Shown: in pieces, positions 1-64,000 of the stretch
Layout of the letters: every line of letters begins with the position of its first letter
Numbering within the stretch: the stretch's first letter is position 1
Origin: a virus
Strand: one strand, 5' to 3'
IMG/VR virus record: IMGVR_UViG_3300027896_000017
Location: 52,768 to 116,767 of that record
Length of the DNA stretch: 64,000 nt
Translations under genes and position numbers: made by a program
Notes under the pieces: generated by a model
The model's input: only the letters and a program-made list of their open reading frames with translations
Told to the model about the DNA's origin: nothing
Database searches by the model: none

Positions 1-998
1 TGATTTGTAGTTCCTATAGTACCATTAGAGGAATTATAACCACTATACCATTTCCATATATTACCTTCATATGGATAATATCTTCCATTAGGTTGTTCCG
101 CGCATTTATATAAAGACAATTTTAAAAACTCTACAGCATACTCGTCTAAATCGGTTCCGCCAAAAATTGGCAAAAGGGCTGAACTATAATTTAAACCGGA
201 TTTATTAATAAATGTAGCCCAAGGGGTACCCGTACTGGAGGCACTAATAACATCATTAATATTATCGCCTGACGCGACCTTAATTAATAAATAATCATCA
301 CCCCATATAATTTCAGACTCATCAGCGCTGATAACCTGAACATTATAATGCGAAATATCTTTATAATCAGGTTGATCTGGAGTGTATAGCCCCTCTATCG
401 ACATTACGCCAATTAAATCGTCTGAAATTTCACCATTACTAAATGATTTATCTATTTCAGCATAATGTTTTCTATCATTGGGCTCTTTAGATGATAATAA
501 ATTTAATATTTTAAAATATTGGTCTTTAATATCTGATCTATTGGCCTTAACAACAATATAATTATTTAAACCAATTTCCCTTATTTTATAATAATCTGAA
601 GAAGAGATTTCTATTAAATCTTGATAAATAGGTTTTAAATTTGAATCGTATTGAGGTTCTATAGATACTTCACGAATAGCCCTGATAGTATAATTATCAT
701 TTTTATTTGTAGGATCAAGATTTAAGGGCTTAGAAGTTAACGGCCCTAAAATTATTTCATAATAATCTTCAATTGGATATATTTCAGATTGTTCAGGTGC
801 GGAACTATTATATAATCGTGTTGATTTGGTAATTAAATTGTTAGTGGCTAATCTCAACCCTTGCCAATAATTCTCAAATAATTCCCTATCATCATCAGAT
901 AAATAGTCCCAGAAAGTGGTTAAATAATCCCACAAATTTAAATTAAATTTATCCTCTTGAACTAAAGGATAATATTGCGTATTATCGTTCTGGCTCAT
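1..998 (-). CDS. Partial virion/baseplate-region protein, C-terminus outside window
   Basis: The reading frame is open from an ATG at 998 to the left edge, about 332 codons, so the C-terminus is missing. The start overlaps the stop of the upstream baseplate-like gene as ATGA, which indicates translational coupling within one minus-strand operon. The N-terminus is rich in aromatic and acidic residues (LWDYLTTFWDYLSDDD) and has no signal peptide. I do not recognise the family. Its place directly downstream of a baseplate J-like gene suggests another tail or baseplate component, but this is inferred from context only. Confidence 0.75.
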   Translation of the reverse strand, partial: MSQNDNTQYYPLVQEDKFNLNLWDYLTTFWDYLSDDDRELFENYWQGLRLATNNLITKSTRLYNSSAPEQSEIYPIEDYYEIILGPLTSKPLNLDPTNKNDNYTIRAIREVSIEPQYDSNLKPIYQDLIEISSSDYYKIREIGLNNYIVVKANRSDIKDQYFKILNLLSSKEPNDRKHYAEIDKSFSNGEISDDLIGVMSIEGLYTPDQPDYKDISHYNVQVISADESEIIWGDDYLLIKVASGDNINDVISASSTGTPWATFINKSGLNYSSALLPIFGGTDLDEYAVEFLKLSLYKCAEQPNGRYYPYEGNIWKWYSGYNSSNGTIGTTN

Positions 999-3976
999 AA
1001 TGTAGTTGCCGATAATGATGTGATTCTAAAAAATTCTATCGAATTCGCCTCTAATTGGTCGGTAAATGTTCCAGTTATAAGATTGCCTAAATTATCATAT
1101 CTGATGTAAGACACAGTTATAGGTTCTTGAATATTATTAACTATATTTTGATTATATAAATAACTAACAAGATCTTTAACAACAAATACACCATCTATAT
1201 TGTCATCAAAATATTTTTTTATAGCATCAGTAACCTGATTGTCGCTTGATTTTCCAGTATAATAAATGGCAAATGAAAGACTGATTGGCGATTTATGTTT
1301 AACAAGGATATCTCCATATACTCTGCCAAAAATAGGACCTTCAAAAAAATCCTGCATAGCAGATATGGATGGATAGGTGGTATATTCAACGGTAATAGAG
1401 TCAGAATCAATATTATTTAAATATATTTTAACGATCTCTTTTGACGATCTTACTAATAATAAATCTGAACGCATTACCGTATAATCTGAATTTGATAAAA
1501 TTTTAGTTTCATTAAGAGTGGCCCCTATAGTAACGGATAAAATATCAATAATAGGCATATTACAACCAAGCGCCCTGCTCATTTCAAAATAATTATCATT
1601 AATTTGTTTAGTTAAAGTGATTGAGGATGAAATTAAATTTTCATAATTACTTAATGTAGCCACGTAAATATCCGATTTGTTATTGGCATGATACGATCCT
1701 GAAGAACCACTTTCAGCTTTTATATAATCAATATGAAGAACCGAATGTATGTCATCTTCAGTTTCATTTGAATATCTACTTTTTAATTTGGTAGTTCCGG
1801 TTGTTATAAATAAAATAAAAATATTAGTTCCAAATCTATTTAAAACTTTATAACGATCTATGCCGTCTAAATCCTGTGTAAATAATGATTCTAAACTATT
1901 TTTAGAGCCATCTGGGTTAGATAATCCAGATATTGCAGTCCAGGCTCCACTGGTTAATTCAGTGGATCCGGTAGCAACGCTTTGCCCCTCTTTATCCCAT
2001 ATATAAGCCTGAAAGCCATCTGTTAAGGTGTTATTTATGGCGCTGGAGCCATTAGCACGAGCGTATAAAGTAATAGGGCCATCAAGATGTTCTACATTCA
2101 AAGCAAACATTGCTGTGGCTTTCTTTTCTGAAATATCAAAAGCTTTTAAATTTGTTATTTGCCATTGATCGGCAGTAGATAGACTTTTGGTATCTAATGA
2201 TATTTTCATCATAGTTCCATAACGAGTAGAAGATATATTTCTTAATTCGGTGCCATAAACACTTAACAGCGCACTCTGTGTTTGAATTCTTAATACATTT
2301 TCTGATGGCGTAGTGTCTGGACTTGATTCCGCTGTTTTATGCAAATAAAGGGTCATTCTTAAATCGTCATAAATAATAAATTCAAATTCATATTCTGATA
2401 AAGGTTCTATGCGCCACAAGGTTTCAAATAAAGCGTTAATATCGCCTATGGTGTGCTGTTGTTCTTCATCCTCATCCACAAGATATACTTGAGCAGTTCC
2501 ATATTTTTCAGCATGAGCGAAATAAATAGAAGCATTATTAGGAGGGGGCGTTCCCTCAGAAATCTCATTTTGAGGAACAAATTTATTATTTATTCTAATT
2601 CCAAAACCAATTCCAGTATAACCGTCTACTGTATTATCATTAGTTCCACCTATCATTATCTGAAGATTGCTATTAGCTGTAAGGGCTGAATCGTCAGCGA
2701 CATCGGGCCATGTAAAAGTTCCGGACAATTTAACACCAATACGTTTATTGATATCTTTACCAACAGACAAAGAATTCAGCGCTCCACCGCAAATATTAAT
2801 AGTATTATTGGTAAAATTTAAAACTTTAATATCTTCTGCGCCATCGGCTAACGGCCCAAGATTACTAGGAGTAAATCCATTAGCGCCATAAATCCATTCT
2901 GGAGACGGAACAATTACAGGAGTATACCCAACATTTTCATCAATAATATTAAATAGGTCTTTTGTTGCAACTTCCATATATGTTTTATAATCATCAAAAA
3001 ATATCCCTTTATACATATCGTCGGTGCATTCCTGATTTAATGCATAACCATGAAATGCCGGTTCTTGAGAATTAATATCACTAGGTTCTATGGTAAGAGG
3101 ATAATCATAATCTGTGGGGATAGAAAGAGGACCCCATTGACCAGCGTTAACATTCCCAGCTTCAAATGGATATATCTGATAAAAACCTATACTTTTAATA
3201 AGATTTTCACCTTGAACTTTTCCAAGAAACGTTACTTGCTGCGGAGGGGCTGATAAATCTATAGCTTCAACTAAATCGCGATTCATATATCTGTCGCCGG
3301 CTGAAGCTATGTATTGGGATCGTATAATAGGAAAAAATTCAGGCAATCTGGCATATATACTACGCTTATTCATTAAGCTTCTGTCATTAATAGCATATGT
3401 TAATCTTTTAAAATATTGTTCATTATTTTCATATTTAGAACCATTTTTAATAGCCTCAGGATTAGATACCATTTTATAAGTAAAATCAATATTTGTTATT
3501 TGGGATATTCCGCCAACATCAATATTGTAAGAACCCCCTCTTACTGTAGCTATAATTGGAACGTCAATATAATAAATAGCAAATCGATCTGTAGAACGTA
3601 AAAATGATCCACTATTGATATATCCAGGTTGAATGGCTTGATATTGTAATCCATCAGAACTTATAAACCTGGTGTCGGCAGTTATTTCAATATTAACCTT
3701 TTGATCAAACCATATTCTTGCATAGCCAAAGGCATAATCTCCATATACTCTAGGTTCAAAAAATTTATTACCAAAAAAATCCAATTCCTGTTCAGACATA
3801 TTTTGCCAATTAGTTACATCATTTATTCTATGCTCGCTGGCTAAAGAATTATAGAAATCGCCCAAAATTATACCTGAAGGCTTTACAGCCAATTCATCAA
3901 TTACAGTTCCTTTTTGGCCGGAAGACTCTGAAACCTCGGACCATTTTTTTCTAATAAAAGCTGTAAAATTAAACAT
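995..3976 (-). CDS. Baseplate J-like / baseplate wedge protein
   Basis: This 993-residue protein has an N-terminal part resembling baseplate J/gp6-type wedge proteins. It has an early helix-rich segment, then a beta-rich stretch with VRGGSYNIDVGGIS (about residue 150), then NNEQYFKRLTYAINDRS followed by a helix and RSQYIASAGDR (about 185-230). That order matches the family's GxxxNv...E..e.R pattern. The C-terminal half is beta-rich and probably forms domains that contact other tail parts. The start at 3976 is preceded by AAGGAA. It is the first gene of the left minus-strand operon, divergent from the gene at 4140. The family call rests on pattern, not alignment; a virion role is more certain than the exact position in the baseplate. 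Confidence 0.6.
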   Translation of the reverse strand: MFNFTAFIRKKWSEVSESSGQKGTVIDELAVKPSGIILGDFYNSLASEHRINDVTNWQNMSEQELDFFGNKFFEPRVYGDYAFGYARIWFDQKVNIEITADTRFISSDGLQYQAIQPGYINSGSFLRSTDRFAIYYIDVPIIATVRGGSYNIDVGGISQITNIDFTYKMVSNPEAIKNGSKYENNEQYFKRLTYAINDRSLMNKRSIYARLPEFFPIIRSQYIASAGDRYMNRDLVEAIDLSAPPQQVTFLGKVQGENLIKSIGFYQIYPFEAGNVNAGQWGPLSIPTDYDYPLTIEPSDINSQEPAFHGYALNQECTDDMYKGIFFDDYKTYMEVATKDLFNIIDENVGYTPVIVPSPEWIYGANGFTPSNLGPLADGAEDIKVLNFTNNTINICGGALNSLSVGKDINKRIGVKLSGTFTWPDVADDSALTANSNLQIMIGGTNDNTVDGYTGIGFGIRINNKFVPQNEISEGTPPPNNASIYFAHAEKYGTAQVYLVDEDEEQQHTIGDINALFETLWRIEPLSEYEFEFIIYDDLRMTLYLHKTAESSPDTTPSENVLRIQTQSALLSVYGTELRNISSTRYGTMMKISLDTKSLSTADQWQITNLKAFDISEKKATAMFALNVEHLDGPITLYARANGSSAINNTLTDGFQAYIWDKEGQSVATGSTELTSGAWTAISGLSNPDGSKNSLESLFTQDLDGIDRYKVLNRFGTNIFILFITTGTTKLKSRYSNETEDDIHSVLHIDYIKAESGSSGSYHANNKSDIYVATLSNYENLISSSITLTKQINDNYFEMSRALGCNMPIIDILSVTIGATLNETKILSNSDYTVMRSDLLLVRSSKEIVKIYLNNIDSDSITVEYTTYPSISAMQDFFEGPIFGRVYGDILVKHKSPISLSFAIYYTGKSSDNQVTDAIKKYFDDNIDGVFVVKDLVSYLYNQNIVNNIQEPITVSYIRYDNLGNLITGTFTDQLEANSIEFFRITSLSATTL

Positions 3977-4076
3977 AGTATTCCTTGGGGGTTAAAGAGG
4001 CCCTATTATTGAATATATATATAATATACCTTTAAACCATCTTTTCTTCAATATGTTATTTTAAAAGTAATTAGGA

Positions 4077-4090
4077 AATAACTATAATAG
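4077..4090 (+). promoter_or_regulatory. Candidate phage promoter, AATAACTATAATAG motif
   Basis: A TATAAT core lies at 4083-4088 inside the 14-mer AATAACTATAATAG, 50 bases before the ATG of the 4140 gene. The same 14-mer recurs exactly at 20984-20997 ahead of another plus-strand gene, and close variants occur at 14576 and 32003. No consistent -35 box is visible, so it could be an extended -10 for the host polymerase or a motif for the phage polymerase. Confidence 0.5.
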
Positions 4091-4139
4091 TGAGATTTAA
4101 TTTAGACTGATCATCTTTAACTAAACAAAGGAGTTTAAT

Positions 4140-4889
4140 ATGGGAAAGCTGCATGAACACATTGCGGTGGAAAATGACATCAAAGGAACGCTATCGAAAA
4201 TTATAGCAGAAGCCGCGACTACGTTCACCAAAAAAGACACGCATTTTGATGAGTCTTCAAGGCTTTATACTCCGTTTGTAGATGGAGATAAAGATATTCC
4301 AGAAACTGAAGTAACGCATATGGTTACTACAGTAAAAGACAAGCTTGACTATGTATTTCCATATCTGGCCAAAAACCTAGATCATACATATCAGAAGGAA
4401 TTGGCCAATACGGTAGCAAAAGCTGATGTGGTTCTGGAGAACGGGACGGTTTTGGCAGAAAAAGTGCCGGTGCTTGTTCTGGTTCAGCTGGAGAATACAT
4501 TAGAAGGCTTCAGAAAAAATGTTCTGGAAATCATTCCCACATTGGATCCCAAGATTGATTGGGAACCTGATACGTCAGCTAAAAATGTGTGGAAGACCCG
4601 CAATGCCATCAAAACAGTCAGAACGAAGAAAATAAATAAGCCAGTAATCGTAGTGCCGGCTTCAGACAAGTTTCAGGCACAAGGGCAATTGGTGCCTGAA
4701 GACATCCCTGTGGGCGAATTTGTCAAAACAGCTCGCACAGGAAGGTTCTCACCTCTTCAGAAAAGTGATATTCTTGCTAAAATGGACGTAATCATAGCTG
4801 CTGTAAAAAAGGCTCGCGCAAGGGCCAATGATACGCCTATTGAGAACGTAACAATTGGCAAGAAGATTGTGGATTTTATTCTTGGTTGA
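4140..4889 (+). CDS. Uncharacterised 249-residue protein, probably well expressed
   Basis: The product is a soluble, helix-rich, lysine-rich protein without signal peptide or membrane segment. I do not recognise the family. The start is fixed by AAAGGAG seven bases upstream of the ATG. Codon choice is clearly less AT-biased than in the flanking virion genes (for example GCTCGCACAGG, GTGCCGGTGC), as in the genes at 14718 and 36861, which suggests strong expression or a different origin. It is alone between a promoter-like motif at 4077 and a hairpin region at 4897-5050, so it looks like a single-gene transcription unit. Its function is not predictable from what I can see. Confidence 0.75.
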   Translation: MGKLHEHIAVENDIKGTLSKIIAEAATTFTKKDTHFDESSRLYTPFVDGDKDIPETEVTHMVTTVKDKLDYVFPYLAKNLDHTYQKELANTVAKADVVLENGTVLAEKVPVLVLVQLENTLEGFRKNVLEIIPTLDPKIDWEPDTSAKNVWKTRNAIKTVRTKKINKPVIVVPASDKFQAQGQLVPEDIPVGEFVKTARTGRFSPLQKSDILAKMDVIIAAVKKARARANDTPIENVTIGKKIVDFILG

Positions 4890-4896
4890 ATATTAA

Positions 4897-4993
4897 TTTA
4901 TATATTGCTAGTGTAGGATAGTCGGGAGGCTTTGAAGTGGGGGCGCTAGTTTCCATGGAGCCAAAAGTGGAATACCGATCTGCAATATATAAA
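4897..4993 (+). ncRNA. Long hairpin structure downstream of the 4140 gene
   Basis: A perfect 12-bp helix (TTTATATATTGC, 4897-4908, with GCAATATATAAA, 4982-4993) closes a 73-nt G-rich interior. Inside, TCGG can pair with CCGA and GGCT with AGCC. The interior is much more GC-rich than its surroundings. It has no open reading frame of note. It could be a 3'-UTR element, a small RNA or a protein-binding site. I could not assign it to a known RNA class. Confidence 0.45.
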
Positions 4994-5015
4994 ATAATAT
5001 AATTGTATAAAGATT

Positions 5016-5050
5016 GACAATGCGAACTTATAACTTCGCATTGTTATTAT
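5016..5050 (+). terminator. Terminator-like hairpin
   Basis: An 11-bp stem (GACAATGCGAA with TTCGCATTGTT) has a 7-nt loop and is followed by TATTAT. It probably ends transcription from the 4140 gene. The T-run is weak. Confidence 0.5.
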
Positions 5051-5051
5051 A

Positions 5052-5109
5052 GACACAATAGTCATATTTATATTCAGATTAATGAATAAAACTCAGGCTA
5101 TTATGTGTC
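5052..5109 (+). ncRNA. Hairpin just upstream of the tRNA-like element
   Basis: GACACA at 5052-5057 pairs with TGTGTC at 5104-5109, and ATAG with CTAT inside it. A further AT-rich hairpin (TTTAT...ATAAA) lies within. It may be an independent 5' domain of the tRNA-like RNA that follows. No protein-coding signal is seen here. Confidence 0.35.
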
Positions 5110-5131
5110 CCATGCTAAAAACAAAAATGGT

Positions 5132-5257
5132 CGATTTTGGTCTACAAAATCGTTATCCAAGCCCAATCACCGGTTCAAATCCGGTCTGGCTCTCTAAGAA
5201 CATCTATATGATGTTTTTAAAGAGCCGGTAGCTTAGAGGTCAAAGCGGGGTGATAAC
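5132..5257 (+). tRNA. Circularly permuted tRNA-like element (3' half before 5' half)
   Basis: A perfect T-arm lies at 5169-5185 (ACCGG, loop TTCAAAT, CCGGT), followed directly by an acceptor strand CTGGCTC at 5186-5192. Its partner GAGCCGG is not upstream but downstream at 5222-5228, followed by TA and a perfect D-arm at 5231-5246 (GCTT, AGAGGTCA, AAGC). The acceptor pairs over 7 bp with one G-U. After the D-arm, GGGT at 5248-5251 pairs with GCCC at 5161-5164, where the anticodon stem would be, and GATAAC (5252-5257) pairs with GTTATC (5152-5157). A hairpin (5199-5215) links the two acceptor strands. No CCA is encoded and no normal anticodon loop can be read. It could be a permuted tRNA, a two-piece tmRNA-like RNA or a tRNA-derived structural element. 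Confidence 0.5.
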
Positions 5258-5333
5258 AGTAAAATACGATTTGTTGTAACCATTATCTTCTATGTAGCTC
5301 ATCCTATAAAGATGATAACTATATAACTGACCG

Positions 5334-5369
5334 CCTGGGGGGAAGGGTATTCCCCCTGGGTATTTTTTT
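5334..5369 (+). terminator. Strong intrinsic terminator after the tRNA-like element
   Basis: A GC-rich stem (CCTGGGGGG against CCCCCTGG, 5334-5342 and 5351-5359) is followed by a run of seven T. It gives the permuted tRNA-like element a natural 3' end, which supports the idea that the region is transcribed as its own RNA. Confidence 0.7.
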
Positions 5370-5471
5370 ACCTTTTTTTATAAAACGTTATTTTAAGGTA
5401 TTTTATGGTATAACTATATTGGAGAGGGTATATCCGTACCTGATCCATAAACCTTTTTCCAGGGAGTGTAT

Positions 5472-5654
5472 ATGAATCCGGTTACAGCGCCCGCAGGAGC
5501 ATTTGGTAAGGAAGTTATCAATAGCGTCATTTTTGGCGCTATCGCAGGAATTCTGATGGGGGTCACAGGGAGTGTCGTGACCAAAGCTTTGCAGCCCAGG
5601 GTTGACAAAGCAAATCAGGCCACCGGCAAGCCCGCCGGTGATACCAAGAATTAA
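5472..5654 (+). CDS. Small membrane protein (one predicted TM segment)
   Basis: The ATG at 5472 is chosen over an in-frame GTG at 5466 because AGGGAG (5461-5466) sits five bases upstream. The 60-residue product has an Ala/Gly-rich hydrophobic stretch (VINSVIFGAIAGILMGV, about residues 16-32) and a polar, Lys-rich C-terminal tail. One TM helix with a charged tail fits a small holin-like or membrane-associated phage protein, but nothing links it to lysis here. It stands alone between two terminators. The frame has balanced codon use and is preferred over the overlapping minus-strand frames. Confidence 0.6.
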   Translation: MNPVTAPAGAFGKEVINSVIFGAIAGILMGVTGSVVTKALQPRVDKANQATGKPAGDTKN

Positions 5655-5670
5655 TTGGGTGCTGTTAATG

Positions 5671-5703
5671 AAAAGCACCAGAAGAAATTCTGGTGCTTTT
5701 TTT
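5671..5703. terminator. Bidirectional intrinsic terminator
   Basis: A 13-bp stem (AAAAGCACCAGAA with TTCTGGTGCTTTT), GAAA loop and T-run lies between the converging genes at 5472 and 5726. The A-run on the other side lets it work for both strands. Confidence 0.8.
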
Positions 5704-5725
5704 ACTTAATCTTTTTTTTTACTTA

Positions 5726-6508
5726 TTACGATCTTATACTTCCTTCACCATGCACATCAACCTGTTGTCCTTTTGCAGGGGTATCATTTGGGGATTTATT
5801 ATTATTCTGATTTTCTTCATTGTCAGGCGTGACTGCTTGCCCTTCATCACCACCCTCCACTTTCTGAAGCATGGTATAATAATCTGCCTTTTCAGCCAAA
5901 TGATCTAATGCTATCTTTTTTCGAGTGGCAGGATCTTCACTATGTTCAGCTTCAACCTCAATACCCATTTCCAGCTGTTGAGGATCAACAGTATTGGGAT
6001 CTAATCCCTGAGATTTTCCACCTCTTAAAAATTGAATATACTTACCAGCTAAAATATAAGCAGCGGCTTCGGCTTGAGGAATATCATATCCTTTAGATTC
6101 CGCGAATTCATGAAACATTTCATCTGTTGGAGTAGGGTTCTGTTGAAAAAAATCAAATATCATTTTGGGGTCAATAGCACTTGTTCCTGTAGACGCCGCT
6201 TCTTCAGCAGGCTCATTTCCTGTAATCTCTTTTTCACCATTATTCTGAGGTTTATTTTCTCCAAAGTTTCCTTTATTATTTTGTTCCTTATTTTGTTCTT
6301 TACCTTCTGTATTATCTGGTTTCTTATTTTTATCTTTGCTTTCATTATCTTGTTTGACTGGTTTGTTTCCCATTCCTTTAGGAGGGAATGGCTTCTTATC
6401 TGATCCTTTTTTAGCAGTATTAGATTTATTTGTTTCAGACTTAGACTGTTTTGATTCATCCGCAGGTATCTCCGCAGCTAATTTGGTTAAAAGATCTGAA
6501 TTTTCCAT
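5726..6508 (-). CDS. Low-complexity acidic protein, likely virion-associated
   Basis: The start is placed at the ATG at 6508, preceded by AAGAGGTG. A longer frame reaches 6622 but would overlap the polymerase gene and lacks a site. The 260-residue product has an N-terminal helix, then a long K/N/E/Q/P-rich disordered region (about residues 15-110), then a compact helical part (about 115-215) and a disordered tail. No known domain is recognised. It is directly downstream of the RNA polymerase gene in the same minus-strand unit, so it could be a polymerase partner or a packaged protein. This is inference from position only. Confidence 0.7.
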   Translation of the reverse strand: MENSDLLTKLAAEIPADESKQSKSETNKSNTAKKGSDKKPFPPKGMGNKPVKQDNESKDKNKKPDNTEGKEQNKEQNNKGNFGENKPQNNGEKEITGNEPAEEAASTGTSAIDPKMIFDFFQQNPTPTDEMFHEFAESKGYDIPQAEAAAYILAGKYIQFLRGGKSQGLDPNTVDPQQLEMGIEVEAEHSEDPATRKKIALDHLAEKADYYTMLQKVEGGDEGQAVTPDNEENQNNNKSPNDTPAKGQQVDVHGEGSIRS

Positions 6509-6552
6509 AAGCACCTCTTTTGTGTTAAGTTTATATATTTTAACATACTTTA

Positions 6553-9500
6553 CTACCACGTATAATTCCCCGTAACGTACTCGGGGATAGGGTGATTTAA
6601 CGGATTGCTGATTGATTTCCAACTCTGTGTGGTTCCTTCTTCAAGAACTTTTGCAATTCTATTGTGGGCCAATCTGGCTATCCAGTCCTCAGATGATTGG
6701 GCTTTTGCCTGAATTCCAGTAGGAGTTAAAAATGGCTCATGTTTAATTCTGTCTTTAAAAACTTTGATTCTTTTGAATCCCCTTTCATCAAGTTTATTAA
6801 TAACACTTTCATCTATTTTAGTATTCGCTTTAAATGGCCCATAATTTTGAGCCAGATGATCCCCTTCAGTATCATAAATACTTTCTTCTTTTAAATTATT
6901 ATTATTGTAATGTTCAACAGTCGTTAAAGGCGCGACGTCACCTTTTAAATAATTAGGATGACTGCCTGGTTCAAGTATTCTTGTGGTATTAGTTAATCCT
7001 CTGACTACAGTTTCAATATCGCGTTTATCCAATTTACCTTCCATCAATTCATTTATATGATTAACAAGAAATTTTTGAGTTTCAGGCATACCTTTATATT
7101 TTAAAATATCATGAGCCGACGGAGTGCCAGTGCTTAACAGATCGCCGGATTTGACTAAAACACCAGGTTTAACTAATGGTTGATTGTTGGCATCAATATA
7201 TCGTATTTCTTGTTTTTCTCCATTATCCAAATGAACATCCCATCCGCCAATGGGAGATTTTTTAATATCTTTTACAACACCATCGATACTCGCCAATGTG
7301 GCTTTGTCAGGATTATTTTTAGTAAATCGTAACGTATCAAATAATTGATCAAATACTGTAGATCCTGGTTTTTTCTGAATTTGTAATGCGCCTCCGGTAT
7401 GGAATGCTTTCATCGCCATGTTTAATGAAGGCTCAGTGATCGTGTGGGCTGAGATGATTCCAATATTATCTCCAATATTAGGTTTTTTTCCATCATAATT
7501 TACACCATATGAAAACGAAGAAAAGCCGTCTCCAGGAGTTGGGTCCGTTATTGGAGACTGAACATAAACTTTTTTAATTCCATGTTGGCTTAATTTATTC
7601 GCCACATCAGATGTTACAATATCATTTCGTTTTGCTATAATTTTTCCATTATCAGCTTTTGCGTCTTGCGCAAGGAACCTGTTTAATATGCCTTTATTGT
7701 CATTAATATCATATTCAAAACCTTTATTATCAACCGGCTCATCGTGAGTTATTCTGGTTTCATAAATTGAATTAATCAAATCTTTTGTAAGCCATCCAGG
7801 CTTTGAAGAAGAAATTGATTTTTTAATATTACCACCACGGGCCCCATGTGCAGCAGACCAATATCCAAAAGTATCCAATCCTTCAGAATAAGATTTAGTA
7901 ATAGGCAGAGGTATAGGTCTATCTTCCGCATCAGTAACTATTCCAGGCATTAAAGCAATAGCGCTTATATTATCAATACCTTTAGTTCCTCCTGATTTCA
8001 AGCCAACGCCTATCATGGTATTTTCGCCATATTTATTTTCAAGTTCTTTTCTACCCTTCATTGTCATGGAACTGAACGCTTTAACTATAGACATGGGGTC
8101 TTTTTTATCTGAATTTTTTTCCGCCTCTCTTACAAGAGAATCTCTTAAATCTCTATCAACAACCGTATCTGAAACACCAAGGGTGAAGCCAAAAATAGTA
8201 GAATAGTTATTTCCAACATCTTTAATTTTATCGGCTAATCCTAAAGCAATTTTTCCATTGTGTTTTTTGGTGACATCTCTAATCCACGATTCTACATTTT
8301 TACCATTCAATTCGATATCGTATTTTTTTAAATCATCAGGAACCACACTGTTAATTTCATGCATACCAAAGGGAGCTTTTTTATCTCCAACCGTTACGGA
8401 GTCGGCATAGGTAAATTTATTCTGTTTAAAAGCATTACGAGCCTGTTCCAGCGTATCAAATTTTAGACCAGTATCCTGTCCACCTTTACCCTTGGAGACA
8501 AGCCAGCTGCCTACAATCATGTCCATTTGAGGTACATTAAGAACTGAATCGTATCCAGTTTTAAGCATAGAGGCTGAGGGTTTCATTTTTTCAGCTTCGG
8601 CAATGGCTTTGGGGGAAATGGGGACGTGTAACTGAAAGGTATCAAAAACAGGAATTCCATTTGAACACATAAACGTCATTGGCCCCGGAACGGTAATGTC
8701 ATATAAACATTGTTTTTTATCAATAAAATTAACTTTATCGGCGGTAAGCCATGTTATAGTATTATTATTAACAATTTCAATCCATTCACTTGGCAAACAA
8801 TTATTAGACATAGAAATTATTTTTTTAGACATTAATCTCCCAAGCAAACCTTTTCGACAAGCCTTTCTCATTGAATCTCGCATTATTGGATCTTTAATAA
8901 ATTTTTCGCATTTATCATACAAATCTTTATTCCAAGGCACCCTATCTACCATATTAATTGTTCTATTGGTAGCCATTGATGAAGATAAAAATTTTCTATA
9001 TATTAAAGATTTTTCTTTATTCTTAAATATTAATTCTTTGCCCCTTATATCAATAGAAGACATGCCAATATTATAATATGAATTATTATTTTTACTATAA
9101 TAACTTATTAAACATGATATATTTAAACTTTTACACATAGTTAAAATTTCGTCGGCAAGACGCAAAGATGTTGTTGCATATCTAAATTTAAAAGATCCAT
9201 TACTATTAGAAAAGCCTATACTTCCGTCGGTATCAAGCATTCCAGATAACAAACCAAGTTTAAATTCTTTAGGGGAAGACATATAACATGGCGGCAAGTG
9301 TTTGTTATAACAATTATGCCCAATTATATTTCTTAAATTTTCTGCCAAAGAAATATTTGATAATGATATATTTTTTCCAATATATTCATTTTTACTATTA
9401 CAAATTTTCTTTTTATATTCATTAGACCAAAATGTTGGTTCTGTTTTTAACAATTTTATAATATTAGATTTAAAAGAATTTTCAATATCTTGATGAATGG

Positions 9501-12500
9501 TCGCTATGTCGATTTTTTTTCCACTAGTACTACCGTTTCCTATCATGATTCCTAAAAAATATCCAAATTCTTTTGTTAATTCTACACTATCAACACAATT
9601 AATAGACATTTTGTTTCTTTTAGAATAATTATTTAATAAAATATGTGTCACTGATTCCTCAATATTAAGTTGTTTAACTTTAGGTATTTGTTTTCCTACA
9701 ATTTGTTTAGGGCTAATTTTTTCAAGATTCCAAGTATTAGTATTTAAATACACTGCACTATGATCGTCAGATAATATTAATGAATTTTTATCAGACATAG
9801 TAATTATACATGAGTTTAAATTTGGATGAATAGAAAAATGAGATACCGGTACAGATATGATTTGTTTTGTTTTATTGTCGATTGTTATAATTTTTATTCC
9901 TTTAGGAACCTCATATTCAATATTATTGCTATTTGTTAGCCGTTGAGTTCCCTCGATTCGGGGGAAATCTTCAATATTAATATGTATAATCTTTTCGCTG
10001 TCATTAATAATTAATCTATTTAATGTTGGCATACTAACAATCCTTTCTGATAAGTATTTAATTGGATTATAATAAATATACTTATTTGAAAGGAATTGTG
10101 CAAGATATTTTTCATGTAAATTATTTAATTTATTTCTATCAAAATCTCCGCCAAAATGAATTATTTTCTCATTCTTAATTTCATGTTTAATAATATTAAA
10201 ATTAACTATAACAAAGACACTTTCCAACCCGCTATCTCCGTCAAAATCCCCTCCAAAGTTTTTACTTACCACTACTCCTGGCACCTCTATAGATTTACCT
10301 TCTGTCAATATCGGTTTAAATGCAGTCATATTCCATCTGTGTAATGATGGCGCTCTGTTAGCTATTATTAATCGCTCATCAGCCACAACGTCCCTAGCTC
10401 TTTCTGCAACAGAAGTTTTATCTTCTATTTGTTTTTGTGCTTCAAGAGGCGTATACCCCCAACTCACCATTTTTTTCATTATAAAAGGTCTGAATATTTT
10501 AGAAGCCATTTCTTTAGGTATACCCATCTGATCTCCACCCAAATCTGGATTTAAAATAATAGTGGAGCGACCAACAAGATCCTGGCGTCTTTCTAAAACC
10601 TTATCTTGAAAGAAGCCTTCTTTTGATTGATTAGAACCCGCAATCTGTTCTACAAATCCTTTTTTATTTTTAATTCTATTAAGATATGAAGTTGGCGCTT
10701 GAAGGCCGGTAACAGATTTTAAGTCGTTATATAACTGCCCCCTGGCTTCGGCTAATTGTAAGTTTTTAATATCCTCATTAGGGATTGATTTATCAAGTTG
10801 AGATTTTAAATCTTTTAACGCATTGGCTGTATGAGCTGTCTGTTGATACAAATCATTTATATCAGACATTATAATGGCGCCATCTCCAGCCATAGGTATC
10901 ACCGGTCTGTATTTAGAAGGAGTGACCAATACGTTAGAAACTAAATAATCGGCAGGCTTCATTTTATGTTCTTTTAGTGCCCTTAAATATTTAATTTTTT
11001 TATTAAGTTTATCTATTTTTGTTGAATTTCTTTCATTTTTTAAAGCTTCAGTAGCTTGGTCTAAAGTTTCATTTACATCAATTGCTCCCAACATCGTCTC
11101 AAGGGCAGGTCCACCTGAAATGGAATCAGGAGTTCCAGGGCTAACTAGTTGTCCCGTTTTTTTATTAATAAATTGTTTGCCAGTAATGACGCCTTCCAAT
11201 TTTATTAAAGGCATATCTAAAAGATTGGCTGCGGCATTCGCGGCAATTGGATTAAGTGTTTTTTCTGGTAATGAGAAATGTGTAAAATGATCACCAAAAA
11301 TTCCACCAGCTTTAACAGGGTCAAACAGCCCTTCTTTAATGGGGGCCATGTCTTTTAAACGATATGTTTCCGTAGGATTTAATAATTCTCCGCGAGACCG
11401 CTCCAATATATCCTTATCAGTCAGGGGTTTTAAAATAAAATTTTTCCCTTTTTGTTGAACATTAATTCCAGAGCCTTGCATATTAGCAAGAAGCTTATCC
11501 CACACAAAAGCTTTATTAGGCGGAGGCAAAGTTTGACCTGTTTCCATAGCTTTCCAATATTCATCATTGCGCTGCCCCTTTATTGAAAACATTTCTCTTA
11601 AATTTTCTTTAGCCCCACGAGCAAGTAGTGCGGCCGTTTCCATGCGACCAATATTTTTACCACCAGTTTCGCCACCAGATGCGGGCTGCTCATTAGAATC
11701 GTATTCATCACGGTATCTGGCTGAATATTTATGATCTATTTTATGTTCTAGTTTAAGTATATGAGCAAAACCTGTTGCGACAGGATTTTTGTATGGCTGC
11801 TTAGTATCTGGATCGATTAATATATCCTTATCGGAAACTCCAGCTTCTTTCATATCTTGTAAAATTTTTCTAGAATTATCTTCTGGTGAAAAATTTCTAA
11901 TAGGATATTGCTGTCCGGTTTTCCAGGCAATTTTACCAGCAGCGGATTCTAATAATTGCGAGGTATTGATTCTATTAGAAACTCCTATAGGACTCATGGT
12001 TAAATCAATATTTTTACCAGTTGTTGGATTAAATGGCATTTCATTATCCGGAACTATCTTTGCTATTATATGTTTATTGCCATGCAATCCCGATATTTTA
12101 TCGGCAACCTTTAAAGGTTCTTCTGTTTTAACGCTGACAACAACACTATTGCCTGATTTTTTTACATCTGTAACCGTTCCAATATGATCGTTATCCCAAC
12201 GAATGGCATTGTCAGCCATATCTCTTTTCAATTGCTTGTCAAGTCTTCCAATAGCAATATCATCAGCAGTAGGAGATTTGCGCTCCAAATGAGCAATAAC
12301 AATATCATCACGTTTTACTGTTTGGCCAGGAAGAATAACACCTTCTTTATCTAATTTTTTCATGTTTTCTGAGGTCAGTTCTTCAGGATAATAAGCCTTA
12401 TATTTATTTGCAGAAAATACGCCTTTTGATGTACGTTTAGTTTTTAAATCATATATATGTTGAGATGTTAATTTTTTTGCAGCAGACTCAGACATGATTG

Positions 12501-14493
12501 CAGAATCTTCATAATTGTAACCTTTATAAGGCATATAGGCCACATGAAGATTGGCGCCCAAAGCCATCTGACCATCTTTGGTAAAATTATTATCAGCTAA
12601 TATATCATTAACTTTTACTTTATCACCAACTTTTACTAAAGGTTCATTATGTAAATAACTTTCAGAATTTAATGAAAAATTATGATAAACAGGAATGACA
12701 TATTCTTTGCCCGATTTATCTGAAAGAGTAATTTTATTAGGAGTTATTTTTTTAACTTCCCCGTCTATGGGGGACTTAGGAATTGCTATAAGACTGGCCA
12801 ATTCTTCGCCAAAAGGTTTACCCTTATCATTAATAATTTTAAATAAAGGTTTTTCACGATTTTTTAATGATATGGCTTGCTCTTGCATTTTAGAGGCTGT
12901 TAATCCACGGTTGCCTTGAATGGAATCAAGAAATGGGATTGAGTTGGCTGAAGTATCGAACATACCCATAGGACTGGCTATTATATAATCTACGTCGCCT
13001 TTTTTAACTTCGCCCAATTTGCCGGCTCGCACTATTTTAATTTTATCTGAAATCGGATTAGGCTTCTTGTCGCCCATATTATTAAATTGAAATTGATCTG
13101 GAAAAGCCACATTTTTATTATGAACATCAATGGGTCTTAAAAGAACATATTCACCATTGGGCTTCATAAATTTAGAATAAAGATCGTTTCCAACTTTGAT
13201 AGTATCATAAGAAGTATGCACAGCAATCCCAATGTTACCACCTTCAGGCGTATGCAATGGGTCTACAAAGCCAACTTCACTATTTGATATCTGTCTGGCC
13301 TCATTGGTCACTGCGTTAGCGGAACCTATACCGCCTTCGCCCATCACGGTAAATTTAGTACCTTCTCCAATAATAGCCATTGGATTTGTTTGATTGGGAG
13401 GGCTGGATAATTGGCTATTGGTAATTGTGCCTATAGTATAAGCATTAAATGTTTGAGGACTTAAAGATTTATTAATAGAACGATTTCTATTTAACTTGAA
13501 TTTAATGTTATTAACAATCTTTCCGGCATTTTTAATTAAATTCTCTTTAATGTGATCCTCTACATCATAAAAAGATTTAAATACTAATGCTTCTCTATCA
13601 TCGCTATCTACGACGCCGCGATTTATATCTATAATTTTTTTAGAAGCATCGAGTATGGCGTCTTTATTTACATTGGTATATGGCTTACCAAGAGTGATCT
13701 GTGTAACATCCGGATCTAATTTGGTGGCAAACAATCTGGTTTTAATTTGTTCAGAAACATTTAATGGATTTAAATCTTTAGCTGGTTGTTTACCGAACAC
13801 CGCTTCATAAAATTTTTTTTGATTGACGTCTTGCTGGCGAGTATAGGCCATTGAGTTAATATCGAAAACATCCTGACCCCATGAATTAATTAGTTCTTTA
13901 TCGGTGATTCCAACAGATCTTAAAGCATTAATTAAAGGCACATGCTTTGTGCCATAGGCCATTGAGAATATTTTTCTTTCAGGGTCAAATTCAATTTTAA
14001 AATTATTATTAAATCCTCGCGCAAAATCTATTGTTTTGTCTACATTAAAAAAAGAACTAATTTCACCGTTCTTTTGATATTTAGTATAGACACCAGGTTT
14101 TAATCTGGCTTGTTTTATAAATTGATATTCATTCCCTCCGATTAAAAACGTCCCCCTGTCAGTCAGCTTGGGGATATCTGCTATTTTCATGTTATTAACT
14201 TTATCAATGACTTTATTGGTTTTTTTATCTATTAATTCTAAATCAGCCCTGATATCATTGGACCATAATTGGCCTTTATTACGCACATCTTTTTGTTCTT
14301 CTATATCTTTATTATCATACTTTTCAACAATTTTAACATTATTGGCTTTTAATTGAATATTAGGATCGTCAATGGAATTTAAAATTTGCCCAACTGTAGT
14401 TTTTACAGCAGTATTAATAAGAATATTATTTCTTACATCCTGATCTAAATTTAATAATTTATTTAAAATCTGTTGAGAGGATTCGGTTGACAT
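6553..14493 (-). CDS. Single-chain RNA polymerase, beta-beta' fusion with intein
   Basis: This 2646-residue polypeptide contains the hallmarks of both large bacterial RNA polymerase subunits. Beta motifs include DPLHTPEGGNIGI (switch/fork region), AYMPYKGYNYEDSAIMSE and KISGLHGNKHIIAKIVP, then the beta C-terminus (PASGGETGGKNIGRMETAAL). Beta' follows with GRSTIILNPDLGG, NRAPSLHRWNMTAF and the catalytic GGDFDGD (about residues 1414-1420). It continues with the bridge-helix/trigger-loop region (FGYWSAAHGARGG) and AHTITEPSLNMAMKAFHTGG. An intein of 531 residues splits the catalytic loop directly after DFDGD, leaving an extein of about 2115 residues. Jumbo phages usually split these subunits into several chains, so the fusion is unusual. 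Alpha, omega and sigma are not seen nearby. Confidence 0.93.
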   Translation of the reverse strand: MSTESSQQILNKLLNLDQDVRNNILINTAVKTTVGQILNSIDDPNIQLKANNVKIVEKYDNKDIEEQKDVRNKGQLWSNDIRADLELIDKKTNKVIDKVNNMKIADIPKLTDRGTFLIGGNEYQFIKQARLKPGVYTKYQKNGEISSFFNVDKTIDFARGFNNNFKIEFDPERKIFSMAYGTKHVPLINALRSVGITDKELINSWGQDVFDINSMAYTRQQDVNQKKFYEAVFGKQPAKDLNPLNVSEQIKTRLFATKLDPDVTQITLGKPYTNVNKDAILDASKKIIDINRGVVDSDDREALVFKSFYDVEDHIKENLIKNAGKIVNNIKFKLNRNRSINKSLSPQTFNAYTIGTITNSQLSSPPNQTNPMAIIGEGTKFTVMGEGGIGSANAVTNEARQISNSEVGFVDPLHTPEGGNIGIAVHTSYDTIKVGNDLYSKFMKPNGEYVLLRPIDVHNKNVAFPDQFQFNNMGDKKPNPISDKIKIVRAGKLGEVKKGDVDYIIASPMGMFDTSANSIPFLDSIQGNRGLTASKMQEQAISLKNREKPLFKIINDKGKPFGEELASLIAIPKSPIDGEVKKITPNKITLSDKSGKEYVIPVYHNFSLNSESYLHNEPLVKVGDKVKVNDILADNNFTKDGQMALGANLHVAYMPYKGYNYEDSAIMSESAAKKLTSQHIYDLKTKRTSKGVFSANKYKAYYPEELTSENMKKLDKEGVILPGQTVKRDDIVIAHLERKSPTADDIAIGRLDKQLKRDMADNAIRWDNDHIGTVTDVKKSGNSVVVSVKTEEPLKVADKISGLHGNKHIIAKIVPDNEMPFNPTTGKNIDLTMSPIGVSNRINTSQLLESAAGKIAWKTGQQYPIRNFSPEDNSRKILQDMKEAGVSDKDILIDPDTKQPYKNPVATGFAHILKLEHKIDHKYSARYRDEYDSNEQPASGGETGGKNIGRMETAALLARGAKENLREMFSIKGQRNDEYWKAMETGQTLPPPNKAFVWDKLLANMQGSGINVQQKGKNFILKPLTDKDILERSRGELLNPTETYRLKDMAPIKEGLFDPVKAGGIFGDHFTHFSLPEKTLNPIAANAAANLLDMPLIKLEGVITGKQFINKKTGQLVSPGTPDSISGGPALETMLGAIDVNETLDQATEALKNERNSTKIDKLNKKIKYLRALKEHKMKPADYLVSNVLVTPSKYRPVIPMAGDGAIIMSDINDLYQQTAHTANALKDLKSQLDKSIPNEDIKNLQLAEARGQLYNDLKSVTGLQAPTSYLNRIKNKKGFVEQIAGSNQSKEGFFQDKVLERRQDLVGRSTIILNPDLGGDQMGIPKEMASKIFRPFIMKKMVSWGYTPLEAQKQIEDKTSVAERARDVVADERLIIANRAPSLHRWNMTAFKPILTEGKSIEVPGVVVSKNFGGDFDGDSGLESVFVIVNFNIIKHEIKNEKIIHFGGDFDRNKLNNLHEKYLAQFLSNKYIYYNPIKYLSERIVSMPTLNRLIINDSEKIIHINIEDFPRIEGTQRLTNSNNIEYEVPKGIKIITIDNKTKQIISVPVSHFSIHPNLNSCIITMSDKNSLILSDDHSAVYLNTNTWNLEKISPKQIVGKQIPKVKQLNIEESVTHILLNNYSKRNKMSINCVDSVELTKEFGYFLGIMIGNGSTSGKKIDIATIHQDIENSFKSNIIKLLKTEPTFWSNEYKKKICNSKNEYIGKNISLSNISLAENLRNIIGHNCYNKHLPPCYMSSPKEFKLGLLSGMLDTDGSIGFSNSNGSFKFRYATTSLRLADEILTMCKSLNISCLISYYSKNNNSYYNIGMSSIDIRGKELIFKNKEKSLIYRKFLSSSMATNRTINMVDRVPWNKDLYDKCEKFIKDPIMRDSMRKACRKGLLGRLMSKKIISMSNNCLPSEWIEIVNNNTITWLTADKVNFIDKKQCLYDITVPGPMTFMCSNGIPVFDTFQLHVPISPKAIAEAEKMKPSASMLKTGYDSVLNVPQMDMIVGSWLVSKGKGGQDTGLKFDTLEQARNAFKQNKFTYADSVTVGDKKAPFGMHEINSVVPDDLKKYDIELNGKNVESWIRDVTKKHNGKIALGLADKIKDVGNNYSTIFGFTLGVSDTVVDRDLRDSLVREAEKNSDKKDPMSIVKAFSSMTMKGRKELENKYGENTMIGVGLKSGGTKGIDNISAIALMPGIVTDAEDRPIPLPITKSYSEGLDTFGYWSAAHGARGGNIKKSISSSKPGWLTKDLINSIYETRITHDEPVDNKGFEYDINDNKGILNRFLAQDAKADNGKIIAKRNDIVTSDVANKLSQHGIKKVYVQSPITDPTPGDGFSSFSYGVNYDGKKPNIGDNIGIISAHTITEPSLNMAMKAFHTGGALQIQKKPGSTVFDQLFDTLRFTKNNPDKATLASIDGVVKDIKKSPIGGWDVHLDNGEKQEIRYIDANNQPLVKPGVLVKSGDLLSTGTPSAHDILKYKGMPETQKFLVNHINELMEGKLDKRDIETVVRGLTNTTRILEPGSHPNYLKGDVAPLTTVEHYNNNNLKEESIYDTEGDHLAQNYGPFKANTKIDESVINKLDERGFKRIKVFKDRIKHEPFLTPTGIQAKAQSSEDWIARLAHNRIAKVLEEGTTQSWKSISNPLNHPIPEYVTGNYTW
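8641..10233 (-). mobile_element. Intein with LAGLIDADG homing endonuclease in RNAP beta'
   Basis: The intein spans residues 1421-1951 of the polymerase. It begins with Ser after DFDGD, has a block-B-like segment (MSDKNSLILSDDHSA), and two LAGLIDADG-type helices (FGYFLGIMIGNG and LLSGMLDTDGSI) on either side of DNA-contact regions. It ends in YDITVPGPMTFMCSNGIPVFD followed by Thr as the first C-extein residue. Removing it restores DFDGDTFQLHVP, matching the uninterrupted beta' DFDGDQMAVHVP pattern, so both boundaries are well set. The last two residues are Phe-Asp instead of the canonical His-Asn, so cyclisation at the C-terminus would be non-standard. Confidence 0.88.
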
Positions 14494-14575
14494 TTTATTA
14501 CCTTAAGTGTGAGTGGTTAATACTATAAATATAATAAATGGCTTATTTATTGTGATATTTATTAAAAATAACTGA

Positions 14576-14587
14576 AATAACTATTAT
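14576..14587 (+). promoter_or_regulatory. Candidate promoter variant AATAACTATTAT
   Basis: This matches 11 of the first 12 bases of the AATAACTATAATAG motif seen at 4077 and 20984. It lies in the divergent intergenic space between the RNA polymerase gene and the 14718 gene. Confidence 0.35.
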
Positions 14588-14643
14588 GGATGATTTAATA
14601 TTTTTTGTCTTTAAATTAATAGCCCCTAATCTAAATATTACTA

Positions 14644-14670
14644 TTGAAAAGAAAAAAAATCCACTATAAT
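14644..14670 (+). promoter_or_regulatory. Sigma70-like promoter for the 14718 gene
   Basis: TTGAAA (14644-14649) and a perfect TATAAT (14665-14670) are separated by 15 bases, slightly short of the usual 17. The start codon lies 48 bases downstream. It is a good candidate for recognition by the host polymerase early in infection. Confidence 0.5.
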
Positions 14671-14717
14671 GAAGAGGTCGGTCTTCATTTATTTATTCAC
14701 AACAACAAAGGGGTCTT

Positions 14718-15221
14718 ATGAGAGCTTATACATTTGTGTTAGGAAGGTTGATGCCTGGTATCGCTACCACCAAAGATGAAGCGTTAAAGGAAGAGATCGT
14801 GTTTCTGGGTAATAACGATGGTCCTAAATCAAAATGTAAGAAGGTATCGATGGATAAAAGCAATCCAGCCCAAATAAAAGATGGACTGATTACTTTTGCT
14901 CACCCAAGAACTATTGGAAAAGATAAGAGCAGGTTTCTTGTTTTAGCACGACCCGACCGTGGAATCAATAACGTGCTGTTGAGGGTTAACACCGGCTCAT
15001 TGGATTCTAACAGCAAGTCGCGTGGATGGTGGACACCTAAGGATGGAAATGCACAAGTTAAATATGAAGCAAAAGGGTGTCGTCCTAATGGCAGCACATA
15101 TTGTGATGACTTGGTAACATTGGCTCCGGGAGATAGCATCATTGCTTATCCAGAAGGTGAAGAAAAAGGTTACGAACTCAAGAATACGATGGGGAAGTTG
15201 CACATGTGGAGAGAAAAATAA
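14718..15221 (+). CDS. Uncharacterised 167-residue protein
   Basis: The ATG follows AAAGGGG at a good distance. The product is basic, beta-rich and soluble, with no membrane segment and no motif I recognise. Its C-terminal half (SIIAYPEGEEKGYELKNTMGKLHMW) looks like a small beta-barrel, which is only an impression. Codon use is less AT-rich than in the next genes, as for the 4140 gene. It has its own promoter-like sequence and a downstream hairpin, so it is probably a single-gene unit that opens the rightward block. Confidence 0.75.
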   Translation: MRAYTFVLGRLMPGIATTKDEALKEEIVFLGNNDGPKSKCKKVSMDKSNPAQIKDGLITFAHPRTIGKDKSRFLVLARPDRGINNVLLRVNTGSLDSNSKSRGWWTPKDGNAQVKYEAKGCRPNGSTYCDDLVTLAPGDSIIAYPEGEEKGYELKNTMGKLHMWREK

Positions 15222-15239
15222 TAATTAAAATTATATAAA

Positions 15240-15295
15240 GAATTTGGTTTGGTTGAATTAATATTCAGCCAAACCAATTCTCTCTTTACTTTTTT
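15240..15295 (+). terminator. Terminator-like hairpin after the 14718 gene
   Basis: A long stem (GAATTTGGTTTGGTTGAAT against ATTCAGCCAAACCAATTC, one G-U pair) is followed at a short distance by a run of seven T at 15291-15297. It separates the 14718 gene from the next ones. Confidence 0.55.
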
Positions 15296-15306
15296 TCAGG
15301 AGGGTT

Positions 15307-15342
15307 ATGTTTGCAATAATGTTAATGATTCTTGGCTGGTAA
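15307..15342 (+). CDS. Possible 11-residue hydrophobic leader peptide
   Basis: A strong CAGGAGGG site ends two bases before an ATG that reads MFAIMLMILGW and then stops. The peptide is almost entirely hydrophobic. It precedes the 15381 gene by 38 bases. It could be a leader peptide, a tiny membrane peptide or chance. The spacing is short and no second copy is visible, so confidence is low. Confidence 0.25.
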   Translation: MFAIMLMILGW

Positions 15343-15380
15343 ATTTAATTTCCAGATTAGAATTATTATTGGAGGAATAG

Positions 15381-16175
15381 ATGGGTGTTTTTGATATTTT
15401 TAAATTTAAAAAACAAAAAAAATACGATATCACTGAAAAGCGACTAAAGAAATATGCAAAAATTACATTTAAATGTATTATTGGATTTTATAAAGATATT
15501 TATAAATTAGCCGTCGCCCAAGATGAACTGGATTCTTGGAAAAAATTTATACGCGAAATGGAAGATGAGTTTGGATTTGGAATCAATTCCAAATTCAGCA
15601 TGGAATATTTAGAAAACATTAATTTCAAGTTAGTATCAATATATCATTATGGTATTTCAAAAATTATAAAAAGAAAATTATCATATTCTGATTATAGTTT
15701 ATATAAATCTATGATGGAAAAAACTCTGGATAATAGTATTAAGTCCAGGATTACATCCAACGAATCCATCATAATGAACATGCTTAATGTTGATCCATCA
15801 ATATTGCCTATTAAATATGTTCAAATGGTTTTATCGATTAATGACTTTGTTCATGCTACTAATTTGATTATTAAAGAATTAAAAAAAGTAAATGATTTTA
15901 AAAATTATGATTCATATATGCAATATTATGAGTATGTTAAAAATAAAGTTCAAATAATTAATAATCTACTTCATGAAAATGGATTTTATAATACTCATAA
16001 TTTAGAAAGATTTACTCTTTTGGCAATGTCGTATGTATGTGGGTTTCCAACTATGGATACGTTATATAAAAAACCAATAAATGATGGTGAAACGGTTCCG
16101 GATGAAATGATTAAAGAAATTCAAAAACGATTATTTCAGATGGTTGGTAAAAATATAGACGAACTTGATGCATAA
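15381..16175 (+). CDS. Uncharacterised 264-residue helical protein
   Basis: GGAGGAATAG precedes the ATG, which fixes the start. The product is helical, very rich in Lys, Ile, Tyr and Asn, and without signal peptide or clear motif. The N-terminus (FDIFKFKKQKKYD) is strongly basic. It is followed by a good terminator (16177-16210), so it may be expressed alone or with the short peptide at 15307. I do not recognise a family and propose no function. Confidence 0.7.
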   Translation: MGVFDIFKFKKQKKYDITEKRLKKYAKITFKCIIGFYKDIYKLAVAQDELDSWKKFIREMEDEFGFGINSKFSMEYLENINFKLVSIYHYGISKIIKRKLSYSDYSLYKSMMEKTLDNSIKSRITSNESIIMNMLNVDPSILPIKYVQMVLSINDFVHATNLIIKELKKVNDFKNYDSYMQYYEYVKNKVQIINNLLHENGFYNTHNLERFTLLAMSYVCGFPTMDTLYKKPINDGETVPDEMIKEIQKRLFQMVGKNIDELDA

Positions 16176-16176
16176 A

Positions 16177-16210
16177 AGGATCAAATCTAAAATTTGATCC
16201 TATTTTTTTT
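16177..16210 (+). terminator. Intrinsic terminator
   Basis: A 10-bp perfect stem (AGGATCAAAT with ATTTGATCCT), a 5-nt loop and eight consecutive T end the 15381 transcript. Confidence 0.8.
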
Positions 16211-16229
16211 ATTATATTACAGGAGAATT

Positions 16230-16487
16230 ATGACTACTAAAAGATTATGTAAAACAAATAAAGAAGCGCTTAGATGGTGTAAATCCAGAGGCGCCGTGAT
16301 AGAATTTGGAGACTGGAGAAAATTCATAGGTATGAGGCATATTCCTGAAGGAATAACCTGCATGGTGGCTATAACAAAATTAAAAAAAAATGAAAAAGTA
16401 AGTTACGCCCCAGAGGATAGTATAAGCAAAACCCTTTTAGACGCAGTAAATAAATGGATTAAAAAAATAAATTTAAAAAAAAAGTAG
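16230..16487 (+). CDS. Small uncharacterised basic protein
   Basis: The start is taken at the ATG at 16230 because AGGAG lies five bases before it; a longer frame from 16194 starts inside the preceding terminator. The 85-residue product is basic, with cysteines near the N-terminus (LCKTNKEALRWCKSRG) and a Lys-rich C-terminus. No known domain is recognised. The size and charge would fit a nucleic-acid-binding or host-takeover protein, without further evidence. Confidence 0.6.
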   Translation: MTTKRLCKTNKEALRWCKSRGAVIEFGDWRKFIGMRHIPEGITCMVAITKLKKNEKVSYAPEDSISKTLLDAVNKWIKKINLKKK

Positions 16488-16504
16488 TATATTTTTTTAA
16501 TTAC

Positions 16505-16528
16505 ATACCACTATATATAGTGTGGTAT
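16505..16528 (+). terminator. Weak hairpin after the 16230 gene
   Basis: ATACCAC pairs with GTGGTAT around an AT-rich palindromic loop. There is no strong T-run, so it may be an mRNA-end hairpin or an operator-like palindrome. Confidence 0.3.
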
Positions 16529-16701
16529 TTAATAAAAAACACAACATGTAGTTAAGTTAAATTTATTAACAATTAGTATAAAGTTTTATATAGATTTTAA
16601 TTATTTATTATGATATATTTAAAATCTAACAAGGTTAAAAAAATGCCAATCCATTCTATCAATATTTCATTCAATTCAACCTCAACAATAATGGAGCTGT
16701 T

Positions 16702-16941
16702 ATGTCAAACACAAAAGTGTATGATGGTAAATTTTCAAATGGCGTTGCATATGAAATTCATCATTCAACAGGTTTTTCCAATCAGTCGGAATTGGCTGTT
16801 AAAATAGGAGATGCTTTCATCACTGTTATTAAGTCCTCACAAAAACGAAATGGCAATATAGAATTTTCCGCATCATCCAATGGAAAAGTTATAATTAAAA
16901 CCGTTAAAGATCTTCCCGCAGAATCTCTCAAATCTCTTTAA
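16702..16941 (+). CDS. Small uncharacterised 79-residue protein
   Basis: A GGAG site seven bases before the ATG supports this start and frame over the overlapping frame that begins at 16610. The product has alternating hydrophobic and polar residues typical of a small beta-sheet protein and no Cys or membrane segment. It lies 59 bases upstream of the primase-helicase gene and may share its transcript. The function is unknown. Confidence 0.6.
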   Translation: MSNTKVYDGKFSNGVAYEIHHSTGFSNQSELAVKIGDAFITVIKSSQKRNGNIEFSASSNGKVIIKTVKDLPAESLKSL

Positions 16942-17000
16942 TAAATAATATTATTTATTAAATATATTTTTTTACATTTTTCCACCAATAAGAGGTTTAC

Positions 17001-20000
17001 ATGGGCGATAAATATAAAGTTAAAAAAGACGATCTTCGTGCTTTATTTTCCACAGCCGACATGCTCATGGAAAACCGCTATCACGGCCTATATGAAAAAT
17101 TTGGCTGGAAAAAGGGTTCCAATGGGAATTATCATTGCTGGAATGTAGGCGCTCACTCAAAGGGCGCTGACCTTCATGCGTCATTGTCGGTAGATAATAG
17201 AACTGGTCTATGGCATTGTTTTTCCTGCGGTATTAAAGGCAATTTCCAATCGTATTGGAAAGAATACCTGAAAGGAAGACATGGCGACTCATATACTGAT
17301 TTTATTATCGATTTTTTAGGTTTGCAGAATAAAATAAATTTCAGCAAAGAACTTAGCGATCCAGACTATGAAAAGAATTCAAAACAGATATGTGAACTAT
17401 TTGACAGGCTTCAAACAGAAAGAGTAAAAGAGCGCGGTAAGCCTATGATGTTGTCGAGCAGCCTTACAGAAATAATAAAAGAGACAACATCATTACCTAT
17501 GTCTGAATTAAACGAGATGGTAGATAGATTATTGAAGGATACTGAAGCTTTAAATTATCTACATGAAACCCGCAGAATTACTCCTGAAGTAATCAAGAAA
17601 TACAAATTGGGATTAACAGACAAGGGAAAATTTATCTTTCCCCAGATCGGTGCTGATGGTTCATTAATTAACCTGAAAGCATATGATCCACGCAATCCTA
17701 ATACTGATTTCAAGTGGAGTTATCCTCATAGAGGGCTTGGATATGGTCCAATGCCTATCAATAACTTTACTCACCAAAAGATCTATTTCTTTGCCGGCGA
17801 ACCTGACTGTTATTGCGCTTTAGCTATGGGAATAGACGGGGCGGTAACATTAGGGAGTGAAGCCATGACGGACGTAGATAAGATATTTGGAGAAGATAAA
17901 GCCAAACAATTGTTTTATGGAAAAGAAACAGTTGTTTGTCTGGATGCTGACGATTCAGGAATGATCGCGTCAAAAAAGTTAGCTGATTCTCTATATAAAT
18001 ATGTTAAACAGGTTAAAATCATTAATTTTAATATATCAGAAATAAATCCTAATGGATTAGATCCTAATAAAATGATTAAGATTTCTAAAGATGGTAAAGA
18101 AAAAATGAAAAGAGCGGAAAAAGATTTTACCGAATTTATGGTAAAAAATGGGTTTGGTAAAGAAGCCATTGATATGTTTTATGCTTTAGAAAAAGAAACA
18201 ATAGTATATACACAAAATACAGACAGGACATCCAGAGAAATTTTTAAAGTAACCTTACAAGAATCAAGAATGCCAAAGTATTATAGTTTTGATGGTAGTA
18301 AGGTCATTCGTTTAGTGGCGTCAGTGGGAGATTTTGATGGAAGGGCCATTTTATATCCTAAAGAAATTGGTGTTAAATGTGGCGCAATGTGCAATCCCGA
18401 CAATGTTACGACAATGTGCAGATATTGCAAATTACCTACATTATCAGGATTTAACAAAGCTTCTAGTCAAACATTACATATTGAACGGGAGCTACCCAAG
18501 GAATTTGAAAATGATCCCACTTATATTAAAGCTACCGAACACGATATATTAGGACTTGTAGAAGTAACTGAAAATCAGAAATTACAGCAAATTAAAAAAT
18601 TGTGTCAGATTAATGACCACTGTAAAAGCGCTATTATTCAAGATTTGGCTCATGAAAAACTTTTACACGTCAGATTGGTTAAAGATATTAACGAATTTGG
18701 CGATCCTACCGATTCGGCCGGACAGACATTTACAGCTATTGATATGGACGCTTATATGGTTGAAAAGGATATTTATCCTAATCGATCTTATGAATTTGAG
18801 GCCGTTTTAACCACATCTTGGAATGGCCAGCAAAGCGTATTATTTTGCCATAAAGCCGAACCAATAGCGACTTGTATTGATACATTTAAAATGGATCAGC
18901 AGAATTATGAAATTCTGCAAGTTTTTAAGCCAAAGCCAAATGAAACTATTAAACAGCATCTTAAAAGGCGATATGACATATTCGCCAACGCCTGCGGTGT
19001 AACTGAAAGGCGAGAAATGTTTTTTGTAGAAGATTTGGTTTTCTTCTCTCCATTGCAAATTAATAATAAAAAACTTTTACCAGGAATCACCAGAGGATGG
19101 GTAGAAGCTCTTATTATTGGAGATACAAGAACATGCAAAACATTGATAACTAAATGGTTAAGAAATCATTATAAAATGGGTGATATGGTGACTGGATCTA
19201 CCGCAGTTACTCGTTCAGGATTGTTGGGCGGCATTAGAACGGGATTAAACAGACCAATGGTTTCATGGGGTAAAATACCAATGAATGATGGCGGTTTAAT
19301 TATTATAGATGAATTGAGCAACGTTGATATTAAAACGTTGATTGATTTAACCGGTTGTCGCTCAGAGGGCATTGCTTCTATTGATGGCATCGCTTCTGGT
19401 AAAGTATTAGCAAGAACCAGAAAAATAATGCTCTCAAATCCCAGGGCTATGCGTTCTGAAAATGAAAAGAATCCACCCTATGGAATTATAGGTGTTAAGG
19501 ATTTTTGTGTAAAAGATGAGGTTCTATCTCGTTTTGATATAGTGCTTATTGTTCGGGAAAGCGATGTTCCCGCAGCTTCATATGTTTCATCATATGAACA
19601 AATAAACACTGAATTTAACGAGCTTCAATGTCAGACATTGATACGTTGGATTTATTCAAGAAAACCCGATCAATATGTATTTGAAGAAGGTTTTGAAGAA
19701 GCCATCGATAAGTATATGAAAAAAATGCTTATTAAATATCATGAATCCACACAGTTGGTTAATCAGGAAATGCGAGCTAAATTAATGAGAATGTCTATGG
19801 CATTAGCTGGCGGATTGGCGTCTATGCCGGAAGACGATTGGGATAAAATATATACGAAAATAGAACATCTTGATTATATAGTAGAATTTTTAGACCAAAT
19901 ATATTGTCACCCAAATATGCAGATGGACCACTATTCTAAGATGAAGCGGGCCTCTGAAAAATTAGGCGACATGGCTTTTATGAATAATATCTGTAAATAC

Positions 20001-20387
20001 ATAGATATTAATCAACTCATTTACGATGATGATTTTACTGAAAAACATATACAACAAATGTTTTATGACTATTTGGAGCGAGTGCAAACAAAAGATTTAT
20101 ATATTCCCGATGTTAATAATGTTAAATTGCAGAGTATAGGACTTAAGATATATGAAAGTACCCCTAAACTTATCAATCTGCTTGTATCAAAAAATTGTTT
20201 TACCAGATCCAAAAAGGGTACTTATAGAAAAACTAAACAATTCAACATATGGTTATTAAAAAGATTGGAGTTAGGTAATGAAGCCCCTACATCCAATATA
20301 CTTGAGTGTGTCAAAAATCAACAAAACTCTATTATCATTGAGGCTACAGAGAGATTTGGACGACCTGGTAGGCAAAATTCGATCTAA
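17001..20387 (+). CDS. DnaG-type primase fused to MCM-like AAA+ helicase
   Basis: The 1128-residue protein starts with a primase zinc-binding domain (C46, H52, C73, C76, with the HCFSCG motif). A TOPRIM domain follows, with catalytic Glu267 (GEPD) and the CLDADDSG motif (D315, D317). A middle part holds four Cys (CGAMC...CRYC, about 456-474), perhaps a zinc-bearing OB fold. The C-terminal AAA+ domain is MCM-like, with Walker A GDTRTCKT (707-714), Walker B IIIDE (770-771), sensor 1 KIMLSNPRA and the arginine finger LSRFD (R844). It should prime and unwind DNA at the phage fork. No DnaB-type helicase is seen in the window. The Walker A has Cys where most P-loops have Gly and MCMs have Ala. Confidence 0.87.
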   Translation: MGDKYKVKKDDLRALFSTADMLMENRYHGLYEKFGWKKGSNGNYHCWNVGAHSKGADLHASLSVDNRTGLWHCFSCGIKGNFQSYWKEYLKGRHGDSYTDFIIDFLGLQNKINFSKELSDPDYEKNSKQICELFDRLQTERVKERGKPMMLSSSLTEIIKETTSLPMSELNEMVDRLLKDTEALNYLHETRRITPEVIKKYKLGLTDKGKFIFPQIGADGSLINLKAYDPRNPNTDFKWSYPHRGLGYGPMPINNFTHQKIYFFAGEPDCYCALAMGIDGAVTLGSEAMTDVDKIFGEDKAKQLFYGKETVVCLDADDSGMIASKKLADSLYKYVKQVKIINFNISEINPNGLDPNKMIKISKDGKEKMKRAEKDFTEFMVKNGFGKEAIDMFYALEKETIVYTQNTDRTSREIFKVTLQESRMPKYYSFDGSKVIRLVASVGDFDGRAILYPKEIGVKCGAMCNPDNVTTMCRYCKLPTLSGFNKASSQTLHIERELPKEFENDPTYIKATEHDILGLVEVTENQKLQQIKKLCQINDHCKSAIIQDLAHEKLLHVRLVKDINEFGDPTDSAGQTFTAIDMDAYMVEKDIYPNRSYEFEAVLTTSWNGQQSVLFCHKAEPIATCIDTFKMDQQNYEILQVFKPKPNETIKQHLKRRYDIFANACGVTERREMFFVEDLVFFSPLQINNKKLLPGITRGWVEALIIGDTRTCKTLITKWLRNHYKMGDMVTGSTAVTRSGLLGGIRTGLNRPMVSWGKIPMNDGGLIIIDELSNVDIKTLIDLTGCRSEGIASIDGIASGKVLARTRKIMLSNPRAMRSENEKNPPYGIIGVKDFCVKDEVLSRFDIVLIVRESDVPAASYVSSYEQINTEFNELQCQTLIRWIYSRKPDQYVFEEGFEEAIDKYMKKMLIKYHESTQLVNQEMRAKLMRMSMALAGGLASMPEDDWDKIYTKIEHLDYIVEFLDQIYCHPNMQMDHYSKMKRASEKLGDMAFMNNICKYIDINQLIYDDDFTEKHIQQMFYDYLERVQTKDLYIPDVNNVKLQSIGLKIYESTPKLINLLVSKNCFTRSKKGTYRKTKQFNIWLLKRLELGNEAPTSNILECVKNQQNSIIIEATERFGRPGRQNSI

Positions 20388-20958
20388 AGAAGAAGTTGAT
20401 ACGTATAATTGGAAATATAAACAATTAAAATCCGTATTGGATTTTTATATTGAAGAAAAGTATTGTAAGATTTATAAAAATGAATTGATGCAATGGGAAG
20501 AATTAAATTCGGCAGTGTATTATGTTGAACAAACTAAGGAAAAAATGTTGAAAGCAAAGATACTGTCAACACCTGGAATGAAAGACTATCTAGTGGTACA
20601 TTCGGTATTTAAGACAAATGATTTTAAAAGTACCGATTGGTTTATTAAAGAAATGTTACAAATTCTTGTAATTACCGATGAAGATGTTCTAAGGCTTCAT
20701 AAATTACAATATGTACCACCAGAATTATTAAATAAATTATCAATGTTTGATCCTGAACCTATAGGATTAAGAGTTGATAATGTAAGAGTAGAATATACGC
20801 ATGGGTTTAAAAATAGTATTGATTTAATTGAGACGGATTGGGAAGAAATAAAGGCCAATACCGTTAATGTTCAAGAAGTGTTGAGTAAATATAAGCCAAT
20901 TGATGCGGGGACCAGATCTGTAATAGACAATTCGTTTTATGATGGCATCCCGTTTTAA
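20278..20958 (+). CDS. Replication-linked protein with SSB-like C-terminal tip
   Basis: The start lies inside the end of the primase-helicase gene, overlapping it by 110 bases. GGAG eight bases before the ATG supports it, though a later start is possible. The 226-residue product is helical and acidic. It ends in NSFYDGIPF, close to the DDDIPF tip by which bacterial SSB proteins recruit partners. The overlap implies tight co-expression with primase-MCM. It could be a loader, a primase accessory factor or an ssDNA-binding protein. No OB-fold or other domain is recognised, so only the tip and the context are solid. Confidence 0.6.
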   Translation: MKPLHPIYLSVSKINKTLLSLRLQRDLDDLVGKIRSKEEVDTYNWKYKQLKSVLDFYIEEKYCKIYKNELMQWEELNSAVYYVEQTKEKMLKAKILSTPGMKDYLVVHSVFKTNDFKSTDWFIKEMLQILVITDEDVLRLHKLQYVPPELLNKLSMFDPEPIGLRVDNVRVEYTHGFKNSIDLIETDWEEIKANTVNVQEVLSKYKPIDAGTRSVIDNSFYDGIPF

Positions 20959-20983
20959 TTAGTTATTATTAACGAACATTTGT

Positions 20984-20997
20984 AATAACTATAATAG
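20984..20997 (+). promoter_or_regulatory. Candidate phage promoter, AATAACTATAATAG motif
   Basis: This is an exact repeat of the 14-mer at 4077, with TATAAT at 20990-20995. It lies 30 bases before the start of the 21027 gene in an otherwise short intergenic gap. Confidence 0.5.
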
Positions 20998-21026
20998 AGT
21001 AATTAACCTTAACTTATGGAGGAACC

Positions 21027-21752
21027 ATGAGTGATTTAAGTCAGTTTTTTTCAGAAGTCAGCCAGGAAGAAAAGAAGAGATTGCAAAGCGGAGCCGATAA
21101 TGCAAGATCTGAAATGGGCGCAGTTGCTATAGCTTATCCTGGGAAATATGTGTGTGAAATTCCGGCATTTTCATACAAAGAAAGAGACACCAATAAAACC
21201 GTATGTTTTCCTGATATTTTCATATCTCCCAAGAAGGGTAGCTTAAATTTAGTTCTTAGTTTTAAAGTTGTTGATGGGACCGATAAGGTTCCTAAAGGTG
21301 CATCTATATTTATGAATATCGTATTGGTCCCTAAAGATAAAAGTCAAGAAAATATTGATAAAATTCTAATGTATACCAAGCCGCGTTTGATGATTCTAAC
21401 TGGAACCACCCATCTTGATATGACGCAGGAGTGGTTTGAGGAATGGTTGATGCCTAAATTCGAATGGAAGAATGATCAATTCGTTTTAATAAAAGATCAT
21501 AAAATGAAGCAAAGAGTGTTGGTCACTGTAGACGAAAAGCAGGGCACTGATGATAAAATAAGATTGTCAGTTGTAGATATTGCTGTCGCTACGCCATCTG
21601 AAAAAAGCGTATCGTTTGATATGAAAAATGCAAACGCCACAATTGATCCCGCTTTGAATATGAATGTTTCTGATAGAAATATTTCATATGAAGAGGCGCA
21701 AAATAGTGGTGTAGTAGCGGCACCCAACATTCCTGATATGGAAGCTTTCTAA
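21027..21752 (+). CDS. Putative single-stranded DNA-binding protein
   Basis: TGGAGGA precedes the ATG. The 241-residue product has a beta-rich core (about residues 30-110: GKYVCEIPAFSY, SLNLVLSFKVV, GASIFMNIVLV), a helical-aromatic middle (WFEEWLMPKFEW) and a disordered acidic tail ending in NIPDMEAF. This order, an OB-like barrel then a linker and an acidic aromatic tip, resembles phage SSB proteins. The gene has its own promoter-like motif and terminator, which suits a protein needed in large amounts. I cannot identify a named SSB family, so this is a structural guess supported by the position between primase-helicase and recombination genes. Confidence 0.5.
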   Translation: MSDLSQFFSEVSQEEKKRLQSGADNARSEMGAVAIAYPGKYVCEIPAFSYKERDTNKTVCFPDIFISPKKGSLNLVLSFKVVDGTDKVPKGASIFMNIVLVPKDKSQENIDKILMYTKPRLMILTGTTHLDMTQEWFEEWLMPKFEWKNDQFVLIKDHKMKQRVLVTVDEKQGTDDKIRLSVVDIAVATPSEKSVSFDMKNANATIDPALNMNVSDRNISYEEAQNSGVVAAPNIPDMEAF

Positions 21753-21761
21753 ATCTTTATG

Positions 21762-21802
21762 GCTGGTTTATTTTTTTATAATAAACCAGCTAATCTTTTT
21801 TT
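21762..21802 (+). terminator. Intrinsic terminator
   Basis: A 10-bp stem (GCTGGTTTAT with ATAAACCAGC) is followed by TAA and a T-run. It separates the putative SSB gene from the next one. Confidence 0.75.
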
Positions 21803-21813
21803 ACGGAGGAACT

Positions 21814-22902
21814 ATGATTAAGGGACTTACTCATTCTGAAGATGGAGTAATGAACAAGGTTACTAAATACAAAGGTAAAATATCGACTGGGTACGCCCCT
21901 AATGAAGGGCCTAATAAGGAAAATCATCCGGTTCCAGCGGGCTTCTTTAGAATATTAAAAGAAGTTATAAAAAACCAAAGAATAGGCATGACTCAACAAA
22001 TAGTTGCAGTTAAAGATTGGGTTTTAAATGAGTCTGTTCAAAAAATGTTAGAACAAAGCTGCAACAATAATCCTCTGCCAAGAAGAATAGAAGTGGTTTG
22101 TTTATATAAAGATTTTACTGAAATGTGGGAAAGTTCATTATGTATGTATTCTGGGACTGAAGGACTTTTATGTAAAAGTCATGGTATAGGAACTTTGGCA
22201 AAATATTTAACAATTAATGGCAACGATCGAACATGGCAGCAGAAAAATTGTTTATATGAAAATTGTCCGGAATTCAAAGCTGGAAAATGCAAACCTATGG
22301 GATTGATGAAATGTTTTCCAATTATTGATATGTCTCCAAATCCATATCGATTTGAAACTAGAAGCATTAATACCATTATAGGTATCGAATCATCATTTTA
22401 TGATTTGATGACATTAATGCGAGCTGCTCATATGGTAAAACAAATAGAGGCCGGTCGTGAACTTCCATTTGATGGATTGTTTGGGGCTAAGGTTTTTTTA
22501 ATACAAAGAAAAGTTAAATCTGGTGGAAAAAATGTATTTATTACTGATATGGAACCAACCCCAGATTTTTCAACTTCTATTATGGAACCTATTAAAAGAG
22601 GATTGGCAGCTAAAGCAAAACAATCCAGAATGATAGGCGAGGCTGGATCTGTTTCGCTACTTGGTGATGCCAGTGACAGATTACTTGAAGCGTCACGACT
22701 GGCTTTAACAGATGCTACTGAAGCGGAAACTGTCCCATTAGATATAGACTCTCAACGCGAAATTGCTATCAATTTTGGATCCAATGCAGATGAGGAGTCT
22801 ACCACTCAATCTATTATTATAGAAAAAAATATTATTCCAGAAGATTTAAGTAAAAAGGCTGCTGAAACATTATTGTCTCCTTCAGCATCGCCGGATAAAT
22901 AA
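21814..22902 (+). CDS. Phage Cys-rich protein of the RDF/gp3-like family
   Basis: GGAGGA precedes the ATG. The 362-residue protein has the layout of the phage family annotated as recombination directionality factor-like (phiC31 gp3-like) or 'hydrolase or metal-binding protein'. It shows an N-terminal IKGL start, a central cysteine set (C146, C151, C159, C167; CPEFKAGKCKPMG) probably binding zinc, then a beta stretch with RFETRSINTI. A long helical, low-complexity tail follows. No integrase is present, so a role in excision cannot be assumed. In virulent phages such genes usually sit among recombination genes, as here. The stop overlaps the beginning of a large structured RNA. Confidence 0.6.
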   Translation: MIKGLTHSEDGVMNKVTKYKGKISTGYAPNEGPNKENHPVPAGFFRILKEVIKNQRIGMTQQIVAVKDWVLNESVQKMLEQSCNNNPLPRRIEVVCLYKDFTEMWESSLCMYSGTEGLLCKSHGIGTLAKYLTINGNDRTWQQKNCLYENCPEFKAGKCKPMGLMKCFPIIDMSPNPYRFETRSINTIIGIESSFYDLMTLMRAAHMVKQIEAGRELPFDGLFGAKVFLIQRKVKSGGKNVFITDMEPTPDFSTSIMEPIKRGLAAKAKQSRMIGEAGSVSLLGDASDRLLEASRLALTDATEAETVPLDIDSQREIAINFGSNADEESTTQSIIIEKNIIPEDLSKKAAETLLSPSASPDK

Positions 22903-22906
22903 TAAA

Positions 22907-23462
22907 TTTTGCATAAGATGTTTTTTTTGTTCAACGTTTCGTTGGATAGTGAAAGTATAATCGATCGTCACGACTGGGACGCATCTAATAAAGTTAAATC
23001 GACACCTCATCTAAGACGCTGCCTGCAGCTTTCTTATCTGAGGGTACGATTTAATTTTATTAGATGCTATCGTGACTAGCTGTATTCGGGAGGATGGCCA
23101 TTGCACACGTTATATTTTTTAGCTCGAAATCAATCGCAAAGCCCCGTCATAGTTCTAAACTGGCTTTCGACAACGTTAGGACCTCTTCAGAGGTAATCTC
23201 ATACATAGTGATCTATGTATGAGATTCCTCCGAAAGGTCCAAACGTTAGTCGTCGCCGGTATTAGAACATGACAAGCTTTGCGATTGATTTCAGTGCTGC
23301 AAAATATAACTAACGGCTCGCACTCACTAATAATCTGAATCCGATCGATCAATCGAATGTGATCTTCGACATGATCGAACAGCTTCAGATTATTCTGGGT
23401 TCGTGTCGAGCCTTGCAACTGAGCCATCCTCCAGTCATTTAATCAATCTTAGTTATGCAAAA
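22907..23462 (+). ncRNA. Large ornate structured RNA A (about 556 nt)
   Basis: The ends pair (TTTTGCATAA, 22907-22916, with TTATGCAAAA, 23453-23462), enclosing a nest of helices. These include a 21-bp helix (22981-23001 with 23047-23067, one G-U) inside GTCACGA/TCGTGAC (22967-22973 with 23070-23076). A 10-bp helix pairs 23089-23098 with 23423-23432, a perfect 16-bp helix pairs 23126-23141 with 23277-23292, and GTTCTAA (23152-23158) pairs with TTAGAAC (23262-23268). GGACCT/AGGTCC (23179 and 23235) encloses a 14-bp hairpin with TGAT loop. GGCTCG/CGAGCC encloses an 11-bp helix (23329-23339 with 23384-23394). No protein frame is convincing. Size and complexity recall ROOL or GOLLD RNAs of phages, but homology is untested. 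Confidence 0.85.
22930..22946 (+). repeat. Palindrome 1 of 4 with YTT centre
   Basis: TTCAACG-TTT-CGTTGGA forms a short hairpin or DNA dyad at the start of structured RNA A. A TATAAT follows at 22956-22961. Related palindromes occur at 23777, 23943 and 24479. Confidence 0.55.
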
Positions 23463-23494
23463 AAAAATAAATTTATTAAAAAGGGAATATAATT

Positions 23495-23761
23495 ATGCCA
23501 AAAAAAACATTAAGCAGAGATTTCATGAAACCAGTTAAACCCGACAATCATTTAGCTCAAATAGTTGGAAATGGACTTTTAACCAGGCCGCAGATAACGC
23601 AAAAAATCTGGAATTATATTAAATTACATAATTTACAGAAAATATCTGATGGCAGGATAATAAAACCAGACCGCAAATTAAAACCAATTTTTAACAACAA
23701 AGCTACTGTTAGTATATTTAATATGTCGAATCTTATTAGAAATCATTTTGAAATTATTTAA
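23495..23761 (+). CDS. SWIB/MDM2-domain protein
   Basis: The 88-residue protein is essentially one SWIB domain: LSRDFMKPVKPDNHLAQIVG, then LLTRPQITQKIWNYIKLHNLQ, DRKLKPIF and VSIFNMSNLIRNHF, which is the family's full motif series. SWIB domains bind proteins in eukaryotic chromatin remodelling and occur alone in chlamydiae and some bacteria and phages, where a DNA or topoisomerase link has been proposed. Here it stands alone between two structured RNAs, with no neighbour in the same transcript other than RNA. AAGGGA precedes the ATG. Its partner in the phage is unknown; a chromatin-like or nucleoid role is speculation. Confidence 0.85.
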   Translation: MPKKTLSRDFMKPVKPDNHLAQIVGNGLLTRPQITQKIWNYIKLHNLQKISDGRIIKPDRKLKPIFNNKATVSIFNMSNLIRNHFEII

Positions 23762-23916
23762 CATTAGAAGTATTGGGCGTTGTTTCGACGCTTGCGCTTA
23801 TATAATAAGTAGACGACATTGAAAATCATGTTTCTCACGTTTAATTGCTCACGAGTACGTGGCAATTAAACTCTAGAAACATATTTTTCAATGAGCGTGT
23901 CGATTTTTAGTAATGT
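23761..23916 (+). ncRNA. Structured RNA B (about 150 nt, long hairpin)
   Basis: ACATTA (23761-23766) can pair with TAATGT (23911-23916). Inside, one long hairpin is built from CATTGAAAA/TTTTCAATG (23817-23825 with 23885-23893), ATGTTTCT/AGAAACAT (23828 and 23875), GTTTAATTGC/GCAATTAAAC (23839-23848 with 23862-23871) and CACG/CGTG. All arms are perfect. It begins just at the stop of the SWIB gene. It may be a separate small RNA or the 3' part of the SWIB transcript. Confidence 0.75.
23777..23791 (+). repeat. Palindrome 2 of 4 with YTT centre
   Basis: GCGTTG-TTT-CGACGC is the counterpart of the palindromes at 22930, 23943 and 24479. A TATAAT follows at 23801-23806, at almost the same distance as in copy 1. 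Confidence 0.5.
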
Positions 23917-23942
23917 CAAAAAAAAGCAATATAGTTAAAAGT

Positions 23943-24092
23943 GCTAGATGTTTCGTCTAGTATGATTTTCTCTAAAAAAAATATAGGGAAAACCCCAATA
24001 GGCTCATCCAAACCCGTGCGGATTTGGATTCGCCCCTTAATTTTACACATTCAATATTAAGTATATTGCTTTAATTAGATGAAAGGAACACA
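23943..24092 (+). promoter_or_regulatory. Structured 5' leader of the 24093 gene, with palindrome 3
   Basis: The leader opens with GCTAGATG-TTT-CGTCTAGT (23943-23961), the third palindrome. It then holds GGGAAAACCCC and a hairpin CCAAACCCG/CGGATTTGG around 24008-24029, followed by GCCCC, which could pair back to the G-run. The compact layout would fit a cis-regulatory element such as a riboswitch or a protein-binding leader. No known class is recognised. Confidence 0.45.
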
Positions 24093-24446
24093 ATGCCGAC
24101 ATTTAATGCAAAAGTTTTATGTCACGCAGTAGTTAAAGTTAATGATGGAGTAGATCCTATTGAATTTATTAAAAATAACAATGAATATATCGTTGAACCG
24201 AAAAATGCGGATGGTTGCATTGTTGCATTTAAACCAAAAGAAGTTAATATTTTAAAAAGAGGTGAACTAACAGATGATAAACTATCTGATAAATTAGATC
24301 AATTTATCCATTTCTCATTTAGGGGTTCTTTAATTTGCGTTGATACTATTAATAGAACCGTAATTAGTTCTGGAAAAGCCAAGCCTGAAGAAATGACAGG
24401 ACCTAAAGAAAAGGGTTATTGGCCATTAAATGTAGAAACATCTTAA
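24093..24446 (+). CDS. Uncharacterised 117-residue protein between RNA elements
   Basis: AAAGGA precedes the ATG. The product is a small soluble alpha/beta protein (VKVNDGVDPIEFIKNN, DGCIVAFKPKEVNILKRGE) with no Cys-rich motif or membrane segment. I do not recognise it. Its only neighbours are the structured leader upstream and structured RNA C, which starts within about 15 bases of the stop. A link to the RNAs, for example as a binding protein, is possible but unsupported. Confidence 0.7.
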   Translation: MPTFNAKVLCHAVVKVNDGVDPIEFIKNNNEYIVEPKNADGCIVAFKPKEVNILKRGELTDDKLSDKLDQFIHFSFRGSLICVDTINRTVISSGKAKPEEMTGPKEKGYWPLNVETS

Positions 24447-24458
24447 ATAAAGAAAAAG

Positions 24459-25026
24459 ATTAATACAAGATTGTTTTGGTCAACGCTTCGTTGACTAGAT
24501 AAATAATATAAACAATAGTTTAGACTCTCACGACCACTACCGGCGACCGCTCCTTGCATCAAAGGGCGTCACAAAATATTAATTGAACGTATTCACCAAC
24601 GCTACGATGCTCCACGATCTACGTGTATGTCAGGTAAACCTGAAATACACTACGACTCGTTGCGCATCTACGCTCTCGATAGCCATTGAATATATCATCT
24701 TCTTGCGCTCATACGCTTACGCGATGGCTTAGAAGATGATACGAGCCTCGGTTTCATATCACTAAAGTTATATGAAACCTCGGTATGTCAAATGGCTATC
24801 ATCGGGGTTCTACGTTCTCACCTGCACAGCCTTCAGTATCCTATCTCATAGCATAGCAATCCTCCACCTCTAAGAGGTGTTTGATTGCCATGCTTACACA
24901 TTCGATAGGTCTTCCGGCTGTGTCGTGAACATTAATATTAAGTGGCGCTTTGAGACCTTTGATGCAAGACGCTTCCGCCGTACGTGGTCGTTCAAGTTAA
25001 ACTATATCAAAATTAGTTGTATTATC
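24459..25026 (+). ncRNA. Large ornate structured RNA C (about 565 nt)
   Basis: AATACAA near 24462 pairs with TTGTATT near 25017, and ATAGTTTA (24515-24522) with TAAACTAT (24998-25005). Further in come CGACCAC/GTGGTCG, CGGCG/CGCCG, a perfect 13-bp helix CTTGCATCAAAGG/CCTTTGATGCAAG and AATATTAAT/ATTAATATT. Interior arms include GTGTAT with TCAGGT/ACCTGA, GATAGCCATT/AATGGCTATC, TATCATCTTCT/AGAAGATGATA, GGTTTCATAT/ATATGAAACC, ACAGCC/GGCTGT, ATCCTATC/GATAGGT and CATAGCAAT/ATTGCCATG. Length, closed ends and multi-arm centre mirror RNA A, although the primary sequence differs. No protein frame is convincing. Confidence 0.85.
24479..24495 (+). repeat. Palindrome 4 of 4 with YTT centre
   Basis: GTCAACG-CTT-CGTTGAC is a perfect 7-bp dyad near the start of structured RNA C. 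It shares the CAACG-YTT-CGTTG core with copy 1 at 22930. Confidence 0.55.
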
Positions 25027-25055
25027 TTTTTTAATTCATATTCAAAGGGGATGTA

Positions 25056-25550
25056 ATGCATACATTATTTTATATTATATTATTATTCTTTTTTATAATT
25101 GGGTGCGTTGGTACTATTTTTATTCAAATAAAGATGTTGTTAAAAAAAGATAAATTTATATCAATGAGAGATAATGAAATTATTGACCTTAGAAAAGGTA
25201 TAGATAAATTAGAAGAAAATATAGCTCAAAAAGAAACCTCAATTTTAACTCTTTATCAAAAAATAGAACAAGAATCTAAAAGAAAAAATGAATTACATAC
25301 CAGGGTAGTTGAGTTGGAAGACGGCATTAAAAACGGCGTTGGTATAACATTAAGAAATGAAATCACTACCGTTAAGAGTGAATTTACTGATGTTGAACTG
25401 ACTATTATGTCAAATGGAGTATACGAATTGATCCCTCATATTAGTAGAAATTTATCAGATTTTAAATTCTATATTTTATTAATTGAAAAGATTCAAAATA
25501 TTGTCAAAAAAATGGATGAGTCCAAAAACCAAAATACGAAAGGTGTTTAA
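25056..25550 (+). CDS. Membrane-anchored coiled-coil protein
   Basis: AAAGGGG precedes the ATG. The 164-residue product begins with one strong hydrophobic segment (residues 3-25, TLFYIILLFFFIIGCVGTIF), followed by basic residues and then a long coiled coil (about 35-105) rich in Glu, Lys and Leu. The tail is helical. The topology is an N-terminal anchor with a cytoplasmic coil. Its stop directly abuts the ATG of the nuclease fusion gene (TAAATG), so the two are co-translated. It could tether the nuclease or replication complex to the membrane, or resemble spanin-type proteins, but no lysis genes are near. Confidence 0.7.
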   Translation: MHTLFYIILLFFFIIGCVGTIFIQIKMLLKKDKFISMRDNEIIDLRKGIDKLEENIAQKETSILTLYQKIEQESKRKNELHTRVVELEDGIKNGVGITLRNEITTVKSEFTDVELTIMSNGVYELIPHISRNLSDFKFYILLIEKIQNIVKKMDESKNQNTKGV

Positions 25551-27686
25551 ATGGATGTCGTATACGGATTGGTCGGCGTTGATTGTGAAACTACTGGACT
25601 TAATTATCAAAAAGATGAAATATTAGAAGTTACAGCCATTGAATTTAATGAATATGGACAAATTGGTAAAACCATATCTCAATTGTGTAAGCCAATGAGC
25701 GGATATATATCTCCTGAAGTTTCAAAAATAAATGGCATTACTTATGATATGGTAAGGGAATGTCCCAATTATTTAACTGACGGTATAAGAGATAAAATAT
25801 CTGAATTTATAGGGTCAAGAACCGTGGTCGGGCATAATGTTATAGAGTTTGATTCTAAATTTATGAGAATAAATTTTAAAAAAGCTTATGATACTCTTTT
25901 AATGTGCAGATCAAAATTTAGTGGTGGAAACAAATTAAAAACAGCTTGTTTAAGGGTAAATATTAAATGGGATGATAAAGAATCCCATCGTTCAGAATAC
26001 GATGTTAAAAAATGTATAGAATTATATTGTAAATTAAGGGAAATGGAAGAAAAGGAAAAAGCCAAAAAATCCGCTACCCCTTTATTTGCTATACCGGCCG
26101 AAGTGCAGGCCGTTTATAATAACAATCAAGAAATAATAAAAGAAACTATCGATTTGGATTCTTTAAATGATGTAAAAGTCGGCGTTATTTTAAATGAATC
26201 TGATAAAAAATTATTTGCTACTCAAACATATTCTTATTCGAGATTAAATCTGTTTAATCAATGCGCATTTAAATGGTATATGCAATATATAAAAGGATTC
26301 ATAGAGCCTGAGCATGATTATTTTGTTACTGGCAAAATATGTCATAAAGTGGCGGAATGGACTGGTGAATGGTGCTATAAAGAAACTTTTAAAAATAAAA
26401 TGGAAATATTTTTAACTCAACGTAAAATCAATTTTCAAGATGTTGTTTTACTTGAAGCGCTAGCCAAATTATATAATAAAAAAAATAAGGATATTACAGT
26501 CAGAGATTTTGCTGAATATGTAGCTAAAACACCTGGCGTGGTACCGACGTATTTTCCTGATATGAAAAATATAGGAGAATTAATTTATACAATCGATAAA
26601 TCAATACCGGAAAACTCCTATGAAAGACTATCCATGCCGGATTTGTATACTTATAATAAAATAATAGAAAATGCTATTAATTACTATAAATGCACTAATC
26701 CGGAAATAATCAATGAATGTAAAAGAATAATGTCAAGATTTTATACTTTAAAAGATTTTTCATTAACACCAGGGGATTTAACTTTAACTGAAAAAAAATT
26801 AGTATTTGATAAAGAATGGAAACCATTAAAAGATTTTTATGCTAATAATGCCTTTTTCAGAGGCGTAATCGATGTGCTCAGTTATTTTGGGGAGTATGTC
26901 ATTATAACGGATTATAAAACTTCTAGAAAAACCATGAATATTGAACAGTTAAAAGAAGATAGACAAACAATGACTTATGTTCTTTTAACTTATATGTTTT
27001 TGCCGCGAGGGAGTTTTAAAAAGATTATTGTAAGAATTGAATATATTAGATTTGGTGAAACTGTAGAATATGAAATAAATAATCCACAAGAAGTCGTGGA
27101 CAGGGCATTACAATGGATTAACGATTCAATACAATCCATTGAAAAAGAGATGCTTAAAACTGACGGTACGGCTTTTATGCCTAAACGAAATGAATATTGT
27201 CATACCTGTTATCTTGGGGAAGATGGGAAGTGTCCATTATTTAATAAACAGATTGCAGGAAAATTAAATGACCCTTTTTCATGTTCAGTTTCAACAATAG
27301 ATGAATGCAAAGCCGCGTGGAAACGTATAGAAACCAATAAGGCTGAATCTTCACGTTTAACGAAGCTTTGTAAAACTTTTGTTGAACAATGTGAAAATCC
27401 AATTAAAATAGATGACAATGCTTTGTTGGATTTTTATGCTGCAAAATATCGAGAATATGATGTTGAAAAAACCCTTAATTGGCTGCTTGGGGATAAAAAA
27501 ATAGATATAACGAAAATTATTAAATATATCGGCATATCCGGAGCTGAAATTAAAAAACTTATGGAAGATGAAAGAATAGATATAACCCCAGAAGAATTGA
27601 ATAACATTTCTAAAGTTAAACAAAAAATGATATTTGATGCGCTAGTTCCTGAAGAGATTAAAAGAAACGACATTAAAAAAGCATAG
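25551..27686 (+). CDS. DnaQ-like 3'-5' exonuclease fused to Fe-S RecB-family nuclease
   Basis: The 711-residue protein has an intact DEDDh exonuclease domain at residues 5-160: D11 and E13 (DCETTGL), D101 (HNVIEFDSKF), H146 and D151 (HRSEYD). A second nuclease domain follows at about 225-565, of the PD-(D/E)XK RecB/Cas4/AddB type. It shows YSRLNLFNQC (C238), GKICH, D441 (GVIDV), D454-x-K456 (DYKT) and a Cys trio C550, C553, C561 (CHTCYLGEDGKC) that would complete a 4Fe-4S cluster with C238. A helical tail follows. The pair suits processing of DNA ends in recombination or host DNA breakdown. Both active sites look complete. No helicase is fused, so SNF2 or MCM could be partners. Confidence 0.85.
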   Translation: MDVVYGLVGVDCETTGLNYQKDEILEVTAIEFNEYGQIGKTISQLCKPMSGYISPEVSKINGITYDMVRECPNYLTDGIRDKISEFIGSRTVVGHNVIEFDSKFMRINFKKAYDTLLMCRSKFSGGNKLKTACLRVNIKWDDKESHRSEYDVKKCIELYCKLREMEEKEKAKKSATPLFAIPAEVQAVYNNNQEIIKETIDLDSLNDVKVGVILNESDKKLFATQTYSYSRLNLFNQCAFKWYMQYIKGFIEPEHDYFVTGKICHKVAEWTGEWCYKETFKNKMEIFLTQRKINFQDVVLLEALAKLYNKKNKDITVRDFAEYVAKTPGVVPTYFPDMKNIGELIYTIDKSIPENSYERLSMPDLYTYNKIIENAINYYKCTNPEIINECKRIMSRFYTLKDFSLTPGDLTLTEKKLVFDKEWKPLKDFYANNAFFRGVIDVLSYFGEYVIITDYKTSRKTMNIEQLKEDRQTMTYVLLTYMFLPRGSFKKIIVRIEYIRFGETVEYEINNPQEVVDRALQWINDSIQSIEKEMLKTDGTAFMPKRNEYCHTCYLGEDGKCPLFNKQIAGKLNDPFSCSVSTIDECKAAWKRIETNKAESSRLTKLCKTFVEQCENPIKIDDNALLDFYAAKYREYDVEKTLNWLLGDKKIDITKIIKYIGISGAEIKKLMEDERIDITPEELNNISKVKQKMIFDALVPEEIKRNDIKKA

Positions 27687-27696
27687 TTTCTTTGAC

Positions 27697-27832
27697 ATTA
27701 CCGCCCCGAGGCGCGTGTCGCTATAGAGGGAAATTATGTGATTAAATGTGGGGTTACATATTCATTATATCTATATACTGTATTATTGATGGAAGTATTA
27801 CATGCATAATAATAGATTTAAAAAAGCGACAA
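27697..27832 (+). ncRNA. Possible small structured RNA D
   Basis: GTCGCT (27717-27722) pairs with AGCGAC (27825-27830), enclosing TATGT/ACATA and an AT-rich arm (TATTATT/AATAATA). A small GC hairpin (CGCC, CCGA, GGCG) precedes it. It lies between the nuclease gene and a terminator in a gap without a gene. The pairing is weaker than in RNAs A-C. Confidence 0.4.
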
Positions 27833-27859
27833 AAATTTAAAGAAAAATCTAAAAATAAA

Positions 27860-27890
27860 GGGGATCAATAATGATCCCCAATTTTTATTT
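27860..27890 (+). terminator. Intrinsic terminator
   Basis: A perfect 8-bp stem (GGGGATCA with TGATCCCC), a short loop and a T-rich tail lie upstream of the 27911 gene. It probably ends the nuclease transcript and RNA D. Confidence 0.75.
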
Positions 27891-27910
27891 AACAAAGGAT
27901 ATGTAAGATC

Positions 27911-28603
27911 ATGGATAGTATCATTATTCCGCCCAACAGATTTTATATAGAAAATGATATTGCAACGGAATTAATTAAAAAATATAATATACAATATTTG
28001 CGTTTTGTTTATATTCGCGATATAGACGGGAGAATAGTTTTAATAGCTAAAAAATTAAATAATAATGAAATTCCATCAAATAGGTCATGGATGAAAATAA
28101 AAGGCAGATCTCACTTTCATACATTTACGCCTAAGGTGTTAAAACCATATATTGGAAAAAATATTAATTTATATTATGAAAATATATTTCCAGAACCAAA
28201 TGAAATCTTTAGAATAAAACCAATAGATTTTATATTTAATTTTAGAACTCAAATATATAATAAAGAAACTCCATATTTTACAGCCAATAGCCAGATGGTG
28301 ATTCCTAAAATATTTATTAAGAATTATATAGGTAAAAATATTTCTCATGATAAAATATGTTTTGATAATACAACCACGGAAAATATTAAATCTGGAAATT
28401 TGATTGTTCTTATTAAAGACCAATCAATACAAGATTTGGCTTATAATTTAGATGATTTTATATGTTTTGTAAGATCCGCTAAATTAACTAAAATGATGGA
28501 TATAATAAAATCTTTTAATAAAATACTTATAAATTTTCAATATTCGTATTTTGTTAAAGAATGTAATGCTATTGTTTTTAAGGAGGATATTAATGCAGAA
28601 TAA
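27911..28603 (+). CDS. Uncharacterised 230-residue protein
   Basis: The start follows AAAGGA. The protein is rich in Ile, Asn, Lys and aromatic residues, with beta-like segments (YLRFVYIRDIDGRIVLIAKKL). It has two similar-looking stretches around FYIENDIATELIKKYNIQ and QMVIPKIFIKNYIGKNIS, possibly a weak internal duplication. No membrane segment or known motif is seen. Its end overlaps the start of the 28593 gene, indicating an operon that runs on to the SNF2 gene. Confidence 0.65.
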   Translation: MDSIIIPPNRFYIENDIATELIKKYNIQYLRFVYIRDIDGRIVLIAKKLNNNEIPSNRSWMKIKGRSHFHTFTPKVLKPYIGKNINLYYENIFPEPNEIFRIKPIDFIFNFRTQIYNKETPYFTANSQMVIPKIFIKNYIGKNISHDKICFDNTTTENIKSGNLIVLIKDQSIQDLAYNLDDFICFVRSAKLTKMMDIIKSFNKILINFQYSYFVKECNAIVFKEDINAE

Positions 28604-29081
28604 TGAATTAAGCGAAAAATATGTAGAGTATGCGGAAATGTTAAATGAATTAACTACTAATGAATTAAAAGTCCAAAATATCAGAAGATTAGTAGATGAA
28701 TTAAAAGGAAAAATAGCATCTTCTGAGAATGGCGATAGTTGCGGAATGGAATTGTCCGCTCATGCTTTTAAGCAATTATCAGAACGGTTAGAAAAACTAT
28801 CTATGGAAAATAATAATATTTATAATGATGTATTTAATAAACCAAATAAATCAGAATGCTTACTCTTGCCGTCTAATTTAAAATGTTTTATTATTACTTT
28901 AATATCCGATGCCCACAAGAAAGGTGAATATCAAAAAGAATCTTCTAAAAATACTCCAGGAGGATTCGAATACAGATTTACCATTAATATAAAAAAATGG
29001 GGAACTGAAGATAAGGAACTGCATCTAGTATGTATTATTGAAAATTATACTATTAAAACTGGATATTTTAATTGGATATAA
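28593..29081 (+). CDS. Uncharacterised 162-residue coiled-coil protein
   Basis: The ATG at 28593 is chosen because AAGGAGG lies directly upstream; a longer frame starts inside the preceding gene. The N-terminal half (about residues 1-75) is a coiled coil with heptad-like Leu spacing, and the C-terminal half is a small alpha/beta part ending in GYFNWI. It overlaps the 27911 gene by 11 bases and is nine bases from the SNF2 gene. Function is unknown; it could be a small partner of the SNF2 protein. Confidence 0.7.
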   Translation: MQNNELSEKYVEYAEMLNELTTNELKVQNIRRLVDELKGKIASSENGDSCGMELSAHAFKQLSERLEKLSMENNNIYNDVFNKPNKSECLLLPSNLKCFIITLISDAHKKGEYQKESSKNTPGGFEYRFTINIKKWGTEDKELHLVCIIENYTIKTGYFNWI

Positions 29082-29090
29082 AGGAGCAAT

Positions 29091-30902
29091 ATGATAATCT
29101 CTTTATTTAAAAATGAGGGTTTTTTAATTGAATGTGACAATGTTGATTTGTTAGCTGATATGCAGGCGGTTATGGATGGTTATAAAATAAGAAATAAACC
29201 TCAAATAGTGGTTCCATTAAAAGCCGGAGCTTTAATTCTAAAATATAAAGATCACGGACTCTCTATGGATAGTATTACCACAAATTCTATAAATAAATTA
29301 ATAGAAAATAATAAATTAAGAATTATTAACATTCAAAAAATTAAAGATCAATATGGAAAAGAAATAAAATTTGATTATGAATATAAGGGCAAATATACGC
29401 CAATGGCTCATCAAAAAATAATGTTTAATGCTATATATTATACCGATGCTGCGGCCATCATAGCCGATCCAGGTACGTGTAAAACAGGCCCCTATCTGTG
29501 GGCTATAGATAAAAGAATTAAAAAAGGAATAATTAAAAAGGCGCTTGTGGTCACTCTTTCAGATCTAAAAAAAAATATATTAGAAGAAATGTCTGTTCAA
29601 GTACCGGATCTTAAAGGCGTAATATTAAAAAATAAAGATCAATCTAATAAAATCTTAAATAAATTATTTAATGCTAAAAGAAGTTTAGATAAAAATATTG
29701 ATTATAATATTTATATAGCTAATTATGAATCCATGTATTCATTAGTAGATTTAATAAATTCTGATTATTTTGATATGGTAGTGCTAGATGAGGCTCATAG
29801 AATAGGATTTCCCACTTCAAGACAAACTAAGGCCATAATAGAAACTTTTGAAAATTGTAAGTTCAAATATATAATAACAGGCACATTACATGCTAATAAT
29901 ATAATGTCATTTTTTATGCCATTTAGATTTTTAGGAGCCGACACCGTGCCTTACGCTAATTATTATGAATTTAGAAGGCATTATATGTATACCGTGGATC
30001 CTAATCAATATATCTGGGTGCCGTGTTCTGGGGCTAAAGAGACTGTTAAACAAATTACTGGAAATTTATCAGTAATGTTTAAAAAAGATGACTGCCTTGA
30101 ATTGCCCCCGTTAATATATGAAAAATATTCTTGTCCCATGCATTCTAAACAAGAAAAATTATATACACAATTAAAAAATGACCTTGTTGCCGTTATAGAT
30201 GATATGTGTTCAAAATGTAATAAACAATTTAAATGCGACAATTCTTGTGAGAGTCAAATTGTGGCTAAAAATTCATTAGTGCTTTCTGGTAAACTTTCTC
30301 AAATAGCTTCAGGGTTTTATATTAATACCAATATAGGTATAGATCCTGAAAGCGGATCTGAATATAATAATAGTAATATTATTACACTTGAAGAAAACCC
30401 AAAGATGCAATTATTAATTACTACACTTAATAATATTCCGGAAGGTTCTCAAGTAATCATATGGACTAATTATATTCATGCTTGTAAGCTTATTTCTGAA
30501 GCTCTGAATAAAGCCTTTGGCGAAGAATCGTATATAACGTGTTTTGGAAATGAAGATGCTTACGATCAAGTGAAAAAGTTTCAATCATCAAAAATATCAT
30601 ATATAGTGGCCAACCCTAAAAAAATGGGAGTTGGACAGAATATTCAATTTTCTCATTATCAAATATTTTATAGTAACTCCAGATCGTGGGTTATTAGAGA
30701 CCAGGCTGAAGGTAGACAGCATAGGCAGGGTCAAAAAGAAAAAGTAACAGTTATTGATCTGATTACAGAAAATACTATGGATGAAGTAGCTTTAAAATCC
30801 TTGAAGGCCAAACAGGATCTTAATCTTACCCTGTCACAATTATCCAGAGTTTTAAAAAATTCTAAAGCAATCGATGCCATTATAAATAATCGATCTAGTT
30901 AG
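29091..30902 (+). CDS. SNF2-family DNA translocase/helicase
   Basis: This 603-residue superfamily 2 ATPase has Walker A ADPGTCKT (residues 125-132), DEAH box (233-236), motif III ITGT, and C-terminal motifs WTNYIHACKLI, VANPKKMGVGQNIQ and RDQAEGRQHRQGQKEKV, the SNF2-type motif VI. Four cysteines (MCSKCNKQFKCDNSC, about 371-385) probably form a zinc finger between the lobes. Phages use such proteins in replication initiation, recombination or remodelling of protein-DNA complexes. The motif before Lys is Cys rather than Gly, as also seen in the primase-helicase. AAGGAG precedes the ATG. It is the fourth member of an operon that starts at 27911 or earlier and continues to 31988. Confidence 0.9.
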   Translation: MIISLFKNEGFLIECDNVDLLADMQAVMDGYKIRNKPQIVVPLKAGALILKYKDHGLSMDSITTNSINKLIENNKLRIINIQKIKDQYGKEIKFDYEYKGKYTPMAHQKIMFNAIYYTDAAAIIADPGTCKTGPYLWAIDKRIKKGIIKKALVVTLSDLKKNILEEMSVQVPDLKGVILKNKDQSNKILNKLFNAKRSLDKNIDYNIYIANYESMYSLVDLINSDYFDMVVLDEAHRIGFPTSRQTKAIIETFENCKFKYIITGTLHANNIMSFFMPFRFLGADTVPYANYYEFRRHYMYTVDPNQYIWVPCSGAKETVKQITGNLSVMFKKDDCLELPPLIYEKYSCPMHSKQEKLYTQLKNDLVAVIDDMCSKCNKQFKCDNSCESQIVAKNSLVLSGKLSQIASGFYINTNIGIDPESGSEYNNSNIITLEENPKMQLLITTLNNIPEGSQVIIWTNYIHACKLISEALNKAFGEESYITCFGNEDAYDQVKKFQSSKISYIVANPKKMGVGQNIQFSHYQIFYSNSRSWVIRDQAEGRQHRQGQKEKVTVIDLITENTMDEVALKSLKAKQDLNLTLSQLSRVLKNSKAIDAIINNRSS

Positions 30903-30926
30903 TTTTTAGCTATTGATTGGAGGGCT

Positions 30927-31226
30927 ATGGCAAGAAAAGCTGTTGTTAATTTAAGTAAAAGTCAACTTGAAATGTATCAAAAAACGTATAAAACAGATAT
31001 TGAAATAGCGAAAGCCGTTGGAGTGTCTCGGCAATGGATATATATATTAAGAAAAAAATATAATATATTACCTATTAAATCTAAAGATGTAAAAATAAAT
31101 AGGAATAAAGCTATTTATACATCTTTTATGGCTGATACGAAAAGAAAAGAATTGGCACATAAACACAAGGTTTCATATATAACTATTTGTAGAATTATTA
31201 ACAAAAACAAGGGGGAAGCGTGTTAA
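30927..31226 (+). CDS. Small DNA-binding protein with two helix-turn-helix motifs
   Basis: GGAGGG precedes the ATG. The 99-residue basic protein has one HTH at about residues 25-48 (DIEIAKAVGVSRQWIYILRK) and a second at about 74-96 (RKELAHKHKVSYITICRII). The two modules look like a duplicated resolvase-type or Trp-repressor-type HTH. It has no catalytic domain, so it is probably a transcription regulator or an origin-binding factor. Its stop overlaps the GTG start of the next gene. The four palindromes in the 22.9-24.5 kb region could be candidate targets, but this is speculative. Confidence 0.75.
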   Translation: MARKAVVNLSKSQLEMYQKTYKTDIEIAKAVGVSRQWIYILRKKYNILPIKSKDVKINRNKAIYTSFMADTKRKELAHKHKVSYITICRIINKNKGEAC

Positions 31227-31663
31227 TAAATAATAATGATTTTCTTAAAAAGGTATTATTATTTGCTGCTGAGGAACTATATAAAATTCAATTTGATTTT
31301 GATGCACTGATGCCCCATTTAGAAGATTCTATTAAAGATAAATCTAATTGGATTTCAGATACAATAGAACAATGGTTTGAACAAGTTCAAGAAAAATATC
31401 CTAAAGAATTTGGTAATACAGCCATTTGCGATGTTAATGATGTTCCTGAATTAACTAAAATAACCGAAAATAAGTCAAAAAATTTATCAAGTAAATTTTA
31501 TAAACTTAAGATAGGTGAATGTTTTGATCTTGATAATTTTACTAAAATAACTAAAGTTATGGATGGTTGGATATACGATGGCGTTCATGGCGTGGCATTT
31601 ATACCTAAACCATACGGAGCACCAGATGATGTTGATGAAGAGGGGTTAAATCAAGATGTCTGA
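31220..31663 (+). CDS. Uncharacterised 147-residue acidic protein
   Basis: It starts with GTG at 31220 after GGGGGAAG and overlaps the stop of the HTH gene. The product is acidic and helical at the N-terminus (LLFAAEELYKIQFDF), then has a beta part (KLKIGECFDLDNFTKITKVMDGWIYDGVHGVAFIP). I do not recognise the family. The end overlaps the VRR-NUC gene by eight bases. Co-translation with a regulator and a nuclease suggests a shared role, without further evidence. Confidence 0.7.
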   Translation: MLINNNDFLKKVLLFAAEELYKIQFDFDALMPHLEDSIKDKSNWISDTIEQWFEQVQEKYPKEFGNTAICDVNDVPELTKITENKSKNLSSKFYKLKIGECFDLDNFTKITKVMDGWIYDGVHGVAFIPKPYGAPDDVDEEGLNQDV

Positions 31664-31988
31664 AGAATCAAATCTTCAATCTAAAATACTTAATGATCTT
31701 AGATCGTTTGGTAAATATTGTGAATGTTTTAAAATAATCAAAGCAAGCGATAATGGGGAACCTGATATATTTTTTACTACAATATTAACCGGTGGCGTTT
31801 TATTAGAATTAAAACGCCTAACCGGCTCTGCTGAAAAACTTCAAATATTTAAAATAAATAAACTTAATAAATGCGGAACTAAAACATTTGTATGTCATTC
31901 GTGGCAAGAATGGGTATCTATTAAAAAAATATTAAATTTAGAAAAATTTACTGTAGAATTAGTTCATAAACATAAGTCTTCGTTATAA
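31656..31988 (+). CDS. VRR-NUC domain nuclease
   Basis: The 110-residue protein is a single VRR-NUC (PD-(D/E)XK superfamily) domain. It has an N-terminal helix with Glu and Gln (EESNLQSKIL), GEPDIFF (D37), LLELKR (E51, K53) and the Q63 that usually follows. Stand-alone phage VRR-NUC proteins act as structure-specific or Holliday-junction nucleases. The start overlaps the end of the 31220 gene. It closes the SNF2-containing operon and is separated from the ubiquitin-like operon by 63 bases with a promoter-like motif. Confidence 0.85.
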   Translation: MSEESNLQSKILNDLRSFGKYCECFKIIKASDNGEPDIFFTTILTGGVLLELKRLTGSAEKLQIFKINKLNKCGTKTFVCHSWQEWVSIKKILNLEKFTVELVHKHKSSL

Positions 31989-32002
31989 TTAATTCAATTC
32001 TG

Positions 32003-32016
32003 AAATAACAATAATA
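32003..32016 (+). promoter_or_regulatory. Candidate promoter variant before the ubiquitin-like operon
   Basis: AATAACAATAATAT differs at two positions from the AATAACTATAATAG motif at 4077 and 20984. It lies 36 bases before the start of the first E2-like gene and in the only clear gap upstream of the operon. Confidence 0.4.
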
Positions 32017-32051
32017 TAGGATTTATTCCTTTTTTTAAACTTGGAGGGTGT

Positions 32052-34106
32052 ATGTATGGATTTGTAGAACCATGGATTACAGAATTACTTGATGTTCAAT
32101 TTGATGCCTATAATATTGGCGATGGATTAATCGCCAACATTGTCAGTGCTGATAATTTTGAAAGAATTTTGCATATATTTTTACATATATTTAGTGATAG
32201 GACCAATATTAGAAATGGAAAAAATAGTATTGAAAGGCCAATAAAAATTAGTTCGAACGTAATCGGTATGCATCTATTACTTATGAGGTACTGGATTAAT
32301 GAAGATATTCTTTACGCTTTAACAGATGGCCAAATTAAAGCCAGAGATAGCTTTGTGGCTTTTATGGAGATGCCTAATCCCAGATTTAATTTAGAACATA
32401 TTAAAGATATGTTTATTCGTATAGCTATGGAGCATAGATTTGGTTTGCGTGACGGAATAAGACTTATTAATACCGAAGAGACACATACTACTGAATTAAC
32501 AGATCAACATGATGCTATTGATGACGAGAGGGGGATTCTCGCCGAATTAAGGGATCAATATAATATTATTGATATTAATAATCCCAATGTTGGGGTTGTC
32601 CCTGACGCTTTAATTGAACACGTTCCTGTTGAACAAGCTCCTGTTGAACAAGGTATTAACATAGAACAGAAAGTCAACATGGATAAAAAACAAGAGAAAA
32701 ACGAAAGTATAAAAAAGATTTTTATTGAAGATGTAATAACAAACGTACAAAAAATATATTCTTTATATCAATTCACTACCCCCAATAATAATTGTATAAT
32801 ATGCGATCAGACCCCCAATGAAATTAGAATGAATATATTATTTGATTTGGCAGATAAATTGAATAAAAATATTATAATGACTTTACATTATAATAGTGCA
32901 TATCTTAAAATAATAAAAAAAAGTTATAATACTAAAGAGGTCGAACAGCACACATTGTTTATTGATACATGCCCTATATATTCTTCTGAAGAAAAGAAGT
33001 TTGTAAAATTGGTTAAAAATTCATATACTATATGCATGGGTACAATGACAATGCAGCCATTATTGGTATATGGAACGGATGTTAATAATGATGTTAATCT
33101 ATTATACAAAAGTCATAAAACAGACGAATCTATCGAAAAAATAAAAAATGGAGAAAATTCTCCATATTATAAATATGATCAAATATTTAAAGATACCTAC
33201 ACAAATGTGGTGTGGGCTGTTAAAGATCGATGTGTTATTCACGTGCTTTGTCAGCAATGTTCTGAACGATTTATGGATACTATATTGATTGAACTCACAA
33301 AAAGAATAAATAATAAATTATCATATAAAGAATTGTTGGCAATAGATAAAGCATATTTCGACAATATGAATGCCAACAATATGGATTCATATATTAATTT
33401 CGCTTTAGAGAATTCAAAAAGAATATATGATGATATGAATAACGAGTTAAAAAAATTAAGAATCTCTTTTAACTCATATATGTCTCAAGCTATGGAAACC
33501 GCAAAAATTGCCCAAAGAATTGAAGATCAACTGTCAGCTTTTGACATGAATGGATTTGAGGCAAAAGAAAAAGAAAAGGCTATAAAAAATTATAAAGATA
33601 CCATGGGAATAGACAAAGTTAAGTGTATATGTATTGAAGATAATAAAATACATATATACACAAAAAATTTATACGTTAAAGATCCTCGAAGTAAGAAATG
33701 GCATGACATTGGAACTTTCCATATTATTCTTGGAATGCTTGGGAAATCGTATGATACCTCCAATACTATTGCTATTTTTAATACCAAATATAATGGCATG
33801 GGTATGAATAATGATTTTCAGGCGCCCCATGTATATGGTGATGGCCACGTATGTCATGGAAATATGGCCGCATCAATGGTTGAATCTTATAAGCAAAGAA
33901 ATCTATTTGAATTAATTTATCAAATCATAATATTCTTACAATCTGTTAATGTGGGAGATGCTGCCGGAGCTTATATCCATACTTGGCCTGAAGTAACCGA
34001 AGATATGGTTAAGCGCGATGAAGATGGCGCAACTTATGATGAGATTAGTGAAATAGAAAAAAAATGGGATAATCAACTGGCGGAAGCGTTGCCAATTCAC
34101 ATATAA
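32052..34106 (+). CDS. Large E2-like (UBC-fold) protein, first gene of ubiquitin-like operon
   Basis: This 684-residue protein has a C-terminal domain (about 500-650) with the E2 active-site pattern APHVYGDGHVCHG, placing the thioester Cys at residue 601, and ends the domain with YIHTWPEV. Eukaryotic E2s have the comparable HPNVY..G.VCL. The N-terminal 130 residues are helical, then an acidic linker with a PVEQ repeat, an alpha/beta middle domain (about 230-380) and a coiled coil (about 420-500). These extra parts are unlike ordinary 150-residue E2s and may recognise substrates. Neighbours are a second E2-like protein, JAMM protease, E1 and ubiquitin-like protein. The E2 call rests on the Cys motif and operon. 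Confidence 0.7.
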   Translation: MYGFVEPWITELLDVQFDAYNIGDGLIANIVSADNFERILHIFLHIFSDRTNIRNGKNSIERPIKISSNVIGMHLLLMRYWINEDILYALTDGQIKARDSFVAFMEMPNPRFNLEHIKDMFIRIAMEHRFGLRDGIRLINTEETHTTELTDQHDAIDDERGILAELRDQYNIIDINNPNVGVVPDALIEHVPVEQAPVEQGINIEQKVNMDKKQEKNESIKKIFIEDVITNVQKIYSLYQFTTPNNNCIICDQTPNEIRMNILFDLADKLNKNIIMTLHYNSAYLKIIKKSYNTKEVEQHTLFIDTCPIYSSEEKKFVKLVKNSYTICMGTMTMQPLLVYGTDVNNDVNLLYKSHKTDESIEKIKNGENSPYYKYDQIFKDTYTNVVWAVKDRCVIHVLCQQCSERFMDTILIELTKRINNKLSYKELLAIDKAYFDNMNANNMDSYINFALENSKRIYDDMNNELKKLRISFNSYMSQAMETAKIAQRIEDQLSAFDMNGFEAKEKEKAIKNYKDTMGIDKVKCICIEDNKIHIYTKNLYVKDPRSKKWHDIGTFHIILGMLGKSYDTSNTIAIFNTKYNGMGMNNDFQAPHVYGDGHVCHGNMAASMVESYKQRNLFELIYQIIIFLQSVNVGDAAGAYIHTWPEVTEDMVKRDEDGATYDEISEIEKKWDNQLAEALPIHI

Positions 34107-34119
34107 CAAGGAATAAGCA

Positions 34120-35163
34120 ATGACGACACTTACTTTTGAAAATTCAACTGGATTGAATTTGAACAATTTTCCAGCAGAGCTTTTAATTTTGGCCACCAAT
34201 GTAAGTACAAATGCAACTGGTCTGTTAACTATTGATGTCGATAATGGTTTGCTACCACGCTTCTCAGCAGATTTAAATGTTCTTAATCGCAATCTGATAT
34301 TTTGTCAGATTAATGCTAACTCTATATATATACGAGATACTGAGCGGGCCATGAATCAAATGCAAAATATTGTTCGACAAAATGCTGAACAATTGCTGCA
34401 ACCAGAACCAACGCGAGAGCCAATAGCTCCAGCACCAGCAACAGTTGCAATAATGAATGATCCTGACGAATCAGCGGAAGATAGTTTTGAAGTAATGAAT
34501 AATGATAGACAATTTCCAATAAATCAATGTTTAGAAGAAGAAATTTTGCCTTTTATGGCAACAAAATTAAGAAATGCGTGCAGTCCAAATGCGGCAGCAA
34601 TTCTGAATATTCTTAATCAACTTCAGGATTTAACATGTCGCACCATTATTCTTAAGAATAAATTAACCGAACTAACGAAAAATATAGTTCCAGAAGATAA
34701 AATAATAAAATTGAAGGAACAAATGGATCAATTGATAAGAGAAGACAATTTAATAGATAAAGTTCAAATAAATAAAGATACCGGATGGCTGTGGATTACT
34801 ACCAAAAATCTTCAAACTGAAGAGTTGGAAGATGGCACCAAAAGAGATATTGGAGTTATGTTAATCCAATTAAATCTTAATGTTATGTTATCTACAGTAA
34901 CACTTGAAAGTGAACATCTACTTCTAAAAATCTTTAATAAAACAAGATATGTATATGATAACGAAGCTGATTGTGAATTTGAAAGTGGCCATATTAGGCA
35001 TGACGGCACAGTATGTTTAGGCAATGGATATGAGCCATTATTCGCATCGTTATCAAGAAATAATTTGTTACAGGCTATCGATCTTATCATCAAATTTATA
35101 AGAAACCCCGACATTGATGATGCGTGGGGAAAAATGATACTTCATTTTCCCGAGGTAGCATAA
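34120..35163 (+). CDS. Second E2-like (UBC-fold) protein
   Basis: The 347-residue protein ends in an E2-like domain (about 215-347) with ESGHIRHDGTVCLG, placing the candidate thioester Cys at residue 299, and closes with ILHFPEV. The same ending (HTWPEV) occurs in the 684-residue neighbour, so the two domains look homologous. The N-terminal half has a beta-rich segment, a Pro/Ala/Glu linker (EPTREPIAPAPA) and a helical coiled part (about 140-210). It starts 13 bases after the first E2-like gene and ends one base before the JAMM gene. In related plasmid PRTRC-type clusters there is usually one E2-like protein, so a pair is notable. Confidence 0.7.
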   Translation: MTTLTFENSTGLNLNNFPAELLILATNVSTNATGLLTIDVDNGLLPRFSADLNVLNRNLIFCQINANSIYIRDTERAMNQMQNIVRQNAEQLLQPEPTREPIAPAPATVAIMNDPDESAEDSFEVMNNDRQFPINQCLEEEILPFMATKLRNACSPNAAAILNILNQLQDLTCRTIILKNKLTELTKNIVPEDKIIKLKEQMDQLIREDNLIDKVQINKDTGWLWITTKNLQTEELEDGTKRDIGVMLIQLNLNVMLSTVTLESEHLLLKIFNKTRYVYDNEADCEFESGHIRHDGTVCLGNGYEPLFASLSRNNLLQAIDLIIKFIRNPDIDDAWGKMILHFPEVA

Positions 35164-35164
35164 A

Positions 35165-36052
35165 ATGAAAAATATAACGCAAGGCACCACTTATACTGTG
35201 CTTAAACCAGAAAAAAAGGTTCCTCCCACAATAACATTCACATCAAAAGCATTAAAGTGGATAGAGGCTATTATTGATAACCATGAAAATGAAGTTGGTT
35301 TTTATGGTATTGTGGAGGAAGATGAAGTGAATTATTCTTATCGTGTTGTGGATATATTCTATCCTAAACATCAATTAGCCACTTCAGCTACATGCGAGAT
35401 ATCTCCTGAAGGAGAGGCCGCAATAATGAATTGGCTTATTGAGCATAACAGAACAACGGACATTGCCAATATGATGTTGTGGGGGCATTCCCATCACACA
35501 ATGGGAATTTCTCCGTCAGCTCAAGATGATAAACAGGCTATAGATAGAATGGAATCTACAAGACATAATATAATTCGAATTATAGTCAATAAAGAAAAAT
35601 TAATGTCAGTTTCTTTCTTTGATTATAAAAAACAATTAAGATTTGACAATATTATATGGCAAGAAGAAAAAATAAGCGACGAAACTATTAATTTGGAAAT
35701 GCTGAATAAAATTCGCGCTATTTTAGATTCCGACGCCGCACATGATAAAAAAATAGATGAAATAGATAAAGTTATGTACGTTGATGTTGAAATGGAAAAC
35801 ATCACTGCAAAAGTTAAAGAACTTAAAAAAATTAATATACCTGAAAATAATTATCAAAACAACCATCAAATATATGGTCGAGATTATAGCAATTATCCAA
35901 CATTTGGTGGATGCCGTAAACATGGTAAAAATAAGAAAAATGATCTTCTTCAAACAGATGCTTTTGATGATTTTAATAATTACCCCCGCTCGACATCTGT
36001 TGAAAAAGAAGTAGAAGAATTAATGAGTGAATGGAATGGGATGGGGGAGTAA
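35165..36052 (+). CDS. JAB/JAMM metalloprotease (deubiquitinase-like)
   Basis: The 295-residue protein has the complete JAMM signature: E43 (NEVGFYG), H108, H110, S118 and D121 in WGHSHHTMGISPSAQD. A catalytic zinc site is therefore expected. JAMM proteins cleave ubiquitin-like proteins from targets or from precursors. Residues about 165-290 form a Lys/Asn-rich extension with a possible helical arm and no known domain. It starts just after the second E2-like gene's stop. Its likely job is to mature the tandem ubiquitin-like protein or to remove conjugates. Confidence 0.88.
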   Translation: MKNITQGTTYTVLKPEKKVPPTITFTSKALKWIEAIIDNHENEVGFYGIVEEDEVNYSYRVVDIFYPKHQLATSATCEISPEGEAAIMNWLIEHNRTTDIANMMLWGHSHHTMGISPSAQDDKQAIDRMESTRHNIIRIIVNKEKLMSVSFFDYKKQLRFDNIIWQEEKISDETINLEMLNKIRAILDSDAAHDKKIDEIDKVMYVDVEMENITAKVKELKKINIPENNYQNNHQIYGRDYSNYPTFGGCRKHGKNKKNDLLQTDAFDDFNNYPRSTSVEKEVEELMSEWNGMGE

Positions 36053-36053
36053 T

Positions 36054-36821
36054 ATGAATTATTCCCGCCAAGCCCAATTACTTGACCCACAACAAATCAA
36101 AAACAGATCTATTACTATTATAGGAGCCGGCGCTACTGGATCTTATATGGCATTATTCTTGGCCCAAATGGGCTGGGGAAATCAGCCTTTTAATCAAGGA
36201 GAACTAAAAGTATTTGATGGAGATGTGGTAGAAGAACATAACTTGGCCAACCAGGTTTATGAAAAAAGCCATATCGGAAAGCCTAAAGTCGAAGCGTTAA
36301 AAGAAGTAATTATTAGAAAATGCGGCTTCGAAATTCAGGTTTATAATCAGATGGTAACCGACAAAACACCAACTGATTTAATCCAATCAACATACGTTTT
36401 AATCCTGACAGACACCATGAAAAGCAGAAAAGAAATCTTTGAACATCACCTAAAAACACCATTCAATACCGACCTTGTTATTGAAACAAGAATGGGTTTA
36501 CGAGATGGAAGGGTATATGCATTTAATCCTAACATGGGTGAACACGTCAAAGAATGGAAAGCCACTCTGTATGACGACAATGTCGCAGAAGCTTCCCTAT
36601 GTGGTGCAAGTCAGTCGATTGTCTCTACGGTAGGATTTTTGTCGAGTCTTGCCACTGGAAGAATAATACAGCATTTTAATTACCAGTATGGCAGCGATAG
36701 TCTTAGAGGACCTAAGGGTAATAATGACTTCATGATGTGGAATGAAGTTCATTTTTCACTTTATCCTGAATGTTTTTATCTTAGACGATTTGGCACCAAT
36801 GAACCGGTAGTAACTGCTTAA
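36054..36821 (+). CDS. E1-like ThiF/MoeB-family adenylating enzyme
   Basis: The ATG at 36054 is chosen for the GGGGGAG just upstream; a longer frame starts inside the JAMM gene. The 255-residue protein has the Rossmann loop GAGATGS (G24, G26, G29), DGDVVEEHNLANQ (D55, D57) and K76/K78, all typical of ThiF-type E1 enzymes. The Arg usually found in NLxRQ is Asn here. C183 in SLCGASQ is a candidate thioester Cys. The general look (LAQMGWG, IGKPKVEAL) resembles ThiF proteins of plasmid PRTRC clusters. It should adenylate the ubiquitin-like protein made by the next gene and pass it to one of the E2-like proteins. Confidence 0.88.
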   Translation: MNYSRQAQLLDPQQIKNRSITIIGAGATGSYMALFLAQMGWGNQPFNQGELKVFDGDVVEEHNLANQVYEKSHIGKPKVEALKEVIIRKCGFEIQVYNQMVTDKTPTDLIQSTYVLILTDTMKSRKEIFEHHLKTPFNTDLVIETRMGLRDGRVYAFNPNMGEHVKEWKATLYDDNVAEASLCGASQSIVSTVGFLSSLATGRIIQHFNYQYGSDSLRGPKGNNDFMMWNEVHFSLYPECFYLRRFGTNEPVVTA

Positions 36822-36860
36822 TCGACAGGCATTATTAACTTTTTTTTGAAAGGCTTTACC

Positions 36861-37340
36861 ATGATCGTAGTTAAAATCATGCAGCTGAACTGCCCGGTCG
36901 AAACTTATGCGCTCCAGCCTGGAGCTACTGTTCAAGATTTATTTGAAGAATCAAATAAAGAATATGTAGAGGGTGAAGTTACCCGTCGTCATCAGCGTGT
37001 TTCTGAAAATGACACTCTTTTTGACGGTGATGTAATCATGATTTCTAAAATGACGAAGGGAAATCAGGATTTGTTTGAGGTTGAAATTCTGCGCATTAGT
37101 GGTGGTGGACGCGTCCTTACTCTTACTGCGCAGCCGGGATATACCATCAAACAGGTTCTTGATCAGCTTCCTACAGAGGATCGCGCACAGTTTTTTCGTG
37201 CCGATGGAACATCTGCTTATGAATTTCGGCTGAGTGGAGCTGGAAGTTCAAGCGAACCTGTTCCTATGACATATGCACTGAATGCCCCTGCTGGTGGAAA
37301 AGTGCGTATTCTGTGCAGTCAGGTTGTTAAAGGTAATTAA
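36861..37340 (+). CDS. Tandem ubiquitin-like protein (two beta-grasp domains)
   Basis: The ATG at 36861 has GAAAGG seven bases upstream and is preferred to a TTG at 36846. The 159-residue product appears to hold two ubiquitin-like domains. Domain 1 is residues 1-68, with the beta-grasp start IVVKIMQLN and LQPGATVQDLF. Domain 2 is residues 69-159, with EVEILRI and AQPGYTIKQVL. Both end in KGN, at residue 68 and at the natural C-terminus. Neither has a Gly-Gly. Codon use is richer in GC than in neighbouring genes, suggesting strong expression as befits a modifier. It is probably the modifier charged by the E1-like enzyme. Confidence 0.75.
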   Translation: MIVVKIMQLNCPVETYALQPGATVQDLFEESNKEYVEGEVTRRHQRVSENDTLFDGDVIMISKMTKGNQDLFEVEILRISGGGRVLTLTAQPGYTIKQVLDQLPTEDRAQFFRADGTSAYEFRLSGAGSSSEPVPMTYALNAPAGGKVRILCSQVVKGN

Positions 37341-37408
37341 TTGGATACCGAACGTTAACTAAGGAAGGGAATAGTAATATTCCCCTCCTTATATTGTTAG
37401 GATAAACT

Positions 37409-37756
37409 ATGGGTGCGTTATTGCATATACTACAATTTGGTGATAGTGAATGTACTACTTATGTGGTTGAAATTGCAAGCATATCGCATTGTAAGTTTCG
37501 ATATCCAAAAGAATTACCAATCGCGCTTTCTACAAAAGATCGATATCCAAGTTTGGATATTCATCTTATGTCAGAAGCGAAAATTCAATTGTATTTGAAT
37601 AGTAAAACTGTTTTTAGAGTTATCGAAGATGATGGGCCTGTTAAAGAGACCACTTCTTTAAAAGAATTTGAAAATTCCATCATTGAGTTGATTCAAGGAA
37701 ACGGAATTACTGGTAGTTCAATGGACCCGCAATTAGAGACCCAAAGTGATACATAA
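37409..37756 (+). CDS. Uncharacterised 115-residue protein at the end of the ubiquitin-like operon
   Basis: The ATG is preceded by a weak AGGA. The small protein has a mostly beta N-terminal part (LHILQFGDSECTTYVVEIASI) and an acidic C-terminus. It could be a small beta-barrel or a further ubiquitin-like or partner protein, but I see no diagnostic motif. It lies 68 bases downstream of the ubiquitin-like gene and just before the terminator at 37782, so it probably belongs to the same operon. Confidence 0.65.
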   Translation: MGALLHILQFGDSECTTYVVEIASISHCKFRYPKELPIALSTKDRYPSLDIHLMSEAKIQLYLNSKTVFRVIEDDGPVKETTSLKEFENSIIELIQGNGITGSSMDPQLETQSDT

Positions 37757-37781
37757 CAACTATTACCAAAAAAATAATAAT

Positions 37782-37801
37782 AAGGCCCCGAAAGGGGCCT
37801 T
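37782..37801. terminator. Bidirectional terminator between converging operons
   Basis: AAGGCCCC, GAAA loop and GGGGCCTT form a perfect 8-bp stem with a T-tail on the plus strand and an A-run upstream that acts as a T-run for the minus strand. Confidence 0.85.
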
Positions 37802-37840
37802 GTTTTACCTATTATTTTTTTAGCTATTAGAAAGAAATAT

Positions 37841-37912
37841 GGCTGAGCCTAGATGATTAATCTAAACCCAGCCACCGATCGCACAGGAGGGAACAAGGGT
37901 GGCCTTGCGATC
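37841..37912. other. Two further hairpins at the convergent junction
   Basis: GGCTG...CAGCC with inner TAGAT/ATCTA (37841-37873) and GATCGCA/TGCGATC (37877-37883 with 37906-37912) lie between the portal gene's stop and the terminator. They may protect the mRNA ends or act as a small 3' RNA. There is no gene here. Confidence 0.4.
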
Positions 37913-40006
37913 TTAAATAGAAGCACTTAAAGAGCGAGGAGGTTTAACTTCAGGTAAACGATTTACTATTCCAGGATCAGAATTTGCCCCTGCTGCTGAT
38001 GGCGGATCATCTGCCGTACTAGCACCCTGTGTATAAGTAGGTATTTGACCAGTAGCAATATTTTGAGGCGTAAGAGTTGGGGCAATGTCCGCTTCGATTA
38101 GATTCATTTCTTTTAAGTTGCGATAGACTTCTTCATAAAGACTGGGGGTGGAATTTTTCATAGCCAACATTCGTATTTTAAATTCTTCAGGATCAACTTT
38201 AGCCAATCTTGAAAATCTTTGGGTAAGTAATAAAATAAGATTAGGTACGGATATAGTTTGAGGGTCATGGCCTTTATTGACAGCCATATTCCCAACTTCC
38301 TGTTGAACCCCAGTAGCGTTTTGTTCAGAATTGATTTGTCTATCCTGATCGCGCTTAATTTGAGCCTCATTCTGGCTCACCTCAAGCCTTCTGGCCTGTT
38401 CTACCTGAGCATCTGCCCCATATAAGGCCTGAATTATTGTAGCGGCTCCTTGGGCTTCTGCCGACCCTTCAGCCTCTTTTATTTTAAGTTCTATTCTCTT
38501 GTCCAAATCATCTTCAATGCTTTTAAATTCCTTCTCTGGGTCAAGACCCAATTCCTTTTGAACCGTAGTTTTAGAAACTAAACTATCAGAATTAAGTTGT
38601 TCTGAAGCCTGTATCATAATTTTCTTTTTTTCCAAATCATCAGCCATCTTAAAATCAGACATTCTAAGAGATATTTTTGGTATATCCATAAATTTGGCTA
38701 TATTTTTAACAACAAATTCAAGCAATAAATGCATATCATTTCTATGATTAAGAAAAGAGTTTTCCACCACCCTTAAAGACACATTACTTCCAGACCAGGA
38801 TGCTCCACCACGTATGATTTCAGGTATCACGCCCATTCCTGTAATAATTGTGTTCTCAGTATCTCTGATTTCAGGAGAAATCATAAGAAGTCTGGCGTCA
38901 CCACTGAAGTTCTGCATCCCAAGCGGTATAGGAACAATAGATATATAGTTTGGATCTGAGCGCCAACGCCTGATTTCTTGTTCAACTTTAGCGCGCCAAT
39001 CACTTAAACTAATAGTAGCATGAGGGCTAACGTCGCCAACAGGCTGAGGAAATAAAATTCTTAAAGGAACGATATGATCAAAAGCGATCATTTCATTACC
39101 CTTTTTTAATACTTTTGTATGAAAAATATCTTTTAAAACAGCCATCACAGATGGGATGCCCCAGCCTCGTTCTGCAGGAACAATATATTGAGGACCTGAG
39201 CGTTTTAAATGAAAAACGTTATCAGCCATTAATTTTAATTGTTTACGTTTTTCAACAGCACTAATAATTTCAAGTCTTGTGCTATTAATAATATCCATAT
39301 CACCGCGACGTATAGCAAATTGCAAATCTGGCGGTATTGTATAATAATAAAAATGATCTCCAGTAATAGAGTTATATTTAATATCAAGATAAAGCAAATC
39401 CCAATGCACCAAGCCTAATTTACTTATTTCTTTTGTATTAACATCACGGGCTTCCATTTCACCAACATAACCGCATTTTTTATCAGGGCATTTAGCTTTA
39501 AATTTAAAGTTTTCAAATTTTACTTGAAGCCCATCAGTAGTATATTGTTTTTTACAAAGCGGACATTTTAACATTCTTTTAAACGGATAATTAATAGATA
39601 TTAAAGAATTGCCATAAGCGTGATAATCCATGCCGCACTGTTTCAATGATTTTAAAATATTCATTGAATTTTCAAGAATATTTTTCCATTTTTCTACTGT
39701 TTTATCGTCCTTTATTTTAGTCTCGCCCTCATCGTCGCCATAAATAAGAGAAGTAATGGGATATTCGGACATTTTGGTAATACACTGAGAAAGCAGTCCA
39801 TCGCTTACTACATATGCTGCGATAAATTTTAATATACCTTTAATAGTGCGAGGGATAAACGTACTGGTCATATCAAGAAAAGGCGAATCATAACGTATAG
39901 ATCCTCTTGAAAAAGAAACCTGAACGTTATTACCGGCCCCGCCAATTCCTTGACCACTCTCAGGTGAGGTTATTGAGGTTCCACCAATATCATCAAATTG
40001 TCCCAT
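37913..40006 (-). CDS. Portal protein
   Basis: The 697-residue protein has the features of a tailed-phage portal: an N-terminal helical stem region, a central wing, a helical clip-stem-crown C-terminal half (about 430-580) and a long Gln/Pro-rich tail. An inserted zinc ribbon (CPLCKKQY and CPDKKCGYVG, about 145-180) lies in the wing. Portals form the dodecamer through which DNA enters the head. The start at 40006 is preceded by AAAAGGAG. It is the last gene of the right minus-strand block. The terminase and major capsid genes are not in the window. Confidence 0.75.
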   Translation of the reverse strand: MGQFDDIGGTSITSPESGQGIGGAGNNVQVSFSRGSIRYDSPFLDMTSTFIPRTIKGILKFIAAYVVSDGLLSQCITKMSEYPITSLIYGDDEGETKIKDDKTVEKWKNILENSMNILKSLKQCGMDYHAYGNSLISINYPFKRMLKCPLCKKQYTTDGLQVKFENFKFKAKCPDKKCGYVGEMEARDVNTKEISKLGLVHWDLLYLDIKYNSITGDHFYYYTIPPDLQFAIRRGDMDIINSTRLEIISAVEKRKQLKLMADNVFHLKRSGPQYIVPAERGWGIPSVMAVLKDIFHTKVLKKGNEMIAFDHIVPLRILFPQPVGDVSPHATISLSDWRAKVEQEIRRWRSDPNYISIVPIPLGMQNFSGDARLLMISPEIRDTENTIITGMGVIPEIIRGGASWSGSNVSLRVVENSFLNHRNDMHLLLEFVVKNIAKFMDIPKISLRMSDFKMADDLEKKKIMIQASEQLNSDSLVSKTTVQKELGLDPEKEFKSIEDDLDKRIELKIKEAEGSAEAQGAATIIQALYGADAQVEQARRLEVSQNEAQIKRDQDRQINSEQNATGVQQEVGNMAVNKGHDPQTISVPNLILLLTQRFSRLAKVDPEEFKIRMLAMKNSTPSLYEEVYRNLKEMNLIEADIAPTLTPQNIATGQIPTYTQGASTADDPPSAAGANSDPGIVNRLPEVKPPRSLSASI

Positions 40007-40017
40007 GATTACTCCTT

Positions 40018-40764
40018 TTAGGATCCATATGCAGCCGCAGATGCTTCTGCACTTAATAGCCGCCTTGCCTGAACATCAATAATATTATCTTCGATATTAA
40101 TATTTTCACCTTTGACCAATTGGCTGAATCGCTCTAAAATTTTTGGCCATTGATCCTTCATATCTTGTGATACTGTTGCGCCTATTCTATCTTTAATCAT
40201 ATCCATAAGCGAAGGCGGGGGAGTGTAAATACCATCATCGTTTAATAAAACACAAATATACCTAATAATATCTCCACCAAATTTTCCTTCTCTATCAGGT
40301 CTGATATAATTCATCATTTTAACTGCATTAATAGCCATTCCTGGAGATGGTTTTTTTAAACATTCAAAATCAGCCATTGCTCCAGAAAATGCTAAAGCCA
40401 ACTGGTTAAATTCATACCAATCAAAAAATGCTCTATCACTATTGCATAAATGACGTATTGCAAAAACCTTTTCTCTATTTAACCCTTCTAACACAACAGC
40501 ATAATGTATCCATAATACATGTTCAATAGTTTCAGTTTCCCATTCCCACCAATTCGGACTTAAATTTTTATTTAAAAAATCATAAATAAACTCAACAGAA
40601 CTTTTTTCATTATTAAAAACAGTATTGAAATTAACTATTCTTTCGTTCGGTTTTGCAGTAGAATTTTTAATTCTATCATTAATTTCATTTTTTATTTTTT
40701 CAACCTCATCTTTATTGCCCGATATTTCAGCATCATAAAGAGCGGTTGATAATTTTGTGGCCAT
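40018..40764 (-). CDS. Uncharacterised head-region protein next to portal
   Basis: The 248-residue protein starts two bases upstream of the next gene's stop and precedes the portal gene by 11 bases, so the three are co-translated. It is helical and Trp/Phe-rich in the middle (NWWEWETETIEHVLWIHYAVV), with a Cys-containing loop. Similar unnamed proteins often accompany portals, so a head assembly or connector function is plausible. No known domain is recognised. Confidence 0.65.
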   Translation of the reverse strand: MATKLSTALYDAEISGNKDEVEKIKNEINDRIKNSTAKPNERIVNFNTVFNNEKSSVEFIYDFLNKNLSPNWWEWETETIEHVLWIHYAVVLEGLNREKVFAIRHLCNSDRAFFDWYEFNQLALAFSGAMADFECLKKPSPGMAINAVKMMNYIRPDREGKFGGDIIRYICVLLNDDGIYTPPPSLMDMIKDRIGATVSQDMKDQWPKILERFSQLVKGENINIEDNIIDVQARRLLSAEASAAAYGS

Positions 40765-40766
40765 AG

Positions 40767-41435
40767 TTATCTCTCAAGAACTTTAAGAAATACTTCTTTT
40801 TCTATAGAACTCATTCCTTTAACTACCCCTGCCGGATCGTTGATAAATTCTTTTTTAGTTTTAACATCAAGATATTCGCCCACTTTTTTAAACTCACCGG
40901 ATAAATCGGAGGCTATTTTTTTTAAATCATTTTCAGTATAATCACCGATAATTTTATCAGAATCAAAATTAGAATGATTAAGACTGCCAAAAACAGTCAT
41001 AATAGGATCTAATATCGATTTATCCCATTGATATTCTAAACCGGCCAGTTTATCAAACTCAAAAATTGAATCTACTGTGGTGTAGGCGCTTTGATTAGAT
41101 GCTGCTGTTTTTATTTTATCTATCAATTCGTTCGTATTAACATTTTTATCATTAATTTTAATATCCTTATTAACACAGGCGTGTTTGCGCATATCCATAT
41201 TTTTTTCAAAATCAGGAGATACGGATGAGCGATTCAGCATTGGTCTGGAATAATTTTTAATCCAGTCATAATCCAGATTAATTCGCAAATCACTTGCGCG
41301 TTTTTCAATAGCGGTGGCAAATGCGGATCGTTCTCTTGGATGAAATCTGGGAAGATAACGATCAAGATAGGCTGCTGTTTTTACGAGTTGATCTTTTGTT
41401 TCAATTGGATATTTCCCTTTAAGAGCATAATTCAT
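40767..41435 (-). CDS. Uncharacterised virion-region protein
   Basis: The start at 41435 follows AAAAGGAGAA; the frame runs further upstream but without a site and into the next gene. The 222-residue product has a distinctive N-terminal block (YPIETKDQLVKTAAYLDRYL, FHPRERSAFATAIEKRA) of a kind I associate with phage structural or capsid-linked proteins, then a helical acidic region. The family cannot be named. It is in the head gene group directly before the portal. Confidence 0.65.
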   Translation of the reverse strand: MNYALKGKYPIETKDQLVKTAAYLDRYLPRFHPRERSAFATAIEKRASDLRINLDYDWIKNYSRPMLNRSSVSPDFEKNMDMRKHACVNKDIKINDKNVNTNELIDKIKTAASNQSAYTTVDSIFEFDKLAGLEYQWDKSILDPIMTVFGSLNHSNFDSDKIIGDYTENDLKKIASDLSGEFKKVGEYLDVKTKKEFINDPAGVVKGMSSIEKEVFLKVLER

Positions 41436-41457
41436 ATACGTTCTCCTTTTATTTAAT

Positions 41458-42351
41458 TTATGTTGACCAGCCAATACATATTCCACCACTAAACGAAAGT
41501 TTTTTCGCTAATCCAGTAGTATCCGCGATGCCTGATACGCCAACATTTTCAGCCGCACTAAATCCTGAACCAGAAACAGTCCCAGTGCATGTTAAACTCC
41601 CGCCTATAGCGGCATTTAATTGAACAATAAGAGTTTTAATTGTTGCTATGGCTGTTCGAGCGTCTAATGTTGATAAAAATGTTCCAACATCAGCCGTTAA
41701 ACTATCTTTTACTACAATATTTTCAAAAACAGAATCTAAACCAGTAGCAATTCCTCGAACGGAAGTTGATTCTACACTTGTAACGGATCCGGAACTTGTT
41801 ATTACTTTTCCTAAATAAACACAATCGTCAGGATCTGGTTCTGGTAATGCATCGGTTGGCGATCGTATAATTATACTATCAACTACTTCATTAACTTGAT
41901 TCCCTTTAGAAGCAGCCAAATCATCATATACTATATTCTCTGGAGTTCCATTAGAAACAAAACCAGTTTTCTTTCCTTCAGGATATATATCCCCATCTAA
42001 AGTATCAAGAATATGTTTTAAATAAATGTAAGTGGTGGTGTTTCCAGGGACGGTAACTTTTAATTCTGACTCAACAACAATAATGTCCCCATTTGGTGTT
42101 ACCGCCAACCCCGAACCAACATTAATATATAAACCTGAAGCGGGTTTAGTTAAAATTAATCCATTAACAACTCTTCCAAAACCAATAGCATCACCCACTA
42201 TCCCTTTGTTCGTGCGACGTATATTAGCCATCATGGCCGATTGAACAGACCATGGAGTAATTCCTTTAACATTACCTTCGGTGCCGTAATCTGTACCAAA
42301 GATTTCATTTAATCGTTGCTTTAAACCATTTTTAATATTGACTCGTCTCAT
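41458..42351 (-). CDS. Putative tail fibre/baseplate-attached protein
   Basis: The 297-residue protein has an N-terminal helical segment, then a beta-rich part with GLYINVGSGLAVTPNGDIIVVES, a pattern common in phage fibre and baseplate attachment proteins. The C-terminal third is Ser/Thr/Ala/Gly-rich (about 205-290), as in trimeric fibres. It is followed closely by the 40767 gene. The virion assignment is good, the exact part uncertain. Confidence 0.6.
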   Translation of the reverse strand: MRRVNIKNGLKQRLNEIFGTDYGTEGNVKGITPWSVQSAMMANIRRTNKGIVGDAIGFGRVVNGLILTKPASGLYINVGSGLAVTPNGDIIVVESELKVTVPGNTTTYIYLKHILDTLDGDIYPEGKKTGFVSNGTPENIVYDDLAASKGNQVNEVVDSIIIRSPTDALPEPDPDDCVYLGKVITSSGSVTSVESTSVRGIATGLDSVFENIVVKDSLTADVGTFLSTLDARTAIATIKTLIVQLNAAIGGSLTCTGTVSGSGFSAAENVGVSGIADTTGLAKKLSFSGGICIGWST

Positions 42352-42352
42352 T

Positions 42353-42784
42353 TTATTTTCCTTTGCTTAATTCATCAATATCGATCTGAGGCAGAGTTTT
42401 GGATGTAGATCCTGCCATATCGATTTTTGCTTGTGAATTATTATTATTATTAAGAGAATCTTGCCCAGCAAGCACAGGCTCAGGCAATTGATAAGCCAAA
42501 CACCATTCATCTATATTTTCTTTAGGAAGTTGTTCGGCTATTAGTTCTGATAACGTATTTACGGAACCTATAAATTGATTTAACTTTGACCTGGATTCAT
42601 TGATAAATTTCTGAGCCTTTTTCATTTCTTCACTTAGACCTGAAGCCATAGAATCATATGATTCAAGTTTTTCAAAAAGTTTTATAGAAGATTCCGGTCT
42701 TAATTCTTTTTTGCCCATTAAATAAGCTACAGCAACAAGACTTCTTTGAGTAGGATTTAATACTACAAGCTGTTCACGAGTCAT
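42353..42784 (-). CDS. Small uncharacterised virion-region protein
   Basis: This 143-residue helical protein has a probable coiled-coil middle (about residues 45-85), a Pro/Val stretch and an Asn-rich linker (SLNNNNNSQ) before a short acidic tail. AGGAGGG precedes the ATG. It ends one base before the 41458 gene starts. The size and position would suit a chaperone or scaffold for the neighbouring fibre or head proteins. No family is recognised. Confidence 0.65.
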   Translation of the reverse strand: MTREQLVVLNPTQRSLVAVAYLMGKKELRPESSIKLFEKLESYDSMASGLSEEMKKAQKFINESRSKLNQFIGSVNTLSELIAEQLPKENIDEWCLAYQLPEPVLAGQDSLNNNNNSQAKIDMAGSTSKTLPQIDIDELSKGK

Positions 42785-42819
42785 AAATCACCCTCCTGTT
42801 AATTGTTAGTGGCCACCCA

Positions 42820-43917
42820 TTAACTAACCGTATTACTATAATTATACAATTCAGTTGCATTGTTTTGGACTGAAATATTTTCAAATACGGAAAAGCGCTG
42901 ATTAACATCCTCATTAATATCCATTATATTAGAAAACATTCCATCATAAGCATATATTCTAAAAATTTTAGGAGTAGGACTGGATCCTATATTTCCAGAA
43001 ATAAATCTTGAACTTCTCCATTTTTCCAGACCCATAGATTTATTTGCTGTTCCTTCAGATATATTATTTATAATGCCATACCATTCAATATATTCGCTAT
43101 CATTTTGTATAATTAATTTAAGAATATCTCCTATTGAAGCGTGGTTTGATAATTCTACAATATATCCTGGAGACAGTTCTGAAATAGTTATATTATTGCT
43201 ATCAGTTATAGTGATAATTATAGACATATCTATAGGCCCGGTAGCCGGTGAAATATATTTAGGATTATTGGCTACAATAGAATAATAATCAAGAGGTATC
43301 ACAAGTCTTGAATCTTTATAAAATCTAATAGCAGGAACTCCTGCCCAGCGTATTCTTTTATAAAAATTAGAAAAAATAGTTATAGGAGCAAAGTATTCTA
43401 TATCAAATCTAGAAATAGTCAATCTGGAATCGGCGCTTAAATTAAAAAACTCTCGTATATACGGCAGTTCAAAATAAGGATCATTCACATAATATGGAAC
43501 TAAGTTTTGATCATAAATTGGAAAAGTATTTCCATATTGATATATATCTATAAGTTGTGATTCTAATTGAATAAAACCATAAAAATTATTCAATTTTTTA
43601 GAATTAACTAAATCATTAAAAAGAGAAATTTCGGATGTATCATAATTTTCTTTATTGGCCTTAAAACATTGTATTTTTCCACTATCAGGGGAATGTATTA
43701 TTCTGGATATTTTTATACCTGATTCATAAATATCATAAATACCATTAGGAGCCGGTTTAGAAACAAAATATCCATCATCATCGGATTGAATAGTATCAAC
43801 AATATAGGCGCCATTGGGAGTAGGCTGTTTAATAATTACCGTAGCATTTCTTAAAATATTACCAGCACTATCGGACACGTGGCCTTCAATGGATTTAGAT
43901 CTTAAATTAGCAACCAT
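42820..43917 (-). CDS. Virion protein with N-terminal carboxypeptidase-regulatory-like domain
   Basis: The 365-residue protein begins with an Ig-like beta-sandwich of the carboxypeptidase regulatory/CNA-B type (SIEGHVSDSAGNILRNATVII, then SDDDGYFVSKPAPNGIYDI, residues 8-70). The remaining 290 residues are beta-rich and without a clear family. Such N-terminal domains decorate many phage tail and head proteins. The gene is downstream of the 1242-residue protein and probably part of the same virion operon. Confidence 0.65.
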   Translation of the reverse strand: MVANLRSKSIEGHVSDSAGNILRNATVIIKQPTPNGAYIVDTIQSDDDGYFVSKPAPNGIYDIYESGIKISRIIHSPDSGKIQCFKANKENYDTSEISLFNDLVNSKKLNNFYGFIQLESQLIDIYQYGNTFPIYDQNLVPYYVNDPYFELPYIREFFNLSADSRLTISRFDIEYFAPITIFSNFYKRIRWAGVPAIRFYKDSRLVIPLDYYSIVANNPKYISPATGPIDMSIIITITDSNNITISELSPGYIVELSNHASIGDILKLIIQNDSEYIEWYGIINNISEGTANKSMGLEKWRSSRFISGNIGSSPTPKIFRIYAYDGMFSNIMDINEDVNQRFSVFENISVQNNATELYNYSNTVS

Positions 43918-43931
43918 TAGTAGCTCCTTAA

Positions 43932-46900
43932 TTATTTAGATACAAATTTAAAATAAGTCATGCCAAACCTTCTAGTAACTTCAAGTATAATATTTTTTTC
44001 AAAATCAAAGCCTTCATCAAAGGTTACTATTTCACCATCATAAGAAGCCCATGGAAAATTCATCCATTTATTAACAGCCTCGGCTTCTACTTCTTCATTC
44101 CCCCATAAATATTGTATCGTACTCTCATTATCATTTGTATAAGAAATTGGATATTTCTTTCTTTTAAGAACCCTGATTCTTAAATATATTTTTTTATTTT
44201 CATCAATAAATCGCTCTAAATCAGTGGGGGCTCCCTCAATATTACTTATATTAGATCTGATATCGATATATCTTGAAATAAGATTACCCGCGATCCCTTG
44301 CACGACCAGGCTGGTATATAATTGAAAAGACGTATTTTTATTCATTTGTTTTTGAGGATAACATATAGCAAATTGCCCATAATCTGAAGCCTCGATATTT
44401 CCGCTATCTATTGATGGCATGACGCCCATGGTAGCTGGATTATAATATATATACGCTTTATAATCTAAAGCCTCAGCTTTAATATAACAAATATGATATG
44501 TTTTATTTAACCTGGTATCAAATAATACTAAATTAGATTTACCATTAATGATATCGTTGGGTTCTCCAAAATGAACATAATCAGGAATTTTTTGATGAAG
44601 ATCTTTTAAATATTTTAATTGTACCGAATAAATTAAAACGTCTTCAAAAAGTGCGCTTTCTGGTTGTAATGAACCTTTATCTACATACAAATAATCTAAA
44701 ATATGAAGGCCAGCCACCTTATCAGTATTTGAATTAACCGGAGAAACCGGTCTCCAGTTTTCGCCTCTTATAACATCAAGTTTGGATTTATTATCCCACA
44801 TTTCAATTACAATATCAGAAGAAGAATCTAATGAAGTTAAATCGTTATTTAAAATAGTATTTATATTTTCAGTATTTAAATCGGGCGTTGCGTTAACCAT
44901 TGAATTGGCAAAACCTGAAAACATTCCACACAACCATCTTTTCATATCTGGAATTGAAGCGTTATCTTTTTGTTGTAGTGTAAAATTATTAAATAACGCT
45001 GATGTATTGATTTCACATATATATGAAGGGTTTTCATTATTAATATAAGAAAGCAATCTACTTTCAGCAAATTTCCATTTTCTATTATCGATTAATCCAA
45101 CCACTTTAATATCTTTAGAAAAATATTGTTCTTCATTATCTTCTAAAACTCGTATATCATAAGTGCCGTATTTCCTAAATTCTGATAAGTCTTTTCCTGG
45201 TTTAGTTATTGCAATAAGAGCAAATTGATTATTAACCCATACCAAAGATGCCGGATATACAATAAAATTTTTTTGTGTTTCAATTATATTATTCATACCG
45301 CCACCAGAATTATAAGGCAAGGTTTTTATAATTCCTGAATCGGCGTATTGTGTTAATATATTATGCATTCCAAATGAATCGTCCGCAAAAGGAACATGGC
45401 GGCTATTTGCTTTGTTGTATCGTTTTGCATTCCCTGATCCAAATGCCTCCCACGATCCAGCTGGAATATATGATAATTTTTTTAATATCCATGTTTCTTT
45501 ATAATCAGAAAAATTAGATAACAATCTTTCTGTATATGAACCTGGGCAATATGGAAATTCAATATTATAAATAGTTTCATATCCGCCATCTTTAGAACGA
45601 GATGTTCTAAAAGAATTGTTTTTTTCAACTATTTTTATATATCCATTAATACCGGAAAGTTTAATCATTGGATAAATTTTTTCATATTGTCTGGACGAAT
45701 AAATACCAGTCCTGGTGAGAGCTGTGGTAAAATCATATTCATTATTAGCTATGGGATCCATTCCACCGCCCTCTAAGGCTTTAGGGGCGTTTATTGGATA
45801 ATAATTGGAACAATATATATTAAGATAATTTTTAACACTTATTTCTAAACCATTAGTAATTGTTTTAGATATAAAACCTAGTCCATTAATTTTTATAACA
45901 GCGTCAGGCGTCGTAATTGGAGTTGAAGTATATTTATCCGCATATTTTGATATTGAAATAGGCAGTCTATAAACTGAATGATTGCCTTGACCAACTATCC
46001 CCAAAGTAGACGTCGTAGGTATCGTAACAGGTGCAGATGTTGTGATTGTAGTGGTAGTAGGAGTTACGATGTCGCGACCTATTAAATCATCAACACAGTC
46101 GTCCTGCCTTTTAAAAAAATTATCAATACTACCTCCAAATTTATTATAATAATCACTTTCTGTTAGTATATAATTATATTTATTTAATGGGTCATTTATA
46201 GTAAAAGTTTCAATGATATCAGTATTATAATCTTCTAATTGTATTAATTTATCTATTTCATTAATCATATTTTTAGAAGACTTAATTTTTAAAAAGATAT
46301 CCGGATTATTATAAAAATCGGATTCACTGGCAAATTTAACAGGATCACCATTACTATTAACAAACATATATCCAACAACTTCTCCACCACACATCGGAAC
46401 TGTTGTAAAATAAGGCTCGGTCATTACTACGGCAGAATGTCTTCTATTTCTTTCCGTATCAATATCAATTCCAGAATATAAATATTTGCCATCCACTTTT
46501 TTATGTACAATAAATTGATGAGAAGCGCTGCCTGGAGGAGCAAAAGGCTCGCCAGCATCAGGTTTATTTAACATATGTTTACAAACATTATATACAATTC
46601 TTGATTGATCATTTATCTCATCAGGAATCGAGCCGCTATTAAAAGTCATTTGGCCAGATCGCAGATGCGGTTCTCCCATGCGACTACCCCAATTGGCTAT
46701 TACTTTAGCTGGCTCAAAAATACCATTACGAATAATATTTGGAAAAAACATTACAAAAGAATTCCATTCTTCAGGATATATTGACTGCCACTTTTCAGGA
46801 TGATTTTCATCAGTTTCATAAAAATTAACTACACCATAATAAGGTGTATAACCTTGATTATAATAATGTATCGTATCGTTATAATAATCAATCCACTCGT

Positions 46901-47660
46901 TCTGTTGGGTAAAATAAGCATACCTGGGATTGCATATATTTATTTTTACATCAAATAATCTAACTATATCTATAGTAGAAGGGTCCCCAGTAAATATATG
47001 TTGAAATATTTCATAATGAGCTTCGTTGGGATCAAATAAATCCTCTTGGTACGCATTAATATCAACAGAGGCTTTATTTAATTCAAGAGTATTGGTTATA
47101 CTCCAAGGATATGCAAAATAATATCTATCATAAAATTTAGCCTTACCTAAAGCACCAGTATTATCAGCATCATCTAAATGAATTAAATAACCCGACACAC
47201 AAAATGCCGGCGCTCTCCAGAATTCATGTTTATAATCGAATATTGTAGTTTTTTCGTCTATAGAAACCCTCTGTTTATCAGAAACATTAAAATATTCTAT
47301 CATATCAGATTCGGACCCTTTATTAGAAATAATAGAATATTGTTTTTTAGTTAATTCAAAAGTATTGGGAGCAAATTTTTGCCTTTGTATAAGAGAAAAG
47401 AAATCATAATTTTCATATATTCGAGTTACGTTTCCAAACTCCTGATAAAATATTTCCTGATCGCTAAAAAAAGATATATAACAAGAATGTGGATTCATCG
47501 TATTATTAAGTGGTGATTTATGAATAAAATCAGCAATCCACGCATAATAATCAGACGAATAACCTTTAGCGATATCGCTGGCTATAAATTTATTATCTTC
47601 AAAAAAGCTAGCAATAGCCTTTTGTTGTTGGGTTGTTTTTTGTGAATTAATAAGTTTCAT
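43932..47660 (-). CDS. Large virion protein with Thr-rich hinge
   Basis: The 1242-residue protein is beta-rich and aromatic (many Tyr and Trp), with a Thr/Pro-rich hinge (TPTTTTITTSAPVTIPTTST, about residue 535-555) splitting it into two parts. A cysteine/aspartate segment (RQDDCVDDLIGRD) precedes the hinge. No enzymatic motif is visible. It lies two bases from the giant beta-helix gene and has a related hinge, so it is likely a tail fibre, tail tip or adhesin component. The family is not recognised. Confidence 0.65.
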   Translation of the reverse strand: MKLINSQKTTQQQKAIASFFEDNKFIASDIAKGYSSDYYAWIADFIHKSPLNNTMNPHSCYISFFSDQEIFYQEFGNVTRIYENYDFFSLIQRQKFAPNTFELTKKQYSIISNKGSESDMIEYFNVSDKQRVSIDEKTTIFDYKHEFWRAPAFCVSGYLIHLDDADNTGALGKAKFYDRYYFAYPWSITNTLELNKASVDINAYQEDLFDPNEAHYEIFQHIFTGDPSTIDIVRLFDVKINICNPRYAYFTQQNEWIDYYNDTIHYYNQGYTPYYGVVNFYETDENHPEKWQSIYPEEWNSFVMFFPNIIRNGIFEPAKVIANWGSRMGEPHLRSGQMTFNSGSIPDEINDQSRIVYNVCKHMLNKPDAGEPFAPPGSASHQFIVHKKVDGKYLYSGIDIDTERNRRHSAVVMTEPYFTTVPMCGGEVVGYMFVNSNGDPVKFASESDFYNNPDIFLKIKSSKNMINEIDKLIQLEDYNTDIIETFTINDPLNKYNYILTESDYYNKFGGSIDNFFKRQDDCVDDLIGRDIVTPTTTTITTSAPVTIPTTSTLGIVGQGNHSVYRLPISISKYADKYTSTPITTPDAVIKINGLGFISKTITNGLEISVKNYLNIYCSNYYPINAPKALEGGGMDPIANNEYDFTTALTRTGIYSSRQYEKIYPMIKLSGINGYIKIVEKNNSFRTSRSKDGGYETIYNIEFPYCPGSYTERLLSNFSDYKETWILKKLSYIPAGSWEAFGSGNAKRYNKANSRHVPFADDSFGMHNILTQYADSGIIKTLPYNSGGGMNNIIETQKNFIVYPASLVWVNNQFALIAITKPGKDLSEFRKYGTYDIRVLEDNEEQYFSKDIKVVGLIDNRKWKFAESRLLSYINNENPSYICEINTSALFNNFTLQQKDNASIPDMKRWLCGMFSGFANSMVNATPDLNTENINTILNNDLTSLDSSSDIVIEMWDNKSKLDVIRGENWRPVSPVNSNTDKVAGLHILDYLYVDKGSLQPESALFEDVLIYSVQLKYLKDLHQKIPDYVHFGEPNDIINGKSNLVLFDTRLNKTYHICYIKAEALDYKAYIYYNPATMGVMPSIDSGNIEASDYGQFAICYPQKQMNKNTSFQLYTSLVVQGIAGNLISRYIDIRSNISNIEGAPTDLERFIDENKKIYLRIRVLKRKKYPISYTNDNESTIQYLWGNEEVEAEAVNKWMNFPWASYDGEIVTFDEGFDFEKNIILEVTRRFGMTYFKFVSK

Positions 47661-47662
47661 AA

Positions 47663-50600
47663 TTAGTTAGTGATCAAAGACCTTCCACCGAATTTAACGT
47701 TTTTAATTGGATTCCTATCCCCAGACGCACCTTTATTAAAAGTATCAGTTATATAAACAGATAACGTATGTGTGAGTTCGCTAAATCTAAATACATATCG
47801 TCCATCGCTGAATACATTACTGAATATATTGCCGAAACAATCAGGCTTTTTTGTAATTACTAATGTTCTAGTCGGTTCATCATAATAAGCTTCAAAATCT
47901 TGAACAAATATATCTTTTTTATCACTCATTATTTTATAATCAGCATCCACTATTTTCAAAGTAATGAGTATTTTTGATTCTCTTGCATATTCATCACGTT
48001 TAGAAACATCAGCATCAAATTGGCTGTACAAATCTTTTAAAATAATATTATTTGAGCTGGATACATACTGTTTATTAGAATAATCAGAATTTAATTTATC
48101 CTGATAAATCGCTTCTATATTATTGGGATTAAAAAAGAAATCATAAACCTCCAGCTCATATGGCCCTATATCTATAATATTATAATTAAAAACTCTGATA
48201 TTACCAACAATATCATTCGCCTCAGTGATAAAAATATTATCTCCCGCATCAACTATAGGGGAGATTTTTTCTGGTTTAAAAGTTTTAGACATTATTGTTT
48301 CAATATCAAAAAGCTGGTCAACAAGAACTACGTCGGACAATACGGGGTCGGTATCAACCAATGATTTATATGTTTTAGTGTTATTTATATAAAGATGACT
48401 TGAAGTATCATAATTATATGTTAATGTATTATGGATCTCGTCTTGGGTTGTTACCAAGCAGGGAGAGAATGTTAAATTGCTATTAAACCTGGATAATATA
48501 GCCGAATTAGCTATTAAGTTACTTGTTAAATTATTTTTAGATAAATATAAATTACTTGATGAATGCGCGTTTCTATAAATAAAAAATGTATTAAAAGCAT
48601 ATACCACACCTTTAGGTATATCAAATACAGCATCCGAATTAAGTTGAACAATACAATTTGAATATTTAAATCTTATAATGTCCGTTACCGACGATGGGGC
48701 CAGATAATCCGCCAAAGCCGATTCGTCACTGTATATTTTTAAATCTTCATAAGTAATAGTATACTGTTTGGAACCTTCATCTATAAGTGAGGTTGTATAA
48801 ATTAAAGAGGCTGGCCCATTTTCCAATTCAGGTAAATATGTTTTAATTACAACGGTTCTCGACGCTCTATCCAGTAATTTAAATACACCACTGAATTGCT
48901 GATTAGCTTCAACATTAATTTCTAAATTATACCCTTGAACATAAGCATTATTAGCAAGAAATTCGTTAATACCCCCAGTGCCTTCAATGCTGGGAAATTG
49001 ATACTGTAATGGCAATGATGATAAAATATGTTTCCTTAAATGAATAACAAACGTAGGTGGGACGTTTGTAGAAAAGGAATTTACATTTATAATTACAGGA
49101 TTAACCATTAAAGATCCAGTTCCATAAGCATCAAAATATTCAAAAGCGCCCCTATCCCACAAGGCAGGTTCTCTTTTACTTAAAGTTATATCAGTGTCGA
49201 ATGCGTATTCTGAAATAGCAGATAAATCAATTGCAGTATCGTATGCAGAAAAATCAACACCCCTATTTAAATCAAAACTTCCATCTTCTACATTAACAAA
49301 TTTAATAATAGTATTTCTATAGTTGGTATAATAAGTATATCTCTCAGTATAATAGCTAGGAAATCCATAATAATCATCAACAACATTGTTTAAATAATTA
49401 ATATTATTATCTAATAACGCATATGCAATTACAAAATTTTGAAATATAGATTTTTGAATAATATTATTTTTGATATCAAATGGTATAGTATTTTCCCCAC
49501 CCTGAACATATACTCTTGTAATATAAATCCCTCTAAGACAATGGTAGATAGTATTATTAAAAATGTTTCCTTTAATGCGGTCTATATATGGATCGGTTGT
49601 TCCTGTCCGAACGCCATCACCACTACAATTATATATAAGATTATTAATTATATAATCTTTACAATATAAAAAAGGAACTATGGATGCGTTTGAATAAATA
49701 CCATGACCAGAATTTGAATTTGATATACCACAATTATAAATTATATTTCCAATAATAGTATGATTATTGCAACCAAACAATTGAATTCCATCCCCGCTAT
49801 CATTAGAGATTATAAGACCTTCTATAATAATATTATTTATAGAATTAAATTTTAAAGCAAAATAATTATTCGCCCTGATGGTATATCCATTTTCAACATG
49901 GCCATTATGTCTCTGTCTGGAATTAACTTCATTTATAATATCATAAGGGGCGTAAATTCTTATAGTACAATCAGGAGTGGTTGTTACTGAATTAAGTTCA
50001 ATAGGGCCTCTGTCAATACCGTCATTATATGCAACTACGTTAAGTTGAAGTTCTGATGAAGCCAAATTTTTTCCGGTAGGAAGTTTAGACCAAACAGAAT
50101 TAGATATATCTGATAATAAAGAATAAATAGAATTAAATGGTTTTATTATATGTTTTACTTCACCAGAAATATTATCAATAGCCTTGCCATAATAATCGGT
50201 AACCATCCATTCATGTAAAGAAATCTTTTGTTTAATTAGGCACCCATTAACAAAATTTGATGAAATAATTTCATTACCCACGCCCATTTGTGGATGGATC
50301 TGATCTGTATAATTTCCATCACTATCCGCAAATGTTATAATACTTATATCTTCTTTAATTCTTATGCCAGAGGTTTTATTAATTGAATAATGTAATGTAT
50401 CATCATGCGCAATTTTAATATCCTGATCTAATCCAATTCCATAATATACTTTATATGGTTGATACTCAAGAGCGCCACGATCCCAACGAGCATTTCTTGT
50501 AAGACCACAGGCGTCAATAGAAAAAGCATAATTACTACTAATATTAATATAACTGGGAAAGTTATGATTATTAGTAATAAATGGCATTGCATTAGACATT

Positions 50601-53600
50601 GCATATATATCATTTATATTTAAATGATAAATATTATTATCTTTATTTTCAAATAACATTGTAACATTAGAAATACATTCATTATGGATTCCTGCGCTGG
50701 CATCTTGACTTATACAATATCGTAAAAATATAGATGCATTATAATAATCTGAAATATACCCTGAAGGGGAATTGTTTTGAACTATGTTATTAAAAAGAAT
50801 ATCATTAGTTTCATTATATATTCCATATTTTCCACAATTAACTACAGTATTATTGCAAACAAAATCTGAACCGGAACACTTAATTCCGGTATCGGACTTA
50901 TTAGCAATAATATTATTAATAATAACTGATTCTGTGGCGGAAGAAGCGTCAATTCCATTTGATCCACCCATAATCAAACAAGAAGTGACTTTTGATTCAA
51001 TAGAATATGTATCAAAAATTACTCCGGTTCCTGGCTCTTGTGTTAGTATGATTAAGCCATCTATTATAATGTATGGAACCCCAATTTTAATACAATCTCC
51101 TGATGCTGGTTCTATTCTAACTTCATTAAAAACCTCAGCGTCAGTAATGTAACCCTTGTGTCTTTGAGAAGAATTACATTCATTAATATTATCTGATGGA
51201 GGATATATTCTTAAATAATAATTTTTATTTGAAGCATAATAATTATAAGCAATATTACTAATATCTACTTTGACCGTGTGAGCTAAATTACTTTTATACA
51301 TCGGAATATTTATTTGACATCTTGCATCAATTAAAGAATTAAATAAACCACCATATCCATTTTTAAATAATGTCCGTAAATCAGAAATGGCTGCATTTAA
51401 TTCTTCATAACTATGTTTAATTGAATTTAAAGCGACATTGCTTATATCGTTTGGAATGGCCCCATATACGGTTCTAACCTCCCACTGTTTATATGAATAT
51501 TTTTTATATAAATAACATTTGTGATGAGCTGTCGCATGATAATCTACAGTGTCACCAATGCCTATGTTTCCGTCTTGATCGATACTAAATTCAGCAATTC
51601 CATTAATAATTGTAATAGTAGGATCTAATCCGGATTTTAAATCATCAGTAGTTTTACTAGATGAAAAATTAAAAATGAGTGGACTAACATTAGGAACACT
51701 GTCGGCCCCCATAGACCATTCTATTAAATCATCTGAGTCCATGCTGAGATAATCCATATCAATATCATAATTAGTCATTATATCGAAGCCATAAGAATAT
51801 ATTGGACGAACAAGACCTTTATTAAGTGCGGCAAAGTCGTGTCTAGCCAAATGATAGTTGTTATTATCAGGATCAAGAAAATTAATATCTATATTTTTAT
51901 ATCCGCTGGCTCCGGTTATATCATTTGAAATACAGTTTTCAAAAGCTCCATAATCACCTGCGCAACTATAGCCAACCGGAAGCGGATCTAATGAAACATC
52001 TACTTGAACAAGATTGTTTGTTAAAGACGCATCTGCGGAACTCACATTCCTGCTAATTCCGCATGTTAAAGCATTGGGCACAGTATTATTAGATGCTCCA
52101 CCATTTACGATATCAATGCCGGTATCGGTATTATATATAATATTGTTAAAAATTTTAATATCAGTAGAGCCTGCAATTTGTTTAATACCATAATCCCCAG
52201 ACGCTGCAGATCCTATAATTAAATTGCCATCTATTAAATTCAAAACACAACCTGTTTGAATTAAAATTCCAATTCCGACAGATTTAATAATTAAACCTTC
52301 TACGTTAACATAAGAATTATTTATAATTATTCCGCCGGCTGAAGATTCAATGCCAAAAGCGCTGGTACTATATATTCCAGAATGTCTTTGTTTTGTATTA
52401 CATTGAGTAATAGTATTCCATGGGGTGGATATTACCATTTTATAATCTTGACTACACGACCAACCATTAATAGTTACATTACCAGCATCGAATCCGCCAT
52501 CATTATAGCACCATATAAATAAATTTGCTTTATTGGTTATAAGATCAACTGATCCAAATTCATGAGCTATATTCAAACCAACAAAAGCGTCATGAAGATT
52601 GTGCGTTACCCTGGCTATACTGGCAACACTAACATTATCACAATCGTAACTATTATTTAATAATGATCCATACCTATCCCTGATTATCCAGGTATAATTA
52701 TTGCCCTTTTCTGCAAGATAATATCCAGGTATTATAGGGGTTCCTGTGGTAGAAGTCGTAGTAGTGGTTGTGGTACCACCAGAAGCCAATATAATTTTAT
52801 CACCAACACCGATACGATGGTCAATATCATGATTGGAAAATGTAATAATACTATTTTTAATAGATGCCGTTAAACCAACTGAAATAAAATTATCTGTAGA
52901 TATTCCTAAAGAAAAATTAGCAATATTGTCTAAAGATGGTACAAAATAAACGCATCCTATACACCAATTGGAGACTGTTCTATAATTGCCTTCAAAATCA
53001 TCATAAACACTATAATCACTATCAGTAGACAATATAACCGCATCGGTCATATCAAGAGAAGTAGCGAATGAAATATGATAATTATTAGGAAAATTATTTC
53101 TAAAAATTATTTTTTTATTAACTTGGTTATAAGATCCCTGAAACTTATACAATGATTCATCCTCAGACCAACAACTGTCTACTGTAATAAAATCAGGATC
53201 ATAAATGGTGGCAGAATATCCCTTTTCCGTACTTCCTTGTTCAAGATTATTTTTTAATATAGCTTTATTAGTAAATTGTTCTTCAGGATGAATTTCAATA
53301 TTAATACCACGTTTATTTTTAATTAAAGTATTATTATAAATAAAATGATAACCATTAACAGTACGAGAGGATATGTGACTGATATTAATACCATATTCTT
53401 TACATTTATAAATAAGGTTATTAACTATTACTATTTTTTCACTTTCTATATTATTACAATTTATACCATTTTTTCCACAAGAATATATGATATTATTTTT
53501 AATAATTTGATTATTACCACCTACGGTAATAATTATTCCATTTGCTTCAGATGACGTTATTTGCAACCCATCAATGACAACATTGTCTTTTGATATGGTT

Positions 53601-55414
53601 AAACCATCTATGGTCGTAGTCAGATTCCATAGCGTAAAATCTAACACTCCAGAATGACGCCTTCTTACGTTACATTCTTTAAAAATATCATAAGGAGTAG
53701 TTATAGTAAGAAATCTAGTAAAATCAAATTCTAATACAACATTAAAAGCAATTGGGTTAGTTTCTGTTCCATATGAACAATAAATGGTTGGTTTAAGATC
53801 TGATGTTATAAAACTGGAAGTGTTTATTAAACTGTAAATTAACGGATCACCCATACCACTATTATTGACAGTTTGATCCAAGTTATTAAAAATAGTTGTT
53901 ATAGTTGTAATGGATGTAAGCGCTTTATTTTCAGGTATTTTACCCTGACCTGTTGAATCGTTTTTAGTTACCAACCAACTTGTATCAGTATATTTCTCAT
54001 ATAGAATATATTGTGAAGCATCAGACATTGTAACTAAACAGCCACTACATAAATACTGATTGGTTTGTGAAGTATCAAAATTCATTACACCATTAGTGAT
54101 AGATGCAGAAGGAGTCCCTGTTTTTAAATCTAATATTGATCCTATAGCAACTTTTAATTCTCTAACATAATGATAAGCTCCTATAGGCCATGTGTTATCA
54201 ATGCTATTATCGGAAACATCAGTAATAAAAGAATATATTAAATCATTGGATAAATCTTTTCCCATTCTTACAGCTTCATCAGAAGCTTTCGGATCAAGCC
54301 TATAATCATTATTTGATTCATCTTTAAATTGAATAGTAATATTAGGGTGACAATCGGTTCCGCCTGAAGAAGAATTGTCTTTAGTGATACAATTAAATAA
54401 TTGTCCTGAACCAACAACTATATCGGCTATGGTACAGTTTTGAACAAGATTATTGGTTATTATTGAAGCATAAGAACCATTTATTATACCTTGTTCCGTA
54501 ATACCTTTACCAATAATAGTATTATTATAAATATAACCAGTTACACTGGTAAATATAGCGCCCTTTTTCATGCCATAAATAATATTGCCTTTAATTATAA
54601 CCGAACTGGGTGCGGCAATATTATCAAATATTGCGTATTGAGCATTAGTTAAAAGATTGTTTATGATCTTGATTCCATTTTTTAAGCCTACTATTAATCC
54701 ATTAGTATTTCCTGAATTGCCATCTATCCACAAACCATCAATTTGCATATTGGCTATAGGTGTAATCCCATTAATACCATCAACCACCGATAATTTATAT
54801 CCTCCAGGAATTCCTGAATGTTTCTGACGAGAATTGCATTCACTTTTTAAATCTATAGGAGCAAATATTTTAATATAATAATTAGAATCAGTAATCCATA
54901 AAGGGCCCGGATCTATCGAACTAGATACGGAATCATTCATTTCATAACATGCTATTCTTAAAATAGTGTTTAATTTTGTTAAATCATAAGCGCCAACAAG
55001 GGCATGTGCGCCATCTACTGCGGCTTTCAAACCTGAAAATGTTTTATTTATTGATATTAATGTTTCTTTTGTGACATTCTGAGCAAAAACTAGTTTGCCA
55101 CCGACGCTCTGTAGAACTTCCCATTTAGTGGTTGAAATTTTTCTATTTAAAATAACTGAACCATGCGTAAAAGTTACCGTATCTCCAACCCCAATATATG
55201 GATGAGTTTGAGGATACGAAAATTCAAGTATTCCATTTTGAATATTTAATAAAACATCCAAGCCCTTGGCTGATTTGGTTATATATTCATCAGTATATGA
55301 GGTTTGTTTACCAACAGATATAGTTATAAAACCAGGATAGTTCTTAGTGCCATGAGAAAAAGCGGCTGAACCCCCAATGGGCGAAGCGAGGCTATGAGCT
55401 TTGTGCCCTATCAT
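47663..55414 (-). CDS. Giant right-handed beta-helix protein with five repeated modules
   Basis: The 2583-residue protein contains five modules of about 410 residues. Each starts with a small beta domain carrying an IGVGD-like turn and then a conserved ECNSRQRHSG-like motif (coding positions near 54820, 53660, 52385, 51160 and 49910). A right-handed parallel beta-helix follows, recognised by repeated NNIIY/NNLIY and GI-N rungs. A Thr hinge (GGTTTTTTSTTG) lies near residue 890. The last 600 residues differ. Such proteins form tail spikes or surface fibres that bind or cut polysaccharide. No catalytic residues can be assigned. It is the largest virion gene in the window after the polymerase. 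Confidence 0.8.
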   Translation of the reverse strand: MIGHKAHSLASPIGGSAAFSHGTKNYPGFITISVGKQTSYTDEYITKSAKGLDVLLNIQNGILEFSYPQTHPYIGVGDTVTFTHGSVILNRKISTTKWEVLQSVGGKLVFAQNVTKETLISINKTFSGLKAAVDGAHALVGAYDLTKLNTILRIACYEMNDSVSSSIDPGPLWITDSNYYIKIFAPIDLKSECNSRQKHSGIPGGYKLSVVDGINGITPIANMQIDGLWIDGNSGNTNGLIVGLKNGIKIINNLLTNAQYAIFDNIAAPSSVIIKGNIIYGMKKGAIFTSVTGYIYNNTIIGKGITEQGIINGSYASIITNNLVQNCTIADIVVGSGQLFNCITKDNSSSGGTDCHPNITIQFKDESNNDYRLDPKASDEAVRMGKDLSNDLIYSFITDVSDNSIDNTWPIGAYHYVRELKVAIGSILDLKTGTPSASITNGVMNFDTSQTNQYLCSGCLVTMSDASQYILYEKYTDTSWLVTKNDSTGQGKIPENKALTSITTITTIFNNLDQTVNNSGMGDPLIYSLINTSSFITSDLKPTIYCSYGTETNPIAFNVVLEFDFTRFLTITTPYDIFKECNVRRRHSGVLDFTLWNLTTTIDGLTISKDNVVIDGLQITSSEANGIIITVGGNNQIIKNNIIYSCGKNGINCNNIESEKIVIVNNLIYKCKEYGINISHISSRTVNGYHFIYNNTLIKNKRGINIEIHPEEQFTNKAILKNNLEQGSTEKGYSATIYDPDFITVDSCWSEDESLYKFQGSYNQVNKKIIFRNNFPNNYHISFATSLDMTDAVILSTDSDYSVYDDFEGNYRTVSNWCIGCVYFVPSLDNIANFSLGISTDNFISVGLTASIKNSIITFSNHDIDHRIGVGDKIILASGGTTTTTTTSTTGTPIIPGYYLAEKGNNYTWIIRDRYGSLLNNSYDCDNVSVASIARVTHNLHDAFVGLNIAHEFGSVDLITNKANLFIWCYNDGGFDAGNVTINGWSCSQDYKMVISTPWNTITQCNTKQRHSGIYSTSAFGIESSAGGIIINNSYVNVEGLIIKSVGIGILIQTGCVLNLIDGNLIIGSAASGDYGIKQIAGSTDIKIFNNIIYNTDTGIDIVNGGASNNTVPNALTCGISRNVSSADASLTNNLVQVDVSLDPLPVGYSCAGDYGAFENCISNDITGASGYKNIDINFLDPDNNNYHLARHDFAALNKGLVRPIYSYGFDIMTNYDIDMDYLSMDSDDLIEWSMGADSVPNVSPLIFNFSSSKTTDDLKSGLDPTITIINGIAEFSIDQDGNIGIGDTVDYHATAHHKCYLYKKYSYKQWEVRTVYGAIPNDISNVALNSIKHSYEELNAAISDLRTLFKNGYGGLFNSLIDARCQINIPMYKSNLAHTVKVDISNIAYNYYASNKNYYLRIYPPSDNINECNSSQRHKGYITDAEVFNEVRIEPASGDCIKIGVPYIIIDGLIILTQEPGTGVIFDTYSIESKVTSCLIMGGSNGIDASSATESVIINNIIANKSDTGIKCSGSDFVCNNTVVNCGKYGIYNETNDILFNNIVQNNSPSGYISDYYNASIFLRYCISQDASAGIHNECISNVTMLFENKDNNIYHLNINDIYAMSNAMPFITNNHNFPSYINISSNYAFSIDACGLTRNARWDRGALEYQPYKVYYGIGLDQDIKIAHDDTLHYSINKTSGIRIKEDISIITFADSDGNYTDQIHPQMGVGNEIISSNFVNGCLIKQKISLHEWMVTDYYGKAIDNISGEVKHIIKPFNSIYSLLSDISNSVWSKLPTGKNLASSELQLNVVAYNDGIDRGPIELNSVTTTPDCTIRIYAPYDIINEVNSRQRHNGHVENGYTIRANNYFALKFNSINNIIIEGLIISNDSGDGIQLFGCNNHTIIGNIIYNCGISNSNSGHGIYSNASIVPFLYCKDYIINNLIYNCSGDGVRTGTTDPYIDRIKGNIFNNTIYHCLRGIYITRVYVQGGENTIPFDIKNNIIQKSIFQNFVIAYALLDNNINYLNNVVDDYYGFPSYYTERYTYYTNYRNTIIKFVNVEDGSFDLNRGVDFSAYDTAIDLSAISEYAFDTDITLSKREPALWDRGAFEYFDAYGTGSLMVNPVIINVNSFSTNVPPTFVIHLRKHILSSLPLQYQFPSIEGTGGINEFLANNAYVQGYNLEINVEANQQFSGVFKLLDRASRTVVIKTYLPELENGPASLIYTTSLIDEGSKQYTITYEDLKIYSDESALADYLAPSSVTDIIRFKYSNCIVQLNSDAVFDIPKGVVYAFNTFFIYRNAHSSSNLYLSKNNLTSNLIANSAILSRFNSNLTFSPCLVTTQDEIHNTLTYNYDTSSHLYINNTKTYKSLVDTDPVLSDVVLVDQLFDIETIMSKTFKPEKISPIVDAGDNIFITEANDIVGNIRVFNYNIIDIGPYELEVYDFFFNPNNIEAIYQDKLNSDYSNKQYVSSSNNIILKDLYSQFDADVSKRDEYARESKILITLKIVDADYKIMSDKKDIFVQDFEAYYDEPTRTLVITKKPDCFGNIFSNVFSDGRYVFRFSELTHTLSVYITDTFNKGASGDRNPIKNVKFGGRSLITN

Positions 55415-55428
55415 ATTTTATTTCCTAA

Positions 55429-56001
55429 TTATGGAGCAGGCGTGGTTCCTACTAATATATATGGAACAACTGGCCCTCTATGAGTAACCCTTGATGGATC
55501 GGTTGCATATGTTATACCGATTCCTCCCTCAAAAGCTTTAGCCTGAAATTTACAATTTTCTAAATTTCCAAAATTTTCAATCGTAGCATACCATCGTATC
55601 CAGGCTTCACCGCCACTAACCTCAACCTGATAAGGCAATCCCATCCAGGTGTCTTCAAAAGAATCGTTATCAATAGAAAACTCATTAATTTTAAAAGAGC
55701 GCATATTAGAAGAATCCGTAGCGCTTACTAAAGCAATATATTTATGTTTATCGATAAGTTTTGAAATAAATAGCCATAATTCTATCGTCCAAATATCAAC
55801 ATCAGATTGATAATACATAGTTACACTAATAGGGGCGACCGCCACATTGGCAACCAGATCCCACATAGTAATACTAACAGTTATAGTGTAAATGCTATGA
55901 TCGTTTGCGATTGGAAGCTGATCGGTATCATCAATAACATTGTTGCCGTCAAAAGCCATGACGGTGTCAGAATTAAAGTTAATAACTTGAGGAATTTTCA
56001 T
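55429..56001 (-). CDS. Uncharacterised virion protein, 190 residues
   Basis: AAGGAGA precedes the start on the minus strand. The protein is beta-rich with conserved-looking aromatic strands (WTIELWLFISKLIDKHKYI, EAWIRWYATIENFG) and no signal peptide. It sits between a fibre-like gene and the giant beta-helix gene, so it probably belongs to the same adhesion structure. The family is not recognised; a small jelly-roll or Ig-like decoration protein would fit. Confidence 0.6.
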   Translation of the reverse strand: MKIPQVINFNSDTVMAFDGNNVIDDTDQLPIANDHSIYTITVSITMWDLVANVAVAPISVTMYYQSDVDIWTIELWLFISKLIDKHKYIALVSATDSSNMRSFKINEFSIDNDSFEDTWMGLPYQVEVSGGEAWIRWYATIENFGNLENCKFQAKAFEGGIGITYATDPSRVTHRGPVVPYILVGTTPAP

Positions 56002-56032
56002 GCCAATCTCCTTATATGATTTAAAAAAAATA

Positions 56033-57244
56033 TTATGATTCTATATGCCGCCAAAAAGTACCATCAAATATAAACATCATTGCAATTTTATAACCAATAC
56101 CAGCTCCCAGCGATCTGGCGCCCGGAGGTGTTCCAACATCGCCAAATTTAAATACATTATATGTACTCCCCGGGGCAACATAACTAATAAGAGTACATGT
56201 TTTTGTTATATCGGCCATACTAAATATTATCGTATCCCCCGATTTAAATCCACAACTTGGATCAATGCCATAAATGTTTTTAAAATCAAGAGTATTATCT
56301 AATAAATAAAAATTAGCATTTCTATTCAATGTCAAAAAATACCCTTTCACTGGTCCTACTTCTGTTTTGGTATAAGTTCCGGTTTGACCATTTGTTGATA
56401 ATTCCCCACCATATGTTAAATTTTTTCCGGCAGTTATATTTCCGGCGGTTGCCGCAATATTACCATTATTAGATGTGATACTAAAGTTTGCTGTAACATT
56501 ACCATGAGCATATACATCCCCATTGGTTGAAGTTATATTATCATGCACTGATAAAGCGCCGTTAGTTGAAGTTATATTACCAGGCACTGATAAAGCGCCG
56601 TTAGTTGAAGTTATATTATCATGCACTGATAAAGCGCCGTTAGTTGAAGTTATATTACCATGTACTGATAAATTACCGGCATTGGATGTTATATCCCCCT
56701 CAGAAATAATTAAACCTGTTGAAATTCGAGTAGATATTATTGTAACAATTGACGCGCCAGTAAATTCAACAGAGGCCGCCGTATCAACAGATTGATCAAT
56801 AGAATGTAAATACTTCCAAGTTGTTTCAGATATACTATTTGGAAACTTTAGGTTTATTAATTGAGTAATTGCAAAATCAGTAAGAGAAGGTAATGTAGTA
56901 GCATAAGTATTAACTAAATCTCTAAAAGTTACAAAATCATCATGAAATGCAGCGATAGATCCTACGCCTTGAACTAAACAAAGAGAAAAATAACCCTCAT
57001 CTGCGCTAATATAATTATCTCCTCCGATATTAATTCTATTTACACAATCAATATAATTTGCTTTTATATAACTAAGAGGAGACTCGCTTCCTAACGAGGC
57101 TAAAACACCATCAATAGTTCCACTAATTAAATCGGAACCCGCGCCTGAAATAGGGAAAGAGAATTGATTGGATGCAACTTTAGAAAATCCATAATTACAT
57201 AAAATATCTTTATCAAATATGTATTTAACTACTGAGGTCTGCAT
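56033..57244 (-). CDS. Fibre-like protein with 13-residue tandem repeats
   Basis: The 403-residue protein has a globular N-terminus, a helix-rich region (about 80-150) and a long repetitive beta region (about 185-270) made of NITSTNGALSVHD-type repeats. A head-like C-terminal domain of about 110 residues (FYLLDNTLDFKNIYG, then GAGIGYKIAMMFIFDG) follows. This is the usual layout of a trimeric tail fibre: anchor, shaft, receptor-binding head. The shaft repeats are nearly identical at DNA level, which suggests recent expansion. Confidence 0.7.
   Translation of the reverse strand: MQTSVVKYIFDKDILCNYGFSKVASNQFSFPISGAGSDLISGTIDGVLASLGSESPLSYIKANYIDCVNRINIGGDNYISADEGYFSLCLVQGVGSIAAFHDDFVTFRDLVNTYATTLPSLTDFAITQLINLKFPNSISETTWKYLHSIDQSVDTAASVEFTGASIVTIISTRISTGLIISEGDITSNAGNLSVHGNITSTNGALSVHDNITSTNGALSVPGNITSTNGALSVHDNITSTNGDVYAHGNVTANFSITSNNGNIAATAGNITAGKNLTYGGELSTNGQTGTYTKTEVGPVKGYFLTLNRNANFYLLDNTLDFKNIYGIDPSCGFKSGDTIIFSMADITKTCTLISYVAPGSTYNVFKFGDVGTPPGARSLGAGIGYKIAMMFIFDGTFWRHIES
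56524..56680 (-). repeat. 39-bp coding tandem repeats in the fibre gene
   Basis: About four units of 39 bp (13 residues) are nearly identical, and two versions alternate (VHD and VPG endings). They lie in the fibre shaft and could expand or contract by slippage, changing shaft length. Confidence 0.8.
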
Positions 57245-57253
57245 ACTGTCTCC

Positions 57254-57667
57254 TTATTGTCCCTGGTTTAATATTAGTGTTAAATTGGTTAATATTATAG
57301 AAGTGCTAGATGACCAATCAGTCCTATTAAATTCTATATCCGAACCTGAACGTATTTTGCCGGCTGTTCCTTTTATAAGCATATCATTATGAGGCAATCC
57401 TGTTACAGTCCCATCAATAGTAAAATATGTAACTTTTCCAGGCCGACTTGCTGAACCTCTAAGATCAAAAGTACCATCTGAACTCTTGAATTTATATGCA
57501 GCAAGCGCGTCTGTACCAATGGAAATAATATCCGCAAATCCTATTGTACACAATCCCACGTCATTTTTATCATAAAAAATTATTTGATGTTGAGCGCCAA
57601 CGCCAATCATTAAGGCATCACGAAGAAGCTTAAGCATGTTTTGGCGCATATTAACGTCAAGTTGCAT
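57254..57667 (-). CDS. Uncharacterised small virion protein
   Basis: This 137-residue beta-rich protein begins with a short helix (MRQNMLKLLRDALMIG) and continues with strands (QHQIIFYDKNDVGLCTIGF, GKVTYFTIDGTVTG). AAGAGGTG precedes the ATG. The fold impression resembles small phage proteins that cap or attach fibres. It is nine bases upstream of the fibre gene, so the two are likely co-expressed. The family is not recognised. Confidence 0.6.
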   Translation of the reverse strand: MQLDVNMRQNMLKLLRDALMIGVGAQHQIIFYDKNDVGLCTIGFADIISIGTDALAAYKFKSSDGTFDLRGSASRPGKVTYFTIDGTVTGLPHNDMLIKGTAGKIRSGSDIEFNRTDWSSSTSIILTNLTLILNQGQ

Positions 57668-57711
57668 AGAACACCTCTTAATTAATTATATAATAAAATC
57701 TTACAAATAGG

Positions 57712-58797
57712 TTATCTTTTAATTCTTAAAACACCATTTACTAACTCAAAATCGTCCGTACTGAAGTTAAGAATAACATGCTGATGACCGTCGGTTATCT
57801 GCAATGGGGCGTCTACCGTGACAGGCATATGGTCATTAAAGAATGGCATTGTACTGCCAGTCCTGCCCTCATCAGTTATTGGAACTTGTGGTATATTATT
57901 AATATCTAAAAAATATTCATTATCATCCGCGTTGAGCTCTTCAAGAATAAGAAGTTGGCTCAAAATATAATTCTGTTTAGATAATATTAACGCGCTTTCA
58001 CTCAATCTGGGCAATTTAGTAGTTTCAACATGAGATACCACATAACGCTTATAATCATCTGCGTTAACTATCAAATCTTTAGGTCTGACCAATGGATAAT
58101 TAGAAAGTCTGGCTCTTTTAGTGTCCTGAACATTTTCCCATTCTTTTTGTAAATCTGATTTCTTAGGATCTGAATCAAACGACATTTGAACGCTGATAGG
58201 CTGATAGTATCCAACTACAAAACCAGAACCCTTGCAGGTATCGCAATGAGATCTGACACGCTGTTGACGCTGAGGCGACCAACAAGTGGGGCACCTGGCT
58301 CCAAACGATTTGCGCTTTATAATTAAACAGGGTTCACCGCAATAATGCTGATATAAAAGTTCTTCTGCATAGCGCATGGTTTCATGAATACCATCACTAT
58401 ACATTCCGATAAAGACTTTATCTGAAAAGAATTGATTAGTTGGATGGGCTTTTTCTATAGCTAAAACCTTGTAATAACTATCCTGATTAAAATCATATTG
58501 TCTTAATTGGTGTGTATATGAAAGCGGTCCAACGGCGCCATCTATTTCAACAGGGTTGCCTTGCGCATCAAGAACAGGCAGATAATCAGAAACAGGATCT
58601 CTGCTCCAATGAATCTGAAACTTATAGTCATCCACAGATTCGCCTATTGGAGGCGAAGACGTGGTAGTTGTAGGAGAAGATGTGGTGGTAGTCGTTGTTG
58701 GGGGCGCAGGGGTGGTGGTTGGAGTGGGCTGAAGATCCCATTCAATGTAAAAAAAGTTTTCTTTGGTTTTTATGACTTCTACTGAGGAAAAAACCAT
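57712..58797 (-). CDS. Virion protein with Thr/Pro hinge and zinc-finger motif
   Basis: The 361-residue protein has a short N-terminal part, a Thr/Ser/Pro hinge (residues 23-50), a fibronectin-like beta part (about 55-115), then a treble of cysteines (CPTCWSPQRQQR, HCDTCKGSGF, about 168-193) that resembles a DnaJ-type zinc finger. A beta/helical C-terminal half follows and ends in VLRIKR. The hinge is like those in three other proteins here. It is probably a neck or tail attachment protein, as CxxC fingers of this kind occur in several phage structural proteins. The exact role is unknown. Confidence 0.65.
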   Translation of the reverse strand: MVFSSVEVIKTKENFFYIEWDLQPTPTTTPAPPTTTTTTSSPTTTTSSPPIGESVDDYKFQIHWSRDPVSDYLPVLDAQGNPVEIDGAVGPLSYTHQLRQYDFNQDSYYKVLAIEKAHPTNQFFSDKVFIGMYSDGIHETMRYAEELLYQHYCGEPCLIIKRKSFGARCPTCWSPQRQQRVRSHCDTCKGSGFVVGYYQPISVQMSFDSDPKKSDLQKEWENVQDTKRARLSNYPLVRPKDLIVNADDYKRYVVSHVETTKLPRLSESALILSKQNYILSQLLILEELNADDNEYFLDINNIPQVPITDEGRTGSTMPFFNDHMPVTVDAPLQITDGHQHVILNFSTDDFELVNGVLRIKR

Positions 58798-58861
58798 ACA
58801 CCACCCATTAAGTTATTTATTATAATTATACTAATATAACAACCAAAAAAGCTATGAATAA

Positions 58862-59974
58862 CTAATAAAACACGCCCTGCTCATCCCATTTTTTAAACAA
58901 ATCTTCAAACGAACATTTCTGATTATTTAAAACAAATTGCCTGATAGATTCGGAAGATTGAACACCAAGCTTGGCTACATTTTCCCACAATTTATATGTT
59001 TCACCAATACTGTCTTTTCTGTCTTTTAATCCATTAGCCACAACTTCTGAAGCTATATCATAAGAACACCCGACTACCGCTTCTTGTTTTAATCTGGCAA
59101 TAATTCCAGATTTATTAGATGGTTTGCCCATAAATTTATCACAAATAGTATTTAATGCTTTTTCTCCACCTATACAATACGCCTGTTGCATACAATTACG
59201 ATACCATAAATCCATAGACCATTGATAGCTTCTTTTACCATTATAATGAATATGATTTGTAGTTGGAACTACAAAATTACGATATCCAAACAGCCAACTT
59301 TTAAAAGTTACAAAGGGTTCTCTTCCTCCATACCCTCGTTGCCCTGGATGATACCCCCCTATTTTATCCCATGTTTCATGTTTAATCATAAAAAAGCCAT
59401 GACCACTGCCCGCTATAGGATAAGCCTCTTCAGAAATCTTTTTATGATTATAAGTACCATGAAAATGCTGCCATAAATACCAATCAGGAGATCCTTTTTG
59501 CCATTCACGATATAAGTATTGGAAACATCGTGTATTTGGGATAAAATTAAATGCATTATCATGCGGGATCCCAGTCCATGTAATTGGGGCGTGGACAAGT
59601 CCGGCGTCTTCATATTTATCTATTACTTTTATACATTCAGTAAAAATATTCGGATGTACAATTACATGGCTATCGGTAAAGCAAAGATATTTTCCTTTTG
59701 CTAAAGCTGCAGCATCATTAGCAGCCGGTCCATTGGCCGGTATTTTGGATATAATTAATTGGGAATTATGAAATTTATGAAAGTCTTTGCAATCAATAAG
59801 TCCAGAGGCGCTTGAAATTGCCTGTTCAGTTGAATTGTTTGCGCATATTATAAATTCATGTGTTAGTTTGGAACATGTTAAAGTTATAGCCAAATTATTT
59901 AACGTAAAATATAAATGCGGCCAATCTTCTGCGTATGGTATACAAACAGAAACATCAATGTTGGAATTTTCCAT
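58862..59974 (-). CDS. Family 2-like glycosyltransferase
   Basis: The 370-residue protein has a GT-A glycosyltransferase domain (about 8-260): SVCIPYAEDWPHLYFTLNNL for the nucleotide-binding start, KGKYLCFTDSHV in place of the DXD metal site, and the acceptor region SGHGFFMIKHETWDKIGGYHPG followed by GREPFV. It resembles the other glycosyltransferase at 61541. It overlaps the methyltransferase gene upstream by one base. The substrate is unknown; modification of virion proteins, DNA bases or host glycans are all possible. Confidence 0.8.
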   Translation of the reverse strand: MENSNIDVSVCIPYAEDWPHLYFTLNNLAITLTCSKLTHEFIICANNSTEQAISSASGLIDCKDFHKFHNSQLIISKIPANGPAANDAAALAKGKYLCFTDSHVIVHPNIFTECIKVIDKYEDAGLVHAPITWTGIPHDNAFNFIPNTRCFQYLYREWQKGSPDWYLWQHFHGTYNHKKISEEAYPIAGSGHGFFMIKHETWDKIGGYHPGQRGYGGREPFVTFKSWLFGYRNFVVPTTNHIHYNGKRSYQWSMDLWYRNCMQQAYCIGGEKALNTICDKFMGKPSNKSGIIARLKQEAVVGCSYDIASEVVANGLKDRKDSIGETYKLWENVAKLGVQSSESIRQFVLNNQKCSFEDLFKKWDEQGVFY

Positions 59975-60483
59975 TATTTTATTCCTTCTACCCTAAAATC
60001 TCTTAATCCCATACCATGAGATAATCCGATACCAATATGTTTAATTTTGAATCCTATATTTGACATGGCCTCAGCCATAATAGTTCCAGTCCATCCGCTT
60101 TTATGGCCCCAAATTTCTCCGTATTTATTTCGTGAACCAAAATCCTCGCCAAAAATACAATAAATATATCCTTTAACATTTTTATTGTTAATTATATAAT
60201 GCTCATATGCGCCAATAACATCTGGCCCTTCTACAATTAAACAACCCCCGGATTTTAATAATAAAAAACAATCTTTTAATGTTTTTATAACTTCAAGGCG
60301 ATTTATATGTTCTAAACTATGATAAGCGGTAATAGTTTCAAAGCTTTCTAATTTAAATATATTTCCAATATTTTGTATTTTTCCAAGTATATTTGTGTTT
60401 CGGCCATTTTTAACAATTTTAATACAATCAAAATTAATATAATTGGGTAATAATTGTTCCCCAGATCCTAAATTCAATTTCAT
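59974..60483 (-). CDS. Class I SAM-dependent methyltransferase
   Basis: The 169-residue protein has the short Rossmann pattern of sugar- or glycan-linked methyltransferases: LNLGSGEQLLPNYINFDCI for motif I, AYHSLEHINR for the post-II motif, and LKSGGCLIVEGPDV for motif IV. It is shorter than most, probably a minimal domain. It lies between two other glycan-related genes, sharing its edges with them. A role in methylating a sugar added by the neighbouring glycosyltransferases is plausible. Confidence 0.75.
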   Translation of the reverse strand: MKLNLGSGEQLLPNYINFDCIKIVKNGRNTNILGKIQNIGNIFKLESFETITAYHSLEHINRLEVIKTLKDCFLLLKSGGCLIVEGPDVIGAYEHYIINNKNVKGYIYCIFGEDFGSRNKYGEIWGHKSGWTGTIMAEAMSNIGFKIKHIGIGLSHGMGLRDFRVEGIK

Positions 60484-60486
60484 ATT

Positions 60487-61026
60487 TTATTTCTTTTGTA
60501 ACATTGACATAATCTCAATATCGATATTTATTTTTTCTGATATTTTTTGAACTTTTACTAAAACTCCAGGAGCATACCAATCCACTCTATTATAAATTAT
60601 TTTATTATCTTTAAAAATATTTTCGACATCAACAGTTGTATATCTCCAATAATCATGAGGATAAGAATGATAAGGAAATCCAGGGCTTCGTGTACTTATT
60701 AAAATTATTCCGTTATTTTTACATAATTGAAACATATTATTAAGAGCGAGTTTCCAATCTTCGCAATGTTCTAATGTTTCTGTAGATATGACTAAATCGA
60801 AACTATTCTTTTGAAAAACATCTAAAAGATTATTAACATTTATAATTTTATCTACATTTTTTCCATCTTGAACATCTATTCCAATATATTTTATAGGTTT
60901 AAAAGATTCAACATGAGATCTTAATGAACCATTAACATTTCTAGAACCCACCTCTAATACCATTTTATTAAAGCAATCTTCATGCAATAAAACCTCTTTT
61001 CCAAAATCTAAAACACATTTGTTCAT
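60487..61026 (-). CDS. Class I SAM-dependent methyltransferase
   Basis: The 179-residue protein shows VLEVGSRNVNGSLRSHV (SAM loop), YIGIDVQDGKNVD (acidic residue binding the ribose), FDLVISTETLEHCEDW and GIILISTRSPG, all in methyltransferase order. The PHDYWRYT motif after that is common in sugar/nucleotide-sugar methyltransferases. Its start overlaps the end of the 61023 gene by four bases. It is distinct from the methyltransferase at 59974. Both may act on the same glycan. Confidence 0.8.
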   Translation of the reverse strand: MNKCVLDFGKEVLLHEDCFNKMVLEVGSRNVNGSLRSHVESFKPIKYIGIDVQDGKNVDKIINVNNLLDVFQKNSFDLVISTETLEHCEDWKLALNNMFQLCKNNGIILISTRSPGFPYHSYPHDYWRYTTVDVENIFKDNKIIYNRVDWYAPGVLVKVQKISEKINIDIEIMSMLQKK

Positions 61027-61538
61027 ATTTTACCCCTGAGTCCCATTATTACCTTGTCTGTAAAATAATGCTTTAATATTTTTTTTGTATTCTGATAAAA
61101 TTTTTCTATTCCATTATTACAACCTTGTGAATGACATAAGCTCCCTTTATTGTTTTTATCCCACCAAAAACCATTAGTAGTTATTAAATATTGAGCATTA
61201 CATTTAAACATTCTGCCATGAGCTAAATTTTTTTTGTAATGATTTTCATCGTTCCATACCATAACAACAGAACCGTCTATTTTTTCTAAATCTTCTAAAA
61301 AGGAAATATTTTTAATTATTATGTCATCATGACAAAATAAAACATCGCTTTTTTTATTCCATATATTTTTTACAAAATAATCATAACAATGAAATTCTAA
61401 TCCTATATTTTCAATTATAACACAAGGTATATTAAAACAATTGCCGGATCTATGACCAACAATATAAACATTATCGCATAATGAAAATGGTTTAATACAA
61501 TCTTCAAAATAATACCAACCAGCTATACATATTTGCAT
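61023..61538 (-). CDS. Probable glycosyltransferase-like protein
   Basis: The 171-residue protein has ICIAGWYYFEDCIKPF at the N-terminus and SDVLFCHDDIIIKN in the middle, which resembles a short GT-A domain with an acidic metal-binding triad. The C-terminus has a Cys-rich loop (GSLCHSQGCNNGIEKFY). It overlaps the 60487 gene and is two bases from the 61541 gene. It might be an atypical glycosyltransferase that works with its neighbours; alternatives cannot be excluded. Confidence 0.55.
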   Translation of the reverse strand: MQICIAGWYYFEDCIKPFSLCDNVYIVGHRSGNCFNIPCVIIENIGLEFHCYDYFVKNIWNKKSDVLFCHDDIIIKNISFLEDLEKIDGSVVMVWNDENHYKKNLAHGRMFKCNAQYLITTNGFWWDKNNKGSLCHSQGCNNGIEKFYQNTKKILKHYFTDKVIMGLRGKI

Positions 61539-61540
61539 TT

Positions 61541-62317
61541 TTATCTCTTTGATGCTTCTATTAATGCTTCATTAAATAATTTCTCTCCAAAATGTTCTTT
61601 TATAGGAGCCAGATTTAATTCTAATTCGTTGAAATTTATTATATAGTTCACAATGCGATCCATTAAAATTACAGGATGGGGAATTTTACGATCAAAATGA
61701 TGAAGCCATTTTAATTGAGGTAAACAAATTACCCTTCTTCCGGCTTTTCTATATTTTTCGTGAATAATCCCCTCTTCGGCCCCTCCAAATCCTTTGCATT
61801 TAGGATTAAATCCTAACCAACCTTTTTTGCTTGTCATAAAACACCCACAACCCATTCCCCATATATCAAATAGAGTTTCTGGGACAACTTGGCTACAATT
61901 AGACCAAATCCCCCACATTTGGCTCCTCCAAACTGGCTCCCAACTACACGTATAATTTTTCATATCATTGTAAAGCAATGGGCCATGATACAAATCATCC
62001 GATATAGGTAAATTAATAAGAGCGTTGGGGGCAAGCAAAACATGAGAATCAATCACTAACACCATTTCTCCTTTAGCAAGTTCAAATACTTTATTTTTAG
62101 CATAACTTGGACCATTTGTTTCTATACATTTTTCATATCTTACAATACCGACCCCTTGGTTTTTAATAAATTTTTCTAATTCATGATCTCCAAAATTGTC
62201 TATAACAAGAATTTCGCAATTTTCTAAAGAATGATACATTCTGAGCGCCTGAATAGTAAAATAACATTCTGAAAAATTATTATAACTAGGCATACCTATT
62301 GTCAATTTAAATTCCAA
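61541..62317 (-). CDS. Family 2-like glycosyltransferase, TTG start
   Basis: The frame runs to 62353, but AGGAGGG lies directly before a TTG at 62317, which gives a 258-residue protein starting EFKLTIGMPSYNNF. The GT-A features are TIGMPSYNN, AKGEMVLVIDSHV (acidic metal site) and GMGCGCFMTSKKGWLGF with GFGGAEEGI. It is clearly related to the enzyme at 58862, so the pair probably arose by duplication. It heads the five-gene glycan cassette and is downstream of the HNH genes. Confidence 0.75.
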   Translation of the reverse strand: MEFKLTIGMPSYNNFSECYFTIQALRMYHSLENCEILVIDNFGDHELEKFIKNQGVGIVRYEKCIETNGPSYAKNKVFELAKGEMVLVIDSHVLLAPNALINLPISDDLYHGPLLYNDMKNYTCSWEPVWRSQMWGIWSNCSQVVPETLFDIWGMGCGCFMTSKKGWLGFNPKCKGFGGAEEGIIHEKYRKAGRRVICLPQLKWLHHFDRKIPHPVILMDRIVNYIINFNELELNLAPIKEHFGEKLFNEALIEASKR

Positions 62318-62327
62318 AATAACCCTC

Positions 62328-62894
62328 CTATTTTTTACAATATTTTTTAACATATTTTGCTAATTTATAAACATTTTTTAAATCTTCTTTTAAAAATCCT
62401 AATGCCGTATTGCAATAATGACATAATATGCCTCTATTTTTTTTAGTTTTATGATCATGATCCACATGGATCTTTTTAGAATTTAATTGTCTTAAATCTC
62501 TTCCACATACTAAACATTTATTATTTTGTTTTAAAATCATTTCTTTTTTTTGTCGCAGCGTAATTCCATGCGATTTCATACAATTATAATTTGTATAATA
62601 TAATTTAATTTTAATTGGATGTTTTTTACGATATTTTTTCATATATAATGTTTTTTCAGCTAGATGCTTTTTGTTATAAATATTTACTCTTAAATTACAT
62701 AGATTTCTATGGGATTCACGATATCGCCTGCTTCTTAATAAGGCTTCTTTTAAATGATTTTTTTGATAATTTTTTGAACGAATACTATCACATTTTTTAC
62801 ACCATGAAAAAAGGCCATCTTTTGATCTTTTCCTTTTACTAAATTTATCAATATTTTTAATAACTTTGCATTTAGTACATTTTTTAGTTTTCAT
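62328..62894 (-). CDS. HNH endonuclease of the endonuclease VII type
   Basis: The 188-residue protein has an N-terminal zinc ribbon (CTKCKVIKNIDKFSKRKRSKDG followed by CKKC), a basic linker, and a C-terminal endonuclease VII-type HNH domain with CLVCGRDL, VDHDHKT, RGILCHYCN and GFLKEDL. Such enzymes serve as packaging or recombination nucleases, or as free-standing homing endonucleases. It lies two bases from a shorter homologue, which suggests a duplication or two homing genes. Confidence 0.85.
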   Translation of the reverse strand: MKTKKCTKCKVIKNIDKFSKRKRSKDGLFSWCKKCDSIRSKNYQKNHLKEALLRSRRYRESHRNLCNLRVNIYNKKHLAEKTLYMKKYRKKHPIKIKLYYTNYNCMKSHGITLRQKKEMILKQNNKCLVCGRDLRQLNSKKIHVDHDHKTKKNRGILCHYCNTALGFLKEDLKNVYKLAKYVKKYCKK

Positions 62895-62896
62895 TT

Positions 62897-63202
62897 TTAT
62901 TTACAATATTTTTTAATATAATTTGCTAATTTATAAATTTTTTTTAAATCTTCTCCAAGCATACCAAGGGCTCCGTTGCACCAAGCGCACAAAACCCCTC
63001 TAACATTTTTTGTTTTATGATCATGGTCAATATGAGTATTTTTAGAATTTTTAAAAATTTTTCCACAAGATAAACATTTATTATTTTGATTTAAAATCAT
63101 TTTATTTTTTTGTTCAATATTAATATTATAATTTCTTTTTAAATTATAATTTTTTCTATATTTAATAATTGATTTCTTATGATTTTTACAATACTGTTTC
63201 AT
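62897..63202 (-). CDS. Short HNH endonuclease, homologue of its neighbour
   Basis: The 101-residue protein consists mainly of the endonuclease VII-type HNH domain: CLSCGKIF, IDHDHKT, VRGVLCAWCN, GMLGEDLKKIYKLANYIKKYC. The C-terminal stretch is nearly the same as that of the 62328 protein. It lacks the N-terminal zinc ribbon. The tandem layout between two virion/glycan gene groups fits a free-standing homing element. Both active sites look intact. Confidence 0.8.
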   Translation of the reverse strand: MKQYCKNHKKSIIKYRKNYNLKRNYNINIEQKNKMILNQNNKCLSCGKIFKNSKNTHIDHDHKTKNVRGVLCAWCNGALGMLGEDLKKIYKLANYIKKYCK

Positions 63203-63281
63203 ATATAATGATTTATTTTTTTTTTTTTGATTTTATTGCGGAATTATTAACAGAAGACTCCATAAAAAAACCACCCCTTTG

Positions 63282-63320
63282 AAAAAAAAGCCCTGCCTAA
63301 ATATAATATCAGGCAGGGCT
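63282..63320 (-). terminator. Terminator of the right-edge virion gene
   Basis: On the minus strand, AGCCCTGCCTGATAT pairs with the matching GGCAGGGCT around an AT-rich loop and is followed by eight T. It lies just after the stop of the 63343 gene. Confidence 0.85.
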
Positions 63321-63342
63321 CGTGTTAAACTATTTGTTTAGG

Positions 63343-64000
63343 TTAATGAACCACTACCATTGCGGGAGTTAACGTTCTGAAGATAAGATATCCTTCAGTT
63401 GTATTTATTTCTTCCGCCCTGGCAACAACTTCATAAGTTCCATCAATCTGGTTCGTTTCGGCAGATATAAGTTGACCCAGAGAATCGGGGTCAACTGACA
63501 CCACCAACCTATCTCCCTGATTAATAATACCATCATATCCCGTCGCTGAAACCTTACAACGAATTCCATAACTTTCCATGGTAGTAATACGACCAACGGA
63601 AGCGTCATAGCCTTCATATTTATTATAAGGTTTAGAACCTATTACCAACTTATTAACCTTTGAAGGAGTAAAAGGGATAATATTTGCTAATGAACCATCA
63701 CTTCTTACTCTTGCCCAACGACCAATATGTTCATAGAATGTTTGATCAATTGGTCTCGTAACCCTTTCGACCAGATGCATTAGCGTAAGAATTTGAAGTT
63801 CATAACGAATACCATCATCATCCTCAGGAACTGGAGGGGCTTCTGTAGTAGTCGTTGTGGTCGTTGGACCAGGAGTAGTGGTAGTTGTGGTACCAGGAGC
63901 AGCTGTCGTAGTCGTCGTAGTAGGAGCAGCTGTCGTAGTCGTCGTAGTAGGAGCAGCTGTCGTAGTCGTCGTAGTAGGAGCAGCTGTCGTAGTCGTCGTA
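63343..64000 (-). CDS. Partial virion protein with Thr/Ala/Pro repeat hinge, N-terminus outside window
   Basis: The frame is open to the right edge and does not begin at the ATG at 63780, since the upstream codons continue in frame. The visible part has a repeat hinge of T6-A-A-P units (27 bp each, about 63900-64000), then a Pro/Asp-rich turn, and a C-terminal domain of about 145 residues (LQILTLMHLVERVTRPIDQT to MVVVH) that is beta-rich. The layout resembles the 57712 protein. It is probably another tail or neck component. A terminator follows the stop. Confidence 0.75.
   Translation of the reverse strand, partial: TTTTTAAPTTTTTTAAPTTTTTTAAPTTTTTTAAPGTTTTTTPGPTTTTTTTEAPPVPEDDDGIRYELQILTLMHLVERVTRPIDQTFYEHIGRWARVRSDGSLANIIPFTPSKVNKLVIGSKPYNKYEGYDASVGRITTMESYGIRCKVSATGYDGIINQGDRLVVSVDPDSLGQLISAETNQIDGTYEVVARAEEINTTEGYLIFRTLTPAMVVVH
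63834..64000 (-). repeat. 27-bp tandem repeats coding for Thr-rich hinge
   Basis: Units of 27 bp (GTAGTCGTCGTAGTAGGAGC followed by AGCTGTC) repeat at least three times up to the edge and encode Thr-rich, Ala-Ala-Pro units. Shorter Thr runs occur in the 43932, 47663 and 57712 genes. Confidence 0.85.

Follow-up and report, generated by a model that had tools for sequence, protein, structure and literature searches.

What is the 556-nt element that lies between two genes near the replication functions of a large tailed phage? The phage, known from metagenomes and only distantly related to named phages, encodes a primase/helicase, a DNA polymerase-exonuclease, and baseplate proteins. The window analyzed here (64,000 nt) is the last 64 kb of its 116,767-base virus record (G000), and coordinates refer to the window unless a record is named. 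The original prediction for this locus described a closed, many-armed noncoding RNA, which might be a ROOL or GOLLD RNA, a relative of these, or a new class. Our analysis points instead to a candidate msr-msd RNA of the retron type.

Element A Is a Stably Folded Intergenic Sequence

Element A comprises 556 nt (22907–23462, + strand) after the stop codon of a 362-aa gene (22902) and before the start of an 88-aa gene (23495), so that, as predicted, its helices are not explained by coding sequence. Its ends pair in a 10-bp closing helix formed by a1 (22907–22916, TTTTGCATAA) and a2 (23453–23462, TTATGCAAAA). Folded as RNA, the interval 22903–23494 reached −255.5 kcal/mol, compared with a mean of −134.5 kcal/mol (sd 6.05) for dinucleotide shuffles (z = −20.0), and 0 of 100 shuffles were as low. 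The closed, many-armed structure was thereby confirmed with exact coordinates, as was the claim that its helices are far beyond chance. Gapless helices of 21 bp (element positions 75–95 with 140–160, one G-U pair), 17 bp (220–236 with 369–385), and 14 bp (289–302 with 306–319) were found, together with further helices of 11 and 10 bp. The predicted lengths of 10, 14, and 21 bp therefore stand, while a helix given as 16 bp is actually 17 bp and the 11-bp helix is an addition. The reverse strand folds equally strongly (z = −21.2) and, because both strands do so, folding alone does not tell which one is used; element A was assigned to the plus strand because its conserved ends are strand-specific.

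Inward from a1, the features of A follow one another on the plus strand. The G at 22917 is a candidate branching (priming) guanosine, placed as in Ec86 and in the published retron plan (PMC6868368), and is kept in 34 of 34 distinct elements, being a base that the search required. An msr-type hairpin with a G-UUU-C loop (TTGTTCAACGTTTCGTTGGATAG) lies at 22927–22949 and was delimited by the plan shared among elements and by covariation. The msd-like region (22950–23442), as judged from folding and the helix listing, is hypervariable and multi-armed, with nested helices of up to 21 bp. Finally, comparison of elements defined a conserved 3′ motif, TCAATCTTAG (23443–23452), which sits immediately 5′ of a2 and is the putative start of the cDNA.

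A search of all Rfam families with element A gave nothing at the gathering score, and only weak matches far under the cut-offs at E values up to 10. The ROOL, GOLLD, and OLE covariance models had no match at either level, and the suggested family was accordingly abandoned; the original reading holds in that the phage carries a genuine noncoding RNA element, large and structured, which may represent a new class. A group I or group II intron was rejected in the absence of an Rfam match, and ARAGORN called neither a tRNA nor a tmRNA. An 83-aa antisense ORF within A was attributed to the inverted repeats rather than to a gene. The inverted-repeat ends also suggested an attC-type recombination site; this reading was set aside, since the motifs at the ends differ from the attC consensus. 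Beyond A's own inverted repeats, the 116.8-kb contig contains no homologous target of A of the kind expected for use in a diversity-generating retroelement (DGR) or as a donor.

Four Elements on One Plan

The predicted extent of the RNA was exact for A, which is just one of four adjacent elements (A, B1, B2, and C) spanning 22907–25024. The other three, all on the plus strand, are B1 (164 nt; 23757–23920, or G000 76524–76687), B2 (150 nt; 23923–24072, or G000 76690–76839), and C (564 nt; 24461–25024, or G000 77228–77791). All four share one plan: the 5′ strand of a closing helix is followed by A|G and by a hairpin whose loop reads G-NUU-C, and after a set of hypervariable folded arms come AG|U and the 3′ strand of the helix. 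The closing helices measure 10 bp in A, 11 bp in B2, and 8 bp in C, and that of B1 contains mismatches; all four elements have intact ends and strong folds. A fifth element was found outside the window at G000 30573–30761. This second site is kept in position in relatives (G001 144167–144383; G004 51198–51906), where it adjoins the orthologue of G000 31260–32069.

The array lies among genes on the same strand. Upstream are a DNA primase/helicase (17001–20387) and the 362-aa gene (21814–22902), whose product resembles a recombination directionality factor (PF18897) and which flanks the same gap in relatives. An 88-aa SWIB/MDM2-domain protein (23495–23761; PF02201, 2e-23) is encoded between A and B1, and a conserved 117-aa protein (24093–24446; 55% identical in L006) in the B2–C interval. 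Downstream is a DNA polymerase/exonuclease-like protein (25551–27686).

Elsewhere in the window, a candidate circularly permuted tRNA was noted at 5112–5260, in the gap 4890–5725. Its 3′ half (ending CTGGCTC at 5192) precedes its 5′ half (GAGCCGG.. from 5222), and ARAGORN calls a tRNA on the joined halves for many junctions, which is a permissive test. Strong folding of the flanks raises the possibility that they are the two halves of a permuted intron, with no intron match in Rfam. The candidate was not found in five relatives and was seen only in a second record of the same virus.

Conserved Ends Covary in Relatives

With the flanking gene and the primase as entry points, we obtained contigs of relatives, whose arrays occupy the same gap, from the recombination-factor-like gene to the polymerase. 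The elements range from 150 to 660 nt, the large ones being many-armed, and those of the arrays are oriented alike with the neighboring genes. A 260-aa ORF of near-perfect repeats (SLDLGSLTSAAGLKLPT..) was also observed between elements of the G001 array (L006 7347–8129).

A strict search for the plan covered 1.46 Mb (pieces of 12 records, with slight overlap; G006 and G007 are near-copies) and returned 44 matches, compared with 1, 1, 3, 2, and 1 in five sets of dinucleotide shuffles. Doubtful among the 44 are the match at G006 74745, which folds in an ordinary manner, and one in G008 that joins two elements. Control motifs with other loops gave 0–8 matches and those with other branch bases 3–24, the highest counts coming from A/T-rich motifs in A/T-rich genomes.

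All 34 distinct elements have A|G after a1, the G-NUU-C loop, and AG|U before a2, but because the search required pairing and those bases, this invariance and the percentage of paired positions are partly built in. Independent support comes from the variety of pair types and from the match counts against shuffled genomes. Across the ends of the 34 distinct elements, compensating changes are abundant in the closing helix and 5′ hairpin, as the original prediction would have it: 165 two-sided changes were counted, compared with 42 in shuffles. The covariation score reached 0.971; shuffling lowered it to 0.236, and sliding the partners to 0.163 or less. Six varying pairs of the closing helix covary, and the loop of 21 of the 34 hairpins is closed by a U-G pair.

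The Arms Are Hypervariable but Remain Folded

In the syntenic elements of three close phages (G003, G004, and G012), the 5′ and 3′ ends are 69–98% identical, whereas the interiors are 48–64% identical, compared with ~46% after shuffling. These interiors nevertheless each fold, with z values of −7.5 to −18.8 against mononucleotide shuffles. The interior of A and that of its G001 counterpart are 46% identical, which is the level of chance, and have z values of −22 and −14.

Selection acting on helices in RNA only is expected to leave more G-U than A-C pairs. In the arms of 37 elements we counted 16 G-T and 17 A-C mismatches, with no strand bias, and G-U pairs were scarce on both strands (5.1 and 5.6%). 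Such equality points to a structure that matters in the complementary DNA strand too, or to its production by a strand-neutral process. A separate imbalance was seen in the same arms, where C-T mismatches outnumber A-G mismatches two to one (34 and 17).

Relatives Encode a Retron-Type Reverse Transcriptase

A retron reading of these RNAs predicts a reverse transcriptase (RT). Among the first five records, Pfam RVT_1 had matches in four, the exception being that of the window, and a scan with those RTs uncovered eight more close relatives. In nine relatives the array occurs together with a retron-type RT, an RNase HI, and one more element, 22–74 kb away. In record coordinates, RT and array are separated by 22–33 kb in G001, G002, G003, G004, G006, and G012, by ~47 kb in G011, and by 74 kb in G008.

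The RT sequence matched retron RTs first among solved structures (Ec86, 1.4e-28, or 6e-36 with a profile), and the first 17 fold matches of its predicted structure, which is of middling confidence (mean pLDDT 74), were also retron RTs. The best PADLOC models were retron RT types XIII (6.6e-66), III-A (2.4e-62), and II-A (2.6e-58). The NCBIfam model retron_St85_RT scored 210.7 bits, a strong match that falls below the curated cut-off of 235 and thus marks the RT as an outlying clade. The NAxxH and YADD motifs are invariant in 10 of 10 RT sequences. A Cys-rich insertion (invariant C135, C138, C149, and C165; e.g., L069:10001-11077), possibly a zinc site, is peculiar to this clade.

The RT is preceded by a DHH-domain gene (below the Pfam cut-off) and followed by RNase HI, which Pfam detects in two loci (1e-24 and 1e-32), the others being recognized by eye and that of G002 being divergent; a small ORF is also present. 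Some 700–900 nt after the RT lies the linked element, with two msr hairpins and a 3′ motif near CGACCCCAGnCAGGTTCTG. Of ten RT loci, nine have a linked element recognizable by its 3′ motif; in G006, the remaining one, only the 5′ hairpins identify it. Retrons depend on host RNase H1 (PMC8989520), and this phage group seems to bring its own RNase HI. No effector of a retron type was recognized beside the RT or the array; the DHH-like gene, RNase HI, and the small ORF are not known retron effectors. Three further large phage records of 163–178 kb (L082, L083, and L085) encode distant retron-like RTs with 28–29% identity, and the search applied here detected no element close to these RTs. Because the neighborhoods of the distant RTs L081–L088 yielded one weak element match only, the arrangement is documented in this clade only.

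Neither the 116.8-kb contig of the window's phage nor the second record of the same virus contains an RT. The contig also lacks the DHH gene that neighbors the RT, and synteny places the locus past its right end, so the missing RT is uninformative rather than negative. The right end of the contig leads into the part of G001 that extends from 119 kb downward and includes the RT at 102 kb; the contig contains almost none of this part. The longest relatives measure 175–208 kb. We predict that the RT lies just past the right end, and the window's phage presumably possesses one.

The Elements Resemble Retron RNAs and May Be Served in Trans

Retron RNAs consist of an a1/a2 helix of 8–30 bp, a priming guanosine at the end of the helix, msr hairpins of 7–10 bp, and a structured msd; region Y of RT-Eco1 binds a stem of 8 bp capped by a UUU loop, and in validated retrons the RNA and the RT belong to one cassette (PMC6868368). 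The phage elements have complementary ends in this size range (~8–30 bp). Every element has A|G at the inner end of a1, whose guanosine is a putative primer, and the stem with its G-NUU-C loop corresponds to the msr hairpin (stem of 7–10 bp, loop of 3–10 nt) and is a candidate target of the RT. The msd of a retron is a single long hairpin; the phage elements contain long stems, but the large ones are many-armed. Only the RT-linked element shares a cassette with the RT, the array elements being 22–74 kb away, and for this reason we call the array retron-type RNAs in trans rather than a retron.

In a control run, a broad version of the search was applied to the E. coli Ec86 locus and returned exactly one element, the known ncRNA, which immediately precedes the gene annotated as a retron RT. 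The Rfam retron models had no match to the array at the gathering score, which is uninformative, as the Ec86 locus itself gets none.

The loop provides a further link between array and RT. Its central base is U in both the array and the RT-linked hairpins of G001 (RT-linked loop G-UUC-C), G003, G004, G006, G008, G009, and G012. In G002 the base is A in both, with array loops G-UAC-C, G-UAU-C, and G-CAU-C and an RT-linked loop G-UAA-C; the same holds in G011 (array G-UAC-C and G-UAA-C; RT-linked G-UAA-C). Such matching is what co-evolution of one RT with all of its templates would give. Since the RT tree is weakly resolved, the switch from U to A occurred once or twice, and the match counts as one or two events, not nine.

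Discussion

Taken as a whole, we consider it likely that element A and its array are retron-type msr-msd RNAs served in trans by a phage RT, and we infer that msDNA is made from them. An element would be transcribed together with the surrounding replication genes, and the a1/a2 helix would present the invariant G (22917) as a 2′-OH primer. The phage retron RT may then bind the G-NUU-C hairpin and copy the interior from beside a2, so that the 5′ end of the cDNA would be the complement of ..UCAAUCUUAG, joined to the G after a1. Removal of the template by the phage RNase HI would leave a branched RNA-DNA molecule, an msDNA whose DNA portion is unusually large and many-armed. A single enzyme could in this way serve several templates in trans plus the one beside its own gene.

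The role of these msDNAs is probably counter-defense. Retron msDNAs are known as sensors in defense complexes; in Eco8, phage SSB binds the msDNA and sets off the effector, and in Ec86 a phage methyltransferase is the trigger (PMC13158370). Structured msDNAs made during infection might occupy or confuse host defenses that sense DNA (retrons, and systems that sense SSB or ends); a phage with a varied set of its own msDNAs could swamp these sensors or keep other DNA-sensing defenses busy, and an arms race would diversify the arms. The hypervariable arms fit such a race, and no effector was recognized. The full picture, in which one RT with its own RNase HI uses many arrayed and scattered templates to yield diversifying anti-defense msDNAs, some of several hundred nucleotides and multi-branched, is put forward tentatively, as a plausible scheme that falls somewhat short of an even chance. 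The same msDNAs could instead act in phage DNA metabolism, serving recombination or replication as a donor, primer, or cofactor, or they could exclude rival phages. The position of the array among primase, recombination-factor-like, and polymerase genes favors such a role, but no homologous target of A was found in the rest of the 116.8-kb contig and no effector was recognized beside array or RT; we regard this alternative as a fair possibility, though below an even chance.

Three other explanations dispense with reverse transcription in the window's phage. The elements might be inert hairpins, relics or passengers derived from retrons, as the lack of an RT in the contig and in the second record of the virus would allow. 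We think this unlikely, given that the RT neighborhood falls off the end of the contig, that four elements keep intact ends and strong folds, and that array and RT occur together in nine relatives. Less probable still is a purely structural RNA, a scaffold or cage akin to ROOL and GOLLD that is never reverse transcribed and whose likeness to retrons is coincidental or ancestral. A large, ornate, phage-borne element with a z of −20 would suit it; however, Rfam gave no match even at E values of up to 10, conservation is confined to the retron-like ends and the arms cannot be aligned whereas ROOL and GOLLD keep their cores (PMC12286853), the arms lack the excess of G-U expected from RNA-only selection, and the loop class tracks the RT-linked element. 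Palindromes without an RNA function, whose perfection is maintained at the DNA level by template switching in replication, would account for the perfect helices, the mismatches without strand bias, and the equal folding of both strands. They would not account for strand-specific conserved ends, the U-G closing pair in 21 of 34 hairpins, the co-orientation of array elements with neighboring genes, or a loop class common to the RT-linked element, and we judge this origin highly improbable.

Retrons described to date each combine an RT with one RNA and, usually, an effector in a single cassette, and they defend bacteria. No report of phage retron arrays was found in open-licence PMC papers, and the array-in-trans architecture seems to be new. 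If the full anti-defense picture is true, this would be, as far as we have found, the first natural retron array and the first retron that a virus turns to attack. One phage RT with many dispersed templates would widen what a retron can be, and would show multiplexed ssDNA production in trans occurring naturally, from templates of 150–660 nt, which is of direct use in retron-based editing. The idea that phages, too, deploy msDNA in the arms race would also become testable; because the RT has a compact locus with RNase HI, the system is rebuildable in a laboratory strain.

Among known systems, DGRs are likewise phage-borne and combine an RT with an RNA template, but the fold match of the phage RT to a DGR RT is far weaker (1.2e-6 compared with 9e-15), its NAxxH motif is that of retrons, and A has no target repeat in the contig. 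ROOL, GOLLD, and OLE are similarly large and ornate, and the first two are phage-borne, with conserved cores and intermolecular contacts (PMC12286853); here no Rfam model matched and only the retron-like ends are conserved. The closest likeness is to Retron-Eco1 (Ec86), whose RNA has an a1/a2 helix, A|G at its end, an msr hairpin (GGATGTTGTTTCGGCATCC) with a U-G-closed G-UUU-C loop, and a G just before a2, and whose RT is the nearest solved relative of the phage enzyme by both sequence and fold. The phage system differs in having an RNase HI beside the RT, a Cys-rich insertion in the RT, and no recognized effector. Its array elements are numerous and lie 22–74 kb from the RT in relatives, and they measure 150–660 nt, compared with 169 nt for the Ec86 RNA. 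Whereas known msd regions form a single long hairpin, the arms of the large phage elements are far larger and more branched.
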